From NCBI GenBank assembly GCA_029261275.1, contig JAJDBR010000171.1:1-44551 (forward strand): a stretch of 44,551 nucleotides of DNA, given 5' to 3'. A program made the translations under genes and the position numbers. Positions within the stretch are counted from its first letter, which is position 1. Every line of letters starts with the position of its first letter. The DNA is from Nitrospirales bacterium. Its GTDB lineage: Bacteria; Nitrospirota; Nitrospiria; Nitrospirales; UBA8639. The notes below the pieces were generated by a model. The model worked only from the letters and a program-made list of their open reading frames with translations, did not search any database and had not been told where the DNA came from. This document shows, one piece after another, positions 1 to 44,551 of this stretch.

Positions 1-2
1 AC

Positions 3-368
3 TTTGATACCACTGTCCCCTTGTTTCAAGATCGCAATAATTTGTGTTTCGCTGAATCGAGACGTTTTCATGAGAACCTCCTGGGTCAATTGTGCCAGAA
101 AGCTCTACTTTTGGGCTGTCCATGTTTTGGGGAAGCTTACATAAATATCGACATATCTCCTCATCAAGATCAGGTGTTTCCGTTGACGACTTTTGTGCCA
201 TGGGCGGCGTCTGTTCAAGATCAAAATGGGCACTGCACTCTCTTAGAACAGCAAGACATTGTGGACCGACTGCGTAACCAAAGCGAAGATAACCCTGATG
301 AAGTCGACCTTGAGGTAGCTATTCAGCATATGAAAGACACTGAGGCAATTAAGATAAAATTAGTGTGA
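3..368 (+). CDS. Hypothetical protein, 5' end outside window
   Basis: The frame is open from the window edge to a stop at 366-368. A TTG at position 21 is the first possible start, but the frame stays open upstream of it, so the gene may begin outside the window. The C-terminal half is acidic and looks coding (Asp/Glu/Gln-rich helix-like stretch ending in KIKLV). I recognise no domain, and the N-terminal part has an unusual Cys/Phe/Leu composition, so a frameshift or chance frame is possible. No function is assigned. Confidence 0.3.
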   Translation, partial: FDTTVPLFQDRNNLCFAESRRFHENLLGQLCQKALLLGCPCFGEAYINIDISPHQDQVFPLTTFVPWAASVQDQNGHCTLLEQQDIVDRLRNQSEDNPDEVDLEVAIQHMKDTEAIKIKLV

Positions 369-687
369 TCCCTAAGTCTGTCATTGTAGAAAGCCCTATT
401 TACCAAAATCAGAACTTATAATTTGACGTGGTTTTCAAAAAGAGCGTGGCATGGATGGGTTGAATTCAGGCTGAAGTTCACTCAAGCACTTTTGGAAGAG
501 CCGATTTCCGAATCGGCTCCCTGTAGAAAAACTCCACACTTCCTCCCTCCCATCACCACTCCAATTCCCTAAAACGGGACAATTTTTGGATTATTCCCCT
601 CCTAATTTACGGCTCGGATTTTGCTAAAGCTTAGCTAGGGTTGTTTAATCTGACTGAAAGAAATAGGTGGTCAAGTAGAGAGGTAAG
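369..687. other. Intergenic region with a perfect 9-bp hairpin
   Basis: No coding signal is seen. The region holds one perfect inverted repeat, GAGCCGATT-TCCG-AATCGGCTC at 498-519. It has no clear T-run on the plus strand, so it is either a weak terminator for the upstream gene or a structural element. No promoter box is convincing before the gene at 688: a TGGCATG at about 446 has no matching GC at the -12 distance. Confidence 0.4.
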
Positions 688-1107
688 GTGATGAAACCGG
701 TCCCGATTCATGATCACAAGGATTGTGAATCATGCACGATTTTGGTGGTTGATGAGGATGAGGCCATGAGAGCCGTCTTGGCCGAGGCTCTCCAAGAAAA
801 AGGGTGTCGAGTGCTTGAATCTCAAGACGGAAAGGGGGCTTTGGATACCCTTCAGACGGTTGTGCCTCAGGTTATTGTGACAGAATTGAAAATACCTGAC
901 GGGGGCTATCCCTATTTGCAGTTACTGAAAGCTGCGGCCCCCAAGAGTCATATTGTGGTCATGACGGCACATGGCGATAGCCAAACAAAAGTCAAGGCGC
1001 TGGAATGCGGAGCCAGAGGATATTTTGAAAAACCGCTTCATCTGAACGATTTGAAAGGGTGGATTGCACAAGTGTGTCTGGTGAATCCCTGTGGGAATAT
1101 TCTGTGA
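688..1107 (+). CDS. Single-domain response-regulator receiver with Glu at the phospho-acceptor site
   Basis: This is a stand-alone CheY-like receiver of 139 aa with no output domain. The fold is readable: a beta-1 acidic pair at D22-E23 (VVDEDE), conserved Thr at T93 (VVMTAH) and conserved Lys at K115 (FEKPL). The residue four before the conserved Pro of the beta-3 loop is Glu (E66 in TELKIP), where receivers normally carry the phosphorylated Asp. Family knowledge: Asp-to-Glu at this position can mimic the phosphorylated state or make the domain phosphorylation-independent. It lies 39 bp before a sigma-54 activator that has no receiver of its own, so the two are probably co-transcribed and may act together. 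The start ATG follows GAGAGGTAAGGTG. A second ATG codon follows immediately. Confidence 0.85.
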   Translation: MMKPVPIHDHKDCESCTILVVDEDEAMRAVLAEALQEKGCRVLESQDGKGALDTLQTVVPQVIVTELKIPDGGYPYLQLLKAAAPKSHIVVMTAHGDSQTKVKALECGARGYFEKPLHLNDLKGWIAQVCLVNPCGNIL

Positions 1108-1146
1108 TGGGAAGAACATTATTTATGAAAGAGAGGAATCAATACG

Positions 1147-2574
1147 ATGGCCGGATCGTATTCGCCAACGAAATCTTCGGGGTCTGAGATTTCGCCGCTG
1201 CTTCATGCTCGCCTTGAGGGCTTGAAATTCTTAGCGCACCATTTGGACGAGCCCATCGTCATCTTTAATCCGCGTGGGGAATTGGTCTATGCCAATCCGT
1301 CGGCGGATCAATTAGCCCAGGACTGCCCCTTAATCTCTTCGCAATCAATATGTCCCTCCGATTCGGGACTTTTCGAACAACCCCCATGTGATCCTTGTCC
1401 TGCGACGCACCTATTTAAGGCAAGCGATAAAAGTCACATTATTTCATCCAGTTCTTTTTCCTTTGCCGAGGTCCCTGCTATGTGTCCGTTGCCACGGGCT
1501 GTGCCAATGAGGGGTGAAACGGGCACCACGCATTTTGCTGTACTTATGGGGGCTCGTGGCAGCGAGAGTATTGTCGCCGTTTCGAAAGCTGAAGAGATAT
1601 CGGTTCTTCCTGCCCAACAGATTCTTCCTGTAAATGAGGCGACGAGCCGGACGATTATTGGTGAAAGTGAGCCCATCCAACGGTTGGTGGAAATGATTCA
1701 ACTCGTGGCAGCCAGTGAGGCCAGTGTCTTGATTCAAGGAGAAAGTGGAACGGGTAAAGAATTAGTGGCGAAAACCATTCATGCCTTGAGTCGTCGACGA
1801 GCCCACCCCTTTATTGTGGTGGAATGTAGTGCGTTACCTGAAACCTTGCTGGAGAGCGAATTATTCGGGCATGTGAGGGGGGCTTTTACTGGAGCGGTGG
1901 CTGATCGCAAGGGCTTGTTTGAAGAAGCCGAAGGCGGCACGATTTTTTTAGATGAAATTGTCGATACGACGCCGGCCTTCCAAGCCCGGTTGCTGCGGGT
2001 ATTGCAGGAAAGCGAAATCAAGCCTGTGGGAAGCAATCAATCGATCAAGGTCAATGTCCGAGTGCTCTCTGCTGGTAATAAACCCCTTGAAGAGTTAGTG
2101 AAAGCGAAGACGTTCCGGGCAGATTTGTATTACCGGTTGGCGGTGTTGCCCTTAACGGTTCCTTCCTTGCGGGAACGCAAGGAAGATATTTCTCTATTGG
2201 CTGCCCATTTCTTACGATGGTCGGCACAAAAACATGGATGTGCTCCCATGAGATTGAGCCAAGAGGCGGAGTTGGCACTGCTGCAACATCAATGGCCGGG
2301 CAACGTCCGTGAATTGGAGAATGTGATCGAACGAGTCGTGGTGACTTGCCAGCATTCTATCCTTGGCCCTGAGGATCTTTTTATTGAGTATAAAGGAAGA
2401 CAAGAAAAAAATGATTTGAATAGAATTGGAAAAGTTGCACGACAGGAAGCGGAACGAAGTCAAATTCTGCAAGCGCTCCTTGATACGAAGGGAGATAAAA
2501 CCCGTGCTGCCAGACTTCTGAGCATTAGTCGTTCAAGCCTCTACAACAAGTTGCGAGATTACAACATTTCGTAA
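1147..2574 (+). CDS. Sigma-54-dependent transcriptional activator with PAS-like sensor
   Basis: An NtrC-class bacterial enhancer-binding protein of 475 aa. Residues about 20-140 form a PAS-like sensor with clustered cysteines (C60, C69, C81, C84, C113; the last pair of the cluster is CDPC). The AAA+ domain follows: Walker A GESGTGKE at 198-205, the sigma-54 contact loop GAFTGA at 245-250, Walker B TIFLDE at about 265-270, arginine-finger region FRADLYYR at 323-330, and WPGNVREL near 383-390. A Fis-type helix-turn-helix sits at about 445-472. There is no receiver domain, so activity is probably set by the PAS region, by the adjacent receiver protein, or both. It is preceded by GAGAGGAA. The cysteine cluster could bind metal or sense redox, which would fit the nearby copper oxidase operon, but this is inference. 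Confidence 0.93.
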   Translation: MAGSYSPTKSSGSEISPLLHARLEGLKFLAHHLDEPIVIFNPRGELVYANPSADQLAQDCPLISSQSICPSDSGLFEQPPCDPCPATHLFKASDKSHIISSSSFSFAEVPAMCPLPRAVPMRGETGTTHFAVLMGARGSESIVAVSKAEEISVLPAQQILPVNEATSRTIIGESEPIQRLVEMIQLVAASEASVLIQGESGTGKELVAKTIHALSRRRAHPFIVVECSALPETLLESELFGHVRGAFTGAVADRKGLFEEAEGGTIFLDEIVDTTPAFQARLLRVLQESEIKPVGSNQSIKVNVRVLSAGNKPLEELVKAKTFRADLYYRLAVLPLTVPSLRERKEDISLLAAHFLRWSAQKHGCAPMRLSQEAELALLQHQWPGNVRELENVIERVVVTCQHSILGPEDLFIEYKGRQEKNDLNRIGKVARQEAERSQILQALLDTKGDKTRAARLLSISRSSLYNKLRDYNIS

Positions 2575-2963
2575 TCCTTCGTATTTCTGCCCTAAAACAC
2601 CCCACTTTTTTCTGCGAAGCGTCCTATTTTTTAAACACATAAGGCACTGAAAAAATTTAAGTATTGATGGGTCGCTCCGTTCATGCCCAAGACAGTGGAA
2701 AATTTAACGGGAAACCGCTGCTGCCTAATTTTTTTGAGATGATGCTGTGAAGTGCACGGGTGTTGGCGGTTCTCGCTTTTTACTCGAATGTTTTGTTGAC
2801 GGCACTGTTGTTGCTGTTTGGACTGTGGGGGCGGAGGACAAGTCAAAGTGCCTACAAAATTCACTGAATGAAACGACAAGTCGCTGAAGGGAACGGTTTT
2901 GCGTTCCAAGGAACATTTTATAAGCGATTGGGTCTATGTACCAATTCAAGGGGGAGGTGCGGG
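2575..2963 (+). other. Intergenic region upstream of the outer-membrane protein gene
   Basis: About 390 bp with no convincing gene. It should contain the end of the activator transcript and the promoter of the next gene. I see no T-tailed hairpin and no good sigma-54 or sigma-70 promoter. The downstream reading frame extends to 2868, but the stretch 2868-2963 lacks a ribosome binding site and does not look like a leader peptide. Confidence 0.35.
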
Positions 2964-3722
2964 ATGAGCAAAGGGCAGTCCATTGTACGTAGCAGTCTAT
3001 GTGGGTTGATCGCGTTGGGGATGTTGTGGGCCGTTGCAGAATCAGGTACGGCACAAGCGGCCACGGTGGAGGAACGGTTGGAACGATTGGAGCAAAAAAC
3101 GCTTTCTGCTTCACCAGGAGCAGAACAAGAAACGGGGAATATGGTCTTCTTTCGTGGTGGAGGGGCTTGGGCGACGAGTGATCGTTCGGGGGAGGTCTTC
3201 ACAGATGTCTTTGGATTCCAGGGAAATAACAGTGGAGATTCGGGCTATTACGTGGGGGCGGGACTAGATTTGGTCCTCACTAGAGATATTTGGGATCTGT
3301 TTCCTGGAACGTGGGTGTTGGGAGAAATTGGGGTGGAATTCAAACGATTTGATTCGAAGAGGGTCACGCAGGCTGTTCCGTCCACCTGTGCCGCAGCTGG
3401 AGTTCCAACCTGTTCGGTAAGAAAAGAGAAAGTCCAAATCACGATGCTGACGGTAAATGTCGCACCGAAAATCATGTTTATGGAGGGCAGCCGGTTTCGC
3501 CCATGGATCATTCCTGCGGGATTAGATTTTCATGTCATCAGTCCTCCCTCTGACGATACGACGGTTTTAGATATTGGGGTGCAGTTCGCGGTGGGCGCTC
3601 AGGTTCGAGTGTGGAAAGCGCTCCACTTGGGTGTGGATGGACGTTTTCATTTAGCCACAGGGCAAACGGATACGACGAATAATTTTGGTACGGCTGGTGC
3701 CTATTTCGGAATTGCATTCTGA
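2964..3722 (+). CDS. Outer-membrane beta-barrel-like protein
   Basis: Starting at ATG 2964, which follows GGGGGAGGTGCGGG, the product is 252 aa. The frame opens earlier at 2868, but only 2964 has a Shine-Dalgarno site and a proper signal peptide: a basic start, a hydrophobic core (CGLIALGMLWAV) and a cut after AQA. After the signal come a short charged coiled-coil-like segment (VEERLERLEQ) and then alternating Gly/aromatic strands typical of 8- to 10-strand barrels. The chain ends in Phe (GIAF), the usual barrel-assembly signature. Two cysteines in one loop (around CAAAGVPTC) may form a disulfide. The exact family is not recognised. It probably sits in the outer membrane as a small barrel rather than a large porin. 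Confidence 0.75.
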   Translation: MSKGQSIVRSSLCGLIALGMLWAVAESGTAQAATVEERLERLEQKTLSASPGAEQETGNMVFFRGGGAWATSDRSGEVFTDVFGFQGNNSGDSGYYVGAGLDLVLTRDIWDLFPGTWVLGEIGVEFKRFDSKRVTQAVPSTCAAAGVPTCSVRKEKVQITMLTVNVAPKIMFMEGSRFRPWIIPAGLDFHVISPPSDDTTVLDIGVQFAVGAQVRVWKALHLGVDGRFHLATGQTDTTNNFGTAGAYFGIAF

Positions 3723-4085
3723 GTATTCCAGTTCGATGGAAATCTGTGAGATTTCTTTTTTCCCTTCGCCGTGTCATGGGAATGTTCGACCATTCTTATA
3801 TTGCATGAATGGGTTGTGGCGATGAATCGAGATTCCAAGATTCAGGATAGGGATCTCTTGTGCCATCAGGATGTGCCGTATGCCAGGCAGATCAAAATGT
3901 GATGAATTTGGCGGTAGAAAGGGAGGTTATTTTCAGATTTTTATCGAACGAAAACCGCGAAGAGCCTAGGGCTCGTGGCACGAAAAAATTAGTCATTCCA
4001 AAACGTACTTAACATCATTTAAGCGCCGACCAATCCCGTTACCCTCAAGAGTGCTGTCCCAATTTCCCCCATTTGATTATAGCTG
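3723..4085. other. Intergenic region, distal upstream part of the copper oxidase promoter
   Basis: No gene is seen in this stretch. A perfect -24-like TGGCACG occurs near 3977, but the bases at the -12 position are AATTA and not TTGC, so I do not call a promoter there. The rest looks like ordinary non-coding sequence leading to the palindrome at 4086. Confidence 0.4.
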
Positions 4086-4105
4086 GCGTCCAACTAATTG
4101 GACGC
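4086..4105. promoter_or_regulatory. Palindromic candidate enhancer site for a sigma-54 activator
   Basis: A perfect inverted repeat, GCGTCCAA-CTAA-TTGGACGC, lies in non-coding DNA. Its centre is about 198 bp upstream of the transcription start predicted from the sigma-54 promoter at 4266. Activators of this class usually bind as dimers to such palindromes 80-200 bp upstream. Which activator binds is unknown; the PAS-type activator at 1147 is the nearest candidate. Confidence 0.55.
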
Positions 4106-4265
4106 ATAACGCAGTGATTACATTAGCTTGTTTCATGGTCGAGGGTTTGACTGTCCAGACGAGGGGAATATTGAACCCTAGCCAGCTCAGTCTTCACCTT
4201 AACAAATTGCCACCAAAGTCTTACTAGTATTGCTGGTTGTTGTTTCTTGCTTGGGTAGGGCGTTC

Positions 4266-4282
4266 TTGGCATTTAAGTTGCT
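4266..4282 (+). promoter_or_regulatory. Sigma-54 (RpoN) promoter of the multicopper oxidase operon
   Basis: TTGGCATTTAAGTTGCT matches the sigma-54 consensus TGGCACG-N4-TTGC, with the required 10 bases between GG (4268-4269) and GC (4280-4281). Transcription would start at about 4293, some 220 bases before the oxidase start codon. The flanking TCTATT after the -12 element is also shared with the promoter at 18775-18789, which supports a common regulon. Confidence 0.8.
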
Positions 4283-4288
4283 CTATTC

Positions 4289-4380
4289 TTTAGTGCCGAC
4301 ATTGGGAGGGCTGTGATGGACCGGCCTCCGGAATGCCCAACCTCCTGGATTTTACGAGGCTACCCAATGTCGGCGCTAAA
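4289..4380 (+). promoter_or_regulatory. Structured 5' leader formed by an 18-bp inverted repeat
   Basis: Arm TTTAGTGCCGACATTGGG (4289-4306) pairs with CCCAATGTCGGCGCTAAA (4363-4380). All 18 positions pair in RNA, one as G-U. Inside, GCCTC (4324-4328) can pair with GAGGC (4356-4360), and CCGG-CCT-CCGG (4321-4331) is a competing small hairpin. The predicted start site (about 4293) lies inside the first arm, so the mRNA 5' end would be double-stranded from its first base. No T-run follows, so it is not a simple terminator. It may stabilise the message or act as a switch. A small REP/MITE-like insertion is the alternative. Confidence 0.55.
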
Positions 4381-4512
4381 TCTGGAATAAGGATGAACAA
4401 AGTATCAAAAGAACGAGACAAGTAGTGGAAGATTGAGGGCAACAGATAAACGAATTTCATTTTGGTTGGGATTTTTTATTCACCATACGTCTTAGGTAAA
4501 GGAGGCCGGAGT

Positions 4513-7500
4513 ATGTTTCACGGCAAACCGACGTTATTCACAGTTTCGGCATTTTTGGCGCTGTTTGGAGGATCGGCCTTATGGGGTACGCCTCTCGTTG
4601 TCAGTGCCGAGGAAGCTTCTTCTCCAATGGTTCATCCCGTGGGGATGAATTCCCAGTCCCCTGGATGGGCTGAAAGGCTCAAGGGACAAACGATTGTGGA
4701 AGATGCGATGGAGGGTCGCGCGGAGCGGGCGGCACTCGTTGAACAGCAGCATCAACGGATGATGCAGCAAATGCAAAAGGAAATGGACCACAAGGGCGCC
4801 GACACTGGTGCGTTTAATTCCATGTCGATGATTCATCAATATGGTGGTGGTCCGGAGAATGGCTTATTGGCCAGTAATTCCAATGTGGAACCCGTTTCGA
4901 TGAAAGGAGGGATGTGTCCCAAGACGGCCCCCGTTAGGAATTATGATGTATCGGCGGTCAATGTTGAAATTACCTTGAATCAATGGCTGGATTACTATCC
5001 CGGGTACATGTATGCCTTGACGGAAGATATGGACAAAATTCGTGCGGAAGAAGCCAAGAATGCCGCCGCTCGTGAAAAGGAAGGGCACAACGACCCGGGG
5101 GGTGTGAAAAATGGCATCCAAGATCAATGGATTCAACCGTTGGTTATTCGAGGGAACCAAGGCGATTGCGTCAAAATTACACTTCGCAACAAATTAGAGT
5201 TTGGGGAAGAAGTGAGTTTACATATCAATGGCTCGGATATGGTGATGAGTGACACGGGTCAGCCCGCACTTACCACTAATGCCGATTCGGTGGCAGAAGA
5301 AGGTAAGACCATTAATATGGAATGGTATATCCACCCAGAAACGCAGGAGGGTGGCAGACAATTTCATACATTTAGTAATGACCGAGAATTAACGGTCATG
5401 GGGATGTTTGGGGTGTTCGTCGTGGAACCCCGTGGATCGAATTACTATGAACCGTTAGGCACCGGAGCGGCCACCGAAGCCAGTAGTGGATGGCAGGTGA
5501 TGATTGATAATGGAGATGGGCCGGACTTTCGTGAATTTGTCCTCATCTATCATGAGGTCGGTGATGAAGCATTCCGTCCCGTCAACAAGCATGGGGACTT
5601 CTTGCCTCAACGCGATCCCTTAACGGATGCGTATCGTCCAGGTGCCCGGGCGCTCAACTATCGTAGTGAGCCCTTCGGCATCAACAATATGCATGTGCAA
5701 CATGAATACTTTGGATTTGAAGATGAGTCGATGGCCTATAGTTCCTATACCTTTGGGGATGCGGCGCCAACGATTCCTCGGAGCTATTTAGGCGATCCCG
5801 CCAAGTTCCGTATTGTGCATGGTGGGTCGGAAGTCTTCCATTCCCATCATCCTCACGGAGGTGCCATTCGTTGGCAACGGAGCCCACGTGCGACCCAAAT
5901 GCCTGTATGGAATACGGGGCAGACTGGGCCGGTGAAATATCCTGTGATTCGTACGAAATCTGATCGCGTTGACGTAGAAGTCATCGGACCATCTGAGGCA
6001 TTAGATTTAGAAACAGAATGCGGTTCGGGTCTCTGCCAATGGTTGGCGGGTGATTTTCTTTTCCATTGCCATGTGGCGCATCACTATGTGGCGGGAATGT
6101 GGGGCTACTGGCGTGTGTATAACACGATGCAAGTGCCGGGCATGCAAAATGATGTGATGCCCCCCTTGCGGGAGTTGCCGGATCGATTAGATCGCATTCA
6201 CAAGCCAGTGTCATCCGACAAGCTCGTGGGTAAGACCGTCAATTGGTTTGGAAAACAATTCAAGATTGTCGGCGAAGGCAAGAGTAATTGGAAGGTGGAG
6301 CCAGCTGTCGTCAATATCAAAGACTGGGTGGAAATGCAGTTGAGTAATCAAGGTAAGCCTGGTCATAAAGATGATGAACTGGGTCAAATGAAAGCCTATG
6401 ATGCGACCGTGATGGATTGGGTATGGGACGGCGCAAAAGCGATGAGCGAAAAAGAACCGACGATTGGGGAAAATCCCAAATACCATCCGGAGTGGCAAGG
6501 GTATAAGCCGGGTGAGCGTCGAGAAATTAGATTTGAACCATCTACTGGAAAAGTGGCGTGGCCATGGTTGACGCCACATTTTGGTAAGCGGGTGCCATTC
6601 TCGAATGATCATAATCCGGCACCTTGGTTGGAAATGGTTCGGTTAAATCCGGATGGGACTCGGTCAGTGGAACCGGCTAAGCCTGGAGAAAATGGGCCGT
6701 GGAGTTTGTGCCCGGATCGTGCCGGTTCTCAAGATTACAATGTGCATTTCATTAAGCTACCGATTGAATTGTCTGCGGCGGAAGGTGACCAGCCCGCCAT
6801 TGTGGATCCCAATGGATTGCTCTATGTCGTGCATGAAGAAGAAGAAGCGGTACGAGCTGACAACGATAAGAAGTTCCCGTTGGTCGTTCGAGCCAATGTG
6901 TATGATTGTATTGATTGGACGTTGACGAGTGAGTGGTTGGATGATGATATCACCAATTTCCAATCGTCAAAAATCAACACGCATTTCCATTTCTTTCAGT
7001 TTGATAATCAAGCGTCAGACGGCGTGATTTCTGGATTTTCCTATGAACAGTCCATGCGTCCGTTTACGCAATTTGATAAGCCAACCAAAAAAGGGTTGCC
7101 GATTCCTATGAATGCCAAGGTGACGAAGGCAGCGAAAGCGGGATCGAAGACGCTTCAAGTAACAAATGCTGCACAATATCATGTGGGGACTCCCATCTTG
7201 GTTGGTGCAGATAATGTTAAAGAAAAAGAAGTGCGACGCATTGTCAAGATTGATGGCAAGACTCTGACGTTTGCCTATCCACTGAAATTCAAGCATCCAG
7301 TTGATGAGATTGTCACAGTGGAATACGTGCGGCAGCGATTCTGGGTGGATGCGGATGTCGGCAGTGTGTTCTGGCATGACCATGCGTTTGGTGGCACCAC
7401 CTGGCCACATGGTGCGGTGGGAACGATGATTGCCGAACCCTTCGGTTCTACCTGGCATGATCCGAAGACCGGTGAACGGATTCGGACCGGTCCGGTGGCC

Positions 7501-9393
7501 GATATTCATGCTGTGGAGCGCGTTGGCCATGATGTGGCTGGCAGCTTCCGTGAATTGATGGTGCATATCATGGATACGGTACCGCATACGGTCAATGTGG
7601 TGACGGCAGGGAATCCTCCAGGGCAACCGATTGATGTGGCTTTGGAGGCTGGTCGGACGGTGTCGTTCATTATGCCGCCGAATGACCAAATCAAAATGAC
7701 GCCGATGCCGTTCTTGAACGGTGGAACCCATACAACGGGTGGGGCATTGAATTTCCGGGCCGAGCCTTTCGCACAACGCTTGGCGAACAACCCGGATCCT
7801 TCAAAGATATTCAGCAGCGCGGTGCATGGCGATCCCAGCACGGCCATGATACGGGCCTACTTGGGTGACGCCATCGTGTTTCGTTTGTTGGACGTGACCA
7901 TGAATGAAAGTAATGTGTTCACATTATCCGGTCATACGTTCTTGTCTGAACGCTATGCGCAGGAAGCCAATCGCAAGCATTCGTTGCATATTGGGATTGC
8001 CGAGCGGTATGACCTCGTCATCCCAGAAGCCGGCGGGCCGCGTCATCAAGCCGGAGATTATATGTTCTTTAATGGCCGCAGTTCCAAATTCTCAGAAGGA
8101 TCCTGGGGGCTCATTCGTGTCTTAGACAAATCGGTGGACGATCTCCAACCCTTGCCGAATAAGGCGTATGGGAAAGAGGGGATGCCCGAGAGATTGCCAG
8201 TCTGTCCAAAAGATGCACCAGTGAAAGCGTTTAATGTGGTGGCCATCGATCATCCGGGGATGAGTTTCAACTCCAATGCTCCGGACGCGATCGAAGTTGA
8301 CTTTGAACGGACGATTGAATTACGCAATCCTGAAGCCAAGATTTATGTCCTCGAGGATGAAGTGAAAAAAGTCTCGGGTGATGCGCAGCCCATGCCGTTA
8401 ACCATACGGGCCAACGTGGGCGACTGTCTCAAAGTGAAATTGACGAACAAACTCAAAGAAGGACAAGCGTCGTTCTCAGCGTTTGGGTTGGCGTTTGATC
8501 CCAAAGATTCGCAAGGTGTGAATTTGGGGAATAATGCGGGCGATCAAACGGTTGCCCCTGGGAAGTCCCGGACCTACACCTACTATGCGGATCCTTTCAA
8601 TGGGGAAACGCAAACGTTGGTGTGGGATTGGGGAAATGTGTCCATGAATCCACGTAACGGGTTGTTCGGTGGAGTCATTGTCGGTCCGAAGGGCTCGACC
8701 TACCGTGATCCTAAAACGGGGGAGGACATTTCTCTAAAAAATAGCTGGAATGCTGATGTGATTGTGGATCGAACCATTCAAGGGAATGAAGGTCGAGCCA
8801 ACTATCGGGATGTGGCGTTGTACTTTCAAGATGAGGACAACATCATTGGAACCAGCTTCATGCCGTATGTGCAAAATGTGGCAGGGTTAACCGGTGTGAA
8901 TTATCGTGCTGAACCCTATCTGCATCGTGAAGAAACCGGTTGTTCGTTGGGGCGAATGTTCCAACCCTGTGAAGTGGATAATCCGCAGGATCCCGTCACA
9001 CCAACCATTGAAGCTCATGCTGGCGACAAAGTACGAATTCATGTCTTTGGTGCTAGTAGCGAGCAAAATGGCATGTTCACCGTTGAAAAGCATGAATGGC
9101 CAATCGAACCCTTCTTGCCTGGTGCGGATATGATTAGCACCGTGGAATTCTCAGGTTCGGAAGGCTTAGATGTGTTCTTGCCATCGGCTGGTGGGAAATG
9201 GTCAATGGCTGGCGACTATGTGTGGAGCAATGGTCGGTTACCCTATTCCCAATCGGGACAATGGGGGTATCTCCGGGTATTGCCCAGCACAGACCAACGG
9301 ATTCTGCCGTTGTCCGGTTCCGCGTCTTCAAACAAACAGGCCAAGCTACATGATCTGGGTGCGCCCAAGATCATTCCTACCGTGGCCAAGTAA
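4513..9393 (+). CDS. Giant periplasmic multicopper oxidase, three-unit cupredoxin repeat
   Basis: Start ATG 4513 follows AAAGGAGG; an earlier in-frame start at 4462 has no ribosome site. The product is 1626 aa. An N-terminal signal peptide (hydrophobic stretch, cut near VSA-EE) is followed by a Met/Gln-rich linker. Three repeat units begin with a CPxxA motif near residues 135, 733 and 1231, each built of two cupredoxin-like halves. All four multicopper motifs are present: HxxHxH at 443-448, HCHxxxHxxxxM at 518-529 (type 1 copper with axial Met), HFH at 824-826 and HDH at 955-957. They are spread over units 1 and 2; unit 3 has lost the ligands. A small beta-domain is inserted in unit 2 (about 868-936). 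Size and layout resemble MofA/MnxG/OmpB-type oxidases, some of which oxidise Mn(II) or Fe(II). The true substrate is not known. Confidence 0.9.
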   Translation: MFHGKPTLFTVSAFLALFGGSALWGTPLVVSAEEASSPMVHPVGMNSQSPGWAERLKGQTIVEDAMEGRAERAALVEQQHQRMMQQMQKEMDHKGADTGAFNSMSMIHQYGGGPENGLLASNSNVEPVSMKGGMCPKTAPVRNYDVSAVNVEITLNQWLDYYPGYMYALTEDMDKIRAEEAKNAAAREKEGHNDPGGVKNGIQDQWIQPLVIRGNQGDCVKITLRNKLEFGEEVSLHINGSDMVMSDTGQPALTTNADSVAEEGKTINMEWYIHPETQEGGRQFHTFSNDRELTVMGMFGVFVVEPRGSNYYEPLGTGAATEASSGWQVMIDNGDGPDFREFVLIYHEVGDEAFRPVNKHGDFLPQRDPLTDAYRPGARALNYRSEPFGINNMHVQHEYFGFEDESMAYSSYTFGDAAPTIPRSYLGDPAKFRIVHGGSEVFHSHHPHGGAIRWQRSPRATQMPVWNTGQTGPVKYPVIRTKSDRVDVEVIGPSEALDLETECGSGLCQWLAGDFLFHCHVAHHYVAGMWGYWRVYNTMQVPGMQNDVMPPLRELPDRLDRIHKPVSSDKLVGKTVNWFGKQFKIVGEGKSNWKVEPAVVNIKDWVEMQLSNQGKPGHKDDELGQMKAYDATVMDWVWDGAKAMSEKEPTIGENPKYHPEWQGYKPGERREIRFEPSTGKVAWPWLTPHFGKRVPFSNDHNPAPWLEMVRLNPDGTRSVEPAKPGENGPWSLCPDRAGSQDYNVHFIKLPIELSAAEGDQPAIVDPNGLLYVVHEEEEAVRADNDKKFPLVVRANVYDCIDWTLTSEWLDDDITNFQSSKINTHFHFFQFDNQASDGVISGFSYEQSMRPFTQFDKPTKKGLPIPMNAKVTKAAKAGSKTLQVTNAAQYHVGTPILVGADNVKEKEVRRIVKIDGKTLTFAYPLKFKHPVDEIVTVEYVRQRFWVDADVGSVFWHDHAFGGTTWPHGAVGTMIAEPFGSTWHDPKTGERIRTGPVADIHAVERVGHDVAGSFRELMVHIMDTVPHTVNVVTAGNPPGQPIDVALEAGRTVSFIMPPNDQIKMTPMPFLNGGTHTTGGALNFRAEPFAQRLANNPDPSKIFSSAVHGDPSTAMIRAYLGDAIVFRLLDVTMNESNVFTLSGHTFLSERYAQEANRKHSLHIGIAERYDLVIPEAGGPRHQAGDYMFFNGRSSKFSEGSWGLIRVLDKSVDDLQPLPNKAYGKEGMPERLPVCPKDAPVKAFNVVAIDHPGMSFNSNAPDAIEVDFERTIELRNPEAKIYVLEDEVKKVSGDAQPMPLTIRANVGDCLKVKLTNKLKEGQASFSAFGLAFDPKDSQGVNLGNNAGDQTVAPGKSRTYTYYADPFNGETQTLVWDWGNVSMNPRNGLFGGVIVGPKGSTYRDPKTGEDISLKNSWNADVIVDRTIQGNEGRANYRDVALYFQDEDNIIGTSFMPYVQNVAGLTGVNYRAEPYLHREETGCSLGRMFQPCEVDNPQDPVTPTIEAHAGDKVRIHVFGASSEQNGMFTVEKHEWPIEPFLPGADMISTVEFSGSEGLDVFLPSAGGKWSMAGDYVWSNGRLPYSQSGQWGYLRVLPSTDQRILPLSGSASSNKQAKLHDLGAPKIIPTVAK

Positions 9394-9420
9394 CCCGCAA
9401 CGGGTGATCGGGTGAATGAC

Positions 9421-9457
9421 AAGGCGGGGAAGTCTACAGACTTCCCCGCCTTTTTTT
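9421..9457 (+). terminator. Rho-independent terminator after the multicopper oxidase gene
   Basis: A perfect 15-bp stem (AAGGCGGGGAAGTCT / AGACTTCCCCGCCTT) with a 2-base centre runs into seven T residues. It lies 27 bp past the oxidase stop codon. Downstream genes are thus partly or wholly insulated, and the following cupredoxin gene may have its own promoter or depend on read-through. Confidence 0.93.
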
Positions 9458-9524
9458 ATGAGGGTCTATGTTTCTAAGGAATGTCAAAGAGGATGGATAT
9501 CAATAAATGCTGAGGAGGGAAGCC

Positions 9525-10445
9525 ATGAAGGGCCGAATGTATTGGAAAGGGATACTAGGGGTTGGGCTGTTTGCTCTTTTCGCGCAAACGGCTTGGTCTT
9601 ATGATGAAATCACAGTCACCAATGGCGGCTCGATACAAGGCACCGTGTTGATTGAAGGCGGGAAACCTCGCCCCATGGCCTTCAATTTAGTGACGATTCC
9701 AGATCCGGTGTTTTGTGGGACCATTTCCACTGGAACGGGATGGCGAATTGTGGAGGATTTTATTATTGGGCCGAATAAGACCCTCAAGGATGTTGTGGTG
9801 ATGCTCAAGGGAGTCACCAAAGGCAAATCGTTTGCATTGCCGAAGGTCAGGATTGAGTCTATCGATTGTGATTTTATTCCGTTTGTGAATGTCATCAAAG
9901 ACAAGGATGAAATTGAAGTGGTGAATATGGATCCCGTGGAACATGATATTCAAGGGTATGAAACGGCCAGAGAACGGGGGGCGCGGGTCCTGTTTAATCG
10001 GCCGTTGCCCATGAACCCTTTCCTGGAGTTGGCGGGCATGTTGGGGAAGAAATACATGGCGGGCAAACCCATGGTGGAGAAAATTCATTTACGAAAAGGG
10101 CGGAATGTGTTTGTGATGCAATGTGGGTTTCATCCCTATATGTATTCCTGGGGGTTAGTGGCTGAGAATCCCTATTTTTCCATTACCAAAGAAGATGGGA
10201 AATTTCAGATCACGGATATCCCGCCTGGAGAGTATGTGTTGACGGCCTGGCACCCTGGTGTCAAAACGTTTGTGGAACAAGTGGTGACCGTCAAAGCCAA
10301 CCAAGTGACTTCGGCACCGTTTACCTTTCAGTCGCCGCAGGGTCGGCGGAGCGCGCATGAAATAGAGGACAACCCCCGGTTTGGATTGGAGCTATTGGAA
10401 GAGGGACAAGAAATTATTCCGTCGATCCGGCGACAAATTCCGTAA
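9525..10445 (+). CDS. Secreted cupredoxin-like protein with carboxypeptidase-regulatory-like domain
   Basis: ATG 9525 is chosen because GAGGAGGG lies just upstream; an earlier in-frame ATG at 9507 overlaps that site. The product is 306 aa. A signal peptide (GILGVGLFALFAQTAW) ends near residue 25. Central residues form a cupredoxin-like fold with candidate type 1 copper ligands H140 (VEHDIQ), C200, H203 and M206 (CGFHPYM). A C-terminal carboxypeptidase-regulatory-like beta domain follows (DGKFQITDIPPGEYVLTAWHPG). Two more cysteines occur near 64 and 115. The arrangement is found in predicted periplasmic electron carriers. Its place between a multicopper oxidase and a heme protein suggests it passes electrons to or from the oxidase, but this is inference. 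The C-M spacing (C-x2-H-x2-M) is shorter than in plastocyanin, so copper binding is not certain. Confidence 0.8.
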   Translation: MKGRMYWKGILGVGLFALFAQTAWSYDEITVTNGGSIQGTVLIEGGKPRPMAFNLVTIPDPVFCGTISTGTGWRIVEDFIIGPNKTLKDVVVMLKGVTKGKSFALPKVRIESIDCDFIPFVNVIKDKDEIEVVNMDPVEHDIQGYETARERGARVLFNRPLPMNPFLELAGMLGKKYMAGKPMVEKIHLRKGRNVFVMQCGFHPYMYSWGLVAENPYFSITKEDGKFQITDIPPGEYVLTAWHPGVKTFVEQVVTVKANQVTSAPFTFQSPQGRRSAHEIEDNPRFGLELLEEGQEIIPSIRRQIP

Positions 10446-10574
10446 AAGAGATATGAGCCTTGTTTCCCTTGAGGTTTATGGAAAATTGTGGTTCTAGCAG
10501 GAGATTCTCAAATCTGATTCGATCGGGCTCGAGGTCTTTCCACAGGTTCTGAAGTCGTGAAAGGAGGGGCGGTT

Positions 10575-11180
10575 ATGAACACGAAATGTGGCATTGTCGG
10601 ATTAGTGATGAGTGCCGTCATGTTCTTTGGGTGTCTAGGGATAGCCTTTGCTGCTGAGGAGGAGTTGGAGGTGGACTTCTCCCCTGACGTTGTGGCCAAT
10701 TATATTCATGCGGTGATTGCTGCGGATCGTGCCTTGTATACCACTCATGTTGTGGACCGATTGCAGGAAGAGCGCGTCGTGGTGGCAGCCGAAGCGTGGA
10801 AACAACGCAAGGCGCTTCCTTTGCCAGCACAAATGCTCTTAATGGCTGGGAAGACAGTAGAAATGAGTGGGTCTGGTCTGCGCTTTCGTCTGGCAAGTCT
10901 GTGGCCCATTTATGAGGAAAATGGGCCGAGTAACCTTTTTGAAGAAACAGGATTGAAGGTGGTGGCCGACGACCCCGATGAAGTCTATAGCGGAATTATC
11001 ACCAGAGGGGATAAACGGTTTTTTAAAGCCATTTATGCGGACCGAGCGGTCTCCAAGGCCTGTGTGAACTGTCACAATGGTCATATTTTGAGTGGGAAGC
11101 GAGATTTTAAGTTGGGAGATGTGATGGGTGGGATCATCATTTCTTTCCCACTGCCAATTGAAAAATCAGAACCCCCCTGA
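10575..11180 (+). CDS. Monoheme c-type protein of the Tll0287/DUF3365 family
   Basis: Start ATG 10575 follows AAAGGAGGGGCGG; the frame opens at GTG 10557, but that would place the ribosome site inside the gene. The product is 201 aa. A Sec signal peptide (hydrophobic core, cut near AFA-AEE) is followed by a helical N-terminal half and a PAS-like fold typical of DUF3365. One heme-binding CxxCH is present: C163, C166, H167 (CVNCH). Members are secreted or periplasmic heme proteins thought to sense or transfer electrons. It follows the cupredoxin-like gene and ends in its own strong terminator. It probably belongs to the same redox module as the multicopper oxidase. No second heme motif is seen. 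Confidence 0.85.
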   Translation: MNTKCGIVGLVMSAVMFFGCLGIAFAAEEELEVDFSPDVVANYIHAVIAADRALYTTHVVDRLQEERVVVAAEAWKQRKALPLPAQMLLMAGKTVEMSGSGLRFRLASLWPIYEENGPSNLFEETGLKVVADDPDEVYSGIITRGDKRFFKAIYADRAVSKACVNCHNGHILSGKRDFKLGDVMGGIIISFPLPIEKSEPP

Positions 11181-11208
11181 CTTGTAGAACGGTCTCTTTC
11201 TACATAAG

Positions 11209-11252
11209 AAAAAAGGCGATGGCGTATTCCATATATGCCATCGCCTTTTTTT
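11209..11252 (+). terminator. Rho-independent terminator after the heme protein gene
   Basis: Stem GGCGATGGC (11215-11223) and GCCATCGCC (11237-11245) with a 13-base AT-rich loop, preceded by A6 and followed by seven T residues. The A-run and T-run can extend the stem and would also allow termination from the opposite strand. Confidence 0.92.
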
Positions 11253-11439
11253 ATGTAACAGCAAACTGATCCTGTAACCTCTGAACGTGAAAAGATCTTC
11301 AAGCCCCTTGGAATTCTAAGATAAAAGGAAGATTCCTGAAATCAAGCTTGGCAGGCTCGTGAAGTTTGCCCCCCTCAAAACGGAGAAGTGGATCACACAA
11401 CAAACGGTGATGCCGATGCCCGAGCGGAGGCCCTAACCG

Positions 11440-11787
11440 CTACGGGCAAGTGACGTACCCTAGAGCATCTTCTTCAGTTGCATAGATCGGGATTACCTCC
11501 ACAAGATTTTCCCAATCTAGACGGGTTCGAACATATAGCGTGGGGTTCACAATACTGATCTGCACATGGCGGGGTTGCAATTCGTCGTACCAGAGAGACA
11601 ATTCTCTTAAGCTCGTCGAGTCAACCTCCAATACGTCAGAGAAATCCAGGATGACGTGATGACAGCCCATCTCAACAGCTCTCAAGAGCTGACCTTGAAG
11701 CCTTTGGGTCGTACGACGATTGAACTGACAGCCAAGAGCAAAGACTTTCGTCGGGTGTTTTGACTGATGCTCACAATCTTGCAGCAT
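11440..11787 (-). CDS. STAS-domain protein (anti-anti-sigma-factor-like)
   Basis: 115 aa, made almost entirely of a STAS domain: a beta-strand start (VFALGCQFNRRTT), a helix, and the typical switch region ILDFSDVLEVDSTSLREL, with the phosphorylatable Ser in the DST(S) position. The C-terminal part has further helices. In anti-anti-sigma factors of the SpoIIAA/RsbV kind the Ser is phosphorylated by a partner kinase. No kinase or phosphatase gene is next to it, so its partner lies elsewhere. It is a lone minus-strand gene at the edge of the accessory region. A ribosome site AGAGG lies about 13 bases upstream of the ATG. Confidence 0.75.
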   Translation of the reverse strand: MLQDCEHQSKHPTKVFALGCQFNRRTTQRLQGQLLRAVEMGCHHVILDFSDVLEVDSTSLRELSLWYDELQPRHVQISIVNPTLYVRTRLDWENLVEVIPIYATEEDALGYVTCP

Positions 11788-11877
11788 AGGATCTACCTCT
11801 GGGTTATAAAAGGGGAGTGGTGTTATCCCATAGTGAACCTGTTTGAGCGGAGAGTAACCATTCTCCGATAGCGGTAG

Positions 11878-12177
11878 GTGAAAACATGTAAGCCCTTATG
11901 TTGTCATTCAAACATGCAACAACTGCCCACATTGAGGCTCAAACGAGGACTCTCTTTTTGTGCCTTGGGTGTGATGGCAGGGATTTATGCGGTATCGTTA
12001 GTCCGGTTGGAGGCGGGAAAATTTGATCCCCGTCTCTCACCCTTGCGCAAACTGGCGCAGGCATTGGAGGTGAGCGTCTGTGACTTGATTGATCAACCCT
12101 TCACCAAAGGAAGTGAGGCACATGGGAGTCGTACCACGAAAAGACGGGTGGTACGTAGAGTTTCGAGTAGTGGATGA
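11878..12177 (+). CDS. XRE-family HTH regulator, associated with an integrase
   Basis: A small protein of 99 aa from GTG 11878; ATG 11914 is also possible and would trim 12 residues. The core LRLKRGLSFCALGVMAG...LVRLEAGKF...LRKLAQALEV is a Cro/CI-type helix-turn-helix. Its last 56 bases overlap the start of the integrase remnant at 12122. This is a common arrangement in which a regulator gene is coupled to its recombinase gene. The tail after DLIDQPF is basic and may be a by-product of the overlap. It is intact by eye, although its partner integrase is destroyed. Confidence 0.7.
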   Translation: MKTCKPLCCHSNMQQLPTLRLKRGLSFCALGVMAGIYAVSLVRLEAGKFDPRLSPLRKLAQALEVSVCDLIDQPFTKGSEAHGSRTTKRRVVRRVSSSG

Positions 12178-13193
12178 TGCCAAAGTATTGTCGTTATCTC
12201 CAGGTGAGGCAATAAGAAGAATGAAACGATAGAAGACGGGACCCACCAATAAAACTGTGATTAAGCCATGGGAAGAAAAAAATAAAACGGATCTGTCAAT
12301 GGAGGGGAAATCATTTTCATGCGGCAAGGTGATGAGTTTTGAAGAGTGGGGGAACGGTATTTGAAATTTGAAGAAATGAGGAGCCTTCGTTTTTATCAAG
12401 ATCGGGTGGAGATTGTTCGATTACAACGTATTCCTTTCTTCCGTTCTAGGGCTTTGTAACGAAATAAAATCCGAACATGTTGAATTCTATCGCCAATAAC
12501 CGAAATTCAGAAATGGCAAAATGCCGAGTCTTTAAAGGTTCAACGATGATCATACCATGTTAAAGCATGTGTTGAGTGTTGCTGTGCGTAGGGGACTGCT
12601 CGAAGTGAATGTTGCGAAGAAAGTCAGAATGCTTGATCCAAATGGAGTCGGGTATATTCTATAATAATGCTGAAACTTGGCCTAAACCTATCTTATTTAT
12701 AGCCTATCAACTGGGTATGCGGTTAGGGGAAATTTTAAATTTAACGTGGGACCAAGTTGACTTACAACGAGGTTGTATCACCCTCTTCGAAAGAGACACA
12801 AAAAATGGCCTAGCTCGTGTGGTTCCTCTGACAGTGAGCGTTTGTCCTGCTCTTGCCGACTTATTCAAGGCTAGGAGTCTATGAACCAATAAGATAGTTT
12901 TGTATAATGGCCGTTGGGTTGGTTCGGCTGAAAAGGCGTGTAAAACCTCTTTGAAGGATGCTGGGATTGAAAACTTCCGTTTCCATGATCTGAGGCATTG
13001 TGCTGCAACGAACCTTCGTAGGGCAGGGGTGGATCCCGTTACGGCAATGAAGATTGTGGGTCACAAATCTGAAAGAATGTACAAGCGGTATAATAACGTC
13101 AATGACAAGGACTTGCTTAAGGCTTCCGCCATGCTTAAGACACTAATAACACCTTCGATTCCTTCTTCGATGCTGGGATCTGTAACATGTTGA
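12122..13193 (+). pseudogene. Decayed tyrosine recombinase (phage-type integrase)
   Basis: The N-terminus reads MGVVPRKDGWYVEFRVVDD from ATG 12122 behind GTGAGG. The frame meets TAG at 12230-12232 where relatives have Trp (KRWKTG), then continues in the same frame. It shifts near 12350 (one G appears lost in a G-run), giving RYLKFEEMRSLRFYQDRVEI, and stops again at 12457. A damaged core-binding part follows (MLKHVLSVAVRRGLLEVN). The catalytic part is readable in two frames: Arg in GMRLGEILNLTWDQVDL (frame at 12609-12884), then HDLRH, GHKS and MYKRY (frame at 12900-13193). All catalytic motifs survive but no continuous frame exists. It points at tRNA-Arg, 11 bp away. Confidence 0.9.
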
Positions 13194-13204
13194 AAACATT
13201 GGCT

Positions 13205-13281
13205 GCCCCCGTAGCTCAGTTGGATAGAGCAGCGGTTTCCTAAACCGCGGGCCGCACGTTCAATTCGTGTCGGGGGCACCA
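13205..13281 (+). tRNA. tRNA-Arg (anticodon CCT)
   Basis: A full cloverleaf can be drawn. The acceptor stem GCCCCCG pairs with CGGGGGC. The D arm is GCTC/GAGC. The anticodon stem GCGGT/ACCGC carries loop TTCCTAA with anticodon CCT. The T arm is GCACG-TTCAATT-CGTGT. A discriminator A and an encoded CCA end follow. It is 77 nt. The gene is flanked on both sides by recombinase remnants pointing at it, so it has probably been an integration target. Confidence 0.97.
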
Positions 13282-13295
13282 AATTTTTCAAGGAC

Positions 13296-14138
13296 TTACG
13301 CAGCATTTCCCGCCTCAGCCTTCGCGGCAATTCCGGTTATTGTCACGGTTGAGATTGAAACGACAGTATCTTTGACCTCTAAAACTCCCCCTCCTTTCTG
13401 TGTAGGTTCTCCATTCCCAAAGCTTGAGACTTCCTCGACCGCCTCTTTGAGGTAGTTGGGGCTTAAGTGGGCATACCGGCGCACTAAGTTCGTCGTCGAA
13501 TGTCGGAGTAACGCGGCAATGGTGACCAGTGGGACACCCTGCATGGCGAGACGACTGGCTAAGGTGTTCCGTGCTTCAATGACTATCGTTTGGTTTTCTT
13601 TCCATAATACTTTGTTATCGGAATATCGTTTCATTTCTGCACTCACAACCACGAAGGGAACAAGTCTTCCACCCTCTTTTTTGCGACTAATACGAGACCC
13701 ACACTGCTTCATGTGAAAGGTCACGAGAGCATCATGTCGTTTTTGTGTTGTGAGATTCGAATCAGGGCGGACTTCAATTGAGTCAAAATGATTGGCGTCT
13801 TTTAAAGTCTCCAATAAATTTTGAGTGAATATTTTTTTACATGAAAAACTTTCCCCTTTTGGGGAAATCGATTTTGCGATTTCTCTGTCCAATGATTCGT
13901 GATGAGAGCTGACAATGGCATCACCAAATGCACCGCCTATCTCATGAGACCTACGAGGATCTTTCGTGCTCTTATCGATATAGGTAAAATTGGGATCGCC
14001 ATTCACAACAATAGCTAAATTCTTTATCTTGGAGGATTCTTCTGCATCAAGCCTCACATAAGAAGTCCCTTCTGCGCAGCTAAAAAGAAATAGGGCGATC
14101 ATTATACAACTCAAAATTCTATTTGCTCTCCAGAACAC
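13296..14138 (-). CDS. Chimeric gene: lipoprotein fused to an integrase C-terminal fragment
   Basis: From GTG 14138 behind CAGGAGGG, the product is 280 aa. Residues 1-21 are a lipoprotein signal (IMIALFLFSC, lipobox Cys about 21), and residues up to about 189 look like a periplasmic lipoprotein of unknown family. From residue 190 (about 13571) the sequence becomes the tail of a tyrosine recombinase: RNTLASRLAMQGVPLVTIAA, LLRHSTTNLVRRYAHLSPNY and LKEAVEEVSSFG. The normal HxxR box is missing and the usual Gly before the catalytic His is Arg, so it cannot be an active recombinase. It ends 14 bp from tRNA-Arg. The likely cause is a deletion joining an island integrase to a lipoprotein gene. The N-terminal part may still be expressed. 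Confidence 0.7.
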   Translation of the reverse strand: MFWRANRILSCIMIALFLFSCAEGTSYVRLDAEESSKIKNLAIVVNGDPNFTYIDKSTKDPRRSHEIGGAFGDAIVSSHHESLDREIAKSISPKGESFSCKKIFTQNLLETLKDANHFDSIEVRPDSNLTTQKRHDALVTFHMKQCGSRISRKKEGGRLVPFVVVSAEMKRYSDNKVLWKENQTIVIEARNTLASRLAMQGVPLVTIAALLRHSTTNLVRRYAHLSPNYLKEAVEEVSSFGNGEPTQKGGGVLEVKDTVVSISTVTITGIAAKAEAGNAA

Positions 14139-14244
14139 GCAGCTACCCTCCTGTTTGGAAAATCATTCTTTTATAAGATTATGGCGCGTGTATCGTATCA
14201 CTGGTACTCGACTTCTGTCGCTCATTTCCTGATCTCATCATGTC

Positions 14245-14676
14245 CTAAAGTGTTTTCGCCAATCTCTTAAAGACCTTGGCGTGGTGCTCGTGAATGATTT
14301 GGGCCATGGTTGCACTCCTTTTGCCTTCTAAAAGAGGCGGCAGAATTTTTGCGAGTGCCAGCACGGCCTTCATAATGACCGTCTCTCGCCTGATCACTTC
14401 GGCGTCGACCTCCTCCCTTACGACTAGCACTCCCTCTGCAATTTCGCGCTCACGAATTAATTTTAAGGCGCGTTCTTTTGGGAAGACGGTATCCCAATAT
14501 CGTCCTTCGTCGGCTGGCTTTTGTTTCCGTTCCTCATTGCGCTTGGCAGTAAAAATGGCCTTGACCTTTCCTTGGTCAATCTTGCCGTTCGTCCTCATAT
14601 CATGCCCGGCCTTTTCATATCGATAGATCGTTGAACGCGAAATTTGTTTAGGCTGCACCTTTGTCTGTTGTGTCAT
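14245..14676 (-). CDS. Phage DNA-packaging (terminase small subunit, Nu1-like) protein
   Basis: 143 aa. The N-terminus is a winged-helix-like DNA-binding start (ISRSTIYRYEKAGHDMRTNGKID) followed by a charged region and a helical C-terminus (RETVIMKAVLALAKILPPLLEGK). The layout matches small terminase subunits of the Nu1 kind, which bind cos/pac DNA and deliver it to the large subunit. No large terminase, portal or capsid gene is nearby, so this is a phage remnant. It sits directly downstream of a second, frameshifted gene of similar type on the same strand. The family call is from pattern and order; a general DNA-binding accessory protein is possible. Confidence 0.55.
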   Translation of the reverse strand: MTQQTKVQPKQISRSTIYRYEKAGHDMRTNGKIDQGKVKAIFTAKRNEERKQKPADEGRYWDTVFPKERALKLIREREIAEGVLVVREEVDAEVIRRETVIMKAVLALAKILPPLLEGKRSATMAQIIHEHHAKVFKRLAKTL

Positions 14677-14770
14677 GTGTCACCCTAAAAAATAAAAACT
14701 GCGGTCACCAAGAATTGGACTTTTCGCAAGGCACCTGCATGCCTCCCCTAGGAAGGGCCTGTCACAGGTC

Positions 14771-15261
14771 TTAGGCATCGGCAACTTCATGAAATTTCAA
14801 GCTGTCTAAGGCTTTGGCTAATTCTTCCTTAATCAATCGTGCCACCTTGCGTTCATCTGAAATCCCAACAACGGCAGGGGCCACCCGCTTGGCCGTGGCT
14901 AACACCCGATCTCTTGTCACATGCACCTTTTCAAAAATAAGGTTTTTCACAAACTCCGCGTCCATGGCTTGCCCTATTTTTTTTGGAGTTCCAATTCCGC
15001 CATGTCGGCTTCGGCAATTTCTCGGCGGGTACGGGCTTCTTGCCATTTTTCATCGTTCTTTTTGTCCTTATTCGAACGAGCAGAGACATTGGCGTTGTCT
15101 TCCCATTGCTGCATTACATCAGGCCATTTAAACTTTCCATTTTTTCTTTTAGCGATGTGCCCTTGTTTTTCCGCAATAGTTACCGCAGCACGGCTACGAT
15201 TACTGCGCCTCGCCAATTCAGCCGCAATGATCCATTCAGTCGTTGGTGTTTTCTGCTTCAC
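14771..15261 (-). pseudogene. Phage Nu1-like packaging protein interrupted at an A8 run
   Basis: Frame one starts at GTG 15261 and gives TTEWIIAAELARRSNRSRAA, then a basic linker, then EARTRREIAEADMAELELQKK, ending in TAG at 14974-14976. Frame two continues the same protein: IGQAMDAEFVKNLIFEKVHV, then DRVLATAKRVAPAVVGISDE and a C-terminus at 14771. The break falls exactly in a run of eight A (minus strand) before the stop; one more A restores a single frame of about 164 aa. Together the parts have the length and order of a Nu1-type small terminase subunit: HTH, linker helix, oligomerisation region. It may be a true mutation, a sequencing or assembly indel, or a slippage site. Confidence 0.65.
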
Positions 15262-15534
15262 AACCTATTGCTTTTGTTAAAGACTTTTTTTGCCTCTGTG
15301 TAAATAAATGGTGCGCTCCCGAGGCACCCATCAGGCAGGGGGCGCCAAAAGGACCCATAAATACGGACAGAGCGTCCATAGCTGTTCGTTAAGAGCTCAA
15401 CGACCTACAGCACAATCATTACTTCACCAAGGGGAGGGGAGGGAGGTCCGAAAATTTGGTTTGTTCTCCGTGCCAAGCCCCCAACTTGGTTTCATTCGGG
15501 AGAAGAAAGTTTCTACGCCGAATATGATTGGTAT

Positions 15535-15900
15535 TTGCCTGGGCCGTATGGACAATTTAGTGGCACGAATGTAGAAGTAGAAAGGGGGCATCGAAAAGTT
15601 GACCGCCAACAATTAATTGGCTTTGGCCCTATGGGGTTCCAATTAAGAACCACAGCAGTGGAATGTGGGTCTTTGACTTCTTCATGGTTTTACCCCACAG
15701 GTGTCAGCTTTCTGGTAGAGTCAAATTTTGATCATGAACTCCAATTGGCGCCGACCCAATGGACGGAACTGTCCCAAATCAATCTGCGGGATCTCATCTG
15801 GTACCGATACAATGAGTGCCAGCAAGAGACCTTCATTCCCCTCAAAGAGCTGCCATCAGCTTCAGGCAATAGTGCAAATAGCGGAGGGGGAACCGAGTAA
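15535..15900 (+). CDS. Hypothetical protein, start uncertain
   Basis: From TTG 15535 the frame gives 121 aa, but it is open back to a stop at 15379-15381, and the upstream stretch also looks coding (rich in Trp, Tyr and Phe, for example KIWFVLRAKPPTW). There is no ATG or GTG in the open upstream part. Hence either the start codon was lost or the gene is a remnant that began further upstream. The middle is hydrophobic and aromatic with no recognised motif; the C-terminus ends in a Ser/Asn/Gly-rich tail. No function is assigned. It lies between the phage remnant and the decayed small-gene zone. Confidence 0.4.
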   Translation: MPGPYGQFSGTNVEVERGHRKVDRQQLIGFGPMGFQLRTTAVECGSLTSSWFYPTGVSFLVESNFDHELQLAPTQWTELSQINLRDLIWYRYNECQQETFIPLKELPSASGNSANSGGGTE

Positions 15901-16016
15901 CGCATTAAAAAAGTAAGTGGGGTCATTGCTTGACTTGACATATCATTTCCGGTAGCCGTTCGCTCCTATGGCTCCTTGAAGTCAAGCCTCAATCGTCGCA
16001 CCAGAATATTGAGATT

Positions 16017-16187
16017 ATGCGGGGGGTGGCTGGTGCTGAGAAACTGAACGACTATGATGCGTATGGAGCCGTTCCTCCGCCATTGAAGTGTATCCTCAAG
16101 GTGGCCGGGCCATGGGAACGCCATGCGCTGGCATCTAAGAGGCGGTACTTCGTCTCATGGTGGATGTGTTGTTTAATGTGGACATGA
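16017..16187 (+). CDS. Short open frame, possible gene remnant
   Basis: 56 codons from ATG 16017; the frame is open back to 15939. The peptide has a plausible coding look (LNDYDAYGAVPPPLKCILKV followed by a basic stretch), but it has no ribosome site and ends abruptly in a Trp/Cys-rich tail. I recognise no family. It is most likely the middle of a decayed gene. Confidence 0.25.
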   Translation: MRGVAGAEKLNDYDAYGAVPPPLKCILKVAGPWERHALASKRRYFVSWWMCCLMWT

Positions 16188-16347
16188 CCTCCAAGCATTT
16201 CCTTCGGCTGAGGCACGCGTAGATCGAGACAACGTAATCGATGGTGTGAAATTCACATTCCTGCTTCTCCAGCCATGTTAAGGAAGGTTTTTCGATTTCA
16301 GGTGACGCTCTAATTGTCCGATATAGAGGGGTAAAGGAGGTTCCCCT

Positions 16348-16434
16348 ATGAAAACCTACTCTCTCCCTCTCTTTCTCACGAGCCTTTTGTTTCTCTGCAC
16401 CGAGATCCTTGTAAGACGGTATACGCATGATTAG
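16348..16434 (+). CDS. Small secreted or lipoprotein-like peptide (28 aa)
   Basis: ATG 16348 follows a very strong ribosome site, GTAAAGGAGG, seven bases before the start. The peptide begins like a signal sequence (MKTYSLPLFLTSLLFLC, Cys 17 as possible lipobox) and stops after RRYTHD. Either it is a real small membrane-targeted peptide or the start of a lipoprotein gene truncated by mutation. The ribosome site is the main evidence. No terminator or partner gene is seen. Confidence 0.35.
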   Translation: MKTYSLPLFLTSLLFLCTEILVRRYTHD

Positions 16435-16644
16435 CGAAGGTGTTTGAGCAGCGTACCATCACCGTTTGTGGTCACGCTGGAATAGGGCGTTCGCGACCTC
16501 CAGACTTTGGCCCTCGATCCTGAACACACCCTTCCTTCTCTCCTGAGGAATATTCTTTCCCGTCCTCTCTAGATGTAATACCAAACGGCCTAATCTACCT
16601 GCCCCAGAAGGAACCTGCTGACCAACATATCCGGTGGGGCCGCT

Positions 16645-16965
16645 ATGAGAACAGTCATCACAGGCAAAATCTATCGCACTCCCACCGCACATTTGATTGT
16701 GACGTTGCCGAGCCACTTTCCCGAAATCGATAAGCAATGGAACAAATCTCGGTTGTATCGGAACCAACAGGGCGCGTGTTTTTTGGCAGGGGAAGGCGGG
16801 GCCCTCTCACGATGGGCGACAATCACTCTGCACGAGGCTATCGCAGGAGAGGGCTTAGAGCCCATATCCAAAGACAAAGACCTGCCTATGAGAAATATAC
16901 CGGGCTTTCGCCAGACAGGTTTTCACGAGCCGGGTTTCCACGAGAGGAGGGATATAGGCTATTAG
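16645..16965 (+). CDS. Hypothetical protein, C-terminal part probably decayed
   Basis: 106 aa from ATG 16645. Residues 1-78 look coding, with a compact pattern (WNKSRLYRNQQGACFLAGEG followed by GALSRWATITLHEA) that resembles small proteins often found on mobile elements. Residues after about 78 become low in sense, with a short duplicated phrase (TGFHEP/PGFHER from a small direct repeat near 16919-16943), suggesting frameshift and decay. A minus-strand frame covers the same DNA but has no better features. Function is unknown. Confidence 0.35.
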   Translation: MRTVITGKIYRTPTAHLIVTLPSHFPEIDKQWNKSRLYRNQQGACFLAGEGGALSRWATITLHEAIAGEGLEPISKDKDLPMRNIPGFRQTGFHEPGFHERRDIGY

Positions 16966-17217
16966 ACGGTTAAGAGATTCAGGAGGATCGGGTGATTGGC
17001 CGGACGATCTAGAAATTAGAATGGCCTGCACGATTCTATTGTAGTAGGGAAACGATGTGTGTGGGTAAGACTTTTAGAGGTTGAGGCCACGTGGCATTTT
17101 CTTTTTTCATCTTTTGGTGTGGGGGCCTACTGGTAATTTCTCAAAATCCAGTTGCGAAGCTAATCCCCAAGGGATAATAATACATTTCATTGACCCACTA
17201 GGAAGGAGGATGTCGTC

Positions 17218-17376
17218 ATGTCTATTTTTCCTATGTTCTTCCCCATACCCACCAGACTCTCTTACCTCGCTTTCACCTTGATGATTTGTCTAGGGGGAAC
17301 GATGTTACTCGCGGAGGGTTGCGTGAAGCAGCCCAAATGGGAACCGACTCTAGGTGTCTCCCAAAATGGGGATTGA
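17218..17376 (+). CDS. Small lipoprotein-like peptide (52 aa)
   Basis: ATG 17218 follows GGAAGGAGG with good spacing. The 52-aa product has an N-terminal hydrophobic region (LSYLAFTLMICLGGTMLL) and a Cys at position 35 (LLAEGC) that could be a weak lipobox, followed by a short polar tail (VKQPKWEPTLGVSQNGD). Known enterobacterial entericidin-like peptides have a similar plan, but I do not claim membership. A TGGCATT near 17092 upstream is followed by TTTC and not TTGC at the -12 distance, so I do not call a sigma-54 promoter. Confidence 0.5.
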   Translation: MSIFPMFFPIPTRLSYLAFTLMICLGGTMLLAEGCVKQPKWEPTLGVSQNGD

Positions 17377-17552
17377 GTTTGGACTTGTTTCCTAATGAGA
17401 GAGAAATCTGACATTTCTCACCCTTACCCTGGTATTCATAACGCTGGCTCTCGGTGGAAAATTGAATGTCTAGCGCTTCCTAAGCTTAACGGGGCCCTGA
17501 AAATCAGGTGACCAAGGTTCCTGATTCCATCACGGGGACAGGCTGCGTTCAT

Positions 17553-17777
17553 TTATCGGTCTTCATGACTGAACGATTGAAGCACAATGTCTAAAGCTTG
17601 CCCACAGTCCAAGCATCGCACTCCGGCTTTGGTGCGACACACCCATAGAATGTTATGGCCACATCCCAGACAATACACATCTCCTGGGCCATTGAAACGA
17701 TAAAAAAACGTCGGGGAAAGTGTCCCCCAAACCCCTCCGGTTTCGATGAGAGACCAGGCGCGCGTGTCGGCAAGCAT
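17553..17777 (-). CDS. Small zinc-ribbon-like protein (74 aa)
   Basis: Two CxxC pairs frame a short insert: CLGCGHN and, after a 13-residue loop containing one more Cys, CLDCGQ. This spacing fits a rubredoxin-like or zinc-ribbon knuckle that holds Zn or Fe. A Trp/Phe-rich N-terminus precedes it. The ATG at 17777 has AAAGGA about 13 bases upstream. It is the second gene of a tiny minus-strand operon after the 28-aa membrane peptide (36 bp gap), both behind the sigma-54 promoter at 17940. Function is unknown; a regulatory or redox role is possible. Confidence 0.6.
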   Translation of the reverse strand: MLADTRAWSLIETGGVWGTLSPTFFYRFNGPGDVYCLGCGHNILWVCRTKAGVRCLDCGQALDIVLQSFSHEDR

Positions 17778-17813
17778 TGATTCTGGTCCTTTCTTTACGA
17801 TGGGAGTTGGTGT

Positions 17814-17900
17814 TCAGTGTTCCTCGCTCCAAATAAGATGCAGCGAGAAGACTACCCCAAACGCTGTCAAAGTTAAGATGCTGAGTAGTATCCAATCCAT
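17814..17900 (-). CDS. 28-aa single-span membrane peptide
   Basis: ATG at 17900 is preceded by AAGGAGG with an 8-base spacer. The peptide reads MDWILLSILTLTAFGVVFSL followed by HLIWSEEH, which is one transmembrane helix with an acidic tail. It is first in a two-gene unit with the zinc-ribbon protein. The predicted sigma-54 start (about 17928) gives a 28-base leader that just holds the ribosome site, a very consistent layout. It is too short for most gene callers. Function is unknown; small single-span peptides often tune a larger membrane complex. Confidence 0.65.
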   Translation of the reverse strand: MDWILLSILTLTAFGVVFSLHLIWSEEH

Positions 17901-17939
17901 GATGAAGTCCTCCTTGTTCTGCTCTTGCTTCTTGATAAA

Positions 17940-17954
17940 GCAACCTTAATGCCA
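17940..17954 (-). promoter_or_regulatory. Sigma-54 promoter of the 28-aa peptide/zinc-ribbon unit
   Basis: On the minus strand TGGCATTAAGGTTGC has GG and GC with exactly 10 bases between. The predicted start is about 17928. The same 15 bases recur without change at 18775-18789, and TGGCATT...GTTGCT is shared with the copper oxidase promoter. Confidence 0.8.
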
Positions 17955-18090
17955 GTTCAGTTCTCGCCCGAGCCTCACCCATCACGATTCTGCCAACTGC
18001 TTGATTGATTAAAAGAAACAGAGGATTGGGGGAAACGATGTGCGTCCCTACTCATGAACCGGAAAGTATCGGAACGGATACACGATCGTC

Positions 18091-18133
18091 TCTCATTTCA
18101 AAATAGCGGGATCAATTTGAAGGATTACAAATT
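18091..18133 (-). promoter_or_regulatory. Candidate enhancer (UAS) for the promoter at 17940
   Basis: Two blocks, TCTCATTTCAAAA (18091-18103) and TTGAAGGATTACAAAT (18117-18132), lie about 163 and 189 bases upstream of the predicted start. The same blocks recur at 161 and 188 bases from the start in the copy at 18924-18966, while bases between promoter and blocks have diverged more. This is the distance at which sigma-54 activators bind. Confidence 0.45.
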
Positions 18134-18186
18134 ATTGTGCATCAAGAAGGTGAAGAGGTGTTGGGGGATGGAGGTCCAAGATATCC

Positions 18187-18294
18187 AGGAGGATCGGGTG
18201 ATGTGGGCCAGATGATCTCGGCATTTGGAGGATCTGAGTACATGACTTGAGTCATGATCCAACACATCACAGCGGTGGGCATTGATGTGTTTGG
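18187..18294. other. Gene-family remnant and two nested inverted repeats
   Basis: CAGGAGGATCGGGTGAT at 18187 recurs at 16980, where it starts a peptide remnant of the kind seen intact at 19016. The area also holds the perfect palindrome CATGACT-TG-AGTCATG (18241-18256) and, right after it, CCAACACATCA (18259-18269) pairing with TGATGTGTTTGG (18283-18294, one bulge). No T-run follows either. These could form a bipartite RNA structure or be protein sites. The flanks 17955-18090 and 18295-18442 show no further gene. Confidence 0.35.
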
Positions 18295-18442
18295 CAATTT
18301 ACGCCGCACTGGGAGCAAGCCACAAGAGAAGCCGAACAACTGTCCCCTGACGAATCAAATTGATGATAATCGGCGAGGCACATGCAGGAATGACTCTTGG
18401 AGCATCATACCGGGTATTTCTAAAATGAGATGCTGCCAAAGC

Positions 18443-18697
18443 CTAACCCAGGGTAAGTGTAAATGGGCCCCGGGACCGTTGAAAGGGTTCAGGTACGGCT
18501 AGTCTTGCCTGCATCGTCAGTTGGTAAGGATGCATTTCCGGAACGACTTCATGGCGGTTGTTCGCTATCGCCCTAGAAAGACCAAAATAGACGGTTCTTG
18601 CAGCTTCCGACCACTGAGGGTCAAAGGGCGATCCCTTGAACGCGGCTTCTGCCGCTTTTTTTTCATCATACGTTAACGGTCGATAATCTTGTTGCAT
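18443..18697 (-). CDS. Small conserved-looking hypothetical protein (84 aa)
   Basis: ATG 18697 has an excellent ribosome site (AGAAGGAGGTGGACA). The protein is soluble and begins YRPLTYDEKKAAEAAFKGSP, with FDPQW and later TVYFGLSRAI. The first half reads like a compact helical domain, and the second half has His/Pro/Arg residues. I recognise no named family. It is controlled by the sigma-54 promoter at 18775, predicted start 18763, leader about 66 bases. Its control region is the sister copy of the one before the 28-aa peptide, so the two units are probably activated together. Confidence 0.65.
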   Translation of the reverse strand: MQQDYRPLTYDEKKAAEAAFKGSPFDPQWSEAARTVYFGLSRAIANNRHEVVPEMHPYQLTMQARLAVPEPFQRSRGPFTLTLG

Positions 18698-18774
18698 TGT
18701 CCACCTCCTTCTACTCTAGGATGAACTCTAAAAATTATGTGATCTCAGATGACTTCCTTCTCGTTTTTAATAGA

Positions 18775-18789
18775 GCAACCTTAATGCCA
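18775..18789 (-). promoter_or_regulatory. Sigma-54 promoter of the 84-aa protein gene
   Basis: Minus-strand TGGCATTAAGGTTGC followed by TCTATT, with GG-N10-GC spacing. It is identical over 15 bases to the promoter at 17940 and shares the downstream TCTATT with the copper oxidase promoter. The predicted start is about 18763. Confidence 0.82.
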
Positions 18790-18923
18790 TGTCAGACTTT
18801 CATCTGAGCGCTTCACCGCTCTGCTACGAATAGGCTGATTTAATGAAAGAAAAAGAGAGGGTAGGGGAAAGGGGAACTGTTATGTCTCAAAAACTTGGAG
18901 GAATCGGAGGATCCATGATCGAA

Positions 18924-18966
18924 TCTCATTTCAAAAACGGCAGGAGTGGGTTGAAGTATTACAAAT
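18924..18966 (-). promoter_or_regulatory. Candidate enhancer (UAS) for the promoter at 18775
   Basis: TCTCATTTCAAAA (18924-18936) and TTGAAGTATTACAAAT (18951-18966) repeat the two blocks of copy A with one mismatch, at nearly the same distances from the start. They overlap a plus-strand decayed reading frame, so coding ancestry may also explain part of the conservation. Confidence 0.45.
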
Positions 18967-19122
18967 CTTATCACCTTCAACTCCGGCATTGAAGAACATG
19001 GCGGTGGTCCTTCACAACATGGCCTCAGTGCCGACCATGCCATGAGACTCTTAGGCAGAACAATTCAGTTCTTGGATTCGGGCAAGCCGTCTGCGAACAA
19101 GATGCCTGAGGCGAATGCCTAG
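18955..19122 (+). pseudogene. Remnant of a small gene family (SADH...TIQ motif), copy 1
   Basis: The open frame lacks a start codon with a ribosome site. Its end reads LSADHAMRLLGRTIQFLDSG followed by KPSANKMPEANA. The same pattern returns at 19687-19839, and as shorter relics near 16982 (with a stop in place of the Gln) and 18187. An ATG upstream at 18881 gives an N-terminal stretch in another frame (MSQKLGGIGG), so a frameshift probably split an older gene here. Function is unknown. Confidence 0.45.
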
Positions 19123-19234
19123 TGCTTGATTCAAAATCTCCCATTTTCTTTGGGATTTGGGGCCAGGTGAAGCCTTAGAGTCTTAGTGCTTTTTGGGGAC
19201 CACCTTGCGAATCGGGCTCAACCACCCGTCTTGC

Positions 19235-19669
19235 TCATGAGAAAGGATCTTTGGCTGTCTGCACAATATTTTGGAAAATGTGGTCGAGGGCTTTTGTTGT
19301 CGCCAGACCTTTATCGTGGCGTATATCAAAAATTACAGAATTTCTTGACGTGTTGCTTTTTTTGACGCAGTTGGCAACCTTACATCCGATAACAATCCTT
19401 TGAAATATATCGTAAACCGTAACCGTATACGATGAGCTTAAATCTTTAAAGTCAAAGGTTTCTGCCCCACCTCCCGGACCACGACACCTGTATTTGACTC
19501 TCGTCCCTACCGAAAAGGCGGCCATCGAACAAGTATTCTCATCCAAATATGAGGAGAGGAAACCAATAGTGTCTTGAAAAGACGGTCCACTCGATTGTGC
19601 TTGGAGCGGCGCACTTGGACAGAGTAAAAGACCCAAAGCCAGTCCAATAATATAGAGACGAATGCTCAA
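19235..19669 (-). CDS. Secreted hypothetical protein (144 aa)
   Basis: It starts at TTG 19669 with CAGGAGAG about 10 bases upstream. A clear Sec signal peptide (LYIIGLALGLLLCPSAPLQA, cut before QSSG) gives a mature protein of about 120 aa. The mature part holds four cysteines (in DENTCS, KYRCRG, VIGCKV and ANCVKK), which may form two disulfides, and beta-strand-like segments (YTVTVYDIFQRIVIG). No family is recognised. It is probably periplasmic. It stands alone between two remnants of the SADH...TIQ family. Confidence 0.6.
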   Translation of the reverse strand: MSIRLYIIGLALGLLLCPSAPLQAQSSGPSFQDTIGFLSSYLDENTCSMAAFSVGTRVKYRCRGPGGGAETFDFKDLSSSYTVTVYDIFQRIVIGCKVANCVKKSNTSRNSVIFDIRHDKGLATTKALDHIFQNIVQTAKDPFS

Positions 19670-19686
19670 TATTTGTACTCTCCTGA

Positions 19687-19839
19687 ACAGGGAGGACCTA
19701 CCTTCATGATGAACGTATCAATGATATTCTATCCCATGCGGTTTCTGCTGACCATGTCAAGATGGCCCTAGGGTCAACCATTCAGTTATTGAAATGGGGG
19801 AAGCTGGCCTCAAATGAAACCCCTCCTTCGAAGTCCTAG
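19687..19839 (+). pseudogene. Remnant of a small gene family (SADH...TIQ motif), copy 2
   Basis: An open frame of 50 codons without a usable start: HDERINDILSHAVSADHVKM then ALGSTIQLLKWGKLASNE. It matches copy 1 (18955-19122) over the SADH, LGxTIQ and GKxxxN positions. The upstream end meets TGA at 19684. It overlaps the upstream region of the minus-strand gene at 19669. Confidence 0.4.
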
Positions 19840-20581
19840 GTCTCCTAATCTCTATATCCACTAGATTGTGTAAGAGTGCACCATCCAGGGTTAACACTGC
19901 GTTTTTCAGGATGAGCGGATACCTGATCCAGGATAATGTGTGGCAGTTTCAATCGGAAAAAAAAGAGATGAGGCATGGGAAAAGGGGTTCTGCCGCAAAA
20001 ATTGTTTTTGATGTCAAAAATGAGGCAATACGCTGTACTCCCAAAGCAAAAAAATTGATTTTATAGGGATTTTCTCATCGGCAGGGAGATGAATGTACAT
20101 CTCGTTGCACCCATCCTTCATCAGGAGCTGCAATCTACAAACTGCTCCTCATATTTATTTAAACCATTAGGTTGTATTATTTGGCAAGGGATTTGCGCTA
20201 TAATCTTCTTTTCCTCGTGAAGGGTTTCCTCCGCAACGGACTGCACGACCCATTTGTTTCGGGAGCGCCCCTTTCCATTTTCAAACTGAATGTTTATGAA
20301 TGCTTAGAGAAGCCTCATTTTAGGAAGATTCCGGTTTGGCTCAAAATAGGATTGGTTGAAGAATGCAGCTATTTCCAAATTGAGGAACGTAGCCGGGAAA
20401 ATTTTTATTGTTTTAGGAAAATGGTTACCTTGTTGTCCTTGGGTCGCCATGAAAGGACCTTGGGTACGAATCGATTTCGATAATCTTCGTTCTGGCAACT
20501 CCCCCCCTCTTATTTGTTTTCGCAGTTTTTAGATACCATTATTGTTGTTCCATAGGTATTTCTCCCCCTACATCAGTTCTA
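19840..20581 (+). other. Non-coding stretch with sigma-54 promoter and long leader of the BY-kinase gene
   Basis: Apart from the promoter at 20182 I see no gene. A perfect palindrome TTTTTGA-TG-TCAAAAA (20005-20020) lies about 195 bases upstream of the predicted start and could be an activator site, though it is AT-rich and may be chance. The leader from about 20208 to the kinase start is 375-430 bases. A frame inside it (20172-20483) overlaps the promoter and shows no ribosome site, so it is not called. Confidence 0.4.
20182..20196 (+). promoter_or_regulatory. Sigma-54 promoter upstream of the polysaccharide BY-kinase gene
   Basis: TGGCAAGGGATTTGC shows GG-N10-GC with the consensus TTGC at -12. 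The predicted start is about 20208. It differs from the three-site family (TGGCATT.A.GTTGC) in the variable bases, so it may answer to a different activator; the PrsR-like regulator at 29180 is the natural candidate. Confidence 0.65.
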
Positions 20582-20638
20582 TTGGATCTGAATTACCGGT
20601 CCTATAACCCATTCAAGCAAAGGGGCGCTTCCCGGCAA

Positions 20639-22966
20639 ATGTCCGATCCCACATTTCCCATCAGTTCGGCTCAGAAAGAGAAAGCTCGATCAGGCCGTAT
20701 GCAGGCCGCTCTCAAAAATTTTCTTGACCTAACGGTTAGGCGGAAATGGCTCATTGGTACCTTGGTTCTATTGGGTGTGATCGTTGGAGGAGGGCTGGCC
20801 TGGATTAACAAGGATGTATTCCGTTCCAGTGCGATACTTGTCGTAGAACAAGAAAGAAGACATGAAGGATATGGCCTATCAGGAGAAGATGGGGATGTGG
20901 CCGAGCGGGTGTCGAGGATTTCTCAACGTATCTTAAGTCGGACTCATCTTCGCAACGTTGTGGATGAATTTAATTTGTCACCAGATATAGTTAATGCTCA
21001 AGGATATGAAGCGGTGATCGGGGGTCTTCGAGAAAATATCAAAATTGAAATGAAAAGCGATGGTCGGGAATTGGAAGCGCTGCTCATTTCCTTTGCCCAC
21101 CATAATCCAATGACGGCTATGAAGGTCACCACAAAATTGGCGTCACAATACATTCATGAATATAGAAAAATGCAGGAGCCGATCATTGACCGAGCCAACG
21201 AGGTTCTGCAGCAGGAGCTGGTGATCGCTAAAAACTCCATGACAGATAACGAGAGCGTATTGAACGAATATGCGCGGAGGTTTTTGCGAGAATTACCAGG
21301 GCAATTAGAGACAAACCTTCGCGCTCTTGATCGTTTGCAGTTAGAGAAAATGCGGATTCAGGAATCACTCCAAAGGTTACAGTCCCGCCTGGTACTGGTG
21401 CGGAAGTCGATCATTAATCATGAGTCTCAGTCGTCTCTCCTTCAAGAGCAGGCGAATGGGAATGAAGGCGAATTTTCCGTCAGACAATTAGCCCAACTCA
21501 AAAAAACGTTAGAGCAAATGATTCGTGAATCAAGCGTAGACAATCCTGGAATTGATTTCTTGACACGTCAAATTGAAAAACTTGAAGCTGTGGTGGCTCG
21601 GCATGAGAGCTCAAGCCATGAGTCTGAACAAGGGGATTCTGACCCGTATTTAGGAGAAATACGAAATGAACGGGAAGAGGTAACAACTCAAATAGCCAGC
21701 TTGAGATCGCAACTTAAAAAAACGTCTGTTGCCATGGCCGCTTTGGAGGGACGAATTCAGCGGACCCCAGAGCGTGAGCAGGAGCTGTTAGTCCTTGAGC
21801 GGGCTTATGATCGTATGAAAGAGAATTATCAACATCTTCAGCAGAAACAGATCAATGGCCGAATGTCGGATACTCTTAAAATGCGTCAAAAAATTGAGGA
21901 GATCCACATTTTCGATGCAGCCAATTTCCCTAGCACACCGGAGGGCAGGCCTCGGATATTCCTTGTTCTTGGAGGACTTGCAGGTGGTGTGGGATTGGGA
22001 TTAGGTCTGGCGATGTTGTTAGATGTCTTTTTCCCCACCTTTCGGCGTTCTGCTGATGTGGAGTTGTCGCTAGGATTTCCTTTGCTCGCGACGATTCCCA
22101 GATTTCAATTGGCATATGGCAAGCCCGTGAACATGTTATCACCCGTGGTGGAATCGCCCATGAAGAAGAGTGGAAGCGCTGATGGAACCGTTATGAGTGA
22201 TTACGTCGATGCGGCAGGAATGGGAAGAAGAAAATCTGTATCCCAGGGCAGGACCTCCACTCATCTGCAATTTTCCGCGCAATTAAATTTAGTTTCAAGG
22301 TGGCGCCCTCAATCCGTGGTCGCCGAGCAATTTCGTGTTGCCGCCACGCGGTTGGACCTTTTGGGTGATCGTCCCATGGGAAATGTTGTTTTAGTGTCGA
22401 GTGCGATGAAGGGAGAAGGCAAAACGTCAACGGTAGCGAATCTGGCCTATACATTGGCTCGGGACCTTGATGAACCAACTCTCGTGATTGATTGTGATTA
22501 TAAACGTCCTAACGTACATAATGTTTTTGATGTGCATCCTTATCCAGGTGTTGCAGATTATCTGGCTGGCCAGGATTCTTTAGAATCCTGTTTTCAGCAA
22601 TATTCAGATGTGCCATTATGGTGTATGTCAGTAGGAGATGTAGAGACCAACCCTGTCTCCTTAGCAAAATTGCAATATCTTTCTGTGCTGATCGAGTCGG
22701 TCCGATCGCGATATCGGTTTATCATGTTGGATGGTCCCCCCATTCTCCCTCTTGCAGATATTAACGTTTTGAGTCGGCTGGCGGACATTGTGTTAATGGT
22801 GGTTCGCTCAGGGACCACGCCTAAAGATGTGGTGCAAAAGGCTTCAGAAATGCTTCAAAATTCATGTCCCATAAGAATGATTCTCACTGATGCTTGGTCT
22901 CAAGGTGTCCCAAATTATGTGGGCCATAGGTATTCGAATTCAAAATTACTTTCTCGACAATCCTGA
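20639..22966 (+). CDS. Polysaccharide co-polymerase / tyrosine autokinase (Wzc-like BY-kinase)
   Basis: About 775 aa from ATG 20639; a TTG at 20582 would add 19 residues and neither start has a strong ribosome site. A first membrane helix (WLIGTLVLLGVIVGGGLAWI) and a second (IFLVLGGLAGGVGLGLGLAM) bracket a long Wzz-type periplasmic coiled-coil region. The cytoplasmic kinase follows: Walker A GEGKTST (about residue 592), Walker A' VIDCDYKRP and Walker B IMLDGPP. The C-terminal tail has only two tyrosines (NYVGHRYS), fewer than classical Wzc. Such proteins set chain length and export of capsule or exopolysaccharide by cycling tyrosine phosphorylation. It is controlled by a sigma-54 promoter. 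No glycosyltransferase or Wza/Wzx gene is in the window, so it is an isolated member of that pathway. Confidence 0.9.
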   Translation: MSDPTFPISSAQKEKARSGRMQAALKNFLDLTVRRKWLIGTLVLLGVIVGGGLAWINKDVFRSSAILVVEQERRHEGYGLSGEDGDVAERVSRISQRILSRTHLRNVVDEFNLSPDIVNAQGYEAVIGGLRENIKIEMKSDGRELEALLISFAHHNPMTAMKVTTKLASQYIHEYRKMQEPIIDRANEVLQQELVIAKNSMTDNESVLNEYARRFLRELPGQLETNLRALDRLQLEKMRIQESLQRLQSRLVLVRKSIINHESQSSLLQEQANGNEGEFSVRQLAQLKKTLEQMIRESSVDNPGIDFLTRQIEKLEAVVARHESSSHESEQGDSDPYLGEIRNEREEVTTQIASLRSQLKKTSVAMAALEGRIQRTPEREQELLVLERAYDRMKENYQHLQQKQINGRMSDTLKMRQKIEEIHIFDAANFPSTPEGRPRIFLVLGGLAGGVGLGLGLAMLLDVFFPTFRRSADVELSLGFPLLATIPRFQLAYGKPVNMLSPVVESPMKKSGSADGTVMSDYVDAAGMGRRKSVSQGRTSTHLQFSAQLNLVSRWRPQSVVAEQFRVAATRLDLLGDRPMGNVVLVSSAMKGEGKTSTVANLAYTLARDLDEPTLVIDCDYKRPNVHNVFDVHPYPGVADYLAGQDSLESCFQQYSDVPLWCMSVGDVETNPVSLAKLQYLSVLIESVRSRYRFIMLDGPPILPLADINVLSRLADIVLMVVRSGTTPKDVVQKASEMLQNSCPIRMILTDAWSQGVPNYVGHRYSNSKLLSRQS

Positions 22967-23473
22967 CCTCAGCTGCTCTCGACTGCTAGGCGAGCATTCT
23001 GTCGATGAAGGTGTGTAGAATAATACCTGCCTAGTCAGAAGTGGTAGATTAAATACCGGGGAACATAGTGGGGAGGGGGAATTGAGAGATCCTCGGTGGA
23101 GAAGGGGGTGATTGATTGGGCTGCTCCTCGTTGGAGTTATCCATCCTGTCATTGCGGTGTGAGGCATTGTATGATGAAGCACTCAACGAACGTCCACCGC
23201 AGAGAAAATTCAAAACCCTAATGAATGGGAATGAATATTTAATGAATATGGCCAAATATGGTCTGTATCATTTTCTGATTTTTCTGGAAGCAACCGGATC
23301 TTAAGGAACGATAAACCAGAGAATTGCTTTTAGCCGATCTTCGATGTTCATATTGGATACGTGTATCCCTATTACCCAGATTGACGAGGGGTGACGATGA
23401 TCTTTCAAATTCTTGAGCGAGAACGTGATTGCCCAAGAGAGCTGAATGTCCGTTTTTTTCTTAATTTTTAACC
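22967..23473 (+). other. Intergenic region between BY-kinase and histidine kinase genes
   Basis: About 500 bp. Besides the doubtful small frame at 23116-23304 I see no gene, no clear terminator and no convincing promoter. The sequence between 23305 and 23473 is AT-rich and leads directly to the kinase ATG, which lacks a ribosome site. Confidence 0.35.
23116..23304 (+). CDS. Doubtful small protein with an anti-sigma NepR-like phrase
   Basis: 62 aa from TTG 23116 behind GAAGGGGGTG. The segment LYDEALNERPPQRKFKTL resembles the core of NepR-type anti-sigma factors (LYDxVLNEPxPxRxxxLL), but it is short and could be chance. NepR proteins are best known from alphaproteobacteria, which makes a true match less likely here. 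It is listed so that the similarity can be tested. Confidence 0.2.
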   Translation: MGCSSLELSILSLRCEALYDEALNERPPQRKFKTLMNGNEYLMNMAKYGLYHFLIFLEATGS

Positions 23474-24958
23474 ATGCTTTCTCGACTCTCAATTTTTTGG
23501 CGGTTGGCTTTGGGGTATGTGACGATTCTTGCCCTGGTGATAGGAGTCAACTTGTATATCCTGAATCAATTTCGGGCCATAACAGACCTCGGTGCTGAGC
23601 TGGCCACTCATCATTTCCCAGCAGTTGAAACCGCGAAACAGTTAATTTCCAGTCTCTATGCCCAATTAAAAAGTGACAAACAGTATTTGGTGCTTCGAGA
23701 CACCACGCTTCTGAAAGACTTCTTGCAGGAAGCCGAAAATTTCCGAAAGACGCTAACCGCGCTTGAAGATCAAGAACAACAGGAAACGACACGGAAATCT
23801 CTCCAAAAGGTGAAGTCGAATCATGATGAATTTCATACGCTGTTTTTGAATGTTGGTGTAGAGCAAGCCGATCGTTCACCGCTTGCTATTGCCAATTACG
23901 AACGCAACCGCGATATGCTTATCGAGGCCATGACCCAAGCCATAAATGCCTACATCACATCCCAAGAAGCCAGTGTTGGGGCCATTCTTCGAGATTCCCA
24001 TCTTCGTTCCGTTCAGGCTCAAGCTCTGACCCAACAACTACTGATGATGGCTCTAGTCTTAGGCCTTGGCTTGGCCGGTATTGCCAGCTATAGTATTCTC
24101 CGTCCCCTGCGGCGCGTGAAGGCTCAGATTCGCCGTATTGGGCAGGGCCATTTTGGAGGGACGATTCCTCAGGCGGTACCTCAGGAATTGCGAGACCTCG
24201 TGGATCAAGTCAATTGGATGGGGGAAAAGCTTCAGAAATTAGATGAAATGAAATCGGAATTTTTGGCGAATATTTCTCATGAATTGCGGACACCACTGAC
24301 CTCGATTCGAGAAGGTTCTCAATTGCTGCTTGATGGGATTCCCGGGGAATTGACCAACGATCAACGCGAAACGCTTTCCATTATTTCGGATAGTAGCCAA
24401 CGATTGAATCAGTTGATCGGAAATCTGTTGGATCTCTCAAGGATGGAAGCGGATATGGTGTCCTATAATTTACATCCCACTGATTTGAATCGGTTGGCGA
24501 TTCGATCAACGGAGAAAGTTAAATTTTTAGCCGATCGAAAAAATATTCATATGGACATCGACTTACATCCTGGAAAAAATAAATTACAGGAAGTGGATAG
24601 TCAGAGGATGGAGCAAGTCTTCGAAAATCTTTTGGCGAATGCCATTAAATTTAGTCCGAAGGGTGCGACAATTTTGATTCAATCGAAGCCCGATGGAACC
24701 AATATGGGCATCCATTTTAAGATTGAAGATACCGGGCCAGGGATACCCGAAGACGATTTACCCCATATTTTTGAACGATTCTACCAGGGGAAAACCCAAG
24801 AAGGTCGTGTGTATGTCGGAAGTGGCATCGGGTTAGCATTAGCCAAGCGCGTCGTTGACGATCATGGTGGCGCTATTTGGGCAGAAAGTACCTTGGGAAA
24901 AGGCACGGCGTTGCATTTTACGGTTTCGCCTCAAAAATCTGTGAAGGTGCTTCACTAA
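23474..24958 (+). CDS. Sensor histidine kinase, GlrK/QseE-like
   Basis: 494 aa. A membrane helix near residues 8-30 (LALGYVTILALVIGVNLYIL), a helical four-helix-bundle periplasmic domain, and a second helix near 190-210 (LLMMALVLGLGLAGIASYSI) are followed by HAMP. HisKA has the phospho-acceptor His at about 269 (NISHELRTPL). The ATPase domain shows the N box (NLLANAIKFSP), G1 (DTGPGIP) and G2 (GSGIGLAL). The gene heads an arrangement of kinase, lipoprotein and sigma-54 regulator matching the enterobacterial glrK-qseG-glrR order (qseE-qseG-qseF), where the lipoprotein helps sensing at the envelope. The next gene starts 12 bases past its stop. The stimulus is unknown; envelope stress is the usual inference. 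Confidence 0.88.
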   Translation: MLSRLSIFWRLALGYVTILALVIGVNLYILNQFRAITDLGAELATHHFPAVETAKQLISSLYAQLKSDKQYLVLRDTTLLKDFLQEAENFRKTLTALEDQEQQETTRKSLQKVKSNHDEFHTLFLNVGVEQADRSPLAIANYERNRDMLIEAMTQAINAYITSQEASVGAILRDSHLRSVQAQALTQQLLMMALVLGLGLAGIASYSILRPLRRVKAQIRRIGQGHFGGTIPQAVPQELRDLVDQVNWMGEKLQKLDEMKSEFLANISHELRTPLTSIREGSQLLLDGIPGELTNDQRETLSIISDSSQRLNQLIGNLLDLSRMEADMVSYNLHPTDLNRLAIRSTEKVKFLADRKNIHMDIDLHPGKNKLQEVDSQRMEQVFENLLANAIKFSPKGATILIQSKPDGTNMGIHFKIEDTGPGIPEDDLPHIFERFYQGKTQEGRVYVGSGIGLALAKRVVDDHGGAIWAESTLGKGTALHFTVSPQKSVKVLH

Positions 24959-24970
24959 GTCTGAACGTTT

Positions 24971-25795
24971 ATGGCGATTTGTCAGAAGGGAACAGTGCCA
25001 GCCATTCCAATCATGCTTGGCCTACTCTTGTTGAGTGCATGCACAGCATCGACTTGGAATACCGAACAGCCCGTTGCACTTCACACCGTGACGGCTAGCA
25101 ATCTCGCTCTCGTTTTAGAGCCGGAGCGGGAAGATGTCTCTTATTTTAAGGCCATAGCTGAAGATCAGGAAAAACGATTGGGGCTATGTAAAGATGAAGA
25201 TGTTTGCAGGGAAGCCCACTTTCTTCGTGGTCTGTCGGCGCTGTATGAAAACCGTGAATTGGCGGCGTTGCATTTTCGAAAGGTCGTGATCTCTCGACCC
25301 TCAAGTCTCTTAGCGAGTGAAAGCCGATTTTGGTTATGGTTTTTGGATGTGTTGAATACCCCGAACAATGCAGGCCTGACCTCGAATGAACTGATTAAAC
25401 GATTGACCCGCGAAATCGTTGACAAAGAATTGTCGATTCATGAATTGAGTGGAAAGCTAGAGAATTCCCCGGTAGACAGCCTGAAAAATGAATTAGTGGC
25501 CAAGGATGAACTGGTCAAAAAGCAGAAACAAGTGTTGGCCAACTTGGCCAAACAACTTGAACAGGCCAAAATTGACCAAACGACTCGCCAGGAGGTTCAA
25601 CATGCTCTCAAAGCCAGTGAGCAAAAAGTCGTAGAGTTAACCAATCAATTAGAAGCATTGCGGCGAATTGATCAGGAAATTCGAGAAAAAGCCCCCCCCA
25701 CACGCCCTTCCGACAAAATGACGCCAAGCTCAGACATGGAACCTCCGCTCAAGAAGAGTGAGACTAGTCCTGAAGAGAGCAAGCCGTTACCGTAA
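24971..25795 (+). CDS. QseG-like outer-membrane lipoprotein
   Basis: 274 aa with a lipoprotein signal (IMLGLLLLSAC, lipobox LSAC). The mature part starts with a helical repeat-like region (HFLRGLSALYENRELAALHF, TPR-like). It continues with a long coiled coil (about 135-235) rich in Leu/Lys/Glu and ends in a Pro/Ser tail. In the GlrK-QseG-GlrR system the lipoprotein QseG is needed for kinase activation. Length, position and coiled coil fit that role, while direct sequence match to QseG is weak by eye. It shares the operon with the kinase and probably with the downstream regulator (137-base gap). Confidence 0.7.
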   Translation: MAICQKGTVPAIPIMLGLLLLSACTASTWNTEQPVALHTVTASNLALVLEPEREDVSYFKAIAEDQEKRLGLCKDEDVCREAHFLRGLSALYENRELAALHFRKVVISRPSSLLASESRFWLWFLDVLNTPNNAGLTSNELIKRLTREIVDKELSIHELSGKLENSPVDSLKNELVAKDELVKKQKQVLANLAKQLEQAKIDQTTRQEVQHALKASEQKVVELTNQLEALRRIDQEIREKAPPTRPSDKMTPSSDMEPPLKKSETSPEESKPLP

Positions 25796-25932
25796 GAATT
25801 GAAAAATTTGGAATGAGGTCTGAAGAGGTCAGAAAAATGAACTGACACCATCGAGAAAGCATTGTGAACCTCATGACTATTATCTTGGCAAAACAGGCGA
25901 AATTATTTTCCTGAGAAATGACAGGAGCTATT

Positions 25933-27327
25933 ATGTCTGACGAACGAATTCTTGTTGTGGATGACGATCCAAGTTTATTGACCTTACTCAAGATGCGGCT
26001 GAATTCCATGGGATTTGTGGTCACTGCCTGTGGATCGGGTGAAGATGCGCTGCATTGTGCTCAGGAAGACCCGTATGACTTTGCGATCTTGGATCTTCGG
26101 TTACCTGACGCCGATGGTTTGGATCTGATGGAAGAATTGCATCAATATCAAACTAATCTTCCTGTGCTGATTTTGACCGCACATGGGTGCATCCCAAATG
26201 CCGTACAAGCGATGAAAAAAGGGGCGTATGGCTATTTAACCAAACCATTCGATGATAAAGAATTGCAGGAGAGTATAGATAAGGCCCTGACCACCAAGCG
26301 GATGAGTGAGGAAATTCATCGGCTGCAACTGTTGGTAAATGAGTTATACGGGTTAGACAACGTTGTCGCCCGCAGTCCGCAGATGCATGCTGTACTTCAG
26401 CAAGTCGCTCGTGTGGCGAAGACCGATACAACGGTGTGTATTTCAGGAGAAACCGGCACCGGGAAAGAAGTCATTGCTCGCGTGATTCACTGTAATAGCC
26501 CACGAGCTTCCAAGCCGTTTATGGCGGTGAATTGTGCTGCGATTCCAGAAACCCTCTTTGAAAGCGAGCTCTTTGGGCACCTCAAAGGCTCGTTTACAGG
26601 GGCTCATCAGAATAAACGTGGATTAATCCATAGTGCCGATAAAGGCACCTTATTTTTAGATGAAATTGGAGAAATGCCACTGGCGCTCCAGGGTAAACTT
26701 CTCCGCACTATCCAAAATCGGGAAATTTTACCTGTTGGCGGGCAGATCCCTATCAAGGTTGATGTGAGAATTTTAGCCGCGACGAATAAAGATCTAGAGT
26801 TAGCGGTCCGGGAGAAGCGATTTCGTGAAGATCTCTATTATCGTATTCAGGTCGTGCCGCTTCATCTTCCTCCCTTGCGGGAACGGCGGGAGGACATTCC
26901 CTCTTTGGCCCAATTTTTCCTCACACGTCATGCGGAACATCATCACAAGGTCGTCAAAGGATTTGCACCGGATGCCCTGCAACGTTTGATGACGCATGCA
27001 TGGCCGGGAAATGTTCGAGAATTGGAAAATATGATTGAACGGTCAGTGGTGATGTCGCCTCAAGAGACCATCACCACTGAGTTCCTGCCTCTAGTCTCTC
27101 AAGAAACCACCCAACCTGGGAGTTTGCAACCGCTAACAGAAGCCAAAGAGGCCTTTGAGCGGGACTACCTCAAAGACTTATTGCAAACGACGCAAGGCAA
27201 TATCTCACGGGCGTCACAGATCGCCGGCCGATATCGAGCAGATTTTTACAAGCTATTGAAAAAATATGGTCTCCATCCTTCTGATAAATCACCTGAAATT
27301 TCTCCGCGTGCTCCCCGTTCTGACTAG
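25933..27327 (+). CDS. Sigma-54-dependent response regulator, GlrR/QseF-like
   Basis: ATG 25933 is chosen because CAGGAG lies just upstream; an ATG at 25918 is also in frame. 464 aa. The receiver has acidic residues (VVDDDPS), phospho-acceptor D54 (ILDLRLPDADG), the Thr of LILTAH and Lys in LTKPFD. The AAA+ domain shows Walker A GETGTGKE (172-179), the sigma-54 loop as GSFTGA (219-224, Ser in place of the more common Ala), Walker B TLFLDEIGE, and WPGNVREL. A Fis-type helix-turn-helix ends near residue 445. It is the cognate output partner of the upstream kinase. Whether it activates any of the promoters seen here is unknown. Confidence 0.92.
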   Translation: MSDERILVVDDDPSLLTLLKMRLNSMGFVVTACGSGEDALHCAQEDPYDFAILDLRLPDADGLDLMEELHQYQTNLPVLILTAHGCIPNAVQAMKKGAYGYLTKPFDDKELQESIDKALTTKRMSEEIHRLQLLVNELYGLDNVVARSPQMHAVLQQVARVAKTDTTVCISGETGTGKEVIARVIHCNSPRASKPFMAVNCAAIPETLFESELFGHLKGSFTGAHQNKRGLIHSADKGTLFLDEIGEMPLALQGKLLRTIQNREILPVGGQIPIKVDVRILAATNKDLELAVREKRFREDLYYRIQVVPLHLPPLRERREDIPSLAQFFLTRHAEHHHKVVKGFAPDALQRLMTHAWPGNVRELENMIERSVVMSPQETITTEFLPLVSQETTQPGSLQPLTEAKEAFERDYLKDLLQTTQGNISRASQIAGRYRADFYKLLKKYGLHPSDKSPEISPRAPRSD

Positions 27328-27892
27328 GGGCCAAACAAGAATATCCATACTGTTAAAAAATTAAACTATGCCAATCGAAAAATATCTTTTGAGGAATACT
27401 GCCTAATCCCTGATTCCATGTGGAAGATGCGGCTACCTTGACTATTGCTCCTTTAGTCCCGACGCTCAAAGATCCTAGAATTTACAGCTTCCAGCCTTTG
27501 ATTTTTTCTTTTTGAAGCCAGGTTGTTGATTCGAGCGAGATTGGTTAGGGAGAGTTGGACCATTTTCCTTTAGTTCTCCAGACAATTTTCCGAATACAAG
27601 TAGCAATTAGTCCGCTTTCATCACATATTGATGGAATAAACGGCAATCTGTTCCTATTTTTCAAGAATTTGAGTAATTATTGATATGTTAATGGGAAATT
27701 TTTCTAGCGGTTTTAAAGACCCTGAGTATGCTTTACCTTGGCCTTGCTGGCGGATCAGAGTAGTAATCAGATCTTTTTCATTCTTAGTATTTTTGCGCAG
27801 AAAAGATGTTTGTGAATACAGCCTAAAATCGAAGTGGGCTCAAGAGATCTAGATTTTGTGCTGGGGGAAGACTTGTGAATGAGGATTGGTAG
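27328..27892 (+). other. Intergenic region upstream of the PrsK-like kinase
   Basis: 565 bp, AT-rich, with no gene. I looked for a sigma-54 promoter: TTGCGC near 27794 lacks GG at the correct distance, and TTGGCC near 27738 lacks GC at the -12 distance. No terminator hairpin with a T-run is clear. The promoter of the PrsK-PrsR pair must lie here but I cannot point to it. Confidence 0.4.
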
Positions 27893-29116
27893 GTGAATAC
27901 CGAGTCAAGTGGCACTGGGTGGGATGGGCTGACGATTCCGTATTGTCCCACAAAGTATGATTATCGCGAAAAATGGTTGGAAATTACTGAAGTTTTTTCG
28001 GCCTGTCATGATACGCAGGAAATCTATGATCAATATTTGAAGTGGCTTAGCCGGACCTTTGATGTTCCTCGAATTACCATTTGGAAAAGGTTTAATGCTG
28101 ATGGGCGATTCCATCAGATTCGAACCGTCGATTCTGAAGATCCGTCTCCACCGATTGTCGGAACACATTCTTTGGTTCAAAGAATTCTTGCCAACAAAGG
28201 TCCCTTCAAAATTGATGAGGAAGGTCCTGAAGACGATGGCCTTCGAGAGCTTGCTCAAAACACCCAGGCGGCTATTTGTGTACCTCTGATCACCACTCAA
28301 GATGGTCTCCTTGGATTTTGCACGCTAAGCAATGGAATCGATGAACAATCGTATGATCTTGATGATTTTGATCTGCTGCGCGTTATTGCTCATCATGTCA
28401 CCATGTTAATCCTACAGTTTCAATTAGTTGAAGAATGGAGTGTGAGGGCAAAATGGGAAGCAGTCCATAAGTTTTCAGGTTTTTATCTCCACGATTTAAA
28501 AAACTTGGCATCGAGTTTATCAATGGTGGCTCAGAATGCAGAACAATACGGTCATGATCCGGAGTTTCAGGCGTCGGCGATGCGAACCGTTCGCCATACG
28601 TCTCAAGGTATCATGGATCTTATGGCCAAGTTAGCTGATGAATCCAGAGATATCGAGACGGATAGGGGGAGAAATGTTCAAACCATAGATTTAAATGATT
28701 TGATTGTGGAAACACTGGAAGCGATAAAGAAGGATGGATGTCGAACAATCCTTCATGCTGGAGAAGCCATTCCGAGCCTTCAATTAAAAATTGAATCCAT
28801 AAAACAAGTGTTGCTGAATGTGGTTCTCAATGCACAACAGGCCATGAATGGCCAAGGGGCCATCGATATCACCACGAGCTATGATGGACACTGTGTTTGG
28901 ATTGAAATTGAAGATGCCGGACCTGGAATTCCTGCAGCTCGCTTGGAAAATTTGTTTCAACCCTTTACCAGTTCAAAAGAAAATGGCCTGGGGGTTGGTC
29001 TGTATCAATGCAAGCAGATGGTGGAAGATAATCATGGGCAGATTCGCATTGAAAGCCAAGAAGGGCATGGAACAAAGGTTATCCTTACCTTTCTCCCTAA
29101 AACTGCCGATACGTAG
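27893..29116 (+). CDS. PrsK-like soluble histidine kinase (GAF + kinase core)
   Basis: From GTG 27893, 407 aa. A GAF domain occupies about residues 35-180 (CVPLITTQDGLLGFCTLS is the conserved end). The DHp helix has H200 in the HDLKN form (FYLHDLKNLASSLSMV), and the ATPase domain has NVVLNAQQAM, EDAGPGIP and GLGVGLYQCK. This GAF-HDLKN-ATPase core matches PrsK, the kinase of exosortase/PEP-CTERM systems. Full PrsK carries an N-terminal multi-span membrane region of about 280 residues, which is absent here, so this protein is cytoplasmic. It pairs with the PrsR-like regulator 63 bases downstream. No exosortase or PEP-CTERM protein is in the window. Confidence 0.8.
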   Translation: MNTESSGTGWDGLTIPYCPTKYDYREKWLEITEVFSACHDTQEIYDQYLKWLSRTFDVPRITIWKRFNADGRFHQIRTVDSEDPSPPIVGTHSLVQRILANKGPFKIDEEGPEDDGLRELAQNTQAAICVPLITTQDGLLGFCTLSNGIDEQSYDLDDFDLLRVIAHHVTMLILQFQLVEEWSVRAKWEAVHKFSGFYLHDLKNLASSLSMVAQNAEQYGHDPEFQASAMRTVRHTSQGIMDLMAKLADESRDIETDRGRNVQTIDLNDLIVETLEAIKKDGCRTILHAGEAIPSLQLKIESIKQVLLNVVLNAQQAMNGQGAIDITTSYDGHCVWIEIEDAGPGIPAARLENLFQPFTSSKENGLGVGLYQCKQMVEDNHGQIRIESQEGHGTKVILTFLPKTADT

Positions 29117-29179
29117 GGTGGTCAGAAAAAATACTCGTTTGTTGGGTTGTGAGTTTTTAATAATCATTTTTTGAGCCAC

Positions 29180-30562
29180 ATGCCAAAACCAAATACGACA
29201 CAAGATTCTTTGACACTTCCGGCACTTTTACTTGTCGATGATAGTCAGGAAATTCGAGAGCAAATGAAATGGGGGTTGAAGTCTCTTTACACAATATTTG
29301 AGGCGGGTAATCGAGAGCAGGCGATAGAAATTCTTCATCGCGAGAAGATGATCTTGGTAGCCTTGGATCTGGGATTGCCTCCGGATGCGGATGGGGCTTC
29401 AGAAGGCTTGAGTGCCTTAGAGCAGTTAGTCGAGGTGAATCCCCTGGTGAAGGTTGTCGTCATCACGGGAAATCAAGATCGCGCGAATGCCTTAAAGGCT
29501 GTTCAGCTAGGGGCCTATGATTTTATGGACAAGCCCGTAGATTTGGACGTATTGAAGACCGTACTTCAGCGGGCGGGGTATTTGGCTGGCCTTGAAAAAG
29601 AAAACCAAAAATTATTGGAGCGTGCGGAAAAACGTGGGTTGCCGGATATAATTGGAACCAGTCCGGTCATGGCGAAAGTGTTTGATACGATTCGTCGGGT
29701 AGCTGGGTCAAGTATTTCTGTCTTGGTGGTTGGCGAGAGTGGGACGGGAAAGGAACTTGTGGCAAGGGCGATTCATCAGCAAAGCCAAAGAAAGGATGGT
29801 CCCTTTATCGCGATTAATTGTGGAGCGATTCCCGAGACGCTTTTGGAAAGCGAATTATTCGGTCATGAAAAGGGGGCGTTTACTGGTGCTCATATGCAAC
29901 GACCTGGAAGAATTGAGTCGGCAGAAGGCGGAACACTCTTTCTTGATGAAATTGGGGAAATTTCTCCGGCCTTGCAGGTCAAATTGCTTCGGGTCCTACA
30001 ACAGCGGACCATTGAACGTGTGGGTGGCCGCGTAGAAATTCCTGTTGATACGCGGGTATTGGCGGCCACTAATAGTGATTTGCAGCGGGCCATGAAAGAG
30101 GGGCGTTTCCGGGATGATCTCTATTATCGATTGAATACGGTGACGATTCCCGTTCCACCTTTGCGGGAACGGGGAGCAGATATTTCAATGTTGGCCAAGA
30201 TCTTACTTCAGCGTTTTAGCGAAGAAGCCAAAAAGAAAACGGCTGGATTTTCTCGCGAAGCCGTATTGGCTCTTGAGCAATATCATTGGCCTGGAAATGT
30301 TCGAGAGTTAGAAAATCGAATCCGTCGGGCCGTGACCTTGTCGGATAGTCCTCGGATTGTACCAGGAGATTTAGATCTAGATGAGCCTAAAGATGTTCAA
30401 GCTGGACCGACGTTAAAAGAGGCTCGAGATGCCGTGGAGAAACGTGTCATTGAACAAATGCTCGCCAAAACAGGCGGGAATATTACCAAAGCCGCCATGG
30501 TTTTAAGTGTCAGCCGTCCCACTCTCCACGACCTAATATCTCGCCATAAAATCAAAAAATAA
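29180..30562 (+). CDS. PrsR-like sigma-54 response regulator (PEP-CTERM-box type)
   Basis: Start ATG 29180 (TTG 29171 adds three residues; no clear ribosome site for either). 460 aa. The receiver has the acidic pair in LLVDDSQE, phospho-acceptor D63 (LVALDLGLPPDADG) and Lys in FMDKPVDLDVLK, a phrase typical of PrsR. AAA+: Walker A GESGTGKE (185-192), GAFTGA (232-237), Walker B TLFLDEIGE, and WPGNVRELENR. C-terminal helix-turn-helix: NITKAAMVLSVSRPTLHDLI. In known systems PrsR with sigma-54 activates exopolysaccharide and PEP-CTERM protein genes. The sigma-54 promoter before the BY-kinase gene (20182) is a natural target in this window, by inference. Confidence 0.85.
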   Translation: MPKPNTTQDSLTLPALLLVDDSQEIREQMKWGLKSLYTIFEAGNREQAIEILHREKMILVALDLGLPPDADGASEGLSALEQLVEVNPLVKVVVITGNQDRANALKAVQLGAYDFMDKPVDLDVLKTVLQRAGYLAGLEKENQKLLERAEKRGLPDIIGTSPVMAKVFDTIRRVAGSSISVLVVGESGTGKELVARAIHQQSQRKDGPFIAINCGAIPETLLESELFGHEKGAFTGAHMQRPGRIESAEGGTLFLDEIGEISPALQVKLLRVLQQRTIERVGGRVEIPVDTRVLAATNSDLQRAMKEGRFRDDLYYRLNTVTIPVPPLRERGADISMLAKILLQRFSEEAKKKTAGFSREAVLALEQYHWPGNVRELENRIRRAVTLSDSPRIVPGDLDLDEPKDVQAGPTLKEARDAVEKRVIEQMLAKTGGNITKAAMVLSVSRPTLHDLISRHKIKK

Positions 30563-30834
30563 ATCATTGTTCCTTGAAAGGTGGCGGGCCTCCACCAATA
30601 GAAAAATATTTTGATTGAGGGTCTGACCTGGAAGACTTAGATTTGGCGGAGTCTGAAGGCCTAGCTGTTGAGAAATTTCATTTGTTATGTGCATGGTAGG
30701 TGAGAATTCGTCTTTAGGATAAATTGTCACCAATGTGAGAGGAAGTCTTCTTCTTTGACCTGTGGAGGTAGATGGGGCCGTCAGTTGAGTGGAAATGGTA
30801 TTTTAAGGGTCCTGACACCATTGTGTGTTAGGAG

Positions 30835-30853
30835 ATACCGTTAGGAACGGTAT
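30835..30853. other. Hairpin at the 3' end of argJ
   Basis: ATACCGTT-AGG-AACGGTAT is a perfect 8-bp stem with a 3-base loop that includes the argJ stop codon. No T-run follows on either strand, so it is at most a weak terminator or an mRNA-end stabiliser between two convergent units. Confidence 0.35.
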
Positions 30854-32049
30854 GAGGCGTTTATTTTGATGTAATCGTAGGTCAAATCTGTCGTCCATTG
30901 AGTTGCTGCTCCTTTCCCAATGCCCAATGAGATTGAAATCGTGAACGATGGGCGTTGCATGATTGTTTGAACTTGTTGCTCAATGCGCGGACCTAATCCT
31001 TTCCCATTTTTCACAATAGTGAGCTGATTAAAGGCGATCACGATGCGATCAGGGTGAAGAGGATAGCCAGATCGCCCTAATGCGGCAATGATGCGACCCC
31101 AATTTGGATCTTCTCCAAAAATGGCCGTTTTCACTAGGAGAGAGGTCGCTAGCGTTTGCGCAATACTTTTAGCTGCTTTATGGCTTCGTGCCCCATTAAC
31201 TCGAAATTCGACTACTTTTGTGACTCCTTCTCCATCACGGCAAATATCCATGGCCAGGGAGTGACAGGCTTCAGTCAAAAGGGTCTGAAATTGTGCCTGA
31301 GTTGATCCTGTTGAGCCAATAGGGCTATTCCCTGCTTTTCCATTTGCCAAGACGAGGACGGTGTCGTTGGTACTGGAATCCCCATCAATAGAAATGCAAT
31401 TAAATGTTTGATCGACAGCCGTGTGTAACGTTTTTTGCAATGTTTTTTGTTCAATGACCGCGTCGGTGGTGAGATAGGCCAACATCGTTGCCATATTCGG
31501 GTGAATCATTCCTGCTCCCTTAGCCATTCCCCCAATGGTGACCACTTTCCCTCCAATACGTTGTTGTAAGGCAATAGTTTTCGGTCGGGTATCTGTGGTC
31601 ATGATGGCGAGAGCAGCCTGTTGGTGTCCTGCTTTTCTTAGTTGAGAGGCGAGAAGGGGAATGCCTTTGCGTATGGCTGGTATTGGGAGGGGGACTCCGA
31701 TAACTCCTGTAGAGCTGACAAAAACATATGGTTTCGGAATCCCTAACTGGGCCGCAACCAGGTGGACTGTTTCGTGGGCATGCTTTTTCCCCTCGGACCC
31801 AGTAAATGCATTGGCATTCCCACTATTAATAATAATGGCTTGACCAATTTTATTTTTCAGATGCTGGCGGTCAAGAATAATTGAGGCGGCTGGGATGGTA
31901 TTTTTTGTGAAGACCCCGGCGATAGGCCCAGGATGTTCAGAAATCACCAAAGCCAAATCTAGCTGTCCTGCCTGTTTGATGCCTGAGGGGATTCCTGCTG
32001 CTACAAATCCCTTGGGTGCTGTGATGCCACCTTTTAATTTTTGAGACAT
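30841..32049 (-). CDS. argJ: ArgJ, glutamate N-acetyltransferase / amino-acid acetyltransferase
   Basis: 402 aa, normal family length. ArgJ moves the acetyl group from N-acetylornithine to glutamate in the cyclic arginine pathway. The self-cleavage site is present: KGAGMIHPNMATMLAYLTTD, with cleavage before T188, which becomes the nucleophile of the beta chain. The oxyanion residues in VSSTGVIG are present, and INSGNANAFTG is conserved. ATG follows CCTCT..., a weak ribosome site. It is 43 bases downstream of argC on the same strand and probably in one transcript with it. Whether it is mono- or bifunctional cannot be told from sequence. Confidence 0.97.
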   Translation of the reverse strand: MSQKLKGGITAPKGFVAAGIPSGIKQAGQLDLALVISEHPGPIAGVFTKNTIPAASIILDRQHLKNKIGQAIIINSGNANAFTGSEGKKHAHETVHLVAAQLGIPKPYVFVSSTGVIGVPLPIPAIRKGIPLLASQLRKAGHQQAALAIMTTDTRPKTIALQQRIGGKVVTIGGMAKGAGMIHPNMATMLAYLTTDAVIEQKTLQKTLHTAVDQTFNCISIDGDSSTNDTVLVLANGKAGNSPIGSTGSTQAQFQTLLTEACHSLAMDICRDGEGVTKVVEFRVNGARSHKAAKSIAQTLATSLLVKTAIFGEDPNWGRIIAALGRSGYPLHPDRIVIAFNQLTIVKNGKGLGPRIEQQVQTIMQRPSFTISISLGIGKGAATQWTTDLTYDYIKINASYRS

Positions 32050-32092
32050 AGAGGGGCTTTGTGATCTTTGAAATAGGTCAAGAATAAAGATT

Positions 32093-33166
32093 TTAGGGAA
32101 AGAGGCCTGGACCGGTTAATCCTAAGGTTTCCGGAAAATCAACCATCAGATTCATGCATTGAATGGCTTGCCCCGAGGCTCCTTTTACCAGATTGTCGAT
32201 GGCGCCATTACTCACGATATGCCCCGTTCGAGAGTCATAGGTACAGCTCAAGTCGCAGAAATTTGCCCCTCGCAGGTTTCGAGGATTGACTAATTCAGCC
32301 TGAGGAAAGATTCGAATAAAGGGCTCATCTTGATAGAAGCGATGGTAGACATTTTCAATGTCAGCAGGTCCGGAATCAGATTGGAGTTTGGCATAGGCCG
32401 TACTCAGAATCCCTCTATTAATCGGGATGAGGTGTGGAGAAAACATTAGCGATAGGGGGGCGAACGTTTTCTTAGCAGAAGCGGAGATGAGATGGTTGAG
32501 CCCTTGTTCGATCTCTGGCAGGTGCCGATGCGCCCCTATTTTATAGGCATGAACTGCTTCATGGGCCTCTGGAAAATGGAATCCGATGGCAGGTGAGCGT
32601 CCAGCCCCCGACACCCCTGACTTTGCATCAATGATGATTGAGCTAGGATCGATAAGGTTTTGGGCAATAAATGGGGCTAACTGCAAAATGGCGACCGTAG
32701 GGTAGCAGCCGGGAACTGCAACCAACTGGCTCTTACGAATGGCCGAGCGATGTAATTCTGCTAACCCGTAGACAGCTTTTTTTAAAACGTCAGGGTGAGG
32801 GTGAGTCGTTTGATACCATTGCTCATAGACTTGTGGATCTTGGAGGCGGTAATCGGCGCTTAAATCAATAACCAGTTTCTCGTGGGAGAGAAACTCAGCC
32901 ACCGGCTCAAGTGATTGAGTATGAGGCAGTGAGAGGAACACCAGGTCCACTTCCTTGGCTATGGTTGGGACATTGAGGGGTGTTAACTGAATATCAATTA
33001 TTTTAGACAGATTGGGAAGGAGTGAGGAGACAGAAAGGCCCTCGGATTTACTTGAAGCCACGACTTGGCAGATTTTTACTTTTGGATGGAGGCTGAGTAA
33101 TCGGAGTAATTCTCCACCGGTATATCCACTTGCGCCAATTACTCCTACACGAAGCTGATCGATCAT
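32093..33166 (-). CDS. argC: ArgC, N-acetyl-gamma-glutamyl-phosphate reductase
   Basis: 357 aa from ATG 33166 (a TTG sits just before it). It reduces N-acetylglutamyl phosphate with NADPH to the semialdehyde, the third step of arginine synthesis. The N-terminal Rossmann fold starts with GVIGASGYTGGELLRLL. The catalytic Cys is in VAVPGCYPT (about residue 154), and the later HRHLPEIEQ and PRNLRGANFCD regions are normal. It stands before argJ and after the ribosomal rpsI unit, from which it is separated by a terminator. Confidence 0.97.
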   Translation of the reverse strand: MIDQLRVGVIGASGYTGGELLRLLSLHPKVKICQVVASSKSEGLSVSSLLPNLSKIIDIQLTPLNVPTIAKEVDLVFLSLPHTQSLEPVAEFLSHEKLVIDLSADYRLQDPQVYEQWYQTTHPHPDVLKKAVYGLAELHRSAIRKSQLVAVPGCYPTVAILQLAPFIAQNLIDPSSIIIDAKSGVSGAGRSPAIGFHFPEAHEAVHAYKIGAHRHLPEIEQGLNHLISASAKKTFAPLSLMFSPHLIPINRGILSTAYAKLQSDSGPADIENVYHRFYQDEPFIRIFPQAELVNPRNLRGANFCDLSCTYDSRTGHIVSNGAIDNLVKGASGQAIQCMNLMVDFPETLGLTGPGLFP

Positions 33167-33301
33167 CAATCTCTCACTAAAATAATGGACTATACAAAGT
33201 CAGAATGTTGGTAATACAGGTTTGCTCTTTAAGAACCAAAGATGGTGTGTGTGTGAATTTATTACTTTCGAATGGGGCTTGAGCTCGCCTGTGCCCTGAA
33301 A

Positions 33302-33332
33302 AGAAAAAGGGGAGGTTCCCTAGAACCTCCCC
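33302..33332 (-). terminator. Rho-independent terminator of the rplM-rpsI operon
   Basis: On the minus strand a perfect 10-bp stem GGGGAGGTTC / GAACCTCCCC with loop TAGG is followed by TTTTTCTTTT. It lies about 40 bases past the rpsI stop and separates the ribosomal operon from argC. Confidence 0.93.
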
Positions 33333-33371
33333 TCACAATTTTCTCATGAACGTTGTTCTTCGTTACAGAAA

Positions 33372-33764
33372 TTACCGTTTGGAGTATTGGAACTTAGCCC
33401 TGGCTCCTTTTTGACCATACTTTTTACGTTCCTTCACACGAGAGTCACGTGTAAGCAACCCCTGCTTTTTGAGAGGGTCCCGTAGTGCCGAAGTATGTAA
33501 GGCTAAGGCCTTGGCGATGGCATGACGAAGAGCTCCGGCTTGTCCTGAAATTCCACCACCAGAAAGGGTGGCTTTGACATTAAATTGCCCTTCCGTTTTG
33601 GTCACCTCAAAGGGCGTTTGAACTTGAATTTGGTGGGTCAATCTTGGGAAGTAATCCTCCAATGTTCGGGAATTCACCTGAATGGTACCTTGACCGGGTT
33701 CTATCCATGCCCGAGCAATGGCATATTTCTTTTTTCCAGTTGCATATTGAATGGTATCAACCAT
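33372..33764 (-). CDS. rpsI: 30S ribosomal protein S9
   Basis: 130 aa, the normal length. The N-terminal YATGKKKYAIARAWIEPG is the S9 start, GGGISGQAGALRHAIAKAL is the conserved centre, and the basic tail ends in KFQYSKR, the highly conserved C-terminus that reaches the P-site tRNA. It follows rplM by 47 bases, the near-universal L13-S9 pair. Confidence 0.98.
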   Translation of the reverse strand: MVDTIQYATGKKKYAIARAWIEPGQGTIQVNSRTLEDYFPRLTHQIQVQTPFEVTKTEGQFNVKATLSGGGISGQAGALRHAIAKALALHTSALRDPLKKQGLLTRDSRVKERKKYGQKGARAKFQYSKR

Positions 33765-33811
33765 AATGGCGCTGTTTCTCCTTCTTACGCTAAAGAATTA
33801 GGGGACGTATC

Positions 33812-34243
33812 TTATGATAGGACCAAAGGGGTTGGGTTTTGCGCTTGGTGGCAATGTTCGGCTCCGCGATAAATTCGAAGCTTCCTGGCCATCTGTTTCC
33901 CCAATGTGCATTTAGGCAACATCCCTTTAATGGCTTTGGATAATATTTCTGTTGGTTTTTTAGCATGAAGATGTTCTGCCGTAATGGATTTGATTCCACC
34001 CGGGTAGCCGGTGTGGTGGTAATAGATTTTGTCCTTAAATTTATTACGGGTAAATTGAATGTGGCTTGAGTTGATAATGACGACGTGATCTCCCGTATCA
34101 ACATTCGGGGTAAAGATTGGCTTATGTTTGCCACGGAGAATGGCGGCGACTTGAGTGGCAAGACGGCCAACTGTTTTTCCTTTGGCGTCAACCACAAACC
34201 ATTTTCGATCAACCTCCAAAGGTTTAGCTTGAAATGATTTCAT
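33812..34243 (-). CDS. rplM: 50S ribosomal protein L13
   Basis: 143 aa, the normal length. It shows [19 protein letters not shown] near the N-terminus, [21 protein letters not shown] and a basic C-terminus. L13 is an early-assembly protein of the large subunit. It leads the rplM-rpsI unit. Confidence 0.98.
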
Positions 34244-34292
34244 GAGGATCAGATTTCCTTTCGACGGTCAATAAATTCATCGCGGTAATAGA

Positions 34293-34763
34293 TTAGGCTT
34301 CAGGTTGCTCAGATCCTTTTTGATTAAGCTTGGAAAGCCACGTGTCTAAATCTTCACCACCGCGTCGTTCGAGGACTTCAGGGGTGACATAAATCGGACA
34401 TTGGCAGCGAACGGCTAAGGCAATAGCATCACTAGGTCGTGAGTCCACAGATTTCTCGATACCATCTTTTCCTAAGAATAAGGTCGAGAAATAGGTATTA
34501 TTTTTGACTTCAGTAATTACCACTTTGTTCAGTGAAAACCCTAGATGCGAGGCAAAGCTACAAATTAAATCATGGCTCATAGGTCTTGGGGGAATCACAT
34601 TCTCCAGTGCGAGCCTAATAGAGGTTCCTTCGGCTGTTCCCACCCAGATGGGTAGCACCTCAGAATTTTGTTCATCACGGAGGACGACAATCTGAGTGTC
34701 GGTGTTAGGGTCAACTAACACTCCATGCACTATTAAGGGAATGAGGGTATTGGTTTCCGCCAT
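34293..34763 (-). CDS. Bifunctional-nuclease-domain (DUF151) protein, copy 1
   Basis: 156 aa from ATG 34763 (a GTG precedes it). A single BFN domain: IVVLRDEQNSEVLPIWVGTAEG, then VDSRPSDAIALAVRCQCPIYV, both typical of the family. Plant and bacterial relatives show nuclease activity in vitro; the role in cells is unsettled. The C-terminus is an acidic helix (GGEDLDTWLSKLNQKG). It is a clear paralogue of the next gene upstream, 54 bases away, and probably co-transcribed with it. Confidence 0.92.
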   Translation of the reverse strand: MAETNTLIPLIVHGVLVDPNTDTQIVVLRDEQNSEVLPIWVGTAEGTSIRLALENVIPPRPMSHDLICSFASHLGFSLNKVVITEVKNNTYFSTLFLGKDGIEKSVDSRPSDAIALAVRCQCPIYVTPEVLERRGGEDLDTWLSKLNQKGSEQPEA

Positions 34764-34820
34764 CACTGGGATGCTCGTTGGTCTGTTAATCTTAGATGTA
34801 ATCGTAATGAGAAGCGTTGG

Positions 34821-35276
34821 TTAGGCATCAGATTTCCCAAAGTCTTCTGGCTTGAGATTTTCGAGCCAGCGTTCTAATTCCTCAGAATTCTGTTTGTGTA
34901 GCACCTCCCCTGAGGCAAAAATTGGAGCTTCCGTGCGGAGTGCAACGGCAATGGCATCACTGGGACGTGAATCAACGGTGAACTCCGAATCCCCAAACAA
35001 GAGATGAATTTTAGCAAAATACGTATTTTCCTTCAAATCAGTGATGACCGTGCTAATAACTTTAGCATCCATATTATCCAACAGGGTTTTCATGAGATCA
35101 TGGGTCATGGGCCTAGGTGGAGCAATTTTCTCTAGGGCAAAGCTAATGGCGCTCGCTTCCGATTTCCCGACCCAAATTGGAAGCATATCTGAATGCTGTT
35201 CATCACTAAGGATGACAATGTAAGCATTATTGTATGGGTCAAAGAGGAGACCCCGTACATTCATTTGATTTAGCAT
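34821..35276 (-). CDS. Bifunctional-nuclease-domain (DUF151) protein, copy 2
   Basis: 151 aa with the same plan as its neighbour: IVILSDEQHSDMLPIWVGKSEA and VDSRPSDAIAVALRTEAPIFA. The two copies differ at most non-motif sites, so the duplication is old. It has the same acidic C-terminal helix (SEELERWLENL). Pairs of BFN proteins could form heterodimers, since the fold is known to dimerise. Its promoter should lie in 35277-35535. Confidence 0.92.
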   Translation of the reverse strand: MLNQMNVRGLLFDPYNNAYIVILSDEQHSDMLPIWVGKSEASAISFALEKIAPPRPMTHDLMKTLLDNMDAKVISTVITDLKENTYFAKIHLLFGDSEFTVDSRPSDAIAVALRTEAPIFASGEVLHKQNSEELERWLENLKPEDFGKSDA

Positions 35277-35535
35277 GGGTAGATTATATTAAGGAATATA
35301 CTTTAATTGTGAAATCCAACCTTGAAATCTACCATCAGATTCAATGAATAGTCAATGAAAATAAGGAGTTGTCTCTTCAAAAACACGTATTATTGAGGAA
35401 GTACGCCTAGGCCCTAGTATACACCAACTAAGGATGAAAGAGGAGGTGGGGCAGAACTTTAGGTTACAGCCAAATATTTGAGAATGATAAAGAGGACTGC
35501 ATATTACCGACGAATTTTTTTATCGATTTCTCTTA

Positions 35536-37257
35536 TTAACTTTCCATATGTAGCTGTTGCGTAACTGCCTTCCTGATCCAGTCAGCTACCTGATTGGGTG
35601 GAAGAAGGACTTTTTCTCCCGTTTTACGATCTTTGATTTCGAGTGCCTGATTGGCCAAACCTTTATCACCAATAATTATGTGAAAGGGCGTGCCGATTAT
35701 ATCCGCATCGTTGAATTTGACGCCGCCTCGTTCGTTCCGATCATCTAATAAGACTTCAATTTGTTGCTGATTGAGCTCCTCATAGAGCTGCTCAGAGGCA
35801 AGGCGGACAGCCTCTGAGCTGGTGACGGGCAGAATTTGAACCTGAAAGGGAGCAATGGGCATGGGCCAGCAGATTCCTTTTTCATCATGGTTTTGTTCAA
35901 TGGCCGCGGCAGCCGTTCGGCCAATGCCGATCCCGTAACAGCCCATGATAGCGTGATGTTTTTGACCTTCCGAATCAAGGTACGTGGCCCCCATTTTTTC
36001 ACTATATTTTGTGCCCAACATAAAGACATGGCCGACTTCTATGCCTCGTGCGGTTTGTAGGGGAGCCCCACTTTTCGGTGAAGGGTCTCCAGCTTGAGCC
36101 TGTCGGAAGTCTCCCCAATCATCGATGGCAAAGTCTCTTGGCTGGTTAACGTTGATCAAATGAACGTCCGTTTCGTTTCCTCCGACGATAAAGTTGGCGA
36201 GAGCACTAACTGCGTTGTCAGCTAATATTCGAACATTGGAAAGTCCCACAGGTCCCACGAATCCAACTGGAGCCGCAGTCACTTTTTCCACAAGCTCGGG
36301 AGATGCCAAAGAGAGGTCATGAAGACCTAAGAACCGTTGAATTTTTATTTCGTTTGCGTGGTGATCGCCACGGATTAATACGGCGGTGATCTCATTGTCG
36401 CCCGTGTGGTACAACAGCGTTTTAACCACGAGGCTGGCTTCGATTTTGAGCAAGGCGCAGAGGTCTTCGACGGATTTGGCATTTGGTGTGGACACTTTTT
36501 CTAATGGGCTGAGTGCCCCTGGTTCTTTTACGGGCGGAGCGACAACTTCAGCTCGTTCCACATTGGCGGCATATTGGCTATCTGGGTCAAAGACAATCAA
36601 TTCTTCCCCGGTGTTGGCCAATACCATGAATTCATGTGAGGAGATGCCACCAATGAGTCCGGTGTCAGCCTCGACGGGACGAAAGTTCAAACCCGTTCGA
36701 GAAAAAATTCGACAGTAGGCATCATACATACGTTGGTAGTTGCGTTGTGCGTCGGTTTCGTTCTGGTCAAAGCTATACGCATCTTTCATGATGAATTCTC
36801 TTCCCCGCATGAGGCCAAACCGCGGGCGAATTTCATCCCGAAATTTGGTTTGGATTTGATAAAGGGTCAGAGGTAATTGGCGATACGACTGAACTTCTCG
36901 TCGGAATAAGTCTGTGACCACTTCTTCATGTGTGGGCCCTAGGCAAAAGTCGCGCTCATGGCGGTCTTGTAAGCGAACGAGTTCCTTCCCATAAAAGTCC
37001 CAGCGATCGGTTTCTTGCCACAGTTCAGCGGGTGAAAGGATCGGCAATAACAGTTCTTGGGCTCCGGCTCGATTCATTTCATCGCGAACGATGGATTCAA
37101 TTTTTCGAATGACGCGCAGACCTAGTGGAAGATACGAATAAATGCCAGCAGCCACTTTTCGAATCATGCCGGCTCGTAGCATTAAGCGATGGCTGACGAC
37201 CTCAGCTTCGCCGGGATCTTGTCGCATGGTGGGGATGAAGGATTGTGAAAGTCGCAT
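35536..37257 (-). CDS. proS: Prolyl-tRNA synthetase (bacterial type with editing domain)
   Basis: 573 aa. The class II motifs are visible: motif 1 around RVIRKIESIVRDEMNRAGAQ, motif 2 FRDEIRPRFGLMRGREFIMK, and motif 3 CYGIGIGRTAAAAIEQNHDE. Between motifs 2 and 3 is the INS editing domain (about 225-400), which removes mischarged Ala-tRNA(Pro). The C-terminal anticodon-binding part ends with the basic helix. It sits at the end of the rseP-proS run, a common bacterial order. ATG 37257 is well placed. Confidence 0.97.
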   Translation of the reverse strand: MRLSQSFIPTMRQDPGEAEVVSHRLMLRAGMIRKVAAGIYSYLPLGLRVIRKIESIVRDEMNRAGAQELLLPILSPAELWQETDRWDFYGKELVRLQDRHERDFCLGPTHEEVVTDLFRREVQSYRQLPLTLYQIQTKFRDEIRPRFGLMRGREFIMKDAYSFDQNETDAQRNYQRMYDAYCRIFSRTGLNFRPVEADTGLIGGISSHEFMVLANTGEELIVFDPDSQYAANVERAEVVAPPVKEPGALSPLEKVSTPNAKSVEDLCALLKIEASLVVKTLLYHTGDNEITAVLIRGDHHANEIKIQRFLGLHDLSLASPELVEKVTAAPVGFVGPVGLSNVRILADNAVSALANFIVGGNETDVHLINVNQPRDFAIDDWGDFRQAQAGDPSPKSGAPLQTARGIEVGHVFMLGTKYSEKMGATYLDSEGQKHHAIMGCYGIGIGRTAAAAIEQNHDEKGICWPMPIAPFQVQILPVTSSEAVRLASEQLYEELNQQQIEVLLDDRNERGGVKFNDADIIGTPFHIIIGDKGLANQALEIKDRKTGEKVLLPPNQVADWIRKAVTQQLHMES

Positions 37258-37347
37258 AGGTATCCTTATTTAACCAAGCAAGATAAATCCAAGTACTAGA
37301 ATCATGAACGATAATATCAGAAGGAGGGAATGAAATTGAGGAAAGAT

Positions 37348-38742
37348 CTATTGGAGTAGGCGGTTGATGTCATTCCAGAAGGCATAACCCATTAGACAGA
37401 ATAAAACGAGAATCCCTGCCTGTTGGGCGATTTCCCTCGATCGTTCGCGTAAGGGGCGGCCTAAAATGGCTTCACAGGCAAAAAAGAAAAGATGCCCGCC
37501 ATCCAAAACGGGAATGGGTAATAAATTTAAAATGCCGAGATTAATGCTGAGGATGGCGATAAGCCACATAATAGCACCTAGGCCTTGTTCGGCATGCTCC
37601 CCTGAAACATTGGCAATCATGAGAGGGCCACCAATATTTTTCGAAGAAATTTCTCCGGTCACCAGCTTCACAACGCCGATGACGGTGAGTTCGCACCAAT
37701 CCCAGGTGGCTTTTAACCCATCCCATGGGGCGAGATACCATGAGGAACTTCGCAATATGGTACCTCGGCCAGAGATTTGAATCCCAATGCGGCCAATGGA
37801 TAGCATCTCGCCATCAGGGCTGGTGGCTGTGTGGGCTTCTGGTGTAATCGAAACGGTCAGAGGTTCCCCTTTTCGTTCGACCTGCATTTCGAGGGGAATT
37901 CCAGCGCTTTTCCGAACAATTTCTGTCATTTGGGACCAAGTCACAATGGGCGTCTCATTAATTTGCGTGATTCGGTCTTCGGGTTGGAGCCCAGAGATCT
38001 TGGCAGGAGTATCAGGCATGACCTTTCCGACAACTGGGGCATGATCCTCAATGCCGAGTAAATAGATAGGATTATCTTTAGGCGCATCTTTGTTGACCCG
38101 AGTGGTCGGGGTCACAATGAAGGTTTTAGAGCTGTTCCCACGCATGATGTCGAGTGTAACCGGGCGGCCATGGGTTGAATTGAGAATTTGGTATAGTTCG
38201 CCCAAGGTCGAAATATCCTCTTCATTGGCTCGGGTAATGCGATCACCAAGTTCCAGACCAGAGAGGGCAGCAGGGGAGTCGGGCGTTATGGCTTCGACAA
38301 CAGGGAGCATCTTGTCAATATTAGGGACAAAGAGCGGTGACCCCATAGCTAACATGCCGGTAAAAACTAAATAGCTGAGAATGAAGTTAAATCCTGGTCC
38401 TGCAGCTACGATGAGCATTTTATGTGGGAGTGATTGATGGATGAAGGAAACCTTTTGTTCTTCGGCAGAAATCGTTTCGCCGCCTTCTTCACCGAACATT
38501 TTCACATATCCACCGAGGGGAATTGCCGATACAACATATTCGGTATCGCCAATTTGGCGTCCAACTAGTTTGGGCCCGAACCCAATGGAAAATTTAAGGA
38601 CTTTAACGCCAACCCACCGCGCGGCAAGATAATGCCCATACTCGTGGAACGTGACCAACACGCCTAGCACGATCAAAAACCACCAGAGTTTTTGTCCAAA
38701 GATAAAAATAGCGTCTGGAGAGAATAGGGAAAAGCTGCTCAT
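37348..38742 (-). CDS. rseP: RseP, site-2 intramembrane zinc metalloprotease
   Basis: 464 aa. The first membrane helix contains the zinc motif HEYGH (H33, E34, H37), the second zinc site is in NLLPIPVLDGGHL near the C-terminus, and two PDZ domains lie between (LELGDRI and LQPEDRI regions). It cuts anti-sigma factors and leftover signal peptides within the membrane. It lies between dxr (upstream, 34 bases) and proS. Confidence 0.96.
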   Translation of the reverse strand: MSSFSLFSPDAIFIFGQKLWWFLIVLGVLVTFHEYGHYLAARWVGVKVLKFSIGFGPKLVGRQIGDTEYVVSAIPLGGYVKMFGEEGGETISAEEQKVSFIHQSLPHKMLIVAAGPGFNFILSYLVFTGMLAMGSPLFVPNIDKMLPVVEAITPDSPAALSGLELGDRITRANEEDISTLGELYQILNSTHGRPVTLDIMRGNSSKTFIVTPTTRVNKDAPKDNPIYLLGIEDHAPVVGKVMPDTPAKISGLQPEDRITQINETPIVTWSQMTEIVRKSAGIPLEMQVERKGEPLTVSITPEAHTATSPDGEMLSIGRIGIQISGRGTILRSSSWYLAPWDGLKATWDWCELTVIGVVKLVTGEISSKNIGGPLMIANVSGEHAEQGLGAIMWLIAILSINLGILNLLPIPVLDGGHLFFFACEAILGRPLRERSREIAQQAGILVLFCLMGYAFWNDINRLLQ

Positions 38743-38776
38743 ATCATGATCATCGGATTGAAAATATAATTGGCGT

Positions 38777-39946
38777 TTATACCGGGGCTACACAGGTTTT
38801 CATGATCTCTTCGGCGGTTCGGCGAGCCCATTGGTCCACTTCCAGCACGTCATCAATGGTTGATAAAGGAGTTGGAGAGTAGGCCGTCATCGTTTCTTGA
38901 ATGACTTTTGGAATAGCCAAAAAGGCGATCTGGTTCTTGAGAAATGCATGAACGGCTACCTCATTGGCTGCATTGAGTGTGGCTGGGAGTCCTGCTCCTC
39001 CGGCTAAGGCGTTATAGGCCAATTGAAGACAAGGGAACTTTTCGGTATCTGGAGGGAAAAACGTAAGTTTTCCTATTTTCCCTAAATCCAATACGGGGGG
39101 ATGAAGGGGGACACGTTCAGGGTAATTCATGGCATAAGAAATCGGTGTACGCATATCAGGATGTCCTAATTGCGAGATCACAGATCCATCACAATATTCT
39201 ACCAGGGAATGAATGATACTTTCTCGGTGAATCACGACATCAATTTGTTCGATCGGGAGATCAAATAGCCATCGGGCTTCAATGACTTCAAGGCCTTTAT
39301 TCATCAAAGAGGCAGAATCGATGGTAATTTTGTTTCCCATTTCCCAATTCGGATGTTTGAGGGCTTGTTCCGGAGTAACATGCTCAAGATCTGTCGCCGC
39401 CCAGTCCCAGAAAGGGCCGCCTGAAGCGGTAAGGACCACCCGCCGAATATCAGTCTTTCGATGACCCTCCATGGATTGGAAGATCGCACTATGTTCACTA
39501 TCGATCGGGAAGATCGTCACCCCATGCTTCAGCGCTTCTTGTTGCATGAGTTGCCCGGCCATGACCATCGGTTCTTTGTTCGCTAGCGCAACCTGGCGGC
39601 CAGCTTGAATGGCCGAAAGGGTAGGTTTGAGGCCAGCACCGCCAACAATAGCCGAAATCACCAAATCACATTCTGGGAACCTTGCAACCTCACAAAGTCC
39701 TGACTCTCCTTCTAAGACTTCGACCTGCAGGGTATTGACACGTCCTCGCAATCGCTTGGCAGCAGTTGGAGAAGAAAGCGCCACAACTTTGGGTTGAAAC
39801 GTTCGAATTTGGTCTTCCAATATCTGATCATTCGATCCAGCGGCCAACCCAACGATTTGAAAGCGATCAGGGAATTTTGCCACGACATCTAATGTACTGG
39901 CTCCTATCGAACCAGTTGACCCCAATATGACGATGCGTTTCACCAA
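38777..39946 (-). CDS. dxr: DXP reductoisomerase, MEP isoprenoid pathway
   Basis: 389 aa, the normal length. The NADPH-binding GSTGSIGAST is at residues 9-18, NKEPMVMAG carries the conserved Lys-Glu, and the metal/substrate residues lie in IDSEHSAIFQ and NKGLEVIEA. It makes 2-C-methyl-D-erythritol 4-phosphate from deoxyxylulose phosphate. TTG 39946 or GTG 39943 is the start, behind AAAGGA. It feeds isoprenoid units to UppS in the same cluster. Confidence 0.97.
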   Translation of the reverse strand: MVKRIVILGSTGSIGASTLDVVAKFPDRFQIVGLAAGSNDQILEDQIRTFQPKVVALSSPTAAKRLRGRVNTLQVEVLEGESGLCEVARFPECDLVISAIVGGAGLKPTLSAIQAGRQVALANKEPMVMAGQLMQQEALKHGVTIFPIDSEHSAIFQSMEGHRKTDIRRVVLTASGGPFWDWAATDLEHVTPEQALKHPNWEMGNKITIDSASLMNKGLEVIEARWLFDLPIEQIDVVIHRESIIHSLVEYCDGSVISQLGHPDMRTPISYAMNYPERVPLHPPVLDLGKIGKLTFFPPDTEKFPCLQLAYNALAGGAGLPATLNAANEVAVHAFLKNQIAFLAIPKVIQETMTAYSPTPLSTIDDVLEVDQWARRTAEEIMKTCVAPV

Positions 39947-39979
39947 ATCGATATCCTTTTTTTTGGTCTAGACCTGCTT

Positions 39980-40786
39980 TTAAGAGGGAACAGCCAACAT
40001 GACATAGTAATACATCGCCGGTCCCGTGAACAGCAGGCTATCCACGCGATCAAGAACGCCGCCATGTCCGGGTATGATTGTGCCTGAATCCTTGACGTCC
40101 GCGCTACGCTTGATCGCTGATTCGGCTAAATCCCCAATTGCTCCCAAGAGGGCTAAGCCCACACCAAGCATAGCGCATTGGCCTACTGAGAAAAAGGGGA
40201 CAAACGTGAATTGGCTGAAGATCGCTCCGATCACAGCAAACACAATCCCGCCGAGTAATCCTTCGATGGTTTTTTTTGGACTGAGTATTGGAGCGAGCGG
40301 GTGTTTGCCCAAGGGTTTCCCGACAAAAAATCCGCCGGTATCAGATAACCATGTGACGATGATGACAAAAAAGACCAGGCTCACTCCCTGTTCTAGATTT
40401 CGTAAAAGTGAATAATGACCCAATAACAGTCCGACATATAACACGCCAAAGATATAGACAGTCCAATCAGGAAGTTGCTGTTTCGTGTGAGTCGGAGAAA
40501 TACAAAATCTTGCTATGATAATGGCGACCACTCCGAGCAGACCCATGAGTATTATTTGTGGGAGTCCTTCTCCCATGGCAATGAGAAGGATGGCTACTGC
40601 TAAGCATGAGAGAACCTTCCCCCGTGCCGAACTACTGTCCGAGAAGTACAGGGTTAAAAATTCCCAGAGTGCAAATACCGCGATTGTTCCAATGAGTAGG
40701 GAAAAAACCCAGGGAGGGGAGAATCGGATGCCCACATATAATAACGGAATAAACACTAAAGCGGAATACAACCTGCGAGGATCCAT
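39980..40786 (-). CDS. cdsA: Phosphatidate cytidylyltransferase
   Basis: 268 aa from ATG 40786. The frame is open to TTG 40831, but relatives begin with a segment like MDPRRLYSALVFIPLLYVGI, so the shorter form is preferred. About eight membrane helices are seen. The signature near the C-terminus is SAIKRSADVKDSGTIIPGHG followed by GVLDRVDSL, the CDP-binding site. It makes CDP-diacylglycerol for phospholipid synthesis. Confidence 0.95.
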   Translation of the reverse strand: MDPRRLYSALVFIPLLYVGIRFSPPWVFSLLIGTIAVFALWEFLTLYFSDSSSARGKVLSCLAVAILLIAMGEGLPQIILMGLLGVVAIIIARFCISPTHTKQQLPDWTVYIFGVLYVGLLLGHYSLLRNLEQGVSLVFFVIIVTWLSDTGGFFVGKPLGKHPLAPILSPKKTIEGLLGGIVFAVIGAIFSQFTFVPFFSVGQCAMLGVGLALLGAIGDLAESAIKRSADVKDSGTIIPGHGGVLDRVDSLLFTGPAMYYYVMLAVPS

Positions 40787-40864
40787 AGTGGGTAGTTGAA
40801 AGGCGGCCGATAGGTGAGCCGATGCGGTCAATAATTGGGGATGGAAGGAAACTTGTGTTTATGC

Positions 40865-41650
40865 CTAGGAAGAAACGGTTTGGGATACCCGCCCAAAACG
40901 GCGTTCCCGTTTTTGGTAGTCAAGGAGAGCCAGGAGTGTTTCACAGCGGCGAAAGTCCGGCCAAAGGGTTCTAGTGAAGTAGAGCTCGGTATAGGCAATC
41001 TGCCAAGGGAGAAAGTTGCTAATGCGGGTTTCTCCAGACGTGCGAATAAGTAAATCGGGATCTGGGAGCCCCCAGGTGGTGAGATGTTGTTCAAAGCGGG
41101 CTTCATCAATTTGATTCGGAGAAATTGAGCCCATCTGAACTTCAAGTGCTAATTGTTGTACAGCGTCGATGATTTCGGCGCGTCCCCCGTAACTCAGAGC
41201 CACGGCCAGAGTTCGAGTCGTATAATGGCTCGTTTCTTCCGCCACCTCCGATACCAAGGAGTGGACAGCAGGCGGAAGCTGTTCCAGGCGTCCAATGGGA
41301 AGGAAACGCACATGACGATCATGAAAACGTTGACGTTCTTTGGTCAGGTACTGCTCCAATAAAGCCATGAGTAAGCGAATTTCTGACGCTGGGCGATTCC
41401 AATTTTCTTGGGAAAAGGCATAGATCGTGAGATAGGGGATTTTCAGTTCATGCCCGATGTCCAGGACATCTTCAAGGGCGCGAAGCCCTTCCTTGTGTCC
41501 GGCAATGCGCGGGAGGCCGCGTTGGGCCGCCCATCGTCCATTGCCATCCATAATAATGGCGATATGTTGAGGAAGGGCCCTAATGTCGAGTTGGTCCCGT
41601 AATTCTTCTTCGGCAACGTGCCTGGCCTCTATTGCCTGCAATTCATCCAT
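40865..41650 (-). CDS. uppS: Undecaprenyl diphosphate synthase (isoprenyl transferase)
   Basis: 261 aa. The catalytic site IIMDGNGRWA (Asp35) is complete, and GLPRIAGHKEG, FSQENWNRP and RTSGETRISNFLPWQ are conserved. It makes the C55 lipid carrier for peptidoglycan and surface glycans. It heads the minus-strand run uppS-cdsA-dxr-rseP-proS; its promoter must lie in 41651-41887, shared with tldD on the other strand. Confidence 0.97.
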   Translation of the reverse strand: MDELQAIEARHVAEEELRDQLDIRALPQHIAIIMDGNGRWAAQRGLPRIAGHKEGLRALEDVLDIGHELKIPYLTIYAFSQENWNRPASEIRLLMALLEQYLTKERQRFHDRHVRFLPIGRLEQLPPAVHSLVSEVAEETSHYTTRTLAVALSYGGRAEIIDAVQQLALEVQMGSISPNQIDEARFEQHLTTWGLPDPDLLIRTSGETRISNFLPWQIAYTELYFTRTLWPDFRRCETLLALLDYQKRERRFGRVSQTVSS

Positions 41651-41887
41651 GGAATAACGCTGAGTGTTGAAGTATAAGCTGGGGTCAGTGCGTGCCCCCA
41701 GTACAAAACATTCACAGAAAGAAGAAAAGTGTGAACTAAATTTAGTCTAATAATGAAACAGATTCTTGTCAAATTTGATTCGCCTCCTTGTCGCCGATCC
41801 TGAAATTGCGCCCACACAGGAGATGGGCTATACTGCCTCCCTTCGTCCATTTGTTACCTTAGCCCGATAATTCCAGAACGATATTGT

Positions 41888-43315
41888 ATGACTCCTAGCC
41901 CCTCAGATTTTGCACTCCAAGAACAGGACATTCTTCAGGCCTTAAATAAGGCCAAGGCACGAGATGTGGATTATGCCGATATGTATCTGGAATCTTCCGT
42001 TACGGACTCGGTTTCAATGGAAGAAAGCTTGGTCAAGCGGGCCGTCAAAAGTGTGGCCCAAGGCGCCGGCATTCGGGCCGTAGCGGGTGAACGAACAGGG
42101 TTTGCCTATTCGGATGATCTTTCCGTTCGGGACTTAGAGCAGGCCGCGGAAACGGCCAGATATATCGCGGAGTCGCCAAAGGGTGAGAGTCCTGTCGCTG
42201 TGACGCATCGAACAGGTCCTGCACAAAATTTGTATCCTCTCCAGCAGCCCTTGACAGATATCACGACTGAGGCCCGGGTTGATCTTCTGAATCAGATTGA
42301 TGTCGAAGCTCGGAAATATGACCCACGTATTGCCAAAGTCATGGCGTCATTTAATACGGAACAAAAAATCTTCTTGGTGATGAATTCTGAAGGACAATTG
42401 GTTGGAGATGTGCAACCACTTGCGCGCCTTCAAGTCACCTGTATTGCTGAAGATGGAGCCAATCGCCAAGTTGGAAGCTATGGGGGCGGGGGCCGTGTAG
42501 GATTTTCGTTTTTTGTGGAAAATGGTCGAGCGCTAGAATTTGCCCGAGAAGCCGCCCGCCAAGCTATCGTGAATTTAGAAGCGGTTGATGCGCCAGCCGG
42601 CACCATGCCAGTCGTATTAGGCGGAGGCTGGCCGGGGATTCTCCTGCATGAAGCGATTGGACATGGGTTGGAAGCAGACTTTAATCGGCGGAAAACATCT
42701 GCCTTTAGCGATCTCATTGGGAAGTCAGTGGGTTCTGAACTCTGTACGATCGTCGATGATGGGACGCTCCCTTTCCGTCGTGGTTCCATGAATATTGATG
42801 ATGAAGGGACGCCAACCTCCCGCACCATGCTCATTGAAAAAGGGGTGTTGCGGGGATATATCACCGATCGACTCAATGCCCGGCTAATGGGTATTCCTCT
42901 TACCGGTAATGGACGTCGTGAAGATTTTCGAAGTGTCGTTCTCCCGCGCATGACGAATACGTTTATGTTAGCGGGTGAGTCCGAACCGGACGACATCATT
43001 CGTTCAGTCAAAAAAGGTTTGTATGCGGCGTCGTTTGGTGGGGGGCAAGTGGATATTACGAGTGGGAAATTTGTCTTTTCAGCCAGCGAGGCCTACCTCA
43101 TTGAAGATGGAAAGATCACCCAGCCTGTCAAGGGAGCCACCTTAATTGGGAATGGCCCGGACGTGCTCAAAAAAGTTTCGATGGTTGGATATGACATGAA
43201 ACTCGATGAAGGAATCGGTACCTGTGGTAAGGATGGCCAATCGGTTCCAGTTGGTGTGGGACTGCCTACGATAAAAGTCGATGAAATGACGGTCGGCGGA
43301 ACGGCCATGGCCTAA
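41888..43315 (+). CDS. tldD: TldD, metalloprotease subunit
   Basis: 475 aa. The zinc motif is LLHEAIGHGLEADFNRR (H254, E255, H259), and the conserved Cys of GTCGKDGQ near the C-terminus is present. TldD and TldE form a heterodimer that degrades unfolded peptides and, in some bacteria, matures peptide products or the CcdA antitoxin. The tldE/pmbA gene follows after 37 bases. It is transcribed away from uppS. Confidence 0.97.
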   Translation: MTPSPSDFALQEQDILQALNKAKARDVDYADMYLESSVTDSVSMEESLVKRAVKSVAQGAGIRAVAGERTGFAYSDDLSVRDLEQAAETARYIAESPKGESPVAVTHRTGPAQNLYPLQQPLTDITTEARVDLLNQIDVEARKYDPRIAKVMASFNTEQKIFLVMNSEGQLVGDVQPLARLQVTCIAEDGANRQVGSYGGGGRVGFSFFVENGRALEFAREAARQAIVNLEAVDAPAGTMPVVLGGGWPGILLHEAIGHGLEADFNRRKTSAFSDLIGKSVGSELCTIVDDGTLPFRRGSMNIDDEGTPTSRTMLIEKGVLRGYITDRLNARLMGIPLTGNGRREDFRSVVLPRMTNTFMLAGESEPDDIIRSVKKGLYAASFGGGQVDITSGKFVFSASEAYLIEDGKITQPVKGATLIGNGPDVLKKVSMVGYDMKLDEGIGTCGKDGQSVPVGVGLPTIKVDEMTVGGTAMA

Positions 43316-43352
43316 TGGAAACCCTTCCCGTTTTATTCTTTCCCTTTGTACG

Positions 43353-44551
43353 ATGACGAATCTACCCACCACGCATGGTGACCGTTTCCCTGAGTTAGCG
43401 GCCACCGTCTTGAAACGCGCCAAGACCTTGGGCGCGACAGAAGCGGACCTTCTTGTTGCTGAAGGCGATTCAGTGTCGGTGCAAGTTCGAATGTCAGAAG
43501 TTGATCGACTTTCGAAGGCACGTGAGAAAGTGTTAGGCATTCGCGTTTTTTTTGGCAAACGGTCCGCCAGTTCCTCGACATCCGATTTTTCCGAAGCCTC
43601 ATTGAATCGTTTAGTGAATGATACCTGTAGTCTCGCCAAGGCAGTGGTTGAAGATGAAACCTCAGGCCTGCCATCTTCGGATCAACTCGCAGTCGATTTT
43701 CCCGACATGGATATGAAAGATGACCGACAATTGACGGTGGATGAAGAAATTGATCTGGCTAAACGTGCTGAGAAATCTGCATTTGATGCCGACTCGCGTG
43801 TGACGAATTCCGAAGGAGCTGAATGTTCAGCCGGTTACGGATCAATTTTGTTGGCGAATTCTCATGGGTTCGTCGGATCCTACGCCAGCTCGTCTTATTC
43901 CATTTCGGTTTCGCCCATTGCCTTAGATAGCCAGAATGGCGGCATGCAGCGAGATTATTGGTATTCGGCGAAACGTAAATTTCATGAATTAGAGAGTCCC
44001 GAGCAGGTTGGGCAGGAGGCGACTCGCCGGACGGTGAGACGATTGGGCAGTCGATCCGTTTCCACTCAAGAAGTTCCCGTCATCTTTGATCCAGAAATCG
44101 CTAAAGGACTGCTAGGACACATCGCGTCGGCGGCCTCAGGCTATTCCCTGTATAAGGGCGCATCTTTTCTGATGGGGCAATTGGGGAAAAAGATCGCGGC
44201 TGAATCAGTCACGGTTGTTGATGATGGCCGCCTGGTCAACGGCCTGGGTTCACGGCCATTTGACGGAGAGGGGTTGCCGACCAGAAAAAATGTCATCGTA
44301 GATAAAGGAGTGCTCACGAGCTATTTGTTAGATACCTATTCGGGACGAAAATTGGGGATGGCTTCCACAGGCAATGCCTCCCGATCAGTTGGTGAGAATC
44401 CCACCGTGGGCACAACCAACTTATTCCTCTCTCCTGGAACGGTTTCACCGGAAGACATTCTGAAATCAACAAAACGTGGACTTCTCGTGACTGAACTCAT
44501 TGGGTTTGGTGTGAATATGGTGACCGGCGACTATTCTCGTGGCGCGGTAGG
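43353..44551 (+). CDS. pmbA: TldE/PmbA, partial at the window end
   Basis: The frame starts at ATG 43353 and stays open for about 399 codons to the window end, so only the C-terminal tip is missing. It is the PmbA/TldE fold: the N-terminal domain AKTLGATEADLLVAEGDSVS, then SEVDRLSKAREKVLGIRVFF, and the C-terminal region SYLLDTYSGRKLGMASTGNA with TELIGFGVNMVTGDYSRG. As usual for TldE it lacks the zinc-binding HExxxH of TldD. It forms the non-catalytic partner in the TldD/TldE protease. Confidence 0.95.
   Translation, partial: MTNLPTTHGDRFPELAATVLKRAKTLGATEADLLVAEGDSVSVQVRMSEVDRLSKAREKVLGIRVFFGKRSASSSTSDFSEASLNRLVNDTCSLAKAVVEDETSGLPSSDQLAVDFPDMDMKDDRQLTVDEEIDLAKRAEKSAFDADSRVTNSEGAECSAGYGSILLANSHGFVGSYASSSYSISVSPIALDSQNGGMQRDYWYSAKRKFHELESPEQVGQEATRRTVRRLGSRSVSTQEVPVIFDPEIAKGLLGHIASAASGYSLYKGASFLMGQLGKKIAAESVTVVDDGRLVNGLGSRPFDGEGLPTRKNVIVDKGVLTSYLLDTYSGRKLGMASTGNASRSVGENPTVGTTNLFLSPGTVSPEDILKSTKRGLLVTELIGFGVNMVTGDYSRGAV

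Follow-up and report, generated by a model that had tools for sequence, protein, structure and literature searches.

Sigma-54 promoters conform to a 16-base consensus, TGGCAY-N5-TTGCW, with GG at −24 and GC at −12 (N10 spacing). Systems that combine such a −24(GG)/−12(GC) box with an enhancer-binding protein (EBP) and IHF have a distant palindrome upstream and an IHF-like site between the two. To our knowledge, regulation in uncultured marine nitrite oxidisers has been little studied. In the PrsK-PrsR regulon, a sigma-54 motif and an upstream activator motif precede many scattered operons and PEP-CTERM genes are the expected PrsR targets; there, motif 1 ends in TTTACA and precedes the sigma-54 motif by a mean distance of 62.8 nt (Haft 2006, PMC1569441). 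RhpR of Pseudomonas syringae, a member of a different phylum, binds exactly the inverted repeat GTATC-N6-GATAC, and the excerpts of that work describe neither RhpR as a sigma-54 activator nor a sigma-54 box with the site (PMC4191427). As judged from titles and abstracts, the literature retrieved with GTATC-N6-GATAC comprises only work on or around RhpRS, whereas the partial texts retrieved for Nitrospira with sigma-54 and EBP contain no description of a regulon like the one proposed here.

We analyzed a 44,551-nt contig (the window, to which positions refer unless another contig is named) from the genome assembly of a Nitrospirales bacterium (G000; 283 contigs, 90.31% complete). The organism is a relative of marine nitrite oxidisers, and its genome presumably belongs to UBA8639, the family of Nitrospira lineage IV (PMC12342949). 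Two units encoded on the minus strand, unit A (17553-17954) and unit B (18443-18789), adjoin in the window. We consider it about 75% probable that they are part of a sigma-54/EBP regulon of very small genes, working as follows. At some 110-120 bp upstream of the promoter, an AAA+ activator would bind GATAC/GTATC half-sites spaced by roughly one turn of the helix, which in the G000 lineage are adjoined by two further conserved blocks. IHF or a similar protein would bend the DNA at about −52, and the activator would open the sigma-54 RNA polymerase bound at TGGCATTAAGGTTGCT. The unit A transcript would encode a membrane peptide of 28 aa as well as a CxxC zinc ribbon, and the unit B transcript an 84-aa protein. 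The control region of unit B would probably come from a unit of the type of A, or of a third copy named unit C, via duplication or promoter capture.

The arrangement of box, IHF-like site and distant palindrome is that of the sigma-54/EBP systems with IHF, but the genes are very small and all 16 bases of the box, including the spacer, are nearly fixed. Units A and B share with the PEP-CTERM regulon a repeated motif pair, and the window encodes prsR and a prsK-like gene. The upstream motif differs, being GTATC-N6-GATAC about 110-120 nt before the box, and G000 shows no PEP-CTERM match. The repeat is identical to that of the RhpR regulon, for which the excerpts describe no sigma-54 box. As assessed by sequence comparison, close relatives of G000 keep much of the layout. 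A fixed promoter-IHF-enhancer layout offers a searchable signature for genes that are too small for routine annotation.

A sigma-54 box before small genes

The first-pass annotation of this DNA reported the same sigma-54 box before both small units, which proved correct. TGGCATTAAGGTTGC is identical upstream of the two units, and the promoter TGGCATTAAGGTTGCT occupies 17939-17954 in unit A and 18774-18789 in unit B, both on the minus strand. When the window was searched with the 15-base pattern TGGCATTNANGTTGC, allowing at most one mismatch, three matches were found, all exact, at 4267(+), 17940(-) and 18775(-), compared with a mean of 0.05 matches in dinucleotide shuffles of the window. The latter two both correspond to TGGCATTAAGGTTGC. 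Both boxes have GG at −24 and GC at −12 with N10 spacing and reach the maximum score of 14.5, in a window containing 8 boxes scoring at least 13 per 44.5 kb on both strands. Transcription starts are predicted at 17928 (unit A) and 18763 (unit B).

Genome-wide, TGGCATNNNNNTTGC occurs at 20 sites in G000 and at 2 in the reversed control. Three of the 20 are units A, B and C, and only these precede such small genes. Four overlap long reading frames, one is upstream of a multicopper oxidase, and others are upstream of genes that we take to encode FlgB-like (flagellar), FliL-like, Hcp-like and exported proteins. The box is thus not specific to small genes (3/20 sites). The box that had been assigned to the copper oxidase, at 4267(+), is sigma-54-like, but there is no GATAC or GTATC half-site in 3961-4290; no activator shared with the copper oxidase is therefore indicated, and we do not assign the oxidase to this regulon.

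Between this box and the multicopper oxidase gene there is a long hairpin (4284-4389) with a 17-bp uninterrupted stem; the folded stretch has an energy of −47.9 kcal/mol, a value without shuffle control, and no Rfam match. Across 3900-19600, Rfam identified no RNA family besides a tRNA. In the segment 13205-15261, which looks like the remnant of an integrated element, a tRNA gene is followed by reading frames that presumably resemble the end of a tyrosine recombinase and proteins of phage packaging.

For comparison, we assembled 23 units: 19 loci encoding the zinc ribbon, from 14 of the 20 genus genomes including G000 (which has two), and four loci encoding the 84-aa protein, which were chosen for carrying this sigma-54 box. 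All 19 ribbon loci have a sigma-54 16-mer scoring at least 13.5 (maximum 14.5), located 177-242 bases ahead of the matched ribbon stretch. Exact TGGCATTAAGGTTGCT is present in eight of them, and in 12 of the 23 units when the four 84-aa units picked for their box are included.

Putative IHF sites were scored against the consensus WATCAANNNNTTR. Unit A has a putative site at 17994-18006 (minus strand), which matches at 13/13 positions and starts at −52, while the weak site of unit B (18828-18840, minus strand) matches at 11/13 and is found at −51. Of the 19 ribbon loci, 18 have their best match to this consensus at −50 to −53, as have 22 of the 23 units overall. Scores of at least 12/13 are reached in 17/23 units, and a score of 12 is reached in 106/2300 shuffles.

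Distant palindrome and outer blocks

That a conserved element exists far upstream was recognized in the first-pass annotation, which nevertheless missed both the IHF-like site and the GTATC-N6-GATAC repeat beside one of its two blocks (block 2). In unit A, this repeat and a third half-site with one mismatch form a putative activator-site array at 18066-18092 (minus strand). Unit B has a degraded GATAC/GTATC array at 18901-18925 (minus strand), in which, reading by eye, each half-site has one mismatch and one spacing is shortened. Among the ribbon units, 13/19 have GTATC-N6-GATAC with at most one mismatch about 110-120 bp ahead of the promoter, the repeat starting 125-138 bases before it. The remaining six have two mismatches, L103 at another place, and three of them (L111-L113) have both arms changed symmetrically to GTACC/GGTAC. 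A palindromic site thus recurs upstream of several operons (unit A, unit C and relatives) and is degraded in unit B. None of the four 84-aa units, including unit B, has the repeat within two mismatches, their best versions having three to four. Because of this, and because the array in unit B is degraded even though its blocks and promoter are intact, the activator of the 84-aa units may be another one or may have changed.

G000 contains 11 GTATC-N6-GATAC sites, against one in the control (the repeat being a palindrome, one strand was counted). Four of them (those of units A and C, and two in tandem on contig C75) have a sigma-54 box scoring at least 13 within 260 bp, whereas two have a box of 12.5 and five have 11.5 or less. 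Seven of the 11 are without a strong box, which means that a repeat can stand without one behind it. This would fit an RhpR-like two-component response regulator, not itself a sigma-54 activator, that binds the repeat, as RhpR does, and modulates these promoters, while a separate activator acts via the blocks. We regard such a division of labor as improbable, considering that a sigma-54 box follows the repeat at a narrow distance in the ribbon units and at several further loci of the genus, and that the units have an IHF-like site between the two, the usual layout for an EBP.

Across the genus, a search for the repeat followed by TGGCA at a distance of 98-128 gave 25 listed matches in 15 of the 20 genomes and none with the reversed control. 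The sequence continues as TGGCA-N6-TTGC in 14 of 27 site-plus-TGGCA pairs, where 1 in 256 is expected for each. When the five ribbon units that had suggested the pattern are removed, 9/22 still continue to TTGC, and by our reading these nine fall into five ortholog groups. The genes behind the genus sites include several for exported-looking proteins, one with an M6-peptidase match and one with a DUF4892 match below cut-off. In one relative (G007), a CxxC-ribbon gene is followed by genes for an ABC-type substrate-binding protein and a sensor kinase, and a second array separates these from the gene for a PAS-type regulator; the last of these genes occur in the same order on contig C103 of G000. 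Within this conserved substrate-binding protein/kinase/PAS-regulator gene order, GATAC arrays are located at L251 5677 and at L270 2862 and 7433. Order-wide, the repeat is present in 61 of 97 genomes, with 126 matches against 3 in the controls (summed, with some sites double-counted). These matches were counted without reading the downstream boxes, and sigma-54 control is therefore claimed for the genus only.

The exported proteins and the sensor-kinase operon behind like sites in relatives suggest a response to an envelope or surface signal as the role of the regulon. A wider reading, which we offer as tentative, is that of a Nitrospirales-wide sigma-54 activator with an alternating GATAC/GTATC enhancer. 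It would control micro-proteins (26-28-aa membrane peptides, CxxC ribbons and helical-pair proteins with an RPLT motif) together with the sensor-kinase operon and exported proteins as an envelope-response regulon of nitrite oxidisers, in which one lineage gained the two blocks and the 84-aa gene took a copied enhancer.

These blocks lie farther upstream, on the minus strand. In unit A, block 2 is at 18091-18103 (TTTTGAAATGAGA) and block 1 at 18117-18132 (ATTTGTAATCCTTCAA); in unit B, a two-block pattern search and column comparison place them at 18924-18936 and 18951-18966, respectively. They had been described as equally spaced in the two units, which is accurate, with 163/189 bases in unit A and 161/188 in unit B, provided that "start" means the predicted transcription start and not the start codon. 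The block-to-promoter gap is 136 (A), 134 (B) and 135 (C). Because the first-pass annotation had picked the blocks for their agreement between A and B, that agreement is no test of them, and independent checks come from two other loci. The two-block pattern has three matches in G000 and none in the reversed control, the third being unit C, in which a further exact TGGCATTAAGGTTGC at C283:5630 and a block pair at C283:5780 are arranged as in A and B, before a paralog of the unit A ribbon. Unit C was also recovered by plain BLAST of unit B. With this copy on C283, the proposal does not founder on a lack of further genomic copies. The other check is L096 from genome G002, which was retrieved via its ribbon and keeps 14/16 and 13/13 positions of the blocks. 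Of the 23 units, the only ones seen to have the blocks are the three of G000 and, with small differences, L096 of G002. By this comparison, they are a lineage-specific outer part of the control region. We rejected a coding origin of the blocks, because unit A spaces them one base differently from units B and C, so that the plus-strand frame running through both is not kept.

Ancestry of the control region and the small proteins

In an alignment of units A, C and B, invariant columns amount to 15/16 in block 1, 13/13 in block 2 and 16/16 in the promoter. They drop to 18/26 in the rest of the array, 13/22 in the IHF-like region, 11/38 in the leader and 23/152 far upstream. As first noted from the sequence of two units, promoter and blocks have outlasted the spacers, with 44/45 invariant columns compared with 2/13 between the blocks, 23/53 from array to IHF-like site and 9/35 from there to the promoter.

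The upstream region of unit B aligns best with those of A (score 50), C (62) and L096 (63), and scores 20-28 with the regions before seven orthologous 84-aa genes; shuffled A upstream sequence reaches at most 12.5 against it. Percent identity of the aligned columns does not discriminate (77-78 vs 72-78), and the closeness of B to A/C therefore rests on alignment score. Given this affinity to A/C and not to its own orthologs, the equal spacing in A and B is probably inherited, and thus partly a matter of ancestry. The same affinity, and the paralogy of units A and C, whose ribbons are 45% identical, would also be expected if the identical promoter and blocks were simply a duplication remnant, without any selection on a switch. 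That explanation seems to us very unlikely, given that the spacers have diverged (9/35 and 23/53 invariant) while blocks and promoter keep 44/45 columns, and that promoter and GTATC-N6-GATAC are kept in relatives differing in other upstream sequence. The layout was probably copied and then kept while the spacers diverged, rather than assembled twice. Selection on an activator-controlled switch, as first proposed, is supported in part, by the conserved sigma-54 promoter and distant site and by the further genomic copy. These comparisons suggest that, within a single genome, a gene acquired an enhancer-promoter region copied from elsewhere.

The three predicted reading frames are all present in the window, on the minus strand: a 28-aa hydrophobic peptide (17814-17900) and a 74-aa CxxC...CxxC zinc-ribbon-like protein (17553-17777) in unit A, and the 84-aa protein, with an RPLTxDExKAAEAAFKG motif (18443-18697), in unit B. 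No start of a 28-aa-type peptide was seen in unit B, though the promoter remains. Pfam and NCBIfam returned no family at cut-off for the 84-aa, ribbon, 28-aa and related 48-aa ribbon proteins. For the ribbon, pN/pS was 0.13 in a group of six relatives and 0.18 in a group of five (excluding both G000 units, L096, L103, L106 and L111-L113), and for the peptide it was 0.22 and 0.31 in two groups of seven relatives (excluding both G000 units, L096, L103 and L104). These values indicate that the related peptides and ribbons in relatives are under purifying selection. The A-versus-C ribbon value of 0.83 indicates weak constraint, with pS near saturation. There are stops within six of the 19 ribbon matches, which in L096, L103, L111 and L113 are inside the ribbon. 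Unit C and L096 have a peptide unlike that of the rest of the family, and L104 and L073 one with early stops, with the promoters being kept.

The 84-aa protein has a predicted N-terminal helical pair, modeled confidently, and a low-confidence tail (mean pLDDT 70.8), and a PDB sequence search gave three weak hits, with E values of 0.02 or worse. With a pN/pS of 0.40 over four sequences, or 0.34 without the copy in the window, it is under purifying selection by this measure. Together with the peptide and ribbon, it represents short-protein families with evidence of selection that are open to testing. Its relatives were found in named records that include NPIRA01-04 and 06, OFTM and UBA8639 genomes, which places the organism in the Nitrospirales. 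A box scoring at least 12.5 precedes 30 of 37 short members of the family and none of 17 long members (Fisher p 7e-9). The two groups and the threshold were set once the table had been seen, and a short locus with too little upstream sequence was omitted. The exact 16-mer is present in five of the 30 boxed short members. Orthologs in G017, G013 and G012 have it too, with different upstream sequence. Short RPLT-family genes with sigma-54-like boxes also occur in L182 and L183, records titled Nitrospinota.

Most other boxed short members have boxes like those of a second sigma-54 class in the same genus, consisting of L045 (G000 contig C229, about 14.6-15.2 kb) and 18 relatives. This class encodes similar small proteins (a 48-aa CxxC ribbon and an 82-aa RPLT protein) behind a box of the GGYAY-N5-TTGC type and a distant site. 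The latter differs from that of units A and B, being TGTC-N7-TTAAC about 120-130 bases before the box in 19/19 loci examined, which points to another activator.

Candidate activators

G000 has 18 matches of the AAA+ activator type that exceed 290 bits, three of them in the window. The AAA+ activators of this genome include a GlrR-like one. PrsR (29171-30562) is clearly present, scoring 603.3 against the TIGR02915 cut-off of 502.6. If PrsR were the activator, units A and B would be part of a PEP-CTERM/exopolysaccharide regulon. In keeping with this, a PrsK-like kinase precedes PrsR, although its score of 230.3 does not reach the cut-off of 300, a nearby gene resembles the chain-length and tyrosine kinase families of XrtA systems without reaching either cut-off, and block 1 contains TTTGTAAT, reminiscent of the published PrsR motif ending in TTTACA. 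However, PEP-CTERM matches number 0 in G000 and 25 in the relative G007, and the distant site was not found before the PEP-CTERM genes that were read. Among 26 loci, one was unreadable and two were repeats, leaving 23 distinct readable genes (22 from G007, one from G009), for which the stretch read ahead of the best box was no longer than 180 bases. None has a GTATC-N6-GATAC pair, and isolated half-sites are present at three loci. The test is weak because few of these genes had a sigma-54 box (one scoring at least 13 at only six loci, overlapping the start at one of them), and one locus had almost no upstream sequence. PrsR as the activator is thus not supported by this indirect comparison, drawn from PEP-CTERM genes almost all of one relative, and we consider it improbable. 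The window's PrsK, PrsR and chain-length/tyrosine-kinase genes had no homolog in 20 fetched regions from relatives; instead, a homolog of the window reading frame 11440-11787, which we take to be STAS-like, is present in 7 of the 15 relative regions with a detected ribbon.

In the regions around the 18 AAA+ candidates, paired half-sites were found, besides unit A, near C103 and C186. On C103, GTATC-N6-GATAC is in the operon encoding the ABC-type binding protein, kinase and PAS-type regulator, and the AAA+ gene faces this operon; in G007, these three genes are in the same order and no AAA+ gene was seen beside them. Contig C283, which carries unit C, begins with an activator fragment. On C186 (L261, 2413-4275), an AAA+ activator gene is followed by GATAC-N6-GTATC just past it, then by a weak sigma-54-like box, CGGTATCTCCTTTGCT (12.5), and a gene for a 67-aa CxxC protein. 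From this arrangement, the C186 AAA+ gene is a candidate activator for these sites. In its product, what is presumably the usual GAFTGA loop reads GAFTNA.
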